Of a stretch of 64,000 nt of DNA, positions 1-64,000 are shown piece by piece. Below the pieces are notes generated by a model, which worked only from the letters and a program-made list of their open reading frames with translations, had not been told where the DNA came from and made no database searches. Both the position numbers and the translations under genes were made by a program. This stretch comes from Setophaga petechia (Eukaryota > Chordata > Aves > Passeriformes > Parulidae). The stretch covers positions 35,643,924 through 35,707,923 of the forward strand of contig JANCRA010000006.1 of the NCBI GenBank assembly GCA_024362935.1. Direction: 5' to 3'. The stretch's first letter is position 1, and each line of letters starts with the position of its first letter.

Positions 1-527
1 TCTTTCTCTTTTTCTTTTTCTCCCTTTCCCACTGTCGGGCATCCTTGCCCGGCGTCCCTCTCCTCTCCCCGCCTCCCTCTCCCCTGCCGGGCCGGGCCGG
101 GCCGGGCCATGCTCCCGGCCCGCCCCCGGCCCCGGGCGGGGCTGCCCCGTGCCCGGCCCCGGCCGTCCCGCCGCGGTCTCGCCTCCGCCCGGCTCTGGCC
201 GTGCTGGTGGCGGCGCTGCCGGGCGGGCATCAGTGCCCGGTGCGGGGGCGGCATCGCCGCCCTTCGGCTCCGCCTGGCCCGAGCCCGGCCCCGGACCCGA
301 CGCAGGGTCCAGTCCCGAGCCCGGCCCCGGTTCCTCCCGAGGCCCGCGGGGGACACAGGCGGCGCGGCCGCTCCCGCCGCCTCCGCTGCGGCTTCCCCGG
401 CCCGAGCCTCCCGTGCCGCGTTCCAAAGACAGAACGCCTGGGCATGGCCGGCCCGGGGCGGCTGAGGGGCGCTCGGGGGCCGTTGCTGGCCCCGGGCCGA
501 GCGCTGACAGTCGCGTCCCGCCCGCAG
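1..527 (+). promoter_or_regulatory. GC-rich 5' region of the MROH gene (CpG-island-like promoter / 5' UTR / first intron)
   Basis: After a pyrimidine tract at 1-35 the sequence is dominated by G and C with many CpG dinucleotides up to the splice acceptor CCCGCAG ending at 527. An open frame runs through it in phase with the downstream coding exon, but its composition (P, R, A, G rich) is what any GC-rich DNA gives. It is therefore read as promoter, untranslated exon and/or intron. No TATA box was seen. The transcription start cannot be placed from sequence alone. Confidence 0.5.
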
Positions 528-598
528 GGAAGGCGCGGGAGGCCCTGCAGGAGCGGCACCGGCTGGCTTCGCTGCTGGGCCGCGCTTCAGTCACAGCC

Positions 599-3500
599 AT
601 GGAGCGGAGACCCCCGAGAGTGCCCAAGCTGGCCTGGGTGGAGGAGGAGGAAGAAGGCCCTGGACCTGCCCCAGCACAGGAGAACGAAGAGGTGGTGCCA
701 TTCGAGCCGCCACAGGAGGGTGAGTGGCAGAGCTGGTCCACAGGGTTGGTGCCTGCATCCAGCTTGGTGACATTGCATGCCATGCCATCCCATCCCATCC
801 CATCCCATCCCATCCCATCCCATCCCATCCCATCCCCTGGGGACATGCCCACGGAGAGGATGGAAGAGGGGCCGGGCAGACACCCCGCAGTGGCCGTGCT
901 CCATCCCCTGGAGCATCCCGGGCCTCTCCCTGCCTGGGGAGCGCAGGGCTGGGCTGTGTTCTCCAGCCTCTCCCACAGCCCCTCAGCTTTGGCTGCACTC
1001 GCTCCTTGCCAGATGCAGCTGTGGAGCGCACACAAGAGCAGGAATCCAGCCGTGGCCTCTTCCGCAGAACAGCACAGGTACCTGCAGCCACCCCCACCTG
1101 GGCTGGGCCTGCTGTCCCTGCTCAGCACAGCACCGTGTGTGCAGCACTCCATGCAACATCTCTCACTTCTTGCTCTTCTGCTACAGATGGTTGGCAAATT
1201 CATGAAGAGGATTCGAGAGGAAGAGACCGGCGTCATGGGCACTGTGGTCAGAGTTTACCCTCCCATCTTCAAATCCAAGACCAGTGCTGCCCTGCTGGAT
1301 ATGCTTGTGGTGGAGGGTCCTTCCAGTCCAAAGCAAGTAAGCAGCCTGTGGCCTGGCTTCCATCCTCCCAGCAATTGCTTGGCCTCCCAAGCCACGCCTG
1401 CTGCTCACTGGAAGCCTTGAGGCCATGGCAGTGTTGTGACATGGGAAGAACTTCTCTGGGGCAGCCGGGCACATGACTCCCTCTGGCAGCTTTCCAAGTC
1501 TCCCCTGCCTTCCCCAGGTGCCTGCCATGGTCAGGTACATCCACCAGTGGCTCGTGGGCAACGAGTTTCCTGAGTACAACCTGTACAGGCCCCTTCTGGA
1601 TCTGACAGAGGCACAGCCCACTGATGTGGTGATGGCTCTTCTGCGTGTGGCCCCATCATGTGACAGGTACGGGGCCCATGTGCCCACAAGGCTCAGGGCT
1701 CAGCAGCCCATCAGCCTGTACAGCCTGTCCCAGGTGTCTGACACACAGAGAATTCCAGGGCCCTCTGGCTCCTTCCTTTGCCCGTCCCCAGCATGCTGCC
1801 ATGCTCCCTCCCTGCTCCTGAGGGGCCAGTCCCCACGGGGCTGGGCTGCCTGTGTACTGAGGGCCAGTGGGCAGAGGCAGGGCTGGCAGTCAGCTCAGGT
1901 CCCCACTGCTGCCCAGGCCATGGTGCCGTGTCTGAGACCCCCTGAGACAGAGCTCTAACCCCACAGAGCTGCTTTGACCATGTGGATGAGCATCATGTGC
2001 TCGCCCAGGACTGTGGAGCCAGTGCAGCTGATCCTCCTGGATGTGCTGGGGAGCTGGCCAGAGCACAGCACGTGCACCTCCGATGGGGACAAAACGGCTG
2101 TCTTTGGCCTGGCTGTGAGTATCTGCAAGTGGCCTTTGCTGGCCCCAAGGCCGCCTCTCCAGAGCTCTCCATCCTCCTTCCCCCACTGCATCTCCCTGCC
2201 TCAGGCGCTGGCCTGAAACCTGGCCCAGGGGCAGCTTCAGGCCCACCAGGCCCTGTGCTCCCCCTGCCAGGGTCTCTGCGGGCCTCTCCCTGCCACACTC
2301 GGGCCCTGACACATGGACACCTGGGCACTGAGTGCTGTCTCGGGGGGCTTTGTCCTTTGCAGGCAACCGTGGTGATGTGGAAGATCCTCCAGGTGCCCTG
2401 TCTGCCACGTATATTAAAGGTGTATTTCCCCTGCCTCTTTGTGCATCTGCTCTTCCAAGTGCTCTTCAGCACTCTGGATATGCCAGAGGAGGTTGATACC
2501 TTCTGGAAGGGATGCCAGGAGCAATACGGCCTTGCCACCAGCCCAAACAGGTGCTCCATCCCACTCCTCCTGTCCCTGCCCTGTCCCTGGGCAGGAGCCA
2601 GTGCTCCCAGCATGACCTGGGCTTTGCTCTGCACGCAGGTTTGCAGTGCGCACCCTGAAGTCCCTGCTCTGCCGAATGCAGCACGAGGATGTGGTGGTGG
2701 CAATGGAACGCAGGTGTGGCTGGGACACGCTGCTCTGTGCTGACACCCACCACTATGCCGTGGGTCTGCTGGCCAGGTGAGACCTCCTTCTCCCCACTGC
2801 CTCTGACATTTGTGCTCTGTGCCCAGAGAGCCCCACACAGATCCACAGTCGTGGGCCAGAGGGCCTTGTCACTGAGGGGACGGCCAAGCAGACTAGAAAA
2901 GGCTGGGAGAGGAGGGTGCCCACAAGGAGCCACCTCCCAGATAGCCCAGGGTCCCTTGCAGGATGCTGGGGAAAGACCAGACATGTGTGTGTCAGTCCTG
3001 GCAGAGGTTTGTCCCCCTGGCCCACAGTCTTGGTTCCTTTTTCTCCTGCCAGGGAGATGTGCTGTGTCTCCATCCCCTTGCGGTCCGGGATCGCTCACTA
3101 CCTCCTCCGGCTGCTCAGCACACAGGAGCCACACTGGGAGCTGCCCGCCCTGGCGTTCCTTGTGGAGGTGAGCCTGATGGCCAGCGCTGCCTGGCTGAGC
3201 TGCCTCCCAGCTCTCTGCCCTCTCACAGCCGCAGCTGCCTGGGACGGTGCCTGCGCCCTGTGCTGCTGCCTGGGCCCAGCCCTGTGCGGTTCCAGGCTCC
3301 TGCCAGCCGGGTCCCTGTCACTGCCCTGTGCCTTTCAGGTCCTCGAGTGCCTGGACTTGAGTGAACGTTGTGCTAACAGAGTCCTGGAAATCTCATCGAG
3401 GCAGCTGCAGAGCGAGTGCAGGGAGAGGCATCGCCTGGCACTCAGGGCCCTTCTCAAGTTCACTGATGATCCCTGCATGGTGAGAAGGGGGCAGCAGCTG

Positions 3501-5639
3501 AGGCTGAGCTGGTGAATGCAGTCGCTTGGGCTTGGCTGGGCTTTGGGCACTGGAGCAGCTGCTCCCAGCTCTCCTGCCTCCCAGTTCAGCTGCCCAAGTG
3601 CTTCAGGACAGGCCTTTGGCCTCCAGGCCCTGTGGCAGCAGGATGGCGTTTCATAAACTTGTGTTCTGCACAGACCAAAAACATGCAGAGCCTGACTGAA
3701 CGTCTTGTGGAGTACCTGTGGGATGCAGATGGAGAGATAGTTAGCATGACGGTCATGCTACTCAACTCTATCATCTTGGACAGTGACAGGCTGCTGCCCA
3801 GCCCCATCACACTGCAGCTGCTTGAGGCACTGCTGCCACTCTTTGACCATGTAAGGCTCACTGCTCGCAGCCACAGCCACTGGGTGCTGCCCAGACACTT
3901 TATACCCTGTGGATTTGCAGGCTTACGCCAAGCTGAGCTCCATGCAGCCAATGCTGAGGTCTTTTTTTCTTCCTTTCATACAGGACAATAGCCAGGTGCA
4001 GCTAATCTCCATACTGCTCTTCCAAACATTGGTGACTCATCCAGAGGAAAAGACAAAACATGCCCTGAAGACACCCCTGTGCCAGAGCCTGCTGCCACTC
4101 TTCTTCCACTGCCATGATGAGAATCTGCGTGTGGCAGAGGTGAGGACTCGTGGGCTGCTGCTGTCGCCCTGGCAGGGGGCTCAGCTGCCTCCTGCCCTGG
4201 CGCCTGCTGGGCTGCAGCCTCCTCCAGGCTGCGGCTCCTGTGCCCTGGGCTGTGGGGCCATCTCCTCGTCTCTACTGCTCTCCAGGCTTCTCAGGAAACG
4301 CTGCTTTGTGTGGCCGAGTTCCTGAAGAGGAGGGATCTTGAAAGACTGCTGAAGAACAAGAAGCTGTGGAAGTTCAGCGACTGCCTGGTAAGGAGGGCTT
4401 GCAAGCCCCAGGCTTAGCCCGGAGAAGGCCCCAGAGCACGGCGCTCAGTGTGCGGGGCTGGCAGCTGTGCCGCTGCTGCTGCAGCCAGAGGCCGCGCGGG
4501 CTCTTCTCCAGGCTCCCGTGGGCCCGAGCCGGGTGCCCATGGAGCCCCGGCCCGGCGGGGCTGCGGGCCGGCACCGCGCCTCCCCGGGCAGCAGCCGGCC
4601 CTCTGCCCCCTGCCTTCGGGAGCCCTTGGCCAGCGGCTGCTGGCCGCACCTCAGGGCTGTGCGGCCAGGGGAGGCCGGGGCTGGGCGCAGGCAGCGCCCG
4701 GCCCAGGGGCTGAGCCCGCGCCAACCCTTCCCTCCTGCCGCTCTCTGCAGCTGGCAGAGGACAGGAGCCGAGCGGCCGAGCACCTGCGCCAGGCCCTGCC
4801 CTACCTGGAGAGCCCTCAGGAACCCCTGCGAGAGGCGGCTGTCAGGTTCATGGGTGAGCCACGAGCCCGTGCTCCCTCCCCGGCCCGCCGCAGCTCGGCC
4901 CCAGCCTCGCCTGCTGCCCCGGCAGCGCCAGCCGGGCCCGGCGCCGTGGAGCCCCGCCTGGCCTGGGCATTGCTGCTGCCGCCCTCTGGCAGCCGTGCCC
5001 TGGGCCGGCAGCGTGCGGCAAGGGCCGCGCTGAGCCCTGCCGGGCCAGCAGCCCGTGTGGCCACAGCGCCGGCAGCGCCGCTGGCAGGGAGCTGTGCCGC
5101 TGGGGCCGTGACACGCTCTGTGTTCACAGGCATGGCCGGGCGGCGCCTGAGGGGGCAGCAGGGAGAGCTGCAGCTGATCTGCACTGGTGAGTGAGGGCAG
5201 CGGGCTGACAGCGCGGGGAGAGCTGCAAGCCCTGACCCGGCTGCGGAGGGCTCTGCTCCCGGGAGCAGAGCACACTGAGATTTCAGGGCCATGTGGGCCA
5301 TTCGTGGCCCACAGCTTCAGGCTGATCCCCTTGCTCCCTGCTCTCTCCTGGCCATGGCAAGAGCCGGCTGGGGTGGCCCTTGCAGAGGGCTCTCCTGGGC
5401 TCCCCGCAGATCCGGCTCTGACCGTGGCTCTGTTCCTCTCTCTTGCAGCCCTGGAACGCCTGACGGAGGACAGGAGCAGTGCCGTGTCGCAGCTGGCACT
5501 TGAAACACTGCATGTCCTCCTGGCAATACAGCGTGAGCAATATTCCACCATCCAGAGGCTGCAGGATCAGCTGCACAGGGCATGGATCACTCGGCCTCAC
5601 CTGTCGGGGCTCGGCTGGCTGCGCTGCCGGATGACTTAG
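599..5639 (+). CDS. Maestro heat-like repeat-containing protein (MROH family), complete 15-exon gene
   Basis: Coding exons: 599-719, 1013-1077, 1187-1336, 1518-1666, 1967-2114, 2363-2550, 2639-2776, 3053-3167, 3339-3479, 3674-3850, 3984-4139, 4286-4387, 4751-4853, 5130-5186, 5449-5639 (TAG). Every intron is GT-AG, all phases join, and the sum is 2001 nt (666 residues). The N-terminus is acidic and proline rich. The rest is leucine-rich helical HEAT-like repeat. Family hallmarks include VVMALLRVAPSCDR (exon 4), DMPEEVDTFWKGCQ (exon 6), RTLKSLLCRMQHEDVVVAME (exon 7) and LVEYLWDADGEI (exon 10). The exact family member cannot be assigned. Birds carry many MROH-like paralogues, and HEAT proteins act as scaffolds without catalytic residues. 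The start at 599 is the first ATG in the first acceptable exon (528-719). The frame is open further upstream, so a longer N-terminus is possible. Confidence 0.9.
785..836. repeat. (CATCC)n microsatellite in MROH intron 1
   Basis: About ten uninterrupted CATCC units lie in the first coding intron. Such tracts slip readily, so length is probably polymorphic. They also create repetitive peptides in the overlapping frames, which are not genes. Confidence 0.95.
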
Positions 5640-5830
5640 GAGGAGAGCTGATCCTGGAGGCTGTCTTTGCTTGGGCAACCTGCACCAGGGGTAATTTTCC
5701 TTTTCTTTAAGATTTTTCTTTTCTTCTTTTCCATTTTTTATCTCTATTGTAAATAAATAAATTCTAGAGTATATAGAATTATATATGTTATTATATATTA
5801 TAGATTACTGTAGATAAATCAATTCTAGAA
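5640..5830 (+). terminator. 3' UTR and polyadenylation region of the MROH gene
   Basis: Directly after the stop codon the sequence turns A/T-rich. Overlapping AATAAA hexamers occur at about 5752-5761, some 115 bases after the stop, followed by a TATA-rich tract to 5830. This is the expected cleavage and polyadenylation signal for the upstream gene. Confidence 0.75.
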
Positions 5831-8800
5831 TGTGTTATGATACACAGACTGCCAGGAACTTTTCTTTGCTGGCCAGGGTCTGCAGGGCAAGAGGCAGGAA
5901 AGGGTGAAAAGGGTGCTTGTGCTCAGCAGCACAGCAGGCTGAGGGGTCCTGAGGCCCTGAAGGGGGAAAAGGGTGCTTGTTCCAGCAGCTGCCCAGGCGT
6001 GCAGCGGGGAAGGGGAAATGGCCAGAAGCCCTTTGGCCTGTGGTGGTTCTGCTGAAGCCTTTGTGCTGCCCACAGAGCGGCTGGGCAGGGGCTGGAGCTG
6101 CGGGGTCCCTGCCAGAGCGGTGCCTGGAGATGGCCACAAGCCCTGTGCCAGGCAGGGAGCGCCATCCGTGTCCTCCTGCCCGTGTGCTGCTGGCTGCCTT
6201 GCTGAGGGCTCCAGGTGCCTCTGCATGGGGCTGCTCTGGAGCTGCTGTGGGGCTGCGGCGCTGCTGCTGGGCAGCTTGGCCGGGCTGGGGCAGCCCCTGA
6301 GGGGCTGGGGCGCTGGCAAGCCCTGAGCAATGGGCTGTCAGAGGCCATAAGCAGCCCTTGTTTGCTTTGGGATCACCGTGATTTTGGGGGGCAGTGCAGG
6401 GGGGAAGAGAGAAAGTGTGGGCTTCCCTCAGCCATGGCTGGGTTTTTCCCTACCATGTAGGAGTTGGGCCTTCCTCAAGGCTCTGACAGAGATAATCTTT
6501 TACTGTTTTTCTTGTTTTCCCATTTTGCCTCTAATCTCTTTTCAATATTGTGTTGTTTGTTTTTCCAGAGGAAGCGTTCGAGGTGGTCCAGTGTGGATGG
6601 GGAAGTGCTTGGGAGCAGCTGTGGCGTGGATGGGCCGTGCCCTTGGAGAAGGCTGAGGCCATGGTTTGGGAGCAGCTTTTCTTCCAGCCGTGGGTGGTGT
6701 GAGGTGGGTCCCTGTGTGCTTGGCAGGGTGGGGTCAGAGCTTTTGGGAGCTGGCAGCGAGCACAGGAGCATCCTGCTCTGGGCTCTGCTGAGGGCTGGAT
6801 GTGCCGTGGCTGGCTGCAGGCTGGGCACATGTCCTGCCCTCCTGCTCTGTGCCAAAGGCAGCAGGGATGGGCAGCTCTGGGCACAGCTCTGGGCACAGCC
6901 AGCATGGCCTGGGCACCACAGGCCTTGGCACAAGGGCACAGGAGCCCTCAGCTGACGGGCACTTTCTGCTTTCTCTCCTTGCAGCCGGGCTCTGCGAGTG
7001 CTGAGGCTGCTCTGGGCTCTGCCAGGGCTCTGCTGGGCTCAGCCCTGGGCACAGCTGGGCTGGCTCTGCCCTCACATTGCTCTGACAGCTTTGCATCAGA
7101 TGAGCCCCTTGCCAGCACAGCGCCTGAGCTTTCTGCTTTGGCAGGTGAGTGAGACTCTGCTGCAGGCCCAGATATTGCAGCTGGGGACACACATCCAATT
7201 GGCAAGGACCCAAACTCTTCACAGTCCCAGCTGAACGCCTGGATCTGTACAGGGTGTTTTGTCTGTCCCATTCTTCCTTCTTGATTGGCTGGAATTGTGC
7301 AATTGCACTTTCTTCCTCCTCTAGCAGTGCCACGAGTGGGCCAAAGCTGGCGAGTGGGCCGTGCTCCTGAGGCAGTGCAGTCTGGAGCTGGTGGATGGAG
7401 AATTGCCCTTCTGCACCGTCAAACCATAGCAAAAAGCTGTAAGTGGGACTTTGTGTCTCTAAGAAATCCCTGACAATTTCAAAGGAAATGTGCAGCTCAT
7501 TCACAGGGTGAGAAGGAAGGGCATCTTCTAAAAGATTTGGGGTTTAACAGAGTTTCCATTCCCAGTCCTGCTTGGAGCTGGCAGGGCACAAAGCAATTTC
7601 CTCTTGCTTTGACCACAATTTCAAATATCAGTGTTGGAAACAAAGCCCAAAATGTTTTAAAAGGGCTGCTGAGGTCAGTAAGATGGGTCCATGCCATCAG
7701 CACATTTACAATGTAAATAACTGAGTTCTCTTTTTAAAAGATCTTTTACCTCATAATGCAAAGAATGTAACTTTGCATTTGTGGTTTTTTTTTCACTAAC
7801 TTTATGTTTTTTCACTAACACTTAGATTTTGCTCTTATCTCTTAAAATTTACCTTTTTTTTTCCTTTTATTTTCTTTAAATAGAAAACATGTCCTATCAA
7901 AGGAATGTCCTTTGCTCCTGGTTCCCGTGTGGAGCAGCTCCCTTCCTGCTGGCTGAGCTGCTCAGGCAGAGCCCGGCAGCTCCTGGCCCTGCAGGGCTGA
8001 CGCTTTTCCCCGTTGCTGGGCACAGACTGATGGAACAGCACTGCTGAACACGGGCACACAGAGGGACCAGGAGCAGCTGCCTTTGGCCACCTGAGGCTCC
8101 AAGGCCCAACCTCTGAGCAGCCAGGGCTGGAAGAGACTGGCAGGATCCGATCCCTGACTCTGGGCCAGGGCTGCACAAATGACCCCACAGCAGCAGCAGC
8201 AGCAGCAGCAGATGGAGCTGACTTTGAGCACAGCCCCTGCCCCTCTTCCCTGCCGTGGGCAGCGGTGTCACAGCAGCCTGAGGCACCTGGGAGCCCCCAG
8301 TGCCAGCAGGGACTTGAGATGGCAGCCCTGGGCTCCTGGAGGCTGTGCAAGGAACGGAACTGGGCACTCCCTGTGCATGGGGAGCTTCCAGATGGAAAAG
8401 GCTGCTGTGCCCAGGCAGCTGCAAGGGCACAGAAAGGAGGGTCTGGAGCACTGGATCTGGTGCCAGTGCCACAGTCCTGGGCAGCAGCCACCGAGCCCTG
8501 GGGAACAGAGGGCACAGCAAGAGGAACAGAACCAGGCAAGAGCAGAGACTGGAGAGAGCCAGAGCCAGGAGCAGGAACAGCTGCTCCATTGCACTCTTGG
8601 AGGAAGCTCTTGGCTGGTTCAAAGCACTGAAAGGCGTGAAGGACAGAGAGGAGGCCACAGCAAACAATGCTTCTGTTTGCACAGCCTCCCCTCTCCGTGT
8701 CCCAGAAGGAATTGCATGGACTGTGTTCTTCTCTCCGAGTCGTCTCGTTCAGCACGAGCAGCTCAGCACCAGGAGCTGAAGGAGCTGAAGCCTCAGGCCA

Positions 8801-8883
8801 CAGGAGCTGGGCAAGAGGGAACTTTTGGAGCAAAGTAATGCTGCTAAAATAGCCCCAGCTGAATGCAGTGGATATAACCATGG
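5831..8883. other. Intergenic stretch without a recognised gene
   Basis: The DNA is moderately GC-rich. Two ~75-bp copies of a segment containing AAAAGGGTGCTTGT lie around 5905 and 5967. A possible exon bounded by CTTGCAG and GTGAGT lies at 6985-7144. A pure CAG run sits at about 8191-8214. A 261-codon minus-strand frame (7897-8682) has a hydrophobic leucine-rich start but no family I recognise. None of these is good evidence for a gene. Confidence 0.5.
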
Positions 8884-8995
8884 AATCACAGAATCCTTTC
8901 TGTTGGAAAAGACCTCTGAGCTCACCCAGTGCAGCCAGTCACCCAGCAGTGCCAAGCCCAGCACTAAACCACATCCCTGAAGTGCCAAGGCCTGG
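8884..8995 (-). mobile_element. CR1 LINE 3'-end fragment (antisense)
   Basis: The segment begins with ATCACAGAATCC followed by a TTGGAAAAGACCTCTGAG-type stretch, which is the reverse complement of the conserved avian CR1 3' end. It continues with the CR1-like CAGTGCCAAGCCCAGCACTAA region. It is severely 5' truncated, as most CR1 copies are. Confidence 0.8.
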
Positions 8996-10399
8996 ACAGC
9001 AGCCCTGAGTGAGGCCTGAACAGCAGGCCCTGAGCCAAAGGGGGCCTCTGGATGAACCTTCCAACCAAAGGTTGTCTTTGTATCTGCTCCCTAATGAAAT
9101 ATGCAGGGTCATTAGCACTGTGATAGATGTAGCCACTCATTAGTGAAACATGTATTGACCTTTGTGTATTTAGAAGCCAGACAAGGCCATGAAATCTGAC
9201 ATCTGGCCTTGTTTGGGGCTGAAGGATCAAAGTCACCTCCCTTGGTTCCTCCTGGGGCCCTGGCCAGGCTTTGGGAGGGACCCAAGAGGAGGATGAAACC
9301 AGATGTTGGCACACTAGCAGTGCTGTAAGTTTGTTCATTCAGCACTGTCAGAGCTGGGCCCTCTCCCAGCGGGCTTGGAGCCTCACCTGTGGCTGGAGGC
9401 ACCTGCAGGAATTCCCAGTGCCCAGGAGTGGCTCTGCAGCCCTTGGCTGTGACAGCTTCCCCAGCTGCTGTGTGGGTCTGGGGAATGGTAAAGCCTGAGG
9501 GTAACTGGGGCTGGATCTTTGTTAATCACTGCAGGCAATCTTTGGTGGGGATGGTTGGGTGCATTGCTGAGCTGCTCCTTCTGTGATTTTTTGCTGCTCT
9601 GAACTGCAGGAAATGACACTGATTCCTTCAGTTGGAGTCTGTGTCCTTGGTGCTGACCCTGCCCACTGGTAAAATAAAACTGGCACAGTCTGGCCAGATT
9701 CCAACAAAATGTCACTTGTTCAATGTAGATGTGAGGAATCAGTCCCATCAGAAATTCCCAGATGGGAAGCCCTTCCCTGGAGTTCCCTGGCTCTGGAGTG
9801 GGCTGAGGTCAGAGCCCCGTGTGAGCAGTGGGGCAGTTGGGTAAAAGAGGCTGAACCCCTGGATGGCTTAAAATGCATCGAAAAATTGCATATGGTAAAG
9901 GAAAAGACCTTGTGGGTTTGGGCAGACAAAGATGAATTTGTTAAGAGTACATTGGAAACAGCACCTTCTGAAGGAACAATTATTGTTGGAATGCTCCCAC
10001 ATGGAGCAAGAGAAGAAGGTTTTAATCTTGAGCTCAGATGCATTTGTGCAAGTGAAATATCAATAAAATAAATAACTATATACCTATTTATAGGATAATA
10101 AGATCTTCATGTATATTTATAGATTTATATATATATGTCTATATCTATCTATATCTATATTTCTATATCACTATCTATATATAAAATTCTAATAATGTGA
10201 AGTAGTGCTGCCAATACTAATTTGGTAGCTTTGGCTGCTCAGGGATGTATCACTAAATACCCTACAGAACAGGATTGGCCAGGACCCTAATGTCAGCGGT
10301 CAAATTTGTGAGATTCCATACAGTGAAAAAAGGAGGAAGGGATGAAATTGGCTATTTTTACAGGGTTTGCTGATACTGTGATGCAGAGTGCTTTGTCTG

Positions 10400-10545
10400 T
10401 TGCTGTGAAAAATACAGTGATTAAGCCTGCAGGGTTTTTCATGTGCCAGACTATCCACAAGCTGCAGGATTGGTTGAAAGGGTGAAGGGGTTGTTAAAAG
10501 AGCAGTTGAAAAAATGAGGAGATGGGAACCTTTGCCCATGGAGAA
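10400..10545 (+). pseudogene. Integrase C-terminal catalytic-core trace (ERV-L-like)
   Basis: In one + frame a stretch ending the catalytic core reads DYPQAAGLVERVKGLLK, matching the P-x-G-x-VER-x-x-x-x-LK pattern that carries the last acidic residue of the retroviral integrase D,D,E triad. The upstream core cannot be followed because of stops. This is a fragment only. Confidence 0.5.
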
Positions 10546-10759
10546 CCCATCTCCCAGATGTGCTCCATGCCCTTAACAGTGGCCCACGGGGGAAATGGAA
10601 ACCCCTGGCTGTGCACGGCTGCCCCCAATTTGCAAATGCAACCATGGGCAGTGAGACTGGGACTGCCTGGGAAATTGTTCTGGCTTTGATGGCCCCTGGC
10701 AGGGCCAGCCCAGAGGCTGCAGGGCTGGGCCTTCATGCACTGGAATTAATGAGGATAAA

Positions 10760-10998
10760 TTCAAAGCAAATGAGAGCTATCAATACTGAAACAGGAGTTC
10801 AGATTCCTCCAGGACACTTTGCTTTGGGAACTGCTCACTTGGAGCTTGTCCTTGCAAAGTGTTCATGTCATGGCAGGAGGAATTGATGCAGAATATCCAG
10901 GAGAAATTACAGTCATTCTGTTAAACAATGGTGACCAGGATTGGATTAGTCAACCCCATGACAGGGTAGCACAATTATCAATATTGCAATTTTAAGAA
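10760..10998 (+). pseudogene. Retroviral dUTPase trace
   Basis: The stretch includes [11 protein letters not shown], then after a one-base frame slip around 10860 [16 protein letters not shown] and [12 protein letters not shown] followed by TAA. These correspond to conserved dUTPase motifs: the uridine-contacting GxIDxxYxGEI motif and the D-R-x-A-Q-L motif. dUTPase hydrolyses dUTP and limits uracil in viral DNA. The frame break makes this copy non-functional. It follows integrase directly, as in ERV-L. Confidence 0.6.
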
Positions 10999-11574
10999 CA
11001 ATTGTGAAAAAAGGAGATCCACCTCCGTTTGTGGAGATAAAGGGTTTGGATGCAGCAGTCCTAATAATGGAGCCAGAGTGTGGGTCCAGAGGCCAAATGG
11101 CCCTCCCGAGGCAGCTGAAGGAACAGCTCCTGGGAAAGACAACTCTGAGTCCTGAAACCTGGGCAGGAACAATGGGAATGTGTCCCTGCAGCCAAGGATT
11201 GTGTGTGAGAACAAGCAGATGTGACAGGATATTGTTTTACACATCCTGCCAGACCAAATCTCCCTGTTTGCCCCAAGGGCCCCTTTGGAAAATGCTCTGA
11301 CCCACGGGGCTCCATGTGAAGGCTGCTGTGACACTGAGGGACTTGCACAGGAATTCCATCCAGGAGCCTGGGTGCCCCTCAGGGACTGGGACCCAGCCCC
11401 TTCCAGCCAGAGGGGAAAGGGCCCCCCAGGCCTTGTTAGCCACAGACAGCATGGGAAAGCTGAACAGCAAAGGGCCTGGGGCATTATTCTGGAATTAACA
11501 TGGTGCCAGCTCCATGGACAACTGAATTCTTGTTCCTAACTCGAATGAGATTGAGAAAAAAGAATGAAGAACAG

Positions 11575-11857
11575 TGTCACTAAAGTACTACTGATGTCTG
11601 TAGTTGTACCTTGATAGTCAGCCAGAATCTTTGTCTGCCACAAACACCTCTAGTGTTTCACCAAGGGGTCAGTCATCAAAATGTAATGATGAGTTATGAT
11701 GGATTGCTGAGCTTCTTTTGTAATTCTTTGCTAATGATGATGTGCTTTGCTGAGCTTATCCTTTTGTAATTCTTTGCAGCTGTGCACTATATAAATGACA
11801 CAATTCCTTCAGTTGGTGTCTGTGTCTTTGGTAGTGACCCTGCCCACTGGTGAAACA
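11575..11857 (+). mobile_element. 3' LTR (or most of it) of the ERV-L-like element
   Basis: The segment starts TGTCACTAAAG and ends GGTGAAACA, giving TG...CA termini. It contains a TATA-like CTATATAAATGAC near 11789 and matches the end of the 5' LTR remnant near 9620-9677. No convincing target-site duplication was seen. Confidence 0.45.
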
Positions 11858-12194
11858 GGGCCCCCTCTTGCCTAAGTGTTACCTGGCAAGGCAGAAACCC
11901 TCCCTCCAAAATTCCCCCCTTCCTCCTTGTTCCCCCTGTCATACCCTGAGCATGATGTGCTCTGGTCTGGGCTATCCCGGGGTCAGTTGGGGTCCCCTGT
12001 CCTGGCTGTGTCCCTGCCCAGCTCCCCCGCAGCCCCAGCCCCTCCCCAGCATGGCTGGACAAGGGGCAGGACAGGCCTTGGCTGTGCTGCAGCTCAGCAA
12101 GAACAAAACCATCTCTGCGTGCTCAGCCCTGTGCTCAGCACCTGGCCCAGCAGTGTCTCAGTGCCAGGGGCTGTGCCCTCAGTGCCTGCCAGGG

Positions 12195-12771
12195 GTTTCC
12201 ATGGCAACTGCCAGGCCAGGTGACCCAGGTGTCCCCCCCAGTGCCGGTTGCCATGGAAACAGTGCCCAGCCCTGCCCCTTTCTGTCTGGCTGACCTGGCC
12301 TTGGGCCCTGGCAGTGCCGTTGGCTGCTGGTTCCTGGTGCCCGAGCGGCCAGCGCGGCACAGGGCAGGTGGCCATGGCACAGCCCCAGCAAGGGATCCCC
12401 TCTGGCTCTGGGCAGTGTCACCAGCCCTGAGCAAGGGGCCCAGGGCAGCTTTCCATGGCCACCAACCACCACAACGGCTCCGGGCATTGGTTGCCATGGC
12501 CCCAAACTGAGGAACGGTCCCTGTGGCCATTGCCATGGCACCTGGTGGCACCAACGAGTGTCACTGCAATTGTACCTGGAACAGCCCCGGCACCGCTTTG
12601 TCCTGAGGGTTGCCATGGCAGCCGAGGACAGCAACAGCTCTGCAGGCAAGTGGCCGTGGAACCTGGCTGCAGAAATGGCTCCTTGGGCTGGTTTCCAGGG
12701 AAACCTGAACTGATGGGGGTTGCCATGGCACCCAAACCCAGCAGTGGGGTCCCTGCAGTGTCCTTGGCAAC
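12195..12771. repeat. ~41-bp minisatellite carrying RFX X-box-like palindromes
   Basis: GTTGCCATGGCAAC-like palindromes occur at 12195, 12247, 12368, 12449, 12490, 12529, 12609, 12691, 12719 and 12760. Most spacings are near 41 or multiples of it (121, 81, 41, 39, 80, 82, 41), with degenerate units in the gaps, so this is a decayed tandem repeat. The sites at 12195 (GTTTCCATGGCAAC) and 12247 (GTTGCCATGGAAAC) are very close to the symmetrical X-box bound by RFX transcription factors. No gene start was identified next to it. Confidence 0.7.
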
Positions 12772-12774
12772 ATT

Positions 12775-13440
12775 CCCTTGCAATGGGCCAGTGCAGGTTG
12801 GGATGATGATCCACCCTCACAGCTGGCCCAGACAGGTCTGGAGTGGTCTTGGAGGCAGATTGGGTTTGGCACACGCTTGAGGAGGGTGTCTGTTTTCAAC
12901 AGAGAAACTCAAGAATTTGAGATTGCTTCAAACAATTAAAAGGGGAAAATCCCTCTTTGCCTGAGTGTGATCAGTTCTCCGAGCAAAGCAGGTCCCAGGG
13001 GAGTGAGGGCAGACAAGGATGGGGTTGGGGAATGTGGGGCAAGGTTGCCCACACTGCATCTGACCTCAAGGCACAGCTTCTCTGACCAGGCCAGAATTTC
13101 TTAGTAGAGTCCCTGGTTCAGTATTGATCACTGAATGCTACAATCACCTCTTGTCTAAAGAGAAAAGTAATAAAAGACACCCTTTAAAATGGGGGAATAC
13201 ATATTTCCTAGAAGCTCTTTGAAATATTTCTCCATAACTGCAGCAGAAAAATTTCCTAATTAACAGTTCCAGACCAGAGGGAAATCAAGGCACAGCCATG
13301 GTTTGTCAGGACTTGCTTGATCCTAATAAGCCCCGTGGTGAACTTGGGGCTGAGCCCTGGAAACTCAGGGTCTGAGAGGAGATTGCACAAACCTTTCCAG
13401 GAGTCAAAGTCAGAAGAAAACCTCAAAGTGTCTCAAGGCA
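12775..13440. other. Non-coding stretch leading into the left inverted arm
   Basis: No gene, LINE or LTR was recognised. The last part (from about 13300) already resembles degenerate units of the ~150-bp tandem repeat that follows. Confidence 0.4.
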
Positions 13441-13960
13441 TGAATGGGTCCCAGTGAGGTCCATCCCCAACACAGGCTCCTCATGGGCTCACTGGAGGAG
13501 AGAATTGGAGGCCAGGATGTCACAAAAATCTCTCAGAGACTCAGTGTGGAAAGGAAAATCCAAAGTACCTTAAAAACCTTGATTATCTCAAAGCAATAAT
13601 GAGCCCCACTGAGTGTCAGTACAAAGCTCTCCAGGGACTCATTAAAGCAGATAATTGGGGTCATGATTGCACAAACCTCTCACAGAGTCTGTATCAAAAG
13701 GGAAACATCAAATACCTTAAAATAACTGAAGTACCTTGAAGCATTAATGAGCCGCACTGAGTGTTGTTACTGACAAAGCCTCTCCACGGACTAATTGCAG
13801 CAGATAATTGGAGGGCAGGATGGCACAAACCTCTCAGAGACTCCAAGGCAAAAGCCAAAGCCAAAGTCCATTGAAAAACCTGCAGTCCCTGCAGGGAGCA
13901 TTCAGGAGCCCGCAGGGCCATTGCTGAGCAAGGCTCCCCAGGGACTCCTTCCAGCAGATC
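13300..13960. repeat. ~150-bp degenerate tandem repeat (left arm)
   Basis: A motif like AATGAGCCCCACTGAGTG recurs at about 13443, 13595, 13743 and 13900, with in-phase companions such as CAGATAATTGG and GCACAAACCTCTCA. This gives a period of roughly 150 bp over four to five units. The same repeat in reverse order and orientation lies at 34980-35560. Confidence 0.7.
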
Positions 13961-14679
13961 CTTGAGGTCACTGGGATGTGGGCTAGGGGGGGATGCTGAG
14001 GGCAGGACAAGGGGCTGACAGTGCCCAGCCTGGCTGGGGCTGTGCCAGGAGGCCCCAGGGCCTCAGGACAAGGTGTCTCCTCACAGCCCTTGGTGGCACA
14101 GACCCTGCTGTGGCCCAGGGCACCAAGACTTGGCTTCTCTTTGTCCCCACCGGTCATCACTGCCTGCACTCCTCTGCTCTGCCTGGGGCCTGGGGACACT
14201 TTCTCAGGCGTGTCCGTCACTGGGACCCATTAAAAGTCCAAGAAAGTTTGGAGTGTGATTCTGCCTTGGAGTTCTGGAGAGGTTTCTTCAGCTCCCTCTC
14301 AGGGACTGATGTTCAGGGCCTGAGCACAAAGCACCAGAGGCTCATTCAAGTCCTTGTGCTGTGCCTGTGCTGCTGAGCTGGGCTGGGCTCCTGGCACAGA
14401 GGCAGCTCCTGGTAAGCAAGCAGAGCTTCAAAAGCACATTTCTCCTGATGAGCAGCTCTTCTGCCAGCCCAGCAGGGCTGGGGCACTGCCTGCAGCCAGC
14501 CCGGGCACAGCACAGAGGCACAGAGAGCTTCAATTAGTCAGGGCTGGGAAGGTGCTGAGAAGTGTCTGGGGCACAATCACTGCCAGCCCTTGGCACAGGA
14601 ACCTCTGGCTGCAGGACAGTGCAGCTGCAGCTCCTGGAGCCATCTCCTCAAGCTGGAACATCCCAATGCCTCCAGAGCC

Positions 14680-16195
14680 TGTGACTACAACTCTGAATTA
14701 TTCTGCTGCAGCGGAGGTGAAATGCTCAGGAACCTCTGACATGCTGAGGGTTTCTGATCAATCATAGAATATTTCCAAGTCAAGGATTTTGATAGAAAAT
14801 AGGATATTTCCTAAGGTTTTTTATTCAGTTTCCTCCTATTGGAGCATGGCAGGGAGGGGGGAGATTTATATTAAAGATCGATTAGGAATTATTATTATGA
14901 ATGCTGACAAGAGCTTGAGATATCCAAACTCTTACTTACAGTGATCAACAGGTTCACAGGAGATCCCTAATGTGCTTCAGCCACTCTGCCCATGGACAGC
15001 AGCAGCATCCCCTTTGCTGGAGCCATCAGGCTCAGGCTGAGCTGTCCTTTCTCCAAGCTGCAAACAGAACCTGCCCCCAGCCAGTGCCCTGCAAACAGGC
15101 AGGGTTCTGTAGGGCCAAGGAGAGTGCACAGAGATTTGGGGTCTGTGAGTGCTGGCAGGGAGAGATCAGGCACAGGGAAACACCTGCAGGAGGGAAATCT
15201 CCAGGAATAGAGAAAAGATCAGGCAAGGAGAGGAAACAAAACCCAGCAATGCTGTGGCAGGGAGAGTTTAGAGATGCCCACAGGATCCCCTCCAGTGCAG
15301 CCCCTCCCTCTGAACAAGCCCCCTCCCTCCTGTGCCCCAGCCAAGCCTCTGCCCTCAGGGCCGGGGCTCCAAGGTGTGCAGCCCCTCCTGTGCAGGCAGA
15401 GCTGCAGCAGAGCCGTGGGGCAGCTCTGCAGCCCCGGGCCCAGTTCCCTCTGCAGAGCACAGGGCTGGGAGCAGCTGCCCGGCCCTGGGTGCTCTGGCAG
15501 GGGGCACAGCTGGCTCAGGGTGACGCTGTCCCCAGTGCCCGGCTCTGGGCAATGCTGTCAGTGCAGCCAGGGGAGGAGCTGCATCTCCCTCAATCCAATG
15601 CCATCATAAGGACACTTGGGAGTCTCTCTGAGATTTCAGTCCAAGCTGAGAGCTCCAATCCAGGATGCAAACCTGTCGTAGTGCATCTCTGAGTTATAGG
15701 ATTGATGGGGAAAGGCAGAGGTGTTGTGACACTGAAAATGCTGCTGGGTTGGTGAAATGAGCAACGTGACTCCTTTGGCTACAAATGTGGAGCTGGGCTG
15801 TGGTGGATCCATCCGCTCTTATCAGTGCCTGGTGACATTTTAGGGGAAGCATGGGAAGGTGATCACTCTCCACCTGACAAAGCTTAAAGCCCAGAGAGAC
15901 TCTGAACAGGTCAGAACATCAGACCATCTCCCCTCACGCATCATGTGGACTCATTGAACTTGTTTTGCTCTCCCTGAGTTCAGCAGCAAGGCAGATGGTT
16001 TGATATCCAAGAATACCCGCAAAGAGATGGGGGCGCTTATAAAGAAAACCTCAGATCTCTTAAAAACTAAAGCCCATGTCAGCGTGTTACAGAGGAGGGT
16101 ATACCAGAAATCGCTTTGATTTTGGTTACAGATATCTGCTCTAAATCTTCACTGTCCTTTATCCATGATCAGGTCTTCAAGTGCAGCCGCAGCAA
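14680..16195. other. Upstream region of the left olfactory receptor
   Basis: No coding region was recognised. 15000-15700 is moderately GC-rich and partly homologous to the opposite arm. The last ~150 bases before the receptor ATG are shared with the region upstream of the minus-strand receptor near 31690-31830, so they may hold receptor 5' sequence. No promoter element is clear. Confidence 0.4.
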
Positions 16196-16917
16196 ATGTC
16201 CAACAGCAGCTGCATCAGGCACTTCCTCCTGCTGGCATTGGCAGACACACACCAGCTGCAGCTCCTGCACTTCTGCCTCTTGCTGGGCATCTCCCTGGCT
16301 GCCCTCCTGGGCAACAGCCTCATCATCAGCGCCGTAGCCTGCGGCCACCACCTGCACATGCCCATGTTCTTCTTCCTGCTCAACCTGGCCCTCAGCAACC
16401 TGGGCTCCATCTGCACCACTGTGCCCAAAGCCATGCACAATTCCCTCTGGGACACCAGGGACATCTCCTACACAGGATGTGCTGCTCAGCTCTTTTTCTT
16501 TCTCTTTTTTTGTGTAGCAGAGCTTTCCCTCCTGACCATCATGTGCTACGACCGCTACGTGTCCATCTGCAAACCCCTGCACTACAGGACCCTCCTGGGC
16601 AGCAGAGCTTGTGCCCACATGGCAGCAGCTGCCTGGGCCAGTGCCTTTCTCCATGCTCTGCTGCACACAGCCAATACATTTTCCCTGCTCCTGTGCCATG
16701 GCAATGCCTTGGACCAGTTCTTCTGTGAAATCCCACAGATCCTCAAGCTCTCCTGCTCATACTCCTACCTCAGAGAAATTTGGCTTCTTGCTTTTAGTGT
16801 GTGTTTAAATTTCGTTTGTTTTGTGTTCATTGTTTTCTCCTATGTGCAGATCTTCAGGGCTGTGCTGAGGATCTCCTCTGGGCAGGGACGGCACAAAGCC
16901 TTTTCCAACTTCCTCCC

Positions 16918-17071
16918 TGTCATGGTTTGACACTGGCACAATGCCAATGCTCTATGAAAATATACTCTCCTGGTGTCTGCTGTGAGATGAGACTAGGAAA
17001 TAAGCAAAGCAGGCTTCTACTTTAGGGGAAAAAAAAAAGTTTATTAACTAAACTACAAAAAGAAAAAAAAA

Positions 17072-17114
<43 letters not shown>

Positions 17115-18192
17115 GAAAATGAAAACTCCACAAAGAAACATTTCCTCTTCCCTCACTACATTTCTAATACATCTACCACACATCTTCTAAATTTCAAATC
17201 TCTATACTCAATTCTAGTCTATTAAGAGGAGAGGAGTTCTTCTTGGGGCCATGGTGACCTCTTTCTTGCATGCCCAGCGCTCTCACCGCTGGAACACAGA
17301 CCAAAGAGCTGCTCGAGGGTTGTCTTTTTAAGGATACAACGTCTCATTCTAAAAAGGCACAGTCTCTTTCTCATTTCTTGGGACTTCTTGTCTCCCCCAT
17401 ACTTATTAACCCCCTGGGGCCGGGGGGTCTCTAAAATCCAAAACTGAACCCTCCTGGTTCTGAGGCCTGGCTTCCCCCTGGACGCAGTTTCTGTATCACA
17501 AGGAAACGTGGCTCTGTCTAATGGCTACTAAAAAGAGTCCAGCAATCAGCTACTCCATCATCTCCTTCCGGCCTCTTTCTTCACTCTTTTAGCCTCAACT
17601 TACTGCTCTGACTATCTACTTCATCATTCACTCTATCTCCCCTCCAGGAAAGGTCTAAATGCTCTGTGAAGTCTTCATTGTCCAGAAAGGGGTTAAAAAA
17701 AACTTCTGCAGGCGGCCAGGCTCCTTCCCTGCTGCACTCCCCCCCTTCCCTCTCCTTCTTCACAGCTGATATCGCTTCAAGGCCACGGGCCTGAACCAGC
17801 TTTCTCTCTCTCTCATCTTCTAACTGGGGGGGGCTGCCTAAATCTTCTCAGGGTCTCTCTCTCTCTCTCATCTCTCTCCTGGGGGGGGCTGCCTAACGCC
17901 TCCTGGATGTCTGGACCACCCTTCCATCCTGAGGGGTCAGGGCCTACCTCTGCCGGGCCGCAGGTTTTCCCCTCCCCCGCCCAGCTCAAAGCCGGGCAGG
18001 GGAGGCCTTGCCGCTTTGCTGGCCAGAAATCAAAAGAGAACGAGCTCAAGGGAGTGCTGCTTCTAACCCCTGTGTTCTCAGAGGCGCATCTACTTTTCAG
18101 TGGCTAAACCTGCTGTCAATTTAAGATCTGAACACTTATTGGCCTCTGGCCACTCCATTCTCAGAAAACCTACTTCTTATAAACCCACGACA
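16918..18192 (-). mobile_element. Solo LTR inserted in the olfactory receptor gene
   Basis: The element begins TGTCATGGTTTGAC and ends CCACGACA. It is flanked by a perfect 5-bp duplication, CTCCC, at 16913-16917 and 18193-18197; the uninterrupted sister gene has a single copy in the matching place. The reverse-strand AATAAA-type signal near 17040, and its match in inverted orientation to the LTR at 27164-28495, show minus orientation. It contains a CA microsatellite and CT-rich tracts, and no coding sequence. TG...CA ends, length ~1.27 kb and lack of internal region indicate recombination between two LTRs of a former provirus. Confidence 0.88.
17073..17111. repeat. (CA)n microsatellite within the solo LTR
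   Basis: An uninterrupted CA dinucleotide run of about 19 units follows an A-rich tract. It is probably length-polymorphic. Confidence 0.95.
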
Positions 18193-18525
18193 CTCCCTCA
18201 CCTGGCCGTGGTCTCTCTGTTCCTCAGCACTGGCACATTTGCCTACGTGAAGCCCCCCTCCATGTCCTCCCCATCCCTGGATCTGGCCCTGTCAGTTCTG
18301 TACTTGGTGGTGCCTCCAGCCCTGAACCCCCTCATCTACAGCCTGAGGAACCAGGAGCTCAAGGCTGCAGTGTGGAGACAGATGAGTGGATGGTTTCACA
18401 AACTTAAAACTGTTGGCCAATTTCTGCAAATCACTTCTAATAAAGTCATATTTGACTCTTTCTCTTGGTTTGCAAGTGGGGTATTTTTTTTCCTTGTTTT
18501 GGTTTTGAATATTTTCCACAAATAA

Positions 18526-19985
18526 ATCTCATTGCTTTTGCCATTTCTCATTTTGTTTCTCTCCACCTTCCCTGTAGCCACAGACTGTCTCAATGAGGGG
18601 CTGCACTCCTGGTGGCTTGAAAAGAACTAAAGGATCTCCCAGCAGAGTTTTCTGCACGGATGCCCTTTCTGTTTCCTTCCCTGGAGCTGCAGCAGCAATG
18701 TCTGTGTGCAGAGCTGGGGGCAGATCAGTGCTGGCCCAGCAGCTGTGCCCAGCAGCAGCAGCACTTGGTGTTGCCAGTGCTGCTGCCGTGGCCCTGCCCC
18801 GCTGCCCTGGTGGCCCTGGTGTTGCTGCAGGGCCTGAGTGCTCTCGGGGCCGGGCACAGCCCTGGGGGTGGCAGTGCCGGGGCTGCAGCAGGGACAGGCC
18901 ATGGGCACTGCTGGGGCAGCGCTGACACCTCAGGCCAGGCCCTGGGGGCTCCAGGCTCCTTGCCCAGGCTCTCTCAAGAACACGGCCAGGCCAATGCTCA
19001 GCACAGAAAACCCCCGTGAGCAGCCCCAGGCTGGCCGTGGGCAGGCTGGGGGCAAACAGCATGGCTGGGGCTCTGTAAGGGCCCTGGGGCACACGGGAAG
19101 GAGCAGCAGAGCAGGGGCTGATCCATCCCCAGGGCGCTGCACAGCCCAGGGCAGCGTCCCAGAGCGTCCTGATGGAACTGCCAACAACATCCCCCCTCTG
19201 CAGCCCTGGCCTCTCCCCCAGCTCACACAGGTGCCCCATCCTTGCAGGCACAGACACGGCAGCACTGGCTCAGCAGCCCCTGTTTGCATTGCACACAGCA
19301 GGCGGGAGCACCCCCATGCTGGTGCTGTGGGGACATGAACCTGAGGCAGCACAAATGCCATCAGCCCCTGGGGCCAGCAAGGGCTGGGGGGCACCAGGGA
19401 AAGCACTCAGCTTTGTCCTGGCCTCTGCACTCAGCCAGAAAGTTTGTTCCCATCAGCTGGGAGTTTCCTGTCCCACTGCAGACGCTGTTGCTCAGAGCCA
19501 GGGCTGCCTGGCAGCCACCCCCAAACTGCCCTCAGCATTTCCTTGGCTTCACCTTTGCTTTCTTTACTCTTCCCTTGTACAAACTTCTTCTCATTGCCCA
19601 CCCCTGTTCCATCCCCTGCAGACAGCCCACCCCTGTTTGCCCTTTACTCTCTGGCCCCACTCCCCATTGCAGTTCCTGACTTGGCACCATGGGAACGTCC
19701 CTTGGGCAGCAGGATCATCCTACAAGTGCTGCAGGAATTGTCTGCAGGCTCCTGCAGTGCCTGCTGCTGCTCCCTTGCCAGAGGCACCCCAGGCCAGGGG
19801 GGCACATCTGGGCTGCTGTGTCTGCCTCTGGGGCTCCCTGTTCTGGGCAGTGAGGAGGAGCTGCAGAGGCTCTGCAGGACTGACAGGATTGGGTTTGGGG
19901 CTGGCAGGAGAAGCTGAGGGACCTGGGCTGCTGGAGCTGCTGAAGAGGAGGCCCAGGGCTCATCCTGCAACTGCACCAAGAGTGG
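18526..19985. other. Non-coding stretch after the left olfactory receptor
   Basis: An AATAAA at about 18522-18527 may serve as the receptor poly(A) signal. To ~18690 the sequence matches the opposite arm. From there to 19985 it is GC-rich with long open frames on both strands that show no family signature and run into CR1 sequence. No gene was recognised. Confidence 0.4.
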
Positions 19986-19986
19986 T

Positions 19987-20594
19987 TTCAGAGAATCCCA
20001 GAATCAGCAAGGTTGGAAAAGACCTTGGAGATCATCAAGTCCAACAAGGCCCTGACACCGCCTTGTGTTTTCTGAGCCTCCTCTTCTCCAGGATAAACAA
20101 CCCCAGCTCCCTCAGCCACTCCTCACAGGACTTGTGTTCCAGACCCCTCCCCAGCCTTGTTGCCCTTCTCTGGACACGCTCCAGCCCCTCCATGTCCTTC
20201 CTAAATTGAGGGCCCAAAACTGGACACAGCACTCGAGGTGCTGCCCTACCAGTGCCCAGCACAGGGGAAGAATCACTGCCCTGCTCCTGCTGGCCACAGC
20301 ATTCCTGATCCAGGCCAGGAGCCATTGGCCTTCTTGCCCACCTGGGCACACTGCTGCCTCATGTCCAGCCTGCTGTCCATCCGTGCCCCCAGGTCCCTTT
20401 CTGCCTGGCTGCTCTCCAGCCACTCTGTCCCCAGCCTGTAACACTGGGGCCAAATTGGAGGGCCTGGCACTTGGATTTGTTAATCCTCAAATTGTGCATT
20501 TCAGCCCCTGGATCCAGCCTGTTAAGGTCTCTCTGCAGAGCCCTCCTATGCTCCCACAGATTAACACTCACACCCAGCTTGATGTCATCTGCAA
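19987..20594 (-). mobile_element. CR1 LINE 3' fragment (antisense)
   Basis: The 3' end is at 19987 (CAGAGAATCCCAGAATC, then GGTTGGAAAAGACCTTGGAG and ATCATCAAGTCCAAC), reading on the minus strand. The rest is the CR1 ORF2 tail and 3' UTR, truncated at about 20594 where the 40-bp minisatellite begins. Confidence 0.88.
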
Positions 20595-20599
20595 AGATG

Positions 20600-21350
20600 T
20601 CCTTGGTTCCATGGGGCCCCTCAGTGTCACAATGGCCTCTTGGTTACACCAGGCCCTGCACTGTCACACTGGTCTCCTTGGTTCCATGAGACCATGCAGA
20701 GCAACAATGGTCTCCTTGGTTCCATGGGACCCCACAATGTGACAATGAACTCCTTGGTTCCATGGGGCTTCACAGTGTCACAATGTTCTTGTTGGTGCTG
20801 CAGTTTCACAGTGGCCCCTTGGTTCCATGGGGCCGCAGAGTGTCACAATGGCCCCATGGTTACATGAGGTCCCACACTGTCACCATGGTCCCTGTGGTTC
20901 CACAAGTCCTGTCAGTGTCACAATGGACTCCTTGTTTCCACGAGGCCACGCAGTGTCACAACGTTCTTCTAGATCCCTTGAGGCCCCATTGTGTCACAGT
21001 GGTCCCTTGGTTACACAGGATCCTGCACTGTCACAATGTCCCCTTGGTTCCATGAGGCCCCGCAGTGTCAGAATGGCCCCTTGGTTCCACTGGGCCCTGG
21101 AGTCTCCCAATGGTCCCCTTGGTTTTGCAGTGTCAAAATGGTGAAACCCCTTGGTTACACGAGGCCCTGCAGTGTCACAATGGCCTCTGTGGTTCCACGA
21201 GGACCCAGAGTGTCACGGGGCACTCCCTGGTTCCATTTGGCCCCACAGCACCACCATGGACCCCTGGTTCTATGGAGGTGCCCTGTGTCACCATGGTTCC
21301 CCATTTCTATGAGGCCCTGCAGTGTCACCATGGCCCCAGAGTGTCCCAAT
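20600..21350. repeat. ~40-bp minisatellite array 1
   Basis: About 18 degenerate units follow the pattern CTTGGTTCCATGAGG-CCCCGCAGTG-TCACAATGG, with unit starts about every 40 bases (for example 20621, 20661, 20701). The same unit in the same orientation recurs at 28540-29565 and 38505-38650. It is bounded on both sides by antisense CR1 fragments. Confidence 0.9.
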
Positions 21351-21351
21351 C

Positions 21352-23040
21352 ATCACAGAATGACAGAATCAAATAGGCTGGAAAAGACCTTTGGGATCAT
21401 CAAGTCCAACCAATGCCCTAATACTGCCTTGTCACCCAGACCATGCCACCAAGTGCCACTGGAGAGGGACAGTGACTCTGCCACCTCCCCCCTGGCCAGC
21501 CCATTCCAGTTCCCACTCACCCTTTCTGTGAAGAACTTCTTCCTATTGTCCAGCCTGAGCCTCCCCTGGTGCAGCTTAAGGCTGTGTCTTCTTGTCCTGC
21601 CCTCCAGCAGATCCACACTCACACCCAGCTTGGTGCCATCTGCAATTTGTGAATGGGGGATTCGATCCCCTCTCCCAGATAATCAGTGAAGATATTAAAC
21701 AGGACTGGGCCCAGCACAGATCCCTGGGGACAGCACCAGTGCCTGGACACCAGCTGGGTGCAGCACCATCCCCACCACTCTCTGGGCCCAGCCCCCAGCC
21801 AGCTCTTAAATCTCCCAATGAGGAGGGAACCTGCCCAAGCCGTGGGCTGCAGCTTTTCCAGGGAATGCTGTCAGAGACAGTGTCAAAGGCTTTGCTGAAG
21901 TCCAGGCACACAACATCCACAGCCTTTCCCACATCCACAGGTGGGTCATCTGGTCATAAAGGAGACCAGGTTGGTCAGGCAGGACCTGCCACCCCTAAAT
22001 CCACGCTGGCTGGCTCTGACCCCTGGGCCATCCTGAGGGTGCCCTGTGATGGCACTCAAGGTGATCTGTTCCATCACCTTGCCAGGCACCCAGGTCAGGC
22101 TGACAGGCCTGGAGTTCCCCAGATCCTCCTGCCAGCCCTTCTTGGGGATGGGCTCACACTGGCACCTCCAGTCCTCTGGGCCCTCCCTGCTGAGCCAGTA
22201 CTGATGGTAAATGATGGAGAGCAGCTTGGGCAGCTCATCCACCAGCTCCCTCATCCCCCTAGGATGGATCCCATCTGATCCCATACACCTGTGAGCATCT
22301 GAGTGGCTCAGCAGGTCCCAAGCTGCTTCCTCCTGGATTCCAGGGGGCTGTTCTGCTCCCTGTGCCCATCTACCAGCTCAGGAGAACACTTGTCCTGAGG
22401 ACAACCTGTCCTAATATTGAATATTGAGACAAACAAGATGTTAAGGAGCTCAGCCTTTTCCTTATCTTCAGTTACTATATTGCCACTGCATCCAATAACA
22501 AGAAGACATTCTCCTTTTCCCTCCTTTTGCCATGCGTTTTTTTATACAATTTTTTTTAACAGAATGGGCCAGGTTAAGTTCTAATTGAGCTTTCACCTCC
22601 CAAATTTTTTCTGCACAACCTAATGACATCTTTAAACTGTTCCTGAGTTGCCAGCCCTTTTTCCCCGAGTCCTCACAAAATCTCCATGGGCAGCCAGGCC
22701 AGTCATTTTCCTCACTTGCTCATCTTTTGCCACACTGGGACAGGCTGCTCCTTCCCCCTTGAGATTACTTTCCTGAAATGTGTCCATCCTTCCTGGACCC
22801 CTTTGTTTTTAAGGGTTGTTTCCCTTAAAATAAATCAGTACCTGATTCAGTACTCCCCAAATCAGCATCCTAAACAGACCAAGGTCTGCCCTTCCTAATT
22901 CCAGTGTAGAAGTTTTGTTGCTGCCCCTCCTTCTTTCACAGAACATTGAAAACTTGATTGTTTCATGGTCACTGTGCCCCAGGCAGCCTCCGAGCCCCAC
23001 ATCTGCCCCCAGCCCTTCTCTGTTTGTGAACAGCAGCAGA
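21352..23040 (-). mobile_element. CR1 LINE, longer fragment with reverse transcriptase remnants (antisense)
   Basis: The 3' end is at 21352 (CACAGAATGACAGAATC, TGGAAAAGACCTTTGGG). Minus-strand frames carry reverse transcriptase segments. LVSFMTR and GGRSCLTNL are in the frame ending at 21946, and VVCLDFSKAFDTVS, the CR1 RT box with the first catalytic aspartate, is in the frame 21576-21938. The upstream RT/linker sequence can be followed with decay to about 23040. Frames are broken by stops and shifts, so it is inactive. Confidence 0.88.
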
Positions 23041-23470
23041 CAGAGCTTTCCTTGGCAGTGGGAGTGTTACCAAAAATTTGGTAAAGCAGAAAAGTCTTTA
23101 ACACCAGTATAGCATAGCTCCTCCCAAAGCCCTGCAGGCTGAGAACAGGAAAGTTTCTGTTTATTTTCTGTATTTTGCACACATATTCATTGATTGTCTT
23201 GGACTAAACATACACATGATAATAATTTCCCCAAAATCATGTACATATTTCCCCTCCCTTTACCCAAATGTTCTGTCTTGGGGGTCTCTCTGATGGTCCC
23301 TAGTGGTCGTGGACCCCAGTGTCCCAGTGGGCTTGGCTGAGCTGGCAGGACACTGAGGCTGGTGAACTTCCAGTTCTCCTTCTCACACAATGGGCATTGT
23401 GTGGTTTCCATAGGCCTGGGGTTGTGGAGAACAAGCTCCAGGTGTCAGCTCAGCTGGTGGAGACAATTTA
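23041..23470. other. Short unassigned spacer
   Basis: About 430 bases between the CR1 copy and the TGACATCA repeat. No gene, LTR or LINE was recognised. Confidence 0.4.
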
Positions 23471-23489
23471 TCATCGGGTAACATGAGGT

Positions 23490-23775
23490 CAGAGAGTGGG
23501 CTGTGACATCACAGAGGGGGTTATGTGGGGTCATTGAGCAGCAATTGCACCATAGACTGCCTCTGTGACAGCAGAGAGCAGGCTGTGACATCACAGGGCA
23601 GCGGTCTGACATCACAGGTCAGACTATGACATCGCAGAGTTGCCTGTGACATCAGAGACCAGCTGTGTGACATTAGAGAATGGACTGTTAGCTCACAGAG
23701 CAGGCTGTGACATCCCAGAGCAGGCTGTGACATCCCAGAGGGGCTGTGTGACATCCCAGCAGGGCTGTGTCAGGT
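23490..23775. repeat. ~24-bp repeat with TGACATCA/TGACATCC cores
   Basis: Units of the form GCAGGCTGTGACATCACAGA recur with variation. TGACATCA, TGACATCG, TGACATTA or TGACATCC cores appear around 23500, 23586, 23608, 23627, 23647, 23668, 23707, 23728 and 23749. TGACATCA differs by one base from the palindromic cAMP response element core, so the array may offer clustered bZIP half-sites. No adjacent gene is evident. Confidence 0.75.
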
Positions 23776-24029
23776 CACTGGGTTGGTCACTCTGCCCCAG
23801 CTCCCCCTCACAGTTTCTCCCAACAAGTCCAATGCTGTTCATGCCCAGCGGGGTCCCTGTCCCCCGGGATCCCCCCGGCCCACCTGGAGCCACAGCCTCC
23901 ACAAAGGATGTTCCACAGGATCCACCCCAGAGCCTGACAGGGGACAAGGGGCCAGGGCTGTGTGACCAGGACATCAAGGACGGGGATTATCCAGGTCACT
24001 GTGGCCTGGTTTGGGCTGCCAAGGGCAGG

Positions 24030-24265
24030 AAAGATGTCTGGCAGCTGGAGCAGGGTCTGGGAAGGGCCTCCAAGGTGGGGCTGGAGCCCTTGGGCTGTGA
24101 GCAGAGGCTGAGGGAGCTGGGCTTGTCCAGCCCAGAGCAGGGAAGGCTGAGGGGCTCCTCATCCCAGCCTGGCAGTGCCAGCCAGGAGGGGATGGAGAAC
24201 ACAGAGCCAGGCTCTTCACAGGGGGGCCTGGTGGGAGACAAAAGCCAATGGGTGGAAGGGGAAAG
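24030..24265 (+). mobile_element. CR1 LINE-like 3' fragment (sense)
   Basis: GAGGCTGAGGGAGCTGGGCTTGTCCAGCCCAGAGCAG followed by GGCTGAGGGGCTCCTCATCC resembles the avian CR1 3' region in sense orientation, diverged and truncated at both ends. Confidence 0.6.
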
Positions 24266-26635
24266 AGGGGAGATCTGCCAGGGCATGAGGAGATGAAATG
24301 AGTCAGGCTGGTTTCAGCATTTCCTCAACACCAAGAGCAGCCTGACCTCCCTTCTCCATCCACCCCTGGCAGCTTTGCAAATCAGAATTGTCTGAGCTGT
24401 TTTGCCCCCACACCAGGATGAGCATCCTGATACAAGAACTTAATTGTGTTTATATCTATTACCACATTTGTCTAAAATTAATTTTTGTATGGAAATCACC
24501 TGTGGATGGTGCACTCATCAGACACTGCTGGGACATTGCACATAGCTCAGGGAAGAGCGTGATTGTTATTAAATTGTGTCCTGTTCAACCCTGGTCTGTT
24601 GACCATGAAGAGAAACTTTCTGTGCCTCTGAGTCTCACCATTTCCTGACCCCCAAAGGACACAAACCTGATGAGCTGTGGCTCCCACTCCAGTGGTGGTA
24701 CTTGTACCTCCCTCCATAGCCAGAGCAGAGCTCCCTTGACCCACAAAGTCCCTGGTAAAGGAGGGATGAAGGAAACAGGACAGGCTGTGGAGATCAAGTG
24801 CGGGGGAGAGCCAGGGAGAAGAATGACTTTTGCATTTGATGGAGCTGTGCCTTCCCTTGGCTTTGTTGGCTGACAAGAAATGAACATCCCTCTGTGTCTC
24901 GGGCAGCTCCTTCTCCAAGGAAAGCAGGTGGGAGTTGGAGCCAAGGAGCTGAAAGCTGCAGGTGCAGCCTGGGCTGGAGGGAGCTCAGATTTGCACAAGG
25001 CTGCTCTGAGTGCCAGGCTTTTGATTGATTGTCAGCCATGGAGGGTCTTGATTTTCATATGTATTCAAACTGCATGGGGAGGTACTTCGATTCAATGTAT
25101 ATTGCAGATTGCACATATCAAGGTATTTACAGGAAAAACAAAACTAAACAGGACCTAAAATATCTTTTCTCACTGTCTTTTTAAATAGAATATATTCAGT
25201 TTGAATACACTTTTGAAATCTGTCTAATTAACCACAAAAGACTGAAAATTGACATCAAATTATTCCCAGAGGCTTGGCTTGTTAAGGTGTTTTGAAGGTT
25301 AATGAGCCCTGGGACACTGAATTCCTGCATTCAAGAGCTGAAGGCTGAACAAGCCTCTGCAGCAGGAAAATTCAGCAGCAGCCTCCAAGTTGCTGAGGAT
25401 GTCAGCAGCCCCCACTGAGGCCATCCCTGCCCAGAGAGCGTGGGGGAATGGGCAGACAAGGAGAGCGTCCCTGGGGCTGGGGCAGCACAACTCAGAGGCA
25501 CCAGCGGCTCCAGCTGGGCAATGGAGTGTGGAATGTGGCTGGGAAAGCCCTGCCTGGGCTGGGCCAAGCAGGACAGACAAGCCCTGACCCCCATCCCCCA
25601 AAGAACTCTCTCGGTGAGACATTTAAATGTGGATAGTTTTTTTACTGAGACACCGTCCATGGGAAAAGTAACGTGAGAAAGAGCATCTAAGAAAACAGCA
25701 GCTGCCTAATTCAAGGACATGGTTTCTTTGAGCAAGAAGTTGTTTTATAAATTATGTGATAACAGGAGGTAAAAAAGAAGCCACAAACATCTTGAGAATA
25801 GGTGTGACTGACTTTTATAGCTGACCAATAGTGAGCTTTAGTTTTGCAATATGCATGAGCCTTATTACTGTGATTATAAAAGTAATTCTGTTAATCAATA
25901 AAGCAGAGATTTGTCTGCATTAGAGGATGAGCAAGTCTCCCGTCTACCTTGTCATTTAAAAGGAATTACAATTATTTGTGTGCCCTGAGTTGGATGCTCT
26001 GGAGAAATACCAACAGGAGATTCTCAGGAGCTCAAAACAACACAACAGCCTTTACTGGCAATTTTAGAAAATCAGAGAAACATTGGCAAAAGGTTTATTA
26101 CAACATTCAATCAAAAACACATTTCAAATTATTAACTTGGCCCATTCAACTTCAGAAATGTTTGGTTGCTCTATTTTAAGTTACTCCGAATTTGCAAGAA
26201 GGGGGAATGAGAAGAAGACGACACAGAAAGAGGGAAAGACAAAAAAGATATAGAGAAGCACACACAGAGCTGCCAACTCCTGGATTCTTGTGGCATTCAA
26301 ATAGAAATTCCAAGAGCAGCTAGGGTCAAGATTTGTGCTTGCCTTGTGGTCAGCCTTCAATACCCCTTGGTCTTCCTGGGCCCTTCCCCCAGGTGGGACT
26401 TGGGCTGATTTGGTCCCTCAGGAGCTGGGCTGGGGGCTGCAGAGGTGGCTGTGGAGCATTGCCTGTGCTGTGCCAGGGACTGGCAGCCACTGCTGGGCTG
26501 GGATAGAGGCTCTGGGGTGATTGGGGCTCCAGGGCAGGGCAGGGCTGGGGCTCCAGGGCAGGGCAAGGCTGGACCTGCCCTTTCCTCCCCCACACACATG
26601 AAATGTTTTGAGCCCACAATCTCTTCCAGTCTGTC
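24266..26635. other. Gene-poor stretch with a possible old LTR
   Basis: No coding gene was recognised. 25740-25960 contains ATTATAAAAG and, 20 bases later, AATAAAGC followed by a TTGTCTGCATTAG stretch, the layout of a retroviral LTR promoter and poly(A) signal on the + strand. Its ends could not be set. 25300-25650 is GC-rich without a family signature. Confidence 0.35.
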
Positions 26636-27163
26636 ACAACAGGCAATGTTGGAGGTGGAACCCAAATTTGGCCATAGGCACCTGGACTAGAAGGACAGTT
26701 CTTTTCCACAGTAAGGAAAGCATGGAGCCCCAGTGTTTGGAAGGCAGGTGAGAGCCTCCGTAAGCTGAGGTCAGCCAGACTTGTCAGGAATGGCAGATTT
26801 TGTCTGCAAGCACACTTTGGATTTAAGGAATTTTGGAGGTGGAAGGCCAATCTCAGCCATGGGTGCCTGGAGGAGCAGAACAGTTATTTCTCATAGAAAG
26901 GAAAGCACGGAGCCTTCCCCAGTGTTTTGGGGACAGATGGAAAGTGACCCTTGTGCAACCACTGCAAGACAGACTTGTCCTGGCAATATTCCTATGGGAA
27001 CAATCCATGGATGTAATGAAATTTGGAGGCAAAATCCCAGTTTTGGTCATGGGTGCCTGGAGGAGAAGGACAGTTCTTTTCCATAGGAAGGAAAGCACAG
27101 AGCCCCAGTGTTTCATTAGCAGATGAGAAGAGACCCTCAACATGCCAAGGCCAGCTGGACCAG
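26636..27163. repeat. ~190-bp tandem repeat, about 2.8 units
   Basis: GGAGGTGGAA...GCCATGGGTGCCTGGAGGAG...GGACAGTTCTTTTCC...GGAAAGCACGGAGCCCCAGTGTTT recurs at about 26650, 26840 and 27030. A further relic of the unit lies at 38650-38900, again next to the ~40-bp minisatellite. The array is interrupted on its right by the LTR at 27164. Confidence 0.75.
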
Positions 27164-28495
27164 TGTCGTGGTTTGACCGGAAATGGGACATCTGGGATAT
27201 GTTGTTTAACCAATGGGTGTTCAGATTTTAAGATGGACACCTGGATTGGCCAGTGGGGCATTTGGATCCGCCTCTGAGACCACAAAATCCAAGGGGTTAA
27301 AAGAGCAGGGATTTTTTTTTCCTCAGCCCTCTTTGGAACTTCCGTCCGAGAGAGCTGCTGTTCCTCCCCTGGCCCGGCTGCTGCTGGGCTGGGGGAGGGG
27401 AAGCCACGTGGCCCAGTTACAGTAGGCCCGACCCGGGTGAAAGGGTGGATGCATTGAAATACCGGGGAAGCATCCAGCGGTCTGTTCTTCCCCCCCCCTC
27501 CTTTGGAGACGGAGAGAAAAATGCAGCCTGTGCTCGAACTGAGTTACCTTGAAACTTGATATCATCCCGGCAGCAGGCAGCAGGGCTGGGAGGAGAAGGG
27601 GGGGGGGGGCAGCGGGCAGTCCAGCCGCTCAGGAGAACTTTTAACCCTTTTGTGGATAATGAAAACTTTACAGAACATTACCTTGTCTTAGAAAGGGGAT
27701 AAGAGTGGAGGATGAAGGAAGAAATAGACCAGTGAGAGGTCTGGCAAAGAGAAGGATGTTGAAAGAATGGAGGGAAGATGGAGTGGGTTTTTCCTGAACT
27801 CTTTCTCATTGTAAAAACCATGAACTGACTCCTGGTGATAGAGACTGCATTTCAGGGGGAAGCAAAGACTCAGAGCTAAGAGAGTTCAGTGTTGAGACCC
27901 CTCGGCCCCAGGGGGTGTGGAGAAGAAAATGGGGGGGACAAAGGTCCCGGAGATGAGACTGTGCTCTGCTTGGAACGAGACGAGGCATCCTTAAAAGGTC
28001 CAAAGGTCTACCCTGAAAAAACAGATCCTCTGCTCCGTGCAAGAGGTGGTGAGAGCACCTTTGCATGGAAGGAAGGAATCACATGATAGCAGCAAAAGAC
28101 TTTTTTTTTCCGGGCGGTTGCTGATTGTGAAAAAGGGTTCCTGGTACGAGAAAGGACTCTGTCTACTTCTTGATGAGCTGAAGATTTGATTATCTAAAGG
28201 GTGGTGCCAGACCGAGTGTGGATATTTTTTTGGGAAATGTAAATGTACTGGGGATTTGGTGGGAGGAGGAAGTGTTGGAGTGTTTCTGTATAGTTTTCAT
28301 TTTCCTTGTGTTTAATTTTCTTTCCTTTTGTGGTTTAGTTTTTGTAGTTTAGTTAATAAAGTTTTTTTTTCTTTTCCTTTTTTCCCTAAGCAGGAGCCTG
28401 CTTTGCTTATTCCCGGGTACCACCTCACAGCAGATGCCAGGGAGAGGGAATTCTCATGGGGGGCACTGGCATTGTGTCAGTGTCAAACCATGACA
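27164..28495 (+). mobile_element. Solo LTR, same family as the one in the olfactory receptor
   Basis: It begins TGTCGTGGTTTGAC and ends GTCAAACCATGACA, giving 14-bp inverted termini with one mismatch. A perfect 5-bp duplication, ACCAG, sits at 27159-27163 and 28496-28500. An AATAAAG signal before a T-rich tract at about 28355 sets + orientation. The right ~150 bases reverse-complemented match the start of the LTR at 16918. There is no internal retroviral sequence, so it is a solo LTR of about 1.33 kb. Confidence 0.9.
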
Positions 28496-28539
28496 ACCAG
28501 TCAGGTGGCTCCTGGGAGGCCAAACCAGCCAGACCTGTT

Positions 28540-29565
28540 CTGTGTCCCCTTGGTTTTATGGGCCCCTGCAGCATCATAACGGTGCCTTGATTCCATGCGG
28601 TCCAGCAGTGTCACAATGGTCCCAGTGATTCCATGAGGCCTTGCAGTGTCACAATGGTCTCCATGGCTCCCCAGGCCCCACAATGTCACGTGACTCCTGT
28701 GTTCTCTGAGCCCTGCAATGTCACAATGGATCTTTGGACCCTGGGGATTTGCAGTGTCACAATGGTCTCCTTTGGCTCCACAGTCTCCTAATGGACCATT
28801 GATGACAGGGGGCCCCTCTGTGTCACACTGGACCTTTGGTTCCAGCAGCCTTGCAGTGTCACAAGGGTCTCGTTTTGTTCCCCAGTGTCACAATGGACCT
28901 TTGATGACACGAGGCCTGCAACGTCACAATGGACCTTTGGTTCCATGCCGCCCTGCAGTGTCACAGAAGCCTCTTGGTTTCACGAGGCCCCACAGTGTCA
29001 CAATGTCCTCTTGGACCCCCAGGGTAACAATGGTCTCACTGGTTCCATGAGGCCTCACAGTGTCACAATGCTTTGCTTTTTCCCTGGGGCCTCACAGTGT
29101 AACAATCATTCTATGAATCTCCATGATTCTATGAGTGCCTTCAATGTCACAGTGGCCCCTTTGTTCCATGAGACTGTGAAGTGTCCAAATGGTCTCTCCA
29201 TTGTTTCATGAGGCCCTGCAATTTCACAATGGACCTTTGGCTCCATGGGGTCTCGCAGTGTCAAAATGGCCCCTTGGTCCAATGACACCCCAAAGTGTCA
29301 CAATGGTCTCCACAGTTCCATGAGGCCCAATGGTGTCACAGTGGATCCTTGGTTTGATGGGGCCTCTCAGTGTCACAATGATCCCTGCATTCCATGGAAC
29401 CACACAGTCTCAGTACGGCCCCCTTGGTTCCATGAGGGCAAGCAATGTCACAGTGCTCTCCAAGATTCCATGAGGCCCCACAGTGTCACAATGGTCCCTT
29501 GGTCTCACAGGGCCCCACAGTGTCACAATGGTCACTTGGTTCCATGGGCCCTGTGCTGCTGCATT
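28540..29565. repeat. ~40-bp minisatellite array 2
   Basis: About 25 degenerate copies of the unit also seen at 20600-21350, with recurring GTGTCACAATGG and TTGGTTCCATGAGGCC. Frames through it (for example 29245-29877) are repeat translations, not genes. Confidence 0.9.
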
Positions 29566-29799
29566 CCCCCCTCCCCTTCTCAGCCCGCCCTGCCAGCTGA
29601 GAAATGCTCCTTGGGGCTCGGCCTTGGCCAACAGCCCCTGGGCTCAGCTCCTCTGCAGCTCATCACAAACACTGTCTGCTCCAGCCACTGCTGCTGCCCA
29701 ACCAGCTCCTGCTTTCTGGATGAGCAGCCCTGGGAACTGTTTTTGTTCCCTCCGTGGCACAACATCCCTGTTCTCACACTACCAAAGAAAGCTGTCGAT

Positions 29800-30475
29800 G
29801 CCCAGTGCGGCCGGGATGAAACGTTGCCTGTAGGTAATGTTAAGTCACAAGGTTTATATGAAGTTAAACGCTGCTAAGAGTTGCTCTTTTGCTAAGTTGC
29901 TATGTTTAATATCAGTTATAAGCTGAGTTAAATACTGTTAAATGGTAATCCTCTGTTAAATTGAAAAGTCATAGATTATAAATTAGGTTAAATACTGTTA
30001 GCTGCTGATTTTGGCTAAATTGTGACATTTAAGGTATCAGTAAAGGTTAAGGTATCAGTTAAGTCCTGTTAAGTTATTCATGCAGCTCCACAGAAGGCAA
30101 CTAAAGGGGTATAGCTGCAGCTCTCTCTATAGAGAGCAGCAGACATGACTTTCTTAGGAATTTTCTTGGGGAAGGTTGTAAGAAGATGGGAGAAAAGAAT
30201 AAGAAACAATTTTATTTTTATTTGTAACACTTATTGTGTACATGTAGAATGTGTTATAGAAATATGTTTACTAAATCGTGATTTCTTATTTAGACACTAG
30301 TAATAGTGTTTTAGATTCATTGACCAATTAGGTCAATGCTGTATTGGACTGTTTGTAAGGGGATTAGCTTCTTAGGAAGTATAATATAGTATAAGATAAT
30401 AAAATAAAGTGATTGATCAGCCTTTTAGAATCATGGAGTCAATGCTAATTATTACCGGGCTGGTGGCAGCCGACA
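29800..30475 (+). mobile_element. AT-rich LTR-like element at the edge of the right arm
   Basis: The sequence changes abruptly to AT-rich with repeated GTTAAATACTGTTA motifs, then AATAAAGTGATTGATCAGCC and a CCGACA end at about 30475, where homology to the left arm begins. This is the organisation of an avian ERV LTR (poly(A) signal followed by short R-U5). The left end is uncertain (a TGTCGATGCC at 29795 is a candidate) and no target-site duplication was confirmed. Confidence 0.5.
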
Positions 30476-30754
30476 AAAAGGAGAATCCCTGGAGAAAACT
30501 TTGATGGGAGATCCTTTAGTTATTTTAAAGTCACCAAGAGTGCAGTGCCTCATTGACACAGTTTGTGGCCATAGGGAAAGTGGAGAGAAACAAAATGAGA
30601 AATGGCACAAACCATGACATTTCTTTGTGGACAATATGAAAAAATTAAAAGAAAAGAAAAATATTGCCACATAAAAAAAAGCCCACAACCAAACCAACAC
30701 TAAGTATCAAAGATGACTTTTATAACAAGTGATTTGCAAACACTGGCCAGCAGT

Positions 30755-31687
30755 TTAATGTTCCTTAAGGCATCCAGGCATCAGTCTCCACACTGCACCC
30801 TTGAATTCCTGGTTCCTCAGGCTGTAGATGAGGGGATTCAGGGCTGGAGGCACCACTGAGTACAGAATTGACAGGGCCAGATCCAGGGATGGGGAGGAGA
30901 AGGAGGGAGGCTTCAGGTAGGCAAACACTGCAGTGCTGAGGAACAGAGAGACCACGGCCAGGTGAGGGAGGCAGGTGGAAAAGGCTTTGTGCCTTCCCTG
31001 CTCAGAGGGGATCCTCAGCACAGCCCTGAAGATCTGCACGTAGGAGAAAACGATGAACACAAAACAACCAAATGCTAAACAGGCACTAACTGCGATGAGC
31101 CCGAGTTCCCTGGGATAGGATTTAGAGCAGGAGAGCTTGAGGATCTGTGGCACTTAACAGAAGAACTGGCCCAGGACATTGCCATGGCAAAGGGGCAGGG
31201 AAAATGTATTGGCCGTGTGCATGAGAGCATTGAGAAAGGCACTGGCCCAGGCAGCTGCTGCCATGTGGGCACAAGCTCTGCTGCCCAGGAGGGTCCCGTA
31301 GTGCAGGGGTTTGCAGATGGACACGTAGCGGTCGTAGCACATGATGGTCAGGAGGGAAAGCTCTGCTACACAAAAAAAGAGAAAGAAAAAGAGCTGAGCA
31401 GCACATCCTGTGTAGGAGATGTCCCTGGTGTCCCAGAGGGAATTGTGCATGGCTTTGGGCACAGTGGTGCAGATGGAGCCCAGGTCGCTGAGGGCCAGGT
31501 TGAGCAGGAAGAAGAACATGGGCATATGCAGGTGGTGGCCGCAGGCTACGGTGCTGATGATGAGGCTGTTGCCCAGGAGGGCAGCCAGGGAGATGCCCAG
31601 CAAGAGGCAGAAGTGCAGGAGCTGCAGCTGGTGTGTGTCTGCCAATGCCAGCAGGAGGAAGTGCCTGATGGAGCTGCTGTTGGACAT
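30755..31687 (-). pseudogene. Family-14-type olfactory receptor with one premature stop
   Basis: A single 933-base reading frame would encode a 310-residue seven-transmembrane odorant receptor, the usual length, beginning MSNSSSIRHFLLLALADTH. Hallmarks present are MPMFFFLLNLALSDLGS, MCYDRYVSICKPLHY, KAFSTCLPHLAVV and PALNPLIYSLRNQEF. Codon 178 (31154-31156) is TAA. The sister copy at 16196 has GAA there, after the same QFFC. The frame is otherwise open on both sides of the stop. The lesion lies in the second extracellular loop region and removes TM5-TM7. A segregating pseudogene allele or sequencing error cannot be excluded. It sits in inverted orientation to the left copy. Confidence 0.88.
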
Positions 31688-31829
31688 TTGCTGGGGCTGG
31701 ACTTGGGGACCTGTTCATGGATAAAGGACAGTGACAAGTCTGAAGAGGCTGCTTTCTGCTAAACCTGGGCCATTCCCTGCAGACTGTCCTGCTGGGACTC
31801 ACCTACCCTTGTTCCTGCTCTGGGAAAAC

Positions 31830-33340
31830 CTTCACCCAGGTCCCTGCCTGAGCTCCAGCTGTGCTGGCTGAGTGTGCCAGGGGCAGCCAGGGCTGTGTGT
31901 GGGGGCTCTCGAGGAGCCATCCCTGCCCCGTTGCCCTGGGTTTGTGCCCATGTGGCAGAAGGACAAGGCTGGATGATCAGGATTTTTCAGGGGAATCACT
32001 CCTGATGCTGACAGGCTTGATAGCATCTGCACTCCCAGTTCTATAGGACATGGATGGCAGGAGTTGATTTAAGGTATTTCTTCCTACTGACACATCATTC
32101 CTGGCTCTTTGAGGACAGAAATCCCCAGCATTTCTGCTGCACTCAGAGTTTGCCACTGAAAGATGGGAGAGGCAAAGGATTCCCTGTGGCTCAGGGAAGG
32201 TGAGGGGCTGCATGGGCTTGTTCCCACCTGCCCTGGGTTTGCACCTTTGGCTGCAATCAGAGCACAATCACACTCCCGGGTCACCCTGGGATAAACCAGA
32301 CCCTGCGCAGAGCAGAGGGATCCCTGAGTGTCTCACCCTCTCTCAAGGTCTCTGGGCAAGGTCTCAGCACTCCCTTGTGCCAAGGACACTCACGGCTCCC
32401 TTGGCAAACCCAGCAGCATTTCCTCAGCTGTGGCAGCTCTGCCCTTCCCCATGGGACATTCAGGGAACTCCCAGAGGCTCTGGCACAGATTTGCACCCAG
32501 GAGGGCAGCCCAGAGCTTGGAAGAGCACAGCAAGGAGATCCCTGGCTGTGCCCATGATGGGATCTCAGGGAGGGGACTCAGCTCATTCCCCTTTCCCATG
32601 GACTGCTTTGCTCACAGCCCCACAGGTGCCAGGGAAGCTTGGACACCCCATTCCCATGGCCACCCCTGCCTGGCAGGAATGCCAAGGGCAGAGCCTGACT
32701 CAGCTGCTGCAAATGCCAGAGCCTCCCTGAGAGCAGCAGATAACAGTGACAATACCAGGGCAGGGCAGAACCAAGAGAAGATGTTGTGGTGCTGTGGCTG
32801 AGAGGGCAGGGCAGAGACAGCCGGGCACTCAGGGCAGTGTTCCTGTTCCCAGCTGTGCCCGGCACCTCCCACACACCAACAGTGCCCTCCTGCCCCAGCA
32901 CTGCTCTCTTCAGCCCCCTCTCCTTCCCTGAGCATCTCCCTGGGCCTGGACATTCCCTGCTGAGAGGAGCCTTGTCCCTGCCAGCGCTCACAGAGCCCAT
33001 CCCACCCTGTGTGCCCTGGCCCGGCCCTACAGAAACCTGCCTGTGTGCAGGGCCCTGCTGGGGCAGGCTCTGTGTGCAGCTGGGCAAGGGCAGCTCAGGA
33101 GAGCCCTGCTGGGCCCTGCAGAGGTGATGCTGCTGCTGTCCAGGGCTGAGGAGTGGCTGAGGGCCCTTTGGGAGGCTCCCAGCTGAGAGACTGACCACCC
33201 AAAATTACAGTTCTGGATTCTCTGTAAATGTTCAAACATTCCTTTGATGATCCTGTGTGTCCCTTTCAACTCAGAATGCTCTGTGATTCTGGGATTACAA
33301 TTCCTGTTCTGCTTCTCTCATCCCCCTGTTGTCTATAATC
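31830..33340. other. Upstream region of the right olfactory receptor
   Basis: No coding gene was recognised. Parts around 32980-33120 match the left arm near 15050-15250 in reverse complement. A short CR1-like 3' tail (TCTGTGATTCTGGGATTACA, + strand) lies at about 33215-33300. Confidence 0.4.
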
Positions 33341-33344
33341 AAAA

Positions 33345-33925
33345 GAGAAAAAACCCCTCACAACTGTCTTAGAACAGTACAGTAAAACCCAGACCTTTAT
33401 TGGAAGCTTCCAGGTATCCCAGTGGGGATGGGGCACACCCGGTCCCTGATTTCAGCAATTTATTAAGATTGATTAATTAGGATATTTAACAGGAACATCC
33501 AATAGGAGATTCACTTAGCCCAGTTACACACCCCTGGCTCAACCCATTGGAATAGGTCCAAAGGCTTCTTTGCCAAAATTTTTGTTATGACTGCTTATAC
33601 TGTGGTCAAAATCCAAAATGTTCTTCTTGTAGGTCCTCTTCTTGATAATAAGACTATACAGGATAGTATATGTATTGTATACTATAGGTATTTCAGGAAT
33701 GCATTTTAGACAGCTTATTGTTCTAAAATCGAAGAAATAGGTTAGGGAACATAGTAGAGATAATTAAGGATTATAGTTATAGAAGTATATAATAGTACTT
33801 TAATAGAGTTTATTAAGAGTTTTATAGAGTAAAGTAAGAATCATAGATTTATAACTATATAATAGTAATTTATAGAGCTACAAATATATGGAAATTGTAT
33901 AAAATTAAAAAATCTTTTTGTCATC
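33345..33925 (-). mobile_element. LTR-like AT-rich insertion (antisense)
   Basis: The stretch is absent from the left arm at the corresponding place. It starts after a run ending GTTGTCTATAATC and contains CCAGACCTTTATTGG, the reverse of an AATAAA poly(A) signal near an LTR R region, then a long AT-rich part with TATAGAGTAAAG repeats. Ends and target-site duplication were not resolved. Confidence 0.45.
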
Positions 33926-34979
33926 ACCCCTCTTTCTCCAAGCAGGAAATTGAAAACACTCTCAGGAAATTTCCTGATCTTTACAGCAATCCCAGGCTTA
34001 CCTTCTTTGGGAAGTGCCCTCCGGAGCTGTGCCCAGGCTGGTCTGGAGCTGGGAGCAGCCCTGCCCCACCCAGCCCTCTCAGCAGCAGCCCCTGCCCTGC
34101 TCAGGGCGGCTCCTTCCCCCCAGAGCTTCTCCCCAGCGCTGGGAGCAGCTGCCAGGGCTGGCTGAGAGCTGTCCCTGGCAGGCAGCAGAGTCCCTGCCCC
34201 AGCACAGCGCCCTGGGCTGCAGGACCCTGCTCTGCAGGACAGCCCTGGGCACCCCTGGCTGCTCTGCACAAGAGACAATCAGAGAATGTACTCACAGGCT
34301 CTGGAGGCATTGGGATGTTCCAGCTTTAGGAGATGGCTCCAGGAGCTGCAGCTGCATTGTCCTGCAGCCAGAGGTTCCTGGGCCAAGGGCTGGCAGTGAT
34401 TGTGCCCCAGGCACTTCTCAGCACCTTCCCAGCCCTGACTAATTGAAGCTCTCTGTGCCTCTGTGCTGTGCCCGGGCTGGCTGCAGGCAGTGCCCCAGCC
34501 CTGCTGGGCTGGCAGAAGAACTGCTCATCAGGAGAAATGTGCTTTTGAAGCTCTGCTTGCTTACCAGGAGCTGCCTGTGTGCCAGGAGCCCAGCCCAGCT
34601 CAGCAGCACAGACACAGCACAAGGACTTGAATGAGCCTCTGGGGCTTTGTGCTCAGGCCCTGAACATCAGTCCCTGAGAGGGAGCTGAAGAAACCTCTCC
34701 AGAACTCCAAGCCAGAATCACACTCCAAACTTTCTTGGACTTTTAATGGGTCCCACTGAGGGACACGCCTGAGAAAGTGTCCCCAGGCCCCAGGCAGAGC
34801 AGAGGAGTGCAGGCAGTGATGACCGGTGGGGACAAAGAGAAGCCAAGTCTTGGTGCCCTGGGCCACAGCAGGGTCTGTGCCACCAAGGGCTGTGAGGAGA
34901 CACCTTGTCCTGAGGCCCTGGGGCCTCCTGGCACAGCCCCAGCCAGGCTGGGCACTGTCAGCCCCTTGTCCTGCCCTCA

Positions 34980-35560
34980 GCATCCCCCCCTAGCCCACAT
35001 CCCAGTGGCCTCAAGGATCTGCTGGAAGGAGTCCCTGGGGAGCCTTGCTCAGCAATGGCCCTGCGGGCTCCTGAATGCTCCCTGCAGGGACTGCAGGTTT
35101 TTCAATGGACTTTGACTTTGGCTTTAGCCTTGGAGTCTCTGAGAGGTTTGTGCCATCCTGCCCTCCAATTATCTGCTGCAATTAGTCCCTGGAGAGGCTT
35201 TGTCAGTAACAACACTCAGTGGGGCTCATTAATGCTTCAAGGTACTTCAGTTATTTTAAGGGACTTGGTGTCTCCCTTTTGATACAGACTCTGTGAGAGG
35301 TTTGTGCAATCATGACCCCAATTATCTGCTTTAATGAGTCCCTTGAGAACTTTGTACTGACACTGAGTAGGGCTCATTAATGCCTTGAGATACTCAAGGT
35401 TTTTAAGGTACTTTATGGATTCAGGAATACTTTTAGATACTTTTAAGGATTTTCCTTCCCACACTAAGTCTCTGAGAAGTTTTTGTGCCCTCCTGGCCTC
35501 CAATTCTCTCCTCCAAGGAGTCCATGAGGAGCCTGTGTTTGGAATCTTCCCCCTTTCTGT
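34980..35560. repeat. ~150-bp degenerate tandem repeat (right arm)
   Basis: Inverted counterpart of 13300-13960, with GGGCTCATTAATGC and CCAATTATCTGCT motifs recurring about every 150 bases. Confidence 0.65.
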
Positions 35561-35599
35561 TTTACAACAAGGATGGAACTGAAAGTATTTTATAAGACT

Positions 35600-36020
35600 T
35601 TCTAAAATCATTCAAACAAACATGGGACAGTTAACAATACAACAACAACCACTAAGAGAAATAATACTCCTGTTTTAGCTAGATATCATCCAGCCCTTTA
35701 GTCTCTTGGATTGAAAGAGTTTATTGAACCAGTCTTTGTTTTCCACTTGAAGCTTCTTGAACTCTTCCTTCAATATCTGAATGCTCTTGTAGATTGATTC
35801 GCTGTGCCTGGAGAGGTTGATGCAACACATGCCCTCAGAGTCTACACAGCCATGCCCATGTGCCCAGAGTAAAAACTCTATTGCGGTTCTGCAAGGTGCC
35901 ATGTCTGATGGTCTCTATGTCTGAGAGCAGGCCACTCAATGTGAGGGAGGTAGCATTGGTTTGCTTACTTAACAGGCACCCAATATGGTCTGATTGTCCT
36001 AAAGCTTTAGCTGCAGCCAC
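35600..36020 (-). pseudogene. Env transmembrane-subunit remnant of ERV-1
   Basis: The stretch contains AAAKALGQSDHIGCLLSKQT, a C-V-D-S-E-G-M-C-C segment (a CX6CC motif, typical of gamma- and alpha-type envelope proteins that link surface and transmembrane subunits), a heptad-like helix and a hydrophobic valine/leucine-rich membrane span. At least two stops and a frame change break it. It is clearly related to the ERV-2 envelope. Confidence 0.7.
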
Positions 36021-36029
36021 CCAAGGTAG

Positions 36030-37345
36030 TCCAAACTGGGGGTGCTACCATCCAATACCTGGATTAAAGCTTTCAAAGCCATCTCTTTGATATCATCCAA
36101 TGCTTCTCTGGGGACATCTGCTGGTTGGTCATCTGGTTGGCTGTGTTGTACTTCTACAGCTAGATGGTTGATTTTCAATTCCACCCTTGCCTCATTATTA
36201 GCATAGTCTGCTATTAATTGATTTAGCAAACGCTTCCATCCCCTTTTCTCTCAGGGTGTATTCTGTAGGTGACAACAACATGGTCATAAAATACTTTAAA
36301 TCATATGGGGTTAAGACATACTGTGAACATGGCCCTCATTAGGCCAATAAAATAAGGTGAGTCCTTTCCATGGTTTTTATTTGCCCTACTCAGCTCCTTG
36401 ATTTCCCCATAAACCAAATGGCTGATATGTGGAATTCTGCCCCCTTCTTCCATAACATGCGGGGGCAACGAGGAGTTTCGAGACTATTTGCCAGTCTCCT
36501 TCCTTTCCCAGGGATCTTCTGGGATTGAGGGTGAGGTGGCTTTGAGGAGTCCAAACTGTCTTCTGGGGAGGAAGAATAACTTGGAGCAGAAACATTTTGT
36601 TTAGAAATAATGTGGCAGGTGGGCTTAGTATCTCTGATCATGGGGGTTATATTGTTGCCGGAGGGTGAGGCAAAGGGCGCTGCCATTTTGTCAGGTGTGG
36701 GGAGGAAGGGCCTTGATCTAGCATGGTGGACTTCCAGGCTGGCTTTCTGGAGGCACGGCCCAGGGTGAAGGTGGAATGATTGACAGTGGGGGCAGGATCC
36801 GCAGTTGTGGGGGTGGACTCTGGAGGTTCATTCAGGGTGGAAGAGAAGGTTGTGGTAGCAGGAAGTGGAGGAGCCAAGATGGAGGGAGGATGGTTGGATT
36901 CCTTAGCTACATTCAGGGTCCTTCCATCTTGAGTCTCCAGGGCATGATGCTCCAAAACCTCGTGGCCATCGCCATCTTGGACCATTGTGGAAGGTCTGAG
37001 GAAGGCAGGTTTGAGGGGAGGTCCCAAGTTAGGAGTGACCAATGGATTGAGTTTTCAACACACTGCTTGCTGGTGAAGGGTCTCAAGGACGGTGTGGAAG
37101 ATGGGAAGCATGTGGGGTGCAATGGGGTCCCTTTTGATCAAAAGGTTGTACAATTTAACTCCCGTTGAGTCCCAAAATTCAGTGGTATGGATTTCATCAG
37201 CAGAGGAGTCTGGAAAATTTTTAATGAACCATTTCATGATTGATTTTAATTTGTTCTTTGAAAATATTTTATCATGATCAGTGAGAATGAAAGCATCCAT
37301 ATATGCTCCTTTCTACTTTGGACATCTGGCTGCCCATATTTCTCT
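36030..37345 (-). pseudogene. Gag remnant of ERV-1 (matrix to N-terminal capsid)
   Basis: Minus-strand frames at 37055-37300 (matrix-like, with IFSKNKLKSIMKWFIKNFPD), 36647-37042 (proline/threonine-rich linker) and 36390-36686 lead to a capsid-like LLSPTEYT segment near 36250. This is the order of a retroviral Gag. There are stops near 36400 and 36310, and the frame changes more than once. No zinc knuckle is left because the deletion removed the 3' part. Confidence 0.6.
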
Positions 37346-37638
37346 TTCTTCACCCTAAGGGGGACAACCACCAGAACACACCAAATAAATTATGGGACTT
37401 TGGTGCATATTGTAAAAACACAGTGGCAAAATGGTCAATAAATGTCTTGCATTTTCCAAACCCACCTACAATCCTATGCAGGTGAAATTGTCTTTGTCCC
37501 TGTGGATCCTGGCCGAGGTCCCTTGAACCAACGATGAATCCGCCAGGCCCGGCACAATCCAAAATCCCGGGGAGTGCTGGCCTATCCATCAGCTAACCCC
37601 AGCTGACGTGACTGACACACGGAGCCCTGAATGTCATG

Positions 37639-37656
37639 GTCCCTGTTTGGGCGCCA
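37639..37656 (-). other. Primer binding site of ERV-1 (tRNA-Lys type)
   Basis: The minus strand reads TGGCGCCCAAACAGGGAC, one base away from the complement of the tRNA-Lys3 3' end used by many retroviruses, two bases after the LTR end. It fixes orientation and the inner LTR border. Confidence 0.85.
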
Positions 37657-37658
37657 AA

Positions 37659-38122
37659 TGTCACAATGAAGGTGGTGGGAACAAACCTCTCTGGTTCCCT
37701 GACTTCAGGGCGAGGTTGGCAAAAATGAAAAGGAGTGGGTGTGACGGTGTTCACAGGGGTCTTAGGATGAGGGAAGAGACGAAGATGTGACTCCATGTTT
37801 CAGAAGCCTTGATTTATTTTTTTATGATATGCATTATAATTAAACAATACTAAAAGAATAGAAGAAAGGATTTCATCAGAAGGCTTGCTAAGAATAGAAT
37901 AGCAAAGAATGATAACAAAAGCTTCTATCTTGGACAGAGAGTCCAATCCAGTTGACTGTGATTGGCCATTAATTAGAAACAACTCTATGAAACTAATCAC
38001 AGATCCACCTGTGGCATTCCACAGAAGCAGATAATCATTGTTTACATTTTGTTCCTGAGGCATTTCAGCTTCTCAGGAGGAAAAATCCTAAGGAAAAGAT
38101 TTTTTAAAAGATGTCTGCGACA
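37659..38122 (-). mobile_element. 5' LTR of ERV-1
   Basis: On the minus strand it starts TGTCGCAGACATC and ends CATTGTGACA, 464 bp with TG...CA ends. An AATAAATCAAGG poly(A) region lies near 37810. It is related to the solo LTR at 39437-39828. Confidence 0.85.
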
Positions 38123-38504
38123 AGCAGGTTTGATGGAGTTGCCCAAAAAGAACTTTAATAGCAGGGTGAAAAACAATAAACATAGAGAAGTCGAGCACAG
38201 TACGAAGGGCAGGATCCTAAGGCCTGAGACAAAGGGGAAGCAACAACATAGACACTTGGGGCTAGAAAACTAGAACAATAACCATACTGAAGAAAAAAGT
38301 AACCAATAAATCAATAGAGGAGTAGAACTTGGACAACTTACCATAACAACACTAAAGGCTTATAGGGGAACTCTCAGGCTCACCCTAAGTTAAATGAATG
38401 ATTCCTAGGACTTCAAACTCATACCCAGTTCTTCTGGGGTAAAATCTGGCTGACTCTGAGTTACAGCCAGGCTAACTCCCATATTGTTGATTTACACTGG
38501 CCCC

Positions 38505-38900
38505 TTGGGACCATGTGGCCCAACAGAGCCACAATGATGTCCTTGGATCCACAAGGCCCTAAAGTGTCACAATGGTCCCTTGGATCCATGGTGCTCTGCA
38601 GTGTCACAATGGCCCCTTCATTTCACAAGGCTCCCAATGTCACATTGTTCTCCATAGGAAGGAAACCACGGAACCCCATGTTTCAGGAGCTGATGAACAG
38701 CAACCACCAAAGGCCAAGGCAAGCCTGACCTGTCTGTCCTGGCAGGCTTGCTTGGAGCAACCCTTGGATATTTGAAATTATGAATGTGGAGTCCTAATAG
38801 AAAACATTTGGTCCTGGAAAAGAGGGATGGGTTCTTTTTCATAAAAAGAAAAGCACAGGGCTAATGAAACCTGTATTGGTCTTATCAGCATAGCATTGGC
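38505..38900. repeat. ~40-bp minisatellite array 3 with adjoining ~190-bp repeat relic
   Basis: Three to four ~40-bp units (TTGGATCCATGGTGCTCTGCAGTGTCACAATGG-like) at 38505-38650 are followed directly by sequence matching the ~190-bp repeat (GGAAGGAAACCACGGAACCCCATGTTTC...). The stretches at 38123-38500 and 38900-39040 show nothing I recognise. Confidence 0.7.
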
Positions 38901-39039
38901 CTGGGGCCTCTGTCCCCAGGAGGATAGAGTACTGGATGCCAGCTTGCTCAGACCAAGGCCACGGGACAAACCTCTAGCAAGCAGGGTGATATACAGCTCT
39001 CATCGTGATTAGCCAGCTCTTAAGATTTCAGCTGCTGCT

Positions 39040-39425
39040 AGGTTAGTTTTCCCGAGGCATAAGGCTTCAAGCAGATGGAGATAGAGAAGAGAAAAGACAC
39101 CAGCTGTTCCTCGAAGATGGCTTTATTCTGGGAGTTCGTGAAGGGTCTCACCTCTTCTTCTTCTAAGTTAGTAGGGTACAGTATGCTACTTTTATACCCT
39201 TGGCCAGGCTCCAAACTTGACCAATGGACAAAGGTTAGCGGGACCATGTGTGACCAATAGTAGGGTTAACAAGATTTTTTCCCTTATAAGGGTACAAAGG
39301 TAGGATGTGAGTCAGGGGGTCAGGAAACTTCTTTGCTGCTGTGTCAGCATTCCTCTTGTTAAATCCTCCACGGTGCCTTTGCCAGGCCTGTGGGTTTTAC
39401 TACAATTCCACTTTCTGTTTTTACA
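39040..39425 (-). mobile_element. LTR-like segment, possible 3' LTR of ERV-2
   Basis: On the minus strand a TATAAAAG box (near 39192) is followed ~70 bases later by an AGAATAAAGCC poly(A) signal (near 39123) and a U5-like pyrimidine stretch. This is LTR architecture in the same orientation as ERV-2 and downstream of its env. The termini were not resolved, so assignment to ERV-2 is inference. Confidence 0.5.
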
Positions 39426-39436
39426 AAAAAGGCGTT

Positions 39437-39828
39437 TGTTGCCGTGGTCTCAGGGGTTTGTTAGAGGATGGAAGAGACAGGTTCTTGATTCCATGATCAG
39501 AAGGCTAGATTTATTATATTATGATATATATACAGCATTATAACTGTACTACATAAAGATAGAAAAGGCAAGAGGCTTCTTCTGAAGCTGCTATGCTAAG
39601 AGAGAGATAGAAAGGAAGTCAAAACAAGGCTCTGTGTCTCCGCAGAGACGACAGCAGGTCCATCGTGAGTGGTCAGTAGGTCCAAACATCTACAGGGGAC
39701 CAATGACGGGTGGAACTGTTGCATTCCACAGCAGCAGATAATAATTGTTTACATTTGCTGCTGAAACCTTTCAGCTCCAGCAAGGAAAAATCCTAAGAAA
39801 GGATTTTTCAAGAAGAATGTCGGTGACA
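39437..39828 (-). mobile_element. Solo LTR nested in the 3' end of ERV-2 env
   Basis: 392 bp; on the minus strand it starts TGTCACCGACATTC and ends with CA. It is flanked by a perfect 6-bp duplication, GGCGTT, at 39431-39436 and 39829-39834. It resembles the ERV-1 LTR but lacks some of its right part. The duplication shows independent insertion into existing ERV-2 sequence, followed by LTR-LTR recombination. Confidence 0.8.
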
Positions 39829-39839
39829 GGCGTTTGCTA

Positions 39840-41057
39840 TAGTTCTTTTGAAACGGTGAACAGGGCACGAGAACATAGCTAATACAATAACAATTACAAG
39901 GAGAATTAACAACATTCCCTTAACTAAAGATGCAACCCATCCTGTTAATCCCCATTGCCCAAAAGGTTCATTTACCCAGTCTGGGATTCTTTCTACTTTC
40001 AAGTCCTTCACAAGATCTTTCAGTTTCTGGATGTTCACATGGATGGATTCTGAGCATGAAGAGAAGTTGAAGCAGCACATTCCTTCAAAGTCCTCACAAC
40101 CGTGTCCATGGGCAAGCAGCAGGAAGTCGATTGCTGCTCGGTTTTGGAGCTAAGCCTGTCTGGTGGTTTCTTCGTCCTTTAAGAGATCACTAAGGCTGCA
40201 GATGTGGCATTAGCTTGTTTGCTGAGCCAGCACCGAAGGTGATTGATTTCACCGAGGGCTTTAGCCACAGCTACCCAGGGTAAAAATAGGGAGACAGTGA
40301 TCTTTTTTAGTTTGTTCAAATCATATAATTTAGGATCACAATTTTCATCAAATTCAGTGTAGATCCTTTTTAGGTGTTTCAATTCGCTTTCCTTTTTCCA
40401 ATTATGTAACAGGGTGATGTTTGGAGTAAGGGTCGAAAGTCTTCCAAGGGTACAGGGACCTCCCTGGAGTCGGGAGGGGATCCCAGCCCATACTCTGTCA
40501 CCACAGATGAGAAACATTCCCTTGGGTAATACTTTGGGATGGAGAGAAGACACAGAAATCGCACGAGCCATGTAATTGCACCAATCATGAGAGTTATAGG
40601 CTTTGTTAATTGGTGACACATTTTTTTGATATGTGTTTTTGTGTTGGTCAATTTCTGGCCAGTTGTTTTTTGGACATCTAAAGTAAAATTTGACACAATA
40701 TGTGGCCTTGGAGGACTCCAACAGATCCAATTCTTGGGGTTCCTCTCGAGCATCTGATAGAATTTTTGTCCACTCGTCCCAAGTATCAGCCGCATTGGGT
40801 CTCTTACCTGTGGTGCGGAGGAACTCTGAGTTATAGACAGGCCAGTCGTCTGCTGCAAAGGGAATTCCAACTAGACATGTAGAAAGTGGATTATCAATGC
40901 TTCCCATGGACAAGCACATGTTGTCCTGTTTTAATGTTTTTGCTAAGGTTACCCAAACATTATGGCTGGGCTGTGGGCTAATCCAGCCGAATGCACGCGG
41001 TATGGTGACGAACATCCAGGCGGCGGTGAGAACAGCACCGACGGAGATATTTTTCAT
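39840..41057 (-). pseudogene. ERV-2 envelope gene, broken
   Basis: The first open part (40179-41057, 292 codons) starts with a signal peptide and holds a surface-subunit-like domain with many cysteines, ending in a hydrophobic fusion-peptide-like stretch (LFLPWVAVAKAL). The frame then changes and stops intervene at about 40080-40180. The second part (to 39829) has the C-E-D-F-E-G-M-C-C segment (CX6CC), a helical region and a membrane span (KGMLLILLVIVIVLAM). Its end is interrupted by the nested LTR at 39828. Envelope proteins mediate receptor binding and fusion; this one is disabled by the frame break. Confidence 0.8.
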
Positions 41058-41346
41058 CTTTGGACAGGAATAGGGCTTCTGATAGGGAATATAAGCAGAA
41101 TTTGTTATCTTTATGATGAGAGGGAATTCTGCCTTGTCCTTTTCTGTGTTCCCCCCCCTCTCCCCCCCCCTTTTTCTTTTAATTTCTAATCTACACTAAG
41201 GGAGGAGGAGTTGGTTGGGGGTTAGGGGTTTTAAGGGTTAGGATGAGGGAAGTAAAAGGGATTTTTAAAATACAAAACATAGTGTAATAACACATAATTC
41301 AGAGAACACTTCAGTGTTAAGGCTATCCACGGCCTGATACAGCAGA

Positions 41347-42357
41347 CTATTTTTTAACTTTCTGTCTTGTCTGCTGTCTTGTAATGGGGTGGTCTGTTCT
41401 TGTGTTTGTGGATGTTCGGCGACGTCTTCGTCTCCAGGCGGAGCTGGTTTGGTTCTGAGGTGGTCTTGTGTTTGCCTCTGGAGAGTTCTTGTCTCCATCT
41501 GCAGAGGTAGTGTTCACAGGGCCTAAGTATGGTTTCACATATTTTCCTGGGTACCACCTTGGACCAAATGATAATAGCACACATGCATACCCTCTTCCCC
41601 AGGTGATCAACTGGTGAGGCCCTGAAATCTGGTGTGTTTCAGGGTCCTTCACGAGCACAGGTGGCTTCTCAGTGAGCTTTGCTTGGGTGGTATTTGCAAA
41701 GTGGCGAAGAATTGGTGGGTCAGGCTCTGATGCTGTACAGTTCAGGAAGTTGATGACATAGAGAGCCTTGCAAACTCTTTCCACTGGAACTGTGGCTTTT
41801 GTGTCCCTGTTCTGTTGATCGAGGACTCTTTTGAGGGTTTGATGTGTCCTTTCCACGATGGATTGTCCTGTGGGGTTTACAGGTATGCCGGTCTTGTGCA
41901 CTATGCCCCATTCATTGAAGAACTCCTTTAACTTGTTGGAGGTATAGGCTGGTCCATTATCTGTTTTAATCTCCTTTGGTACACCCAGAGTGGCAAAAGC
42001 GAGGAGAAAGTGTTTCATTGTGTGCATGGACTTTTCTCCTGCATGTGTTGATGCAAATACAGCTCCTGAAAATGTGTCAACCGATACATGCACATATTTT
42101 GACTTTCCAAAAGGTGCAAAGTGAATTACATCTGTCTGCCACACCTGACAGCTACTCAGACCTCTGGGATTGACTCCCGTCCCCATAGATGGTATTTGGT
42201 AGCTTTGGCAATTTGGACATGTAGCTACAATCGCCTTTGCCTGCTCCTTTGAGAGTTTAAACATTCTCATAAGGGCAGGTGCATTTTGATGGAAAAATGT
42301 GTGAGACAACTTTGCCTGGGCAAAGATGTCAGGAACATTAGCAGTTTGTACTGCCAT
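41347..42357 (-). pseudogene. ERV-2 integrase region of pol
   Basis: The 336-codon open part includes the zinc-binding HHCC domain (HTFFH ... CPNC) and the catalytic core with QTDVIHF, KTDNGPAYTS and VERTHQTLK, which supply the D, D and E of the DDE triad, plus a basic C-terminal domain. The domain itself looks intact, but it is out of frame with the upstream RNase H, so Pol is broken. It is the best preserved enzyme segment of this provirus. Confidence 0.85.
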
Positions 42358-43991
42358 TGCTAATGCATCTGCTTTCTTGTTGCCTTCTGCAACAAAACCT
42401 GGGAGGTCCGTGTGTGAACCTCACATGCATTATGTGGTAAGGTTGCTTTCTGTTAGAGATCAGTTGTATTAATTTAGAGATCAATTGGTACAACCTTGGA
42501 TTAGAAACTTCCTTAAGAAGTGCATGTTCTGCTCTCATAGCTATTCCTGCAACATAGGCAGAGTCTGTGACTAAATTGAAAGGCTCGTTTTTAAATTTAT
42601 CAAAGGCTCTGACAACAGCTGCTAATTCTGTCATCTGTGGTGATCCTTCCATCACTAGTACATCAGACTGCCAATCTTATGTCTCTCCAAGTAATCACTG
42701 ATTTGTGAGAGGACACGGAGCCGTCTGTAAAGAGGGTTAGAGCCTTGAGAGGCTTTCTGCTTTGGATTTGCTTAGGAATCAAATGAAAAGTTTCATTCTT
42801 GTTAAAAAGTTTGTGTTCTGGGATATGTGCTGAGATTCTACCCATATAACTCTCCAAGGCAAATTGCAAGCTCGCATTGGTCTGAAATAAATCCTCAAAG
42901 TCCTTAAGAGTTATAGGCAAGTATATGTATTCAAAATCACAACCTGAAAGGGAGCAAAGGCAAGTTCTAGCCTTTTTTATTAAGTGTGCTATAACCTCCT
43001 GGTAGGTGGTAAGAGTCTTTGTAGGCTGGCTACTTGTAAAAACCCATTCCAGTATCAACAAAGGGTCTCGCAGCTGATGGTCCCATTGGAAAATCAGTCC
43101 ATGGAATTGGGGTGCTTTTCCCAGAACGACGAACTGGAAAGGCAGACTGGGCTCGTAGCAATGGGCTTTGCGTGAAGACAGGGCTTCCTGGACTTTGATG
43201 ATGGCACCTCTGGCTTCTTCTGTGAGAGTGCAGGGAGAGTCCAGGTCCTTGGGTCCACGGAGGAGATTGAACAAGGGGGCGAGGTCCTCTGTTGTAAGTC
43301 CTAGCAGTGGACGTACCCAGCTGATGGATCCGCACAAGCTGTGTAAGTCTCTCAGGTTTTTTGGGTCGTCTCTGATTACAATCTGCTGGGGAACGATGGT
43401 CCTTTCCCGGATCTGGACTCCAAGGTAAGTCCATGGCTCAGTGTACTGGATTTTGTCCTCATGAATCTCCATTCCAGCCTTTTCTATGGCTTCAATAGTC
43501 TTTTTAACTGTAGTGTCCAAATAAGCTTTGTTTGAAGCGCACACCAGAATGTCATCCATATAGTGATATATTATAGCGTCTGGAAATGATTTCCGAATGG
43601 GAGACAGGATGTGAGCTACGTATCGCTGACAAATACTAGGGCTGACCTTTAGTCCTTGAGGAAGGTATAGCCAATGATATCTTTTAAGCGGGCCCTCCTT
43701 GTTAATGGAGGGAACGGAGAAAGCAAACCTTGGAGCATCTTCAGGGTGCAGTGGAATGCTGAAGAAACAGTCCTTAATGTCTATGAGAGCGAGTGTCCAG
43801 TCCCTAGGCAGCATCGATGGGGAAGGCAGGCCAGGCTGGAGAGGGCCCACGTCCTCGACGATTTTGTTGTTTCTGTGAAGGTCGTGGAGAAGGCACCACC
43901 TATTTGTCCCAGGCTTTGGTAGAACAAATACAGGAGAATTCCAAGGGCTGTCGGATTCTACTATGTGGCCTCTCTTGAGTTGTTCTTCCAC
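42338..43991 (-). pseudogene. ERV-2 reverse transcriptase and RNase H
   Basis: 442 codons (42663-43991) are open and hold RT with KRGHIVESDSPWNSPVF, LPQGLKVSPS and the catalytic YMDD (in YHYMDDILVCAS). RNase H starts with LTLFTDGS. A frameshift near 42660 moves the rest of RNase H (SPQMTELAAV and LVTDSAYVAG, 42338-42655) to another frame, and a further shift precedes integrase. Confidence 0.88.
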
Positions 43992-44164
43992 AAGTTCATT
44001 TAGAATGCGCAGTTTGGCTTTTAGGGACCACTGCTCCTGCCAGATGGGGGTGTGGCTTTTCCGGGTGATACGAGGTGTGTCTGGTAGTGCACTTACCTCA
44101 GTGGCCCCAGTTAGAAATCATGGGTGAGAATACGTGGAGAAGCTCCCCACTGGGATAGAACATC

Positions 44165-44530
44165 TCAGCCCCAAAGGGTGATGGGGGCCCTTACCACAAA
44201 TGGTTGGATGGTTGCTAGCTTGCCTTCCGGTCCTTCAACAAGAAGGCTGTTTTTGCTTTTCATGGAAACCGTAGTTCCAATAATCCCAGTAATCATGCCT
44301 GCAACAGGTTGTAGATCCCAGTGTGCTGGCCAATCTGAAGGGGTGATGATGGTCACGTCAGTTCCTGGTGTCCAACATCCCTGGCAGGTGGGTCTTCTCT
44401 CCTTTGCAAGTGATGCCACATTCGATTTTAGGCTTGGACAGTCCCATGACTTGTGCCCACATAGCTGTAGGGTTGAGAGGGATCTGTTCCCTGTGACTCT
44501 TTGGGAGTAAAAAGGCCTGTGCAATCGGAG
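44165..44530 (-). pseudogene. ERV-2 protease, active site disrupted
   Basis: An aspartic-protease-like fold segment (GTDVTIITPSDWP ... GIIGTTVSMKSKNSLLVEG ... LWGRDVLSQWGA) is visible. The catalytic L-D-T-G loop is split: the bases for L-D-T lie in one frame and G-T-D-V-T in the next, separated by one extra base near 44372-44390. The enzyme would not form in either frame. Confidence 0.65.
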
Positions 44531-44557
44531 TTCCCTTAGAAAGAAAAAATGGTGAGT

Positions 44558-44743
44558 CTATGCAAAAACCTGAACCAGGATCTCTTGACCTGGCTGCACT
44601 GTCATCACTTCTGGAACAACAAAGATTTCTTTTGGCCCATTAGGAGAATCATCCATAATTAAAATGTCTGAAGGAGTACCTTTAGGTCCATATTTGCCTG
44701 TGGGAACACGGTGAATATCCTTATTATTTAAGTCAATGGACAA
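44558..44743 (-). pseudogene. dUTPase-like segment of ERV-2
   Basis: The short frame has [19 protein letters not shown], resembling the start of a retroviral dUTPase (S-x-x-L-D-L ... PTG), followed by a PEVMTVQPGQEILVQV stretch. Its position between nucleocapsid and protease is as in betaretroviruses. It is shorter than a full dUTPase and lacks recognisable later motifs. Confidence 0.45.
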
Positions 44744-44748
44744 AGCAG

Positions 44749-47094
44749 TTACCAGTTGCCGCCGTGTACCGTTCCCGGTGGTCCTGAAGGCTGTCCCGTG
44801 GCTTGTCCCGTGGCTTGTCCCGTTGGCTGTCCTGTGGGCTGTCCTGTGAGTTGGTCCCCCCTCCTTGCGTCTGGAACGGTCCGGGCTGGTGCAGAATTGA
44901 GTCTGGGCGGCCTTTGATTTGTTGCCGTCGCCCGGGGCTCCATTGGGCTCCTCCAGGCATTTCCCTGACGCTGGTGGGAACGCTGCTGAAAATGGAGCTG
45001 GTTCTGGGGTCTTTGATAATAATTACGGTGGTATCGGGGGGGTGACCTCTCCGGACAGTCCTTTATATAGTGTCCAAAATCACCACAGTGATAGCATTTA
45101 GCTTGATCCTTAGAAGCTATTACTGCATAAGCACCAGAAACTCCTTCAGCAATACCCTTAGCGACTGCTTGTGCCACTGTATTTTCAGTGGACATATGAC
45201 GCGAGCAGTGTTCTAACATTTGTTCAATGGTCGGGTCTGATTCCAGTGTTAAGGGCCTCAGAATAGCTTTAAATTTTTCATTCGAGTTACTCAAAGCAAA
45301 CCTACATAAAAGTTCCTTTCTAGCCTCTGTGCTTTCAATTTGCCTCTTACAAGCGTCTTTCAGGCGATCAACAAATTGTATAAAGCTCTCATCCAAGCCT
45401 TGCCTAATAGTAGCAAAATGCATAGTGGGTATAGCATCATCTCGTAAAAGAAGGATGGAGGTTTTTGCAGCTAGGGCAATGTCCTGCAAGGCATCTTTAG
45501 TCAATGTTTCCATTTGTTCCACTGGATTTTGCAAATTACCTTCACCTGCTAGCTGCTCTACTGTAAAGCTGGTCTTATTCTCATCAGCAGTATATGCATC
45601 TGATAATGTTTTTAGATGTTTTTTCCAATGCCTATCCTATAACAGATATTCTGCTGGCGATAGGAGGCATTCTGAAATATTTTTTACATCATGAGGAAGC
45701 AAAACATGTGCAGAGAACATAGCTTCTAATAGATTTCTAAAAATATGTGAACCACGTCCATGCTCTTTAGCTACATTACGTAGTTGTACCAATGCCTTAT
45801 TTGAAATCGGTTTCCAGAATTTATTAGAGGATTCTCCTCCGTTACGTCCTATTCTGTATTCAACAGGGAATGCAGTAATTTTCTGTGCCAAACCCCAGTC
45901 TCCTGCTCTGGTGGCTTCTATTTTAATATGAGCCCAAGGGTCTGTATGTATTATGTCGGTATCAGATTCATTAGAAGAGCTGTTATCATCTGAGTCAGGG
46001 TCGGCAACTCTAATGATGCACGGTTTAGGTGTTTTTACTTTTGCGGGGTTTTTTTCCAAAGGTTTCATTGGGCAGCCAGGCGGTGACGGGGCGGGAGCAG
46101 GGATAGAGATGCAGAAGAACTGCGGGCGGGTGGGGGGGTTGTTATTGCGGGGGGTCCCAGGCTCGGTCGAGTGGCAGGGGGTTTGGGGCAGGGGCTGGAG
46201 GGGTATACAGGGGCAGGGATGTACGCACGGGGTGTTTTGGGGTGAGCAGGCAGGCATTGCAGGTGCAACCGGAGCCGCGGCGGTGTTGGGCGGGCTTTGA
46301 GTGGCCAGCAGGGGTGGGGGGGGTTCCCCGGCGGCGCGGAGCTGGGGAGGGGCGGCGCAGGGCTAGGGGAAAGCGGGGTGGGGGCGGGCGGGACGTGGGC
46401 GTGGAGCGGGACGGGAGCGGCGGGCAGGACGTGGGCATGGACGTAGGCGGGGAGCGGGATGGGGGCAGAGACAGGGATCGCGACGGGGCCGGGCTGGGGC
46501 GTGGGCAAAGCTGATACAAGAGCGGGAAGGGTGGGGGGAGAGGGGAGCGACGGGGAAGCAGCGGGTGGGGAATGGTGGTCGGCAAATGCGGGGGGACTCC
46601 GACCGGGGGGGGGGATGGAGGGGTGACCGGTCTCAAGGACGGATATAAAGCAGGAAAGGGGGCCCCCATGAGGCTATTGTTCTGTCCGGAATCCGTTACC
46701 GGGATGTGAGGGTCTGTGATAGATAAACCACATTACTCACTGATTTATCAGTGTTACTCTTTGGCTCTGTAAGAGTTTCAGAGTTAACCCTTTCGAAGCT
46801 TTTAGTTATAATGTGAAATAAAGGTAAGTAATTAGTGACCGAAAAATCCTGTTTAATTTGAGAAAGGTACAGAGCCGTGCCTACTTTGTCCCAGAAGGCA
46901 TTCTCGATAATTGTGGACATATTAGTATCGGTAAATTGTGAAACTATCCAGCCCACGAAACCTTTTAGAGTGTTCTAGGAAAGCCTACCCTTAGAGAAGC
47001 GGAATTTCTTATCAGATAACTTTTCCAGGATAGATAAATATATCTCTCTCTCAAGTGTGGTTAATTTCAGGGTACTGAAACAAGTCCCCATGGT
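44749..47094 (-). pseudogene. ERV-2 gag (matrix, proline-rich linker, capsid, nucleocapsid), broken
   Basis: It starts at 47094 with M-G-T-C, a myristoylation-type N-terminus, and the matrix-like region runs to about 46696 with an in-frame TAG near 46970. A very GC-rich proline-rich linker (46670-46070) follows. The frame 45637-46257 ends in capsid sequence at an in-frame TAG and continues in the same frame at 45534 with the capsid major homology region (IRQGLDESFIQFVDRLKDA) and one CCHC zinc knuckle (CYHCGDFGHYIKDC, near 45060-45100). Near its end is a T-G-Q-(P/A) repeat. At least two stops prevent a full Gag. Confidence 0.82.
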
Positions 47095-47362
47095 AAAATT
47101 TCACCCTTCCTACAGAAAAAAAAGAGAAAAAGGAAAAGGAACAGAACAAAAAAAAAAAAATAGAAGCTCGAAGGATTTTTGCGTGCAATTTTAAATCATA
47201 ATTACGTCCTTTGGGCTTCTTCTGAGGAAAGGGAATCTACCTAACTCGATCTCCTTGAACGAACTTCCTTCCGAAGTAAGTTTTAAGGGCCAATTCGAGT
47301 TTCCCGTCAGGAGGTTTTATAAAACGAAAGGTCCTCTTTTCCGGACACCAGGTTCTCCGAGC

Positions 47363-49990
47363 AACTGGGAGCAAATCACAGTGTTTCACCCACATGGCAT
47401 TCAGTGGCTTGAATGTGTGAAGAGGCAAAAGAGCTGAAAGGCAGCGTCTGTGATTTTGGGCTCATCTTGAATGTGGTGGGTTGGCTAAAGCCTTCTCCCC
47501 TTTTGATCTTGCAGGAGGCTCTGGAGATGTTGCTCTCAGGGGGGCCTCCAACAGCTGCAGGCCAAGCCATGGCTGATTATCATTACACAGGTAAGCAAAG
47601 CAGAGCTTCTTCCTTCACTGACAGCTGCTGCCGTCCCCTTCATTCTTGTGGCAAGCATTTCTGCTTCAACAAACTGTGCTTCACAGCAGCACAAGGTCTT
47701 GTCTTCTCAGGGGCTGGGGAAAGCACCAGCATCTAGTCCTTCTGCTTTACTTCTTTTCCAATCCTTTTCCCGGGGGAATGCCTGCTCCTGTCTTCACTAC
47801 CTTCTGAGGGAGCAGACACCTACACACACGTCAATGAGGGCCTGCCAGGATTTTCTGTCGGCAGCCAGCGGGATCTGCCTCACGTGCATCAAGGGATCCA
47901 TTCACCTGCTGCTTTTTATTGCCAGGCTCTGAGAGATGGACACCTGAGGAGAAGGAGTCCTTCCAAAAGGCTTTGCACACCTACGACAAGGATTTTCATC
48001 TCATCCACAAGCAGGTAAAGCCACGGGACATTCTTTAGCCGAGCAGTTCATCAGGAGGAAAGCTGGCTTCTTTCTGGTAGCAAACACTGGCCTTCAGTCT
48101 CTCTCTTCTCAAGTCCCAAGCATGTTCAAGTAGTAACAAAATGGGACATCAAAGGCCTTTGTGAAAAGGATGATCCTGCCTCTGCGGCCCTTTTCTCCAA
48201 GCTCTTGTGGAAGATGAAGCTTGATTCTGTCAGGCCCTTCGCACAGATTTGCTGCTGCTTCCACAAGACCTTGTGCTGCCATAACTGGAGTGAAGCGGGA
48301 AAGAAGAAGTGTGCTAGATGGATTTGTTGTTGATCTGTGCATGACGTGTGCTACCACCTAGCATAAGACACGGTTTACTACATTGCATGATGCCTCTCTT
48401 TCTCCATGTTGATTTCATTTGACACCCTACTCCCTTTACTTCATGATTTCACTTCCTAGTTTCCTCCATATTCGACTTTTTCCCCAATGCACCCTACTCC
48501 ACTTTAGACTCCTTCTTTTTCTCTTGACAACAGATCCAGACTAAGACCGTGGCACAGTGTGTGGAGTACTACTACTCTTGGAAAAAGGAGCATCAACTTG
48601 CCAGCACTCTTGCTCAGGTGAGGGGGAAGAAAGTCCAGACGTGCCAGGAGGGTGGAGAAACTGGGGGAAGGGGAGAAAACCTGCTGGCGAGCCATGCCAG
48701 ACGCCGCTTTGCCAGGATGGCATCGTCCCATGCCATGGGAAAGGCACGGCAGAGGCTGCCCAGGGCTTCCTCATGCTGCTGCCCTGAAAGACGCAATTCT
48801 GGAGCGTAACTTTGAGCCAAGAAAGCAGCACTGCCACCAAAATGGGCCTTGACTCTCTACAGATGGCTTTCTCAAGGGCTGGCACCCTCGCTGACTCCAA
48901 TCACACCCTTCATTCCCCACTGCTTGCTGACATCAGCAATCCGGGCTGCCTTCGTGGATATGCTGCAGATTTTCAGGGAGATTTTGTAGCATGCCAGCAT
49001 CCTCCCAAGAAGCAGCTGCCGGTGCTGCGGCTCCCCTAAAACTTTCCTTACCAGCAAAGAGCAATTTGGTTCACATAGCGAGAGAGAGAGAGAGATTCTT
49101 TTGGGTTGTATAAAATGCCTAACCATGTGTCTTCCCTAATTTGACTGGATTTCAATCCCATTCCCTAGAAATTGATGGAAATGTCAAACCCTCATACTTA
49201 TCCCAGCCCTTTGGCCCGTAGAAAACAGGAGTATTTCCCTCCAAGCTCTGGCTTGGCAGCCCGCCGCAGCCCACTGGCAAAAAACGCAGCCGTTTCCTCA
49301 GCTCTTGCCGGTTTGGAAGGATTTGCTTAGGCCGATAGATTTTTCTGCTGGATGCCCTGATTCCCAGCTTGCTGAGAGGAAGGAAAGATTGATAAGGATT
49401 CATTGATTTCCAGGGTGTGGGCCAAGCAAAGAGCAGCAAAAGCCCCCCCAGAAAGGAGAATGGGGAGACAGGCAAGAGAAGCCGCAAGAGGGCTCGCAGC
49501 GCCAACTGTCCCTGCTGCCAGCCGCGCCAGCCGCCCCGTTCGACGGGAGGCCCCTTTCCCTGCGGGCAGTGCCAACGGTGCGCAAGTTCCTCCTCTTTCT
49601 GCTCAAAGCTGCGGCTTTGGACTAAAACAGGGTGACCCTTTGCATCGGCACCGCAGGGCAAGCTGGGGGCACTTGCAGCATGGCCCCTCGCAGCCGCGCT
49701 CAAGCTTACAAGCCACCTCAAACCCAAGAAGCTTCCTTCAAACCCAGCATTCACCATGAAACCTTGCCGTGCCCCAACAAGACACAGTTCATGCAAGTGT
49801 AGGAATAGATCCATCCAAGCTTGCTTTGATGCTGTTGCTCAAATTCAAAATAGGAATAGGCAGCCAAAAGGAGGAAGACTTTTCATGGCACTGCAACAAG
49901 AAAGATCGCACTCATGGTGCTGATCCATTAACAAATGTGCCACTGCCCAAAAAGACAGAAATTCACACTAAAACCGAGATCTTGGTCCTT
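47363..49990 (+). repeat. Direct duplication, copy A (partner 61495-64000)
   Basis: From about 47363 the sequence matches 61495 onward almost base for base, introns included, with scattered substitutions and short indels, up to where the window ends in copy B. The left border of copy A is the ERV-2 leader. High intron identity means a recent duplication or ongoing gene conversion. Confidence 0.92.
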
Positions 49991-50142
49991 GCTTGAATGG
50001 TGTCTACTAAACTGACCAGTGGATGGTTTGTTTCCTATCTTCCAGGCTGTTTGAAACCATGAAGGAAAGGAACAAACACAGGAGAAGACATGGCCCTCGC
50101 AAGGAAGCAGAGCCTCTCCCCAAGAAGAAAAGGCCAAATTAG
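47515..50142 (+). pseudogene. ELM2-SANT-C2H2 gene copy A, 5' truncated (ZNF541/TRERF1-like)
   Basis: Exons 47515-47590 (end of ELM2), 47926-48014 and 48534-48617 (SANT: RWTPEEKESFQKALHTYDKD and IQTKTVAQCVEYYYSWKKEH), 49414-49577 (basic, serine-rich, ending FPCGQCQR) and 50046-50142 (LFETMKERNKHRRRH, stop TAG). All junctions are GT-AG with matching phases. The last two exons together make a perfect C-X2-C-X12-H-X3-H zinc finger, which is split by the intron. ELM2-SANT modules recruit HDAC1/2 and are nuclear. The exons for the first two thirds of ELM2, present in copy B, are absent; the homology stops at the ERV-2 junction. No stop or frameshift was seen in the remaining exons. It is called a pseudogene because of the missing 5' end, though a truncated or fused transcript is possible. 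Confidence 0.75.
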
Positions 50143-51640
50143 ACAAGGCTGCAGCTTGTCCATAGCCAGCAACTGTTAGGCATCCATAGGACTAGATAGG
50201 TATAGATAGGAAGAAGAGACTGTTTTCTAAGTTTCTAGGCTTGCTGAATTACTTAGTTGACATGATAGGAATCCCTATTAGGAATCTCCTAAACATATTA
50301 GTCAAGATGCATTAGGATTATTCAAGGTTTATTAGTAGTATTAGATTTATCAGCAAATGGAAGAGGTTTGGTGTTGGCTACGCTCCGTCTTTTGTCATTT
50401 TGCCTTTGTTGAGACACAATGTGTCTTTATCATTAAACCACGTTTGTTCCATTTTGTCTTTTTGTCTGTATGAAATCACTCCGGCACTGCTTGTTCCATT
50501 TGCCTGCTGCTTCAAACAGGGCACTTGCCCTGAGAGAAGAATCTGGGCACGCGCCACCTCCCCCTGGCCCAGCCCCTTGCTCAGCTGGCAAAGGACTTGC
50601 AAAGGTGTGTCTCCTTTACTGACAGAGAAATAACGCTGGGGCTTCATCCTTTGGTTCCTAAAGCTCTCAGCTGGGAATGGAAAGGGAGGCTTTGTTTAAT
50701 CCAATGGATTGGATCTACAGCAGTGGTCTGGTCCCACCATCTTTTCTGGCATAAAAGCAGCGGGTTTAGTCCTTTTTGTAGCCCAGCAACATCACTTTGT
50801 TTCATTTTGGACGACTGATGGACCTGACCACCTTGGAGGACCTTTCTAACCTCTCCGATTCTATCCAATTCATATCCACATGCACCACCAAGGCAACAGG
50901 ACTTCAGTTTCAGTTTCTCTTTCAAGGACTAGTCCCCTGCTCTGGGCCTCCAGCAATCTCCTTAGCTAAAGCAGAGTGGGTGTGATCCTTCTCCTCTCAC
51001 TTCTCACAGCTTAGGTATTTGCAGCAAAGAAGAATCAAAGTCAATCTTTTACCTAGCCCAGCAAACGGCACTGCCTAGCAAGGCTTTGGTGGCAGGGGCT
51101 GTGGAGGGTGGAGAGGGGGTGAGGGAGGGGGCAATTGCCAGGCTGCTTGTGGGAAGCCGAGGGAAGCTTGTCCTTGCGTGATGGAGCCGGTGCAGCTGGG
51201 CTTTGGAGCCTACAAAGTATCTGCGTTGCAGTGGGACTTGTTCCATCTGCGGCCTCACTTTGCTGGAGTGTGGCTAACGGGCAGGCTGGGAAGGAAGCAA
51301 GATTGGGACTGAAGCAAGATTTGCTTTTCCTTAACCATAGGCAGGAAAGCAGCAAAACTGGCCGGCTTTTGTCATATCTGGGATCTAGGCATTAAAACAA
51401 ACCTGAGGGCCATCAGTGAGGAAAGGTAATTCTGGTAGTGTTCCCCGATGACAGGAATCCCAGAGTCTTTGCAGATAAACACCTAGCTTCTCCAAGGCAG
51501 CTGGAAGAGGGATATAGAAATTCTGCATTCATGTTTGCTACAGAAATGCCAGCGTGCTGCACCTGTGTGTGTGTGTCCCCATCAGTTGCCCTGAAAACCA
51601 TGCTGTTTCTCCAAGTTTCAAGGAAGGAGTGATGAGGTGG
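50143..51640. other. 3' flank of copy A
   Basis: The first 200 bases (50160-50350, AT-rich with GATAGG repeats) are probably 3' UTR or downstream sequence. Nothing to 51640 is recognisable as a gene or repeat family. Confidence 0.4.
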
Positions 51641-52275
51641 TGTATCTGTTTAGGTTTAGTGTAAATTTGGGAAAAAATTTTTTAAAGTGGCTTTTGTGAG
51701 AAAATAGATTTAATTGGCTTTTTTTTTTTTTTAATTGGTCTGGGAGGAAAACAGTATTTTTTTGGAGAAAGGTGGAAAAAAACTGTTTATTAAATAATAA
51801 AATTAAAATAATATTAATAATGAGAAAATTTTTTTTTCGGGTTGCAGCTTATTTAGTTTTTGATTAGTTTTTTTAGTGCTGGAATTGTCGCAGGCTAGGC
51901 CTGGCTCGGTGGGCTAGAAATGTGAGCTGCTGGTGCTTTTCTGAGTGTTTAATTTAGAGCAGGTTTTAAACGGTTTAAAGAAAAAGGGAAAAGGAAAAAA
52001 AAAATTATAGTCTAGGGCATTTTTTTGCTTTAGCTTGCTGAAAATTTATTAAAAAGTTAAAAAGCGCTTTGTTTGTAGTTTTTTGTAGACAATAACTGCC
52101 GGCCCGCAGAAGGAATGTGGGGGAGTGACAGGAGTATTTGGAGGGAAAAAAAACCCCTGCATTTTCTCTTCTTCTTCACTGTCTGCAATAAGGCTTAAAG
52201 GTGCAAAACTTACTATTTGGCACGTACAGAACAAGACGATTTGGGATAAAAGCATCATACAGCTAACTTAGGACA
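51641..52275 (-). mobile_element. 3' LTR of ERV-3, hypermutated
   Basis: 635 bp from TGTATCTG to TTAGGACA on the + strand. In the block 51851-51876 all seven C residues of the matching 5' LTR block (57901-57926) are T and nothing else differs; six of these are in TC and one in AC context. C after G (GC) is largely retained. Confidence 0.9.
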
Positions 52276-52292
52276 TTTCACTTTTTATTTTT
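52276..52292 (-). other. Polypurine-tract-like run next to the ERV-3 3' LTR
   Basis: The minus strand is pure A/G apart from two T residues immediately before the LTR start, as expected for the plus-strand primer. G-to-A editing may have made it A-rich. Confidence 0.4.
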
Positions 52293-52649
52293 ATATTGTT
52301 TGCTTATTACTAAAATTAATATAAATTTTAACTCTTTAAATACATGCATTATACATTCATTATACAGCTATATACAGACAATGGCAATAGCATTCAGTAA
52401 ATAGTGATATTTACACATAGGTTTTATCTAATAATCAGATTTCTTTGAGGTACATATCGTGTTTTTCTATCTTTTTGTATTATTTATTATGTGCAACTTG
52501 GTTTTTGAGCAAAAATAATTCTACGAATGGGTTTGTTAGTATTCGAGGCAGAGTTAATTTAAACTGTTTTCTTTAATAAATTTTTGATATGTACTACTGG
52601 GACTTTGTCTTTATTCACTTTATGCAAAGGCTCAGACTGGGCAGGGCTT

Positions 52650-53400
52650 ATTTGGTTAGTAGAGCTTCGGGTGTTAACTAACTAGGTGGCTTTTGCTAGA
52701 TGCTGCTCTCAGTTTTTGAAAGTTTTTCTACTTAATATTTTTAATGTGGTTTTTAACAGTCTGTTGTACTTTTCTACTTTGCCTGCAGCTGGTGCATGGT
52801 AGGGAATATGGTACACTTACTTAATGCTATGTTCTTTAGCTCAGGTGTTGATAAGGCTGTTCTTGAAATGAGTCTTATTGTTTGACTCAATCTTTTCAGG
52901 GGTACTATGTCTCTACAGAACTTGCTTTTTAAGGCTTAGGATGGTGTTCTGGGCTGTAGCATGAGGCACAGGGTAGGTTTCTAGCTATCTCGTGGTGGCT
53001 TTTACTATTGTTAGCACATAGTGCTTGCTTTGGCGTGTCTGGGGCAGGGTGATGTAGTTAATTTGCTAGGCTTCTCTATACTTGTACTTGGATTACTGTT
53101 TACTATACTACAGGGGCTTCACTCACTTGGCCTGCTTGATGGCAGCACACGTCTTACAGTCATGAATAACTTGAGAAATACTGTTTATGGTTAGATCTAT
53201 TTCTCGGTTTCGTGCTTACTTATAGGTGGTATTCTTGCCCTGATGCCTTGAGGCATCATGGGCCTATCGAGCTAGGAATAATTAATTTTTATGGTTTTAA
53301 TCTAAATTTATCTTTGACACTTTTATTTTTGCAGCTTGGTCTACTTGCTTATTGTTTTGGTGCTCTTTATTAGTTTTACTCTTGGGAACATGGGCATCTA
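52650..53400 (-). pseudogene. ERV-3 integrase traces
   Basis: Minus-strand frames show a zinc-domain-like segment (SRHQGKNTTYK ... CKTCAAIK) and catalytic-core segments such as YVLTIVKATTR, ESNNKTHFK and PAAGKVEKYNRLLK. The region around the second catalytic aspartate reads NN rather than the family DN, in line with G-to-A change. Many tryptophan positions are stops. It is unable to encode an enzyme. Confidence 0.65.
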
Positions 53401-54299
53401 TATGGCGGACTTTCACAGGCAGTTTTTTTTACTTTGTTAGCAATGTCTTTTTACTCTTCAGCAGCTTAAATTGTTTTTTTTTTACGTTGCTAGTTAGCTT
53501 TTTTTTATTTTTCTAGCTATCTTTACAGAGCATTGGCTACTATTTATGAATTAGTGTAGAGGTAGAGCTTTGGCTATTTTTCTTTCTCAGTAATGTCTAG
53601 GGCCAGCTGAACGGCTTTGAGTTCAGCAAGTTGGCCTGATCTACATTTTTTTTTTAGTGGTTTCTGCGACTTGTCGTGTGGGGCTTTATACAGCTGTTTT
53701 TTACTTCTGGTTCATTCTTACAATGCAGCAAGAACTATTAGTAAAGAGAGCGTATTGTGTATTTTTTGCTGGAAGTTGGTTGTATGGTGGAGCTTCTTCA
53801 GCTTGTGTCACTTTTTGGTTTTTTTTATCAGCGAGACTAAAGTTTTCACTTTCTGGCTAGTTTGTAATTATTTTTAGAATTTTAGGGCGATTTAGTTTTT
53901 TAATACGGGCGCGCTGTGTGATAACAGCAATCTGTTTGCTCTATGTAGTACTGGTGGCATGGTACGTAGAGGGAACTTTTGCTTTGAACATTTATTTTAG
54001 TATTGGTAGTTGAGGTGCTAGGAGGAGTTGTGCTTCAGTCTTTATTATTTTTGAGGCAGCTTGGACTTTTTCATAGGCAGCTAAGATTTCTTTCTTTGTA
54101 GGAGTATAGTTGGCTTCAGACTTTCTGTAGCTTTGATTTTAAAATCTTAGTGGTCGGCTTTGAGTCTCCCCAGGCACTTTTTGCTAAAGGCTCTAGGACA
54201 AGCTATGGTTCTCGGCTGCAGAGTAGAGCATGTTTTTCATTTTTGGTTTTGTTTTGACTGGGCTAAGGGCTACCGTATGAGCAATCTTTTGCTTGATCT

Positions 54300-55250
54300 G
54301 TGCAAAGGTTTGTTGCTGTTTAGGGCTTTAGTGGAAAGTGGTTTTTTTACGGGTGACTAGATAGAGAGGGTTCACAATCTGACTGTATTCGGGAATATGC
54401 ATCTTCTAAAAACTTATGGCGCTTAGGAAAGTTTGTGTTTTTTTCTTACTGGATGGTGGAGACATTGCTGTGATCTTGTTGATGACATCGGTGGGAATTT
54501 GACGCTGTCTGTTTTGCTACTTTACTCTTAGAAACTGGATCTCTTGGGCAGGTTTTTTGACTTTGCTTTTTCTGATCGCGAAGCCAGCTTTTAGGAGAAT
54601 TTGGATGATTTTTTCTCTTTTTTCGAACACTTCTGCTGCTGTCTTCTTTTATACAATGATGTCATTAATATATTGTAAATGTTCTGGTGCTTCACTCTTT
54701 TTTAGTGCAGCTTGGATCAGTCTATGGCAGATGGTGGAGTTGTGCTTCTACTCTTGGGGCAGTTGGTTTTAGGTGTACTGCACGCTTCTCTAGGTGAAAG
54801 CAAACTGAGGTTTGCATTCTGCTGCTAGAGGAATGGAGAAAAATGCATTGGCAATGTTTATAGTGGTGTACTACTTTGTTGCTTTGGACTCCAGCTCGTA
54901 CTGGAGTTTCAGCATGTCTGGCACAGCAGCGTTTAGTGGTGGAGTCACTTTATTCAATGCACGATAGTCTACTGTCAGTTTCTATTTTCTTTTAGATTTA
55001 CGCACAGGCCAAATTGGGCTGTTGAAGGGTGAGTGGGTCTTGCTAACTATCTTTTGGCTCTCTAGCTTATGGATCATTTTGTGGATGGGAATCACAGTAT
55101 CTTGATTCGTTCAGTATTGTTGGTGGTGCACTGTTGAGGTGGCAATTGGCACTCGTTGCTTTTCTATTTTTAGGAGTCTTACTGCAGATGGGTTTTCTGA
55201 TAGTTTAGGTAAATTGTTTAACTGTTTGATACTTTCTGTCTTTATAGCAG
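54300..55250 (-). pseudogene. ERV-3 reverse transcriptase, catalytic motif altered
   Basis: HLQYINDII at about 54652-54680 aligns with the RT catalytic box; YIND (54661-54672) has asparagine where the first aspartate of YxDD belongs (GAT to AAT). Upstream, the Y-T-W ... LPQG box reads YT, stop (TAA, 54769-54771), NQLPQE. Both changes are explained by G-to-A. Confidence 0.78.
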
Positions 55251-55259
55251 TTATTCTAA

Positions 55260-55530
55260 ATGCTTATTTGAGTTTTTTTGGGTCTTTGAAATACTCACTT
55301 TGAAGATAGTTTATGCTTAAAATACATGGGGCTTTTGGGCTAGTTATGATAGGATGTTTCTTCTACTCATTTTTAGTCAAGTTCACATCAGCTTCTACTA
55401 AAGTGAAATCTTGGGATTTTTTTGTTACACTAGCAATGGAGACAGACTCTGTCTCCTCATGTCTCAACGGAATTATTGTACATTGTGCACTTGTATCAAC
55501 TAAAGCTTTATACTCTTGTGGTTTTGATGT
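55260..55530 (-). pseudogene. ERV-3 protease, catalytic motif altered
   Basis: The segment ALVDTSAQCTIIPLRHEE is the retroviral aspartic protease active-site loop with DTS (55489-55497) in place of DTG. GGT to AGT is a single G-to-A. A stop follows about 40 codons later. Confidence 0.72.
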
Positions 55531-55699
55531 GTTAGGCTAATGAATATACACAGACTAGAAAACACGATTTTCTCTGGCTTTTACTTGGCTAGAGGTAGGG
55601 CTTTTTTAAGCCTGGTTATGGTTTTTTTTTTTGGGGATATGTTTTGGATGTTTTTTTAAGGGGATCGGACATGTTATCATTATTATATTTGGTAGTTTG

Positions 55700-57230
55700 G
55701 CTATGGGCAACTGGAGCTGGTTTTTTTTTGGTGGCTTCTTTTAATTCATGCACTCGTCGTGCTAGAACAGCAGTAGGTTTTCTATTTCACTTCTTTATGT
55801 TTTTTCTACAATTACGCAGGTAGAACTATAACTCATTTCGTGGGGTGTACTGTCTCTCACTACTTGGGAAACGTCTGCTTTGAATACTAGAATTTTTGAT
55901 TTGTACTGCTGATACTTGGAGAAGGTCTTCTTTAATTTCTTGTCTGAGCTTCTTATGATTTTTTTTTATCTTATTTTTTAATTTTTGCAGACGTGTTTTT
56001 ACTGCTGAGATTCTGGCATGTGTTGGGTCATGCACAGCATCTGCATATGCTCGGAGCTTCTTTGCTATATTTAGCACAGTCTCTTCCCTCTCATCTCTTT
56101 TTATTATGGCTAAGGCAGAAGCATATTCATGTGGCCCAAGTCGCACAAGTTTTCGCTACATTACAGGCGTGTATGGTACAAGGTTTGGGTTCTTAGTTGT
56201 TTCATCATCTGAGAAGATAATCTTTGCTACTACTATTTTTCTTAGGCGTTGGATCTTTTGCTTTATGGTCTTCTACTGAGTTTGTTGCATATAAAGATCA
56301 TCTGCACACAGGTATCTTTGTGCAACACTATTTAAGACTTGTGACTAGAGGCTGCGTGGATTAGCTTCTTTCATCATTCTTTGGTCGATGACAGGATTTT
56401 GTGACAGGGACTTCAAACGCTTCGCTTTAGTGTTATTTAGAATTGTAGCTTTGCTTGCAGTATTTTAGAGACGAACTAACTAACTAATTGTGGATTTATT
56501 AGGTCATCGGGTGTAATCTTTTTGTAGGCTACGAAGGTTTTTTAGGGAAAAGGTTTTAGTATTTGCGTTTGATCTTGCACTTGCTGCTTTGACTTTTGAT
56601 TTTACGTCAGGAGGCATCGAGGTTCTTTTTCTTGTATCACTATCATTATTGTTATCATTTGTTGGTCGATTAGTTTTTCCTGTGAGTTTCTCACTTCTAG
56701 TACTGGTAGTAACAGCTATGGGTTTAGATGCTGGTTTAGGTTCACTGTTTGGTTTGGCTGCAGGCTTCGAGTCTGGGCTGTTGGCTACAGCTTGAGTGAC
56801 TGGGATAGCTGATTTATCTCCCTGCCCCCCTGCTTTTGTTTGCTGCTTTACACTATCTAATAAAGTGCGATAAGCGTAGGCTAGGGCTTAGCTTATTGCA
56901 ATAAGCTTCTTTTCTTTAGAATCGTCATGGCACTTCTTTTTTAGGTATTTCTCTACTTTAGCTGGGTTTTGAATTTGTTCTCGTGGAAAATCTCAGTTTA
57001 CAGGATCAGAAAATTTTTTCAGGGTTTGGCTTATATTTTCTTATTCTTTACACTATTTAGGATTTTTCACACTTGCATCTGATTTTGGGTCAGGGGTCTC
57101 ACTAGCTTTTCTGGATATCTCAGCTTTTACTCTAGAGAGGCTACAGATAACATAGAGGAAGCTTATTAGATTAAATACTAGAAAGATGGTCTCTAATATT
57201 TAGGGGAAACTGATCATTCTCAAAAAGTGA
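55700..57230 (-). pseudogene. ERV-3 gag remnant
   Basis: The longest remaining open part (55826-56146) is lysine/glutamine-rich and helical (HEYASALAIIKRDEREETVL at its start). It is placed between leader and protease, so it is Gag by position, probably late capsid/nucleocapsid. No intact zinc knuckle was found. Stops are frequent elsewhere. Confidence 0.5.
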
Positions 57231-57668
57231 CATCAGAGATCTAGAGGAGAAGAAGGAAAAGAAAGGCTGGAAAGCCATATTTTCGGTTCTTCTTGTATTA
57301 GACTGAGTGTAATTACTAATAAATTTTTAAAATGTATTACTGGAATTGGGATGCAGGGTAGGATGAAGGAACTATAAATTATACATGTTGTAAACAGACG
57401 CTAGTATCTTTGTAAACGCTTTATAAATTATTATCACTAAGGCTAGCACAACAGCTATTCTAATTTGTACTCTTGTACTGCAAAAATTACGTGTTGTGGA
57501 TTATATTTTTAGTGACAAGAAAGGCATTGAAATTTTAAAAAGATCTTGAGCTTAGAGCCACACAAAGGCTTTTACTTCTAAGGACATTATGGATTTAAAC
57601 AGCATGTCTATTAACTGCTTTAATAATTACAAACACACAATTAATAGAGCTTTTTTTTACATTTTCGA

Positions 57669-57686
57669 GCCCCACGTTAAGCGCCA
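57669..57686 (-). other. Primer binding site of ERV-3 (tRNA-Lys1,2 type, variant)
   Basis: The minus strand reads TGGCGCTTAACGTGGGGC four bases after the LTR end. It differs at two adjacent positions from TGGCGCCCAACGTGGGGC, the Lys1,2-type site used by several betaretroviruses. The two differences are C-to-T on the proviral strand, opposite to the editing seen elsewhere. Confidence 0.75.
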
Positions 57687-57690
57687 ATTA

Positions 57691-58337
57691 TGTATTTGTC
57701 TAGGTTTAGAGTAAATTTGGGAAAAAATTCTCTAAAGTGGCTCCAGTGAGAAAACAGATCCAATCGGCCCCTCCCCCCCTCAACTAGTCCGGGAGGAAAA
57801 CAGTACTTCCTTGGAGAAAGGTGGAAAAAAACTGTTTATTAAACAATAAAACTAAGACAATATCAAACAATGAGAAAACCCCCTCCCCGCGTTGCAGCTC
57901 ACTCAGTCTTTGATCAGTCTCTCTAGTGCTGGAATTGTCGCAGGCCAGGCCCGGCCCTGTGGGCCAGAAATGTGAGCTGCTGGTGCTTCTCTGAGTGTTT
58001 AATCTAGAGCAGGTTTCAAAAGGTCTAAAGAAAAAGCGAAAAGGAAAAAAAAAAAACAAAAAACAACTACAGTCTAGGGAACTTCTTTGCCTTAGCTAGC
58101 TAAAAACTCACTAAAAAGCCAAGAAGCGCTCTGTCCGTAGTCTTCTGCAGACAACAACAGCTGCCCCACAGAAGGAATGTGGGGCAGTGACAGGAGTATC
58201 TGGAGGGAAAAAAAACCCCTGCATTTTCCCTCCCCCTTCACTGTCTCCAATAAGCCTTAAACGTGCAAAACTTACTATTTGGCACGTACAGAAGAAGACG
58301 ATTTGGGATAAAAGCATCATACAGCTAACCCAGGACA
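57691..58337 (-). mobile_element. 5' LTR of ERV-3, largely unedited
   Basis: 647 bp from TGTATTTG to CCAGGACA on the + strand, with TG...CA ends and an AATAAAC poly(A)-type signal. It keeps the C-rich blocks (for example 57770-57781 and 57879-57890) that are T-rich in the 3' LTR, so it serves as the reference for scoring edits. Confidence 0.9.
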
Positions 58338-59008
58338 GATGGGAGACCAGCTGAGAGCCCCAAAAGAGGGAAACCATCAAGTGACATTACTGGGCACGCA
58401 AAGGAGACTTGAGAAAGGGGGCAGGATGAATGGCTCCACGTTGAGAGGAAGCTTTGGAGATGGCTCTGCGCTGGACAGCTTGCAAATTCTAGTTCCTCTC
58501 AGAGCTGGAGGAGAGCCAGCGGGAGGAGTCCTTCTGCTTCTGCAGGGCAGGAGATGAGGTCTGGGCCCTCGGACAGAGCCAGGCTCCTGTGCACATTCAG
58601 CTGGAGGCAGCCTCCAGAGAAGCACCAAGAACAGCCAGGGCTGTCCCTGCACTGCTTTTGCCCCTCTCATCAGACGACTGAGGAGAAAAGCCCCAGTGGC
58701 AAGGTTCTCAGGGCAAACTTGCAGCAGAAGAAGTAAAAGGGGCAGAGGTGGCCCTGGTCTCTTTCTGTCCCATGACTCCCCTGGGCTTCTACATGGAATG
58801 TTGAGCTTTGCCCATAGCAACTGTCCTTGTCTCCTGCTCCTGTGGCCGTTGGTGGAACGCTGGTGGAGCAGCGCTGCAGCAGCAGCTGCAGGATCAGCTC
58901 CTGGGCTGTCCCTGACCAGCCACCTTGTGCACTCAGCGCCTCAGCTGGCCTCTGCACCCACATCCTCGTCTCCACGTCTGCCGCCAGGCATCCCCACAGC
59001 ACTTTGGC
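58338..59008. promoter_or_regulatory. Presumed upstream region of ELM2-SANT copy B
   Basis: This is unique sequence between the ERV-3 5' LTR and the first candidate coding exon of copy B. It is moderately GC-rich with no identifiable TATA box. It is assigned by position only. The ERV-3 LTR points away from the gene. Confidence 0.3.
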
Positions 59009-62000
59009 ATGTCAAAGGTAAGAAAATCCCCCTTTGCCCTCAAAGCACTCACACGAGGGCAGGAGGCTCCAGCTGCCTCTCCCACCAAGCACCACACACT
59101 GGCTGCGTGCTCACTTTCTCACTTTCCCCAGACCAGCTTCCACATGAAAGCAGGCTGCAGCTTCTGAAGGCATCATCTTGCCTCCAGGGGAAACACACAC
59201 CTTTCCTTAGAGGACGTAGACAGGTGTCACAGTGCACTTGCAGGTCCTCGTCCACGGAGGACCTGATTCAAAGCTCTCGGCAGCCATTTCACTCCTAAAA
59301 CTCTCTTGTGGTGACCCCAAAACAATTTGTTCATGGCTCAGCAGTTCAGGGGCTCAGTCTCTACAAATGCCCTTATGCCCTGACTCTGCTCACACCTGCT
59401 GCAAAGCTTCAAAAGCAGAATGTGGCACTTCTCCTCTGGGATCCCTGTGGTTCAGGGCGTGGAAGCATTTTACTGCGCTTCTCCTCAAACAAAGGCTTTC
59501 AACTTCAAAACTGATCTGCTATCAGCAATTCTGATAGACTTGCATAGTTACGATCGCTTCTAGATACATTCTCTTCTAATATCTTCCTAGATCATTTTTT
59601 CAATGCATGTAGGGCTGCTTCTGCCTCATGCTTAGGGGCAGCTGTGAAATGCCATCTTCTCAGGAACACCATCACAGCAGCACAGAAACTTCTGGCTTGG
59701 AAGGGATTCTCAAAGATGATGGAGCCCAGCTCCAAGGCCTGCACAGAGCAGCCTCAGCAACCACACCCTGTGCCCAAGGGCAGTGTGCAAAGACTGCTGC
59801 AGCTCAGTCAGGCTTGGTGCTGTGACCCCTTCCCTGGGGAGGCTGTTGCAGTGCCCAAGCAGCCTCTGGGTCAAGAAGCGTTTCCTTGTAGCCAACCTAA
59901 GCCTGCCCTGGCACATCTTCCAGGCCCTTCTCCTGGCTCTTGTCAGCAGTCCCAGGTCTGAAGAGACTAGTGCATGGCCTTCTGCTTCCCCTCCTGAGGA
60001 AGCTGCTGACTGCTAGAGGCTCCTGCCTAGGAAATTCCACCTCCAAAAGGCGGCAATGACACCAAAGAGAAAGGAGCTGGGACAGAGGAGCTCAGGCTTT
60101 GCAATGATGAGGAGGATGAGAAGGAAGGCTACTGACACATCCTGGGCAGAAGGAGTTTTAACGGGAGCATTGTTTTGGTCTCTTTCAGGTGGAAAGGAGA
60201 GGCACAATCAAAAGGAAAGCAAGAGCCCACATTGAGCCGTGAGTTTTGGCCTAGGGTTAAAGGACAGCAAAGTGGAGGAATGGCCAGGAGGAGATGTGCT
60301 CTTTCAGAGTCAGGCTGGGATTGCTTCAAGCCTGTGGCTCCACAGAAAGGCTCTCTTGATCACTTGCCCTTCTTCCCTGCACCTCCTTCTTCCTTTAGAC
60401 ACATCAATGTTGGCAGCGACTTTCAGGCTGAACTCCCAGAGCTGCAGAGCAGACCAGCAAGTGAGGATGAAGAGCCTGCAAGCCTGGTCTGGAAGCCCTG
60501 GCAGGAAGATGACTCTGACATGCAAAAAGCTGACAGAGGTAGCTTTGCTTCAAGCTTTCCTTCCACCCGTGACATACTTGGGTCTTTCAAAGGCCGCTTT
60601 TGCGGCAAAAGGCGGCCTTTTGCAGGCTCTGCTTCTCTCCTTGTCTGGTCCATCTTCCCGTGTAGAAGTGTGAGAGGCAAGGAGAATGCTCTGCTCTTGC
60701 AGCAGAGCAGGAAAAGGAGCAAGCATCTTGCTCTCCAAATTGCTCAGGGCCATTTGCTACTGGATGAGGGGAGATTGGGCCTCACTTCTTATGACACAAG
60801 CTGCTTTGAAGGGAGAGCCAGCACTGCGTGGGCCCTTGGCTCAGCTGGCGCTGTCTTTACTCTCCTTTTCCTGCTCTCCTAGCTGCTGTCTTTAGCTCCT
60901 GGGCTTTCCTTCTGCCTTGCAGGGCAACCTTTGCCCTGCCTGGCCTCAAGGCTGATTTTCGGTGCCTTTTTCTTGTGCTTGCAGTAAGAGAACTGTTGGA
61001 CGTGGCCAGCTCCCGTGGCGTTGCCGGGGCAGCAGCTAACCTGGAGCGCGCCCTGCACTGCCTGCACCAGGCACGCGGCAGCGTTCCGGTAAGAGGCGGC
61101 TGTTTGGGCGCAGAGAAGAGGAGAGGGCACAGGGAATGCAGAAGAGGCGGCCACTGGGACAGCCTTTCCTGGCTGCTCTTTGAAGAAGGGTCTTAACAGG
61201 GAGCAGAGCACTTGCTGCCTGCTGTGTCTCCTCCAGCTGCGCCAGGGCTCAGCCCAGACGGCTCCAGCAGGGACAATCTCCCTCTTGGAGGCGGCGGCGG
61301 CGCAAGCTCCTGCAGCCTGCTGCCTTGTAAATGGCCCGGAGATCTGGCTTCTCCAAGACATTTGGAGGGCAAATTGCACGAAGCCTCAGTCAGCTGAGGC
61401 CATTCTGGGTGCAGGAGCAGCAAAATCATTAGGTTGCTGAGCAAAATGCCACTCTTGGGGACCAGGATCAAAGGCTTGGGCAGCAAAAACTAGCCACTGG
61501 GAGCAAATCACAGTGTTTCACCCACATGGCATTCAGTGGCTTGAATGTGTGAAGAAGCAAAATAGCTGAAAGGCCGCGTCTGTGATTTTGGGCTCATCTT
61601 GAATGCGGTGGGGTGGCTAAAGCCTTCTCCCCTTTTGATCTTGCAGGAGGCTCTGGAGATGTTGCTCTCAGGGGGGCCTCCAACAGCTGCAGGCCATGCC
61701 ATGGCTGATTATCATTACGCAGGTAAGCAAAGCAGAGCTTCTTCCTTCACTGACAGCTGCTGCCGTCCCCTTCATTCTTGTGGCAAGCGTTTCTGCTTCA
61801 ACAAACTGTGCTTCACAGCAGCACAAGGTCTTGTCTTCTCGGGGGCTGGGGAAAGCACCAGCATCCAGTCCTTCCGCTTTACTTCTTTCCCAATCCTTTT
61901 CCCGGGGGAATGCCTGCTCCTGTCTTCACTACCTTCTGAGGGAGCAGACATCTACACACACGTCAATGAGGGCCTGCCAGGATTTTCTGACGGCAGCCAG

Positions 62001-64000
62001 CGGCATCTGCTTCACGTGCATCAAGGGATCCATTCACCTGCTGCTTTTTATTGCCAGGCTCTGATAGATGGACACCTGAGGAGAAGGAGTCCTTCCAAAA
62101 GGCTTTGCACACCTACGGCAAGGATTTTCATCTCATCCACAAACAGGTAAAGCCACGGGACATTCTTTAGCCGAGCAGTTCATCGGGAGGAAAGCTGGCT
62201 TCTTTCTGGTAGCAAGCACTGGCCTTCAGTCTCTCTCTTCTCAAGTCCCAAGTATGTTCAAGTAGTAACAAAATGGGACATCAAAGGCCTTTGTGAAAAG
62301 GATGATCCTGCCTCTGCGGCCCTTTTCTCCAAGCTCTTGTGGAAGATGAAGCATGATTCTGTCAGGCCCTTCGCACAGCTTTGCTGCTGCTTCCACAAGA
62401 CCTGGTGCTGCCATAACTGGAGTGAAGCGGGAAAGAAGAAGTGTGCTAGATGGATTTGTTGTTGATCTGTGCATGACGTGTGTTACCACCTAGCATAAGA
62501 GACAGTTTACTACATTGCATGATGCCTCTCTTTCTCCATGTTGATTTCATTTGACATCCTACTCCCTTTCCTTCATGATTTCACTTCCTAGTTTCCTTCG
62601 TATTCGACTTTTCCCCCAATGCACCCTACTCCTCTTTAGACTCCTTCTTTTTCTCTTGACAACAGATCCAGACTAAGACCGTGGCACAGTGTGTGGAGTA
62701 CTACTACTCTTGGAAAAAGGAGCATCAACTTGCCAGCACTCTTGCTCAGGTGAGGGGGAAGAAAGTCCAGACGTGCCAGGAGGGTGGAGAAACTGGGGGA
62801 AGGGGAGAAAACCTGCTGGCGAGCCATGCCTGACGCCGCTTTGCCAGGATGGCATCGTCCCATGCCATGGGAAAGGCACAGCAGAGGCTGCCCAGGGCTT
62901 CCTCATGCTGCTGCCCTGAAAGACGCAATTCTGGAGCGTAACTTTGAGCCAAGAAAGCAGCACTGCCGCCAAAATGGGCCTTGACTCTCTACAGATGGCT
63001 TTCTCAAGGGCTGGCACCCTCGCTGACTCCAGTCACACCCTTCATTCCCCACTGCTTGCTGACATCAGCAATCCGGGCTGCCTTCATGGATTTTCTGCAG
63101 ATTTTCAGGGAGATTTTGTAGCATGCCAGCATCCTCCCCAAGAAGCGGCTGCCGCTGCTGCGGCTCCCCTAAAACTTTCCTTACCAGCAAAGAGCAATTT
63201 GGTTCACATAGCGAGAGAGAGAGATTCTTTTGGGTTGTAAAAATGCCTAACCATGTGTCTTCCCTAATTTGACTGGATTTCAATCCCATTCCCTAGACAT
63301 TGATGGAAATGTCAGACTCTAGATACCCTCCTATTTATCCCAGCCCTTTGGCCCGTAGAAAACAGGAGTATTTCCCTCCAAGCTCTGGCTTGGCAGCCCG
63401 CCGCAGCCCGCTGGCAAAAAACGCAGCCGTTTCCTCAGCTCTTGCCGATTTGGAAGGATTTGCTTAGGCCGATAGATTTTTCTGCTGGATGCCCTGATTT
63501 TCAGCTTGCTGAGAGGAAGGAAAGATTGATAAGGATTTTTTGATTTCCAGGGTGTGGGCCAAGCAAAGAGCAGCAAAAGCCCCCTCAGAAAGGCGAATGG
63601 GGAGACAGGCAAGAGAAGTCGCAAGAGGGCTCGCAGCGCCGACTGTCCCTGCTTCCAACCGCGCCAGCCACCCCGTTCGACGGGAGGCCCCTTTCCCTGC
63701 GGGCAGTGCCAACGGTGCGCAAGTTCCTCCTCTTTCTGCTCAAAGCTGCGGCTTTGGACTAAAACAGGCTGGCCCTTTGCATCGGCACCGCAGGGCAAGC
63801 TGGGGGCACTTGCAGCATGGCCCCTCGCAGCCGTGCTCAAGCTTACAAGCCACCTCTAACCCAAGGAGCTTCGTTCAAACCCAGCATTCACCATGAAACC
63901 TTGCCGTGCCCCAACAAGACACAGTTCATGCAAGTGTAGGAATAGATCCATCCAAGCTTGCTTTGATGCTGCTGCTCAAATTCAAAATAGGATGCAGCAA
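59009..64000 (+). CDS. ELM2-SANT-C2H2 gene copy B (ZNF541/TRERF1-like), 3' end outside window
   Basis: Exons: 59009-59017 (candidate start ATG-TCA-AAG before GTAAGA, low confidence), 60189-60238, 60399-60538 (HINVGSDFQAELPELQ, LVWKPWQEDD), 60985-61088 (VRELLDVASSRG, NLERALHCLHQARG), 61647-61722 (EALEMLLSGGPP), 62058-62146 (RWTPEEKESFQKALHTYGKD), 62666-62749 (IQTKTVAQCVEYYYSWKKEH), 63551-63714 (basic, ending FPCGQCQR). The final exon would fall near 64183, beyond the window, by analogy with copy A. All phases agree. The order is a complete ELM2 domain, a SANT domain, a basic linker and half of a C2H2 finger: about 270 residues, far shorter than ZNF541 or TRERF1, with their N-terminal fingers absent. 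ELM2-SANT proteins bind class I histone deacetylases in nuclear corepressor complexes. Which paralogue it derives from, and whether it is expressed, are open. Confidence 0.78.
59692..59950 (-). mobile_element. CR1 LINE 3' fragment in the first intron of copy B
   Basis: TTGGAAGGGATTCTCAAAG at the 3' end, followed by CTTCCCTGGGGAGGCTGTTGC and GCGTTTCCTTGTAGCCAACC, is diverged antisense CR1 sequence. It has no effect on the exons. Confidence 0.7.
61495..64000 (+). repeat. Direct duplication, copy B (partner 47363-49990)
   Basis: It starts at CACTGGGAGCAAATCACAGTG, where the upstream sequence of the two copies diverges, and runs to the window end. Replacement differences in the exons are few (for example T/A before the SANT exon, D/G in the SANT helix, and C/F and N/D in the basic exon). 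Confidence 0.92.

What the first reader, a model, noticed from the sequence alone, without database searches (positions are those of the whole stretch)
51641..58337. A provirus carrying massive strand-specific G-to-A hypermutation in a bird genome
Direct comparison of the two LTRs shows that the left (3') LTR has T where the right (5') LTR has C, almost one way only on the + strand. In 51851-51876 versus 57901-57926, seven of seven C residues are T and no other base differs. The element lies on the minus strand, so this is G-to-A on the retroviral sense strand. The interior is C-poor and T-rich throughout. Edited C residues follow T, C or A, and C after G is mostly spared, so CpG decay is not the explanation. 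Cytidine deamination of minus-strand cDNA by an APOBEC/AID-family enzyme is the known process that gives this pattern. Birds lack APOBEC3, so the enzyme would have to be an APOBEC1-like or AID-like protein. Edited LTR elements have been reported in some bird genomes, but this copy looks extreme.
Basis: partly seen in the sequence, partly recalled or inferred. Interest (0 to 1): 0.88.

Follow-up and report, generated by a model that had tools for sequence, protein, structure and literature searches.

The report
Bird provirus scarred by DNA-editing defence
An old retrovirus in a bird genome was heavily damaged by a DNA-editing defence enzyme while it was still being copied into DNA, and the scars, which differ between its two ends, suggest which strand was bare at which stage of the copying.

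Summary
The provirus (51641-58337, minus strand) carries massive sense-strand G-to-A change. Against 39 other LTR copies from the same genome, 75 of 78 LTR C/T differences are changes of the 3' LTR; against four unedited interiors, 636 of 679 interior changes are + strand C>T (121 per kb), 15 are G>A. Context is CC > TC > AC > GC, neither CpG nor AID's WRC.

The 5' LTR is lightly edited (14 C>T, 13 shared with the 3' LTR); the 3' LTR has 76 more of its own, near saturation at its U5 side and fading towards U3. Seven of eight edited proviruses examined show this 3'-LTR excess; the eighth is a 0:0 tie. One, on contig C69, also has 17 opposite-strand edits in its 5' LTR only, 16 in CC. This fits the strand separation of the second strand transfer of reverse transcription.

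Hyperedited bird LTR elements and, in mice (2025), 3'-LTR-specific editing are known; the density, the gradient inside the LTR and the reciprocal edits extend them. The genome has AID, APOBEC2 and two APOBEC1-like exons; no APOBEC3 was found. An APOBEC1-like editor is inferred.

The parts
51641..58337 (-). hypermutated provirus; 5' end at right, 3' end at left
   Evidence: LTR pair; relatives of gag/RT pieces on minus strand
51641..51646 (-). 6-nt tail beyond the usual LTR end, 5 of 6 like the leader next to the 5' LTR; if counted in, the 5-bp target duplication is GGTGG/GATGG (4 of 5)
   Evidence: inference
51647..52275 (-). 3' LTR: 76 C>T of its own plus 13 shared with the 5' LTR
   Evidence: 74 and 13 on another set of columns
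52135..52275 (-). U3 tip of the 3' LTR: little edited (non-GC sites 5/22 and 2/7 against 22/23 at the U5 end); start approximate
52276..57696 (-). interior: 636 C>T of 679 changes against four unedited copies
   Evidence: 649 of 693 on another set of columns
53900..55615 (-). pol remnant with RT pieces (limits approximate; protease only by a Pfam match below cut-off); together with gag, 19 of 21 stops with 3 or more relatives lie at tryptophan
55618..57199 (-). gag remnant (limits approximate), broken by in-frame stops
57669..57686 (-). primer-binding-site-like sequence, 16 of 18 like the tRNA-Lys1,2 site; shares its two differing bases with copy C69 only, among nine copies looked at
   Evidence: canonical site printed in PMC8775094
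57697..58337 (-). 5' LTR: lightly edited on the minus strand (CC 12/51, TC 2/36, AC 0/27, GC 0/27)

Best explanation
A retrovirus-like element of this bird was reverse-transcribed in the presence of a cytidine deaminase that acts on single-stranded DNA and prefers CC, then TC. The enzyme deaminated minus-strand cDNA before integration. Light editing before plus-strand strong-stop synthesis was copied into both LTRs. The interior was edited while its minus strand waited for plus-strand synthesis. When the plus-strand strong-stop DNA moved to the other end (second strand transfer), the minus strand of the 3' LTR was laid bare, U5 first and U3 last, and was covered again from U3 towards U5. Its U5 side therefore collected edits, almost to saturation, that the 5' LTR lacks. 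In another provirus (C69) the transferred plus strand itself was edited in the opposite sense, on its U3 side. Shown: strand, direction, context, LTR difference, gradient, recurrence in independent integrations. Inferred: order of exposure, from the known steps of reverse transcription; identity of the enzyme, most likely one of two APOBEC1-like proteins encoded near AID.
For: Polarised LTR: 75 LEFT C>T of 78; LEFT-only 74 of 79 changes C>T; shared 16 changes, 13 C>T and 0 G>A. Interior: 636 C>T of 679; CC 344/405, TC 194/441, AC 45/267, GC 38/288. Gradient inside the 3' LTR: likelihood-ratio chi2 30, p 4e-8 with context held. 3'-only against 5'-only C>T in 8 edited LTR pairs: window 76/1, C341 22/0, C69 13/0, C54 4/1, C1 0/0, C153 45/4, C52 11/5, C64 5/1; pooled 176/12; sign test 7 of 7, p 0.016. 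C69: over all aligned columns its LTRs differ at 32 sites, 13 C>T in the 3' LTR and 19 G>A in the 5' LTR, nothing else; on the polarised columns 5'-only 17 of 17 sense C>T, 16 in CC, offsets 276-615, and 3'-only 13 of 13 minus-strand edits, offsets 11-92; same 5-bp target duplication on both sides. Editing rises towards the 3' end of the interior in the five copies measured. Host deaminases.
Against: The interior gradient of the window copy is weak (p 0.005 in fifths; p 0.028 with context) and the leader bin at 57376 is as edited as the 3' end (28/40 against 32/45). C1 is clearly edited (169 of 175 interior changes) yet has no 3'-only edits. C52, C64 and C153 were judged by their LTRs only and carry many other changes, so part of their C>T is ordinary: 5'-to-3' LTR differences C>T/T>C are 13/6, 5/1 and 55/6, with G>A 11, 2 and 8; C153's interior piece scores no higher than unedited copies. 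The window's target duplication is imperfect and needs an alternative LTR end. Its 5' LTR has six private sense C>G that the model does not predict. The opposite-strand pattern rests on one provirus. No enzyme was tested.
Confidence: 0.86

Rival explanations
1. The lightly edited 5' LTR was acquired by ectopic recombination or gene conversion with an unedited provirus.
For: No target duplication with the usual LTR ends; the two LTRs differ at 100 of 633 sites.
Against: Both LTRs share 16 derived changes, 13 of them C>T, 7 of those 13 in no other of the 39 copies; the LTR difference recurs in other proviruses, C341, C69, C54 and C153 among them with exact 5-bp duplications; recombination predicts no gradient inside the 3' LTR.
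Confidence: 0.04
2. AID edited the cDNA.
For: An AID gene is present.
Against: C after G is spared (LTR 2/27; interior 38/288); WRC 14/39 against SYC 39/55. That AID prefers WRC is recalled.
Confidence: 0.04
3. Ordinary decay after integration (CpG loss or repair-biased mutation).
For: Older copies also collect C>T.
Against: One strand only; CpG less edited than other sites; flanks and control duplicates mixed; C341 has 305 C>T among 311 interior changes.
Confidence: 0.01
4. Part of the edits were inherited from an already edited parent copy rather than made in this round.
For: The LTR edits shared by both LTRs could be inherited; edited copies share many interior sites (for example 149 between C341 with 305 and C69 with 237); the window and C69 share a primer-binding-site variant.
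Against: All copies crowd the same CC sites, so overlap is expected; overlap in the 5' LTRs is modest (6 between 14 and 19). No formal test was made. It cannot explain 3'-only edits.
Confidence: 0.2

Closest known systems
3'-LTR-specific G>A editing of endogenous MMTVs (Mtv17, 21, 61, 62), PMC12548423, J Virol 2025
   Same: G>A unique to the 3' LTR beside edits shared by both LTRs; the same displacement mechanism is proposed there
   Different: 13, 16, 2 and 9 distinguishing substitutions there, all but two of the 3'-specific ones in U3, by mouse APOBEC3; here 76, densest on the U5 side, in a bird where no APOBEC3 was found, and with opposite-strand edits in a sister copy. Seen: passages and section 7.
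Hyperedited bird LTR elements (Knisbacher and Levanon 2016)
   Same: Strand-biased G>A in songbird LTR retrotransposons
   Different: Bird values quoted are 71.5 and 57.2 G>A per kb (Table 3 in PMC12548423) against 121 per kb here, counted on another basis. Paper itself not held; seen only as quoted.
Mtv21, the most edited provirus in that table
   Same: 120.8 G>A per kb there, 121 here
   Different: Different host, enzyme and context; different reference for counting.
APOBEC3 editing of endogenous MLV (PMC2041998)
   Same: Strand bias before integration, stop codons, 5'-to-3' gradient
   Different: TTC context and mouse APOBEC3; CC here. Seen: passages.
C-to-T changes in 5' U3 and PBS of HIV under APOBEC3G (Yu 2004)
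   Same: Plus-strand editing where the plus strand is briefly single
   Different: Content recalled; only the title was seen, in reference lists. Cell culture there, germline copy here.

Membership tests
AID/APOBEC editing of retroviral cDNA | sense G>A far above C>T and above A>G | tested here: met
   636 against 15 (sense C>T) and 5 (sense A>G, seen as + strand T>C)
AID/APOBEC editing of retroviral cDNA | fixed dinucleotide context, not CpG | tested here: met
   CC 344/405 down to GC 38/288; CpG 37/114
AID/APOBEC editing of retroviral cDNA | made before integration: flanks spared, gradient along the cDNA | tested here: met
   the gradient is weak in this copy's interior
AID/APOBEC editing of retroviral cDNA | deaminase active in the host germ line | not testable with these tools
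   genes present; activity not testable
APOBEC3 | an APOBEC3 gene in the host | tested here: not met
   six APOBEC_N matches (9 candidates, 9 scored), assigned to four genes: APOBEC2, AID, two APOBEC1-like; the assembly may be incomplete
AID | WRC preference | tested here: not met
   WRC 14/39, SYC 39/55
APOBEC1 as the editor | CC-preferring ssDNA deaminase activity of the bird protein | not tested
   sequence only. First exon: Pfam APOBEC4_like 1.5e-48 and APOBEC1 1e-47; second: SNAD4 9e-36, APOBEC1 2e-23; best solved relative APOBEC-1 for both
3'-LTR-specific editing | edits in the 3' LTR absent from the 5' LTR, beside shared ones | tested here: met
   76 and 13
ERV3/ERVL group | 5-bp target duplication | tested here: met
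   exact in 10 of 11 other pairs (also C99 and C153), 4 of 5 in the window; the 5-bp rule was seen in PMC6523648. Phylogeny not tested, so not filed as a member.

The most novel reading that the evidence does not exclude
Bird proviruses preserve a strand-resolved record of the second strand transfer: minus-strand edits confined to the 3' LTR, densest on its U5 side, and, in C69, plus-strand edits confined to the U3 side of the 5' LTR. The editor is a bird APOBEC1-like enzyme that has independently reached an APOBEC3G-like CC specificity.
Probability: 0.55. Interest if true: 0.78.

Novelty: new variant of a known kind. Interest (0 to 1): 0.68.

Why it matters
Edits that differ between the two LTRs of one integration give natural marks of which strand was single-stranded during reverse transcription, something usually studied in cell culture. 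They also upset the common dating of proviruses by LTR divergence: the window pair differs at about 16 per cent of sites (100 of 633), mostly by edits that, on this reading, predate integration. And they point to a CC-preferring deaminase in a genome where no APOBEC3 was found, with two candidate genes that can be tested directly.

Tried and rejected
Rejected: AID (context), CpG decay (CpG less edited), recombination of the 5' LTR (shared edits, recurrence), change in the right instead of the left LTR (75 of 78 polarise to the left, 2 are ambiguous, 1 is a T>C of the right). Withdrawn on checking: I had read two sense C>T in the primer binding site, shared by the window and C69, as repeated plus-strand editing. 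One search shows that the site varies in the family and that these two copies also share a further base next to it, so a variant inherited together or another tRNA is as good. I no longer count it; the odds given rest on the LTRs and are unchanged.

Led nowhere: Pfam on 10 gag/pol pieces gave nothing above cut-off; PDB on one RT piece; scans of viral contigs with three proteins and one LTR pattern gave no relative; the segmental-duplication partner ends at 51492 and gives no empty site; no partner LTR was found for C177, C161 and the two C45 copies in the stretches fetched. The other ERV at about 39.8-46.7 kb served as a composition control only, since no LTR pair was found for it.

Dropped before counts: LTR columns with too few copies (under 30 of 39, or under 75 per cent of 36) or under 90 per cent agreement, gapped cells, interior columns where the four unedited copies disagree, and protein pieces under 18 residues. 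One search includes pieces in other frames that match one to four relatives. Comparing each piece with its best relative only gave a weaker bias, 73 G>A against 20 A>G. Edited copies were found with edited queries among the best 40 scored of 1198 and 460 candidates, so no prevalence is given; the within-pair comparison should not be biased by this, since the searches did not know which LTR was 5' or 3'. The 5' LTR of C64 aligned only to position 584 of 641.
Full report
Observation. The window lies in a bird genome that is held (G000, 1.22 Gb; window at C6:35643924-35707923). The two LTRs of the minus-strand provirus align over 633 sites with 78 right-C/left-T differences against 2 in the opposite direction. 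Duplicated segments of the same window show mixed spectra.

Polarity. With 39 further LTR copies, 75 of the 78 C/T differences are changes of the left (3') LTR, 2 are ambiguous and 1 is a T>C of the right LTR. On columns where at least 90 per cent of copies agree, the LTRs share 16 changes, 13 C>T and none G>A; the 3' LTR alone has 79, of which 74 C>T; the 5' LTR alone has 14, of which 1 C>T and 6 G>C. A later alignment with 36 background copies gives 13 shared, 76 and 1 C>T.

Interior. Quarters of five sister copies were fetched. Where four unedited copies agree (5239 columns) the window has 679 changes: 636 C>T, 15 G>A, 5 T>C, 5 A>G and 18 others, that is 121 C>T per kb. Context: CC 344/405, TC 194/441, AC 45/267, GC 38/288. 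On the five-copy columns, ACC 73/74 and TCC 133/141 are nearly saturated and CpG is edited less than other sites. Independently, protein relatives from birds, compared piece by piece on 761 majority columns, give 121 of 191 residue differences explained by sense G>A alone, against 7 by A>G and 11 by C>T; 31 of 39 stops, or 19 of 21 with three or more relatives, fall at tryptophan. With the single best relative per piece the ratio is 73 to 20.

Exposure levels in one molecule. 5' LTR: CC 12/51, TC 2/36, AC 0/27, GC 0/27. Interior: as above. 3' LTR, offsets 0-450 from the U5 end: CC 37/40, TC 25/28, AC 13/15, GC 1/18. 3' LTR, offsets 450-650 (U3 tip): CC 6/12, TC 2/8, AC 1/13, GC 1/9. The fall towards U3 is significant with context held. 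GC is always spared and CC leads, so one enzyme with different exposure is the simplest reading (inference). The U3/R and R/U5 limits of this LTR were not mapped.

Mechanism. In reverse transcription the plus-strand strong-stop DNA, copied from the minus strand of the 3' LTR, becomes the plus strand of the 5' LTR. Edits made before that copy reach both LTRs; edits made after it reach only the 3' LTR. Extension of the minus strand frees the 3' LTR from U5 towards U3, and plus-strand completion covers it from U3 towards U5, so U5 is bare longest. This matches the data; displacement of the 3' LTR minus strand is the mechanism proposed for endogenous MMTVs in PMC12548423 (passages, section 7). The detailed order is established knowledge of reverse transcription, recalled here.

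Other copies. Seventeen LTR pairs were examined (13, 4 more). Eight count as edited: five by interior and LTR (window, C341, C69, C54, C1), three by LTR alone (C153, C52, C64; shared C>T 9, 14, 14 against G>A 1, 1, 0). 3'-only/5'-only C>T: window 76/1, C341 22/0, C69 13/0, C54 4/1, C1 0/0, C153 45/4, C52 11/5, C64 5/1; pooled 176/12, sign test p 0.016. C99 is faintly edited (3 shared, 0/0). The eight unedited pairs have at most 1 on either side. In the six other copies with 3'-only edits, 91 lie below offset 450 and 9 above, fewer than the CC and TC sites there would give (p 0.0005; site numbers taken, not from C153's own subfamily). C341 is the cleanest in its interior: 305 of 311 changes C>T; over all aligned columns its LTRs differ by 23 C>T, 1 T>C and 1 A>G. 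C52, C64 and C153 carry many other changes, including 3'-only G>A 6, 2 and 6.

Opposite-strand edits. In C69 the 5' LTR alone has 17 changes on polarised columns, all sense C>T, 16 of 17 in CC, offsets 276-615; its 3' LTR alone has 13, all minus-strand edits, offsets 11-92 (p 8e-9 for the reciprocity). Over all columns the two LTRs differ by 13 C>T and 19 G>A and nothing else. Both LTRs are flanked by CCGTG. This fits deamination of the transferred plus strand, whose U3 end is copied last. It is one provirus. That HIV shows C>T in 5' U3 and PBS under APOBEC3G is recalled (Yu 2004), not read.

Primer binding site. The window's site is 16 of 18 like the tRNA-Lys1,2 site printed in PMC8775094. 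Of eight other copies one matches exactly, C69 has the window's two differences, and six have other variants; the window and C69 also share a base just after the site. The two differences would be sense C>T, but they may be inherited or come from another tRNA; I draw nothing from them.

Host enzymes. The APOBEC_N family finds four genes: APOBEC2 on C92, AID on C9, and on C9 two exons about 11 and 25 kb from AID on the other strand. The AID exon is closest to AID structures (5jj4, E 1e-53). For the other two exons the best solved relative is APOBEC-1 (6x91, E 7e-36 and 5e-19); in Pfam APOBEC1 scores 1e-47 and 2e-23 but is just behind APOBEC4_like in the first and well behind SNAD4 in the second. 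Both show HAE and PCxxC. PMC3880073 marks zebra finch and anole APOBEC1 as the only non-mammalian ones identified then (passages). Editing by one of them is inferred.

Novelty. Bird LTR hyperediting is known, with zebra finch among the highest. 3'-LTR-specific editing was described as first shown in 2025, in mouse. I found no report of it in birds, nor of plus-strand editing confined to the 5' LTR of an endogenous copy, in the listings; the library holds open-licence papers only.

Noticed in passing
57697-58337 (5' LTR): Six of 17 changes private to the 5' LTR are sense C>G, against 3 of 173 (+ strand G>C) in background copies (p 1.5e-5, cells of related copies counted as independent). Uracil excision on an edited plus strand could give this; unexplained.
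   Followed up: partly
57669-57686 and L052, L056, L057, L061, L068, L090, L091, L098: The primer binding site varies within the family; one of nine copies has the exact tRNA-Lys1,2 site, and the window and C69 share a variant.
   Followed up: partly
51641-51646: The 3' LTR end carries 6 extra nt resembling the leader; counting them in gives a 4-of-5 target duplication. A paper title on faulty plus-strand transfer and integration under APOBEC3G was seen in a reference list (Mbisa 2007); that it reports extended U5 ends is recalled.
   Followed up: partly
47360-49855 and 61492-63992: Segmental duplication at 96.7 per cent identity, cut by the window end; the partner's homology ends at 51492, about 150 bp from the provirus.
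   Followed up: partly
39800-46700: Second endogenous retrovirus on the minus strand with long open frames that look like gag, pol and env, and no strand-biased C loss of this kind; naming by eye, family not tested.
   Followed up: no
16120-16930 and 30755-31762: Frames that look like seven-helix receptors, perhaps olfactory, in inverted copies; naming is by eye.
   Followed up: no
L078 and L081 (C45:2633415 and C45:2520140): Two edited LTRs with nearly the same counts (C>T 32 and 33 of 52 and 54 changes) on one contig 113 kb apart, perhaps one insertion copied by segmental duplication.
   Followed up: no
L071 and L046 (C1:1698440 and C1:1704525): Edited provirus whose LTRs share 11 C>T, differ at 1 site in all, and lack a target duplication.
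   Followed up: no
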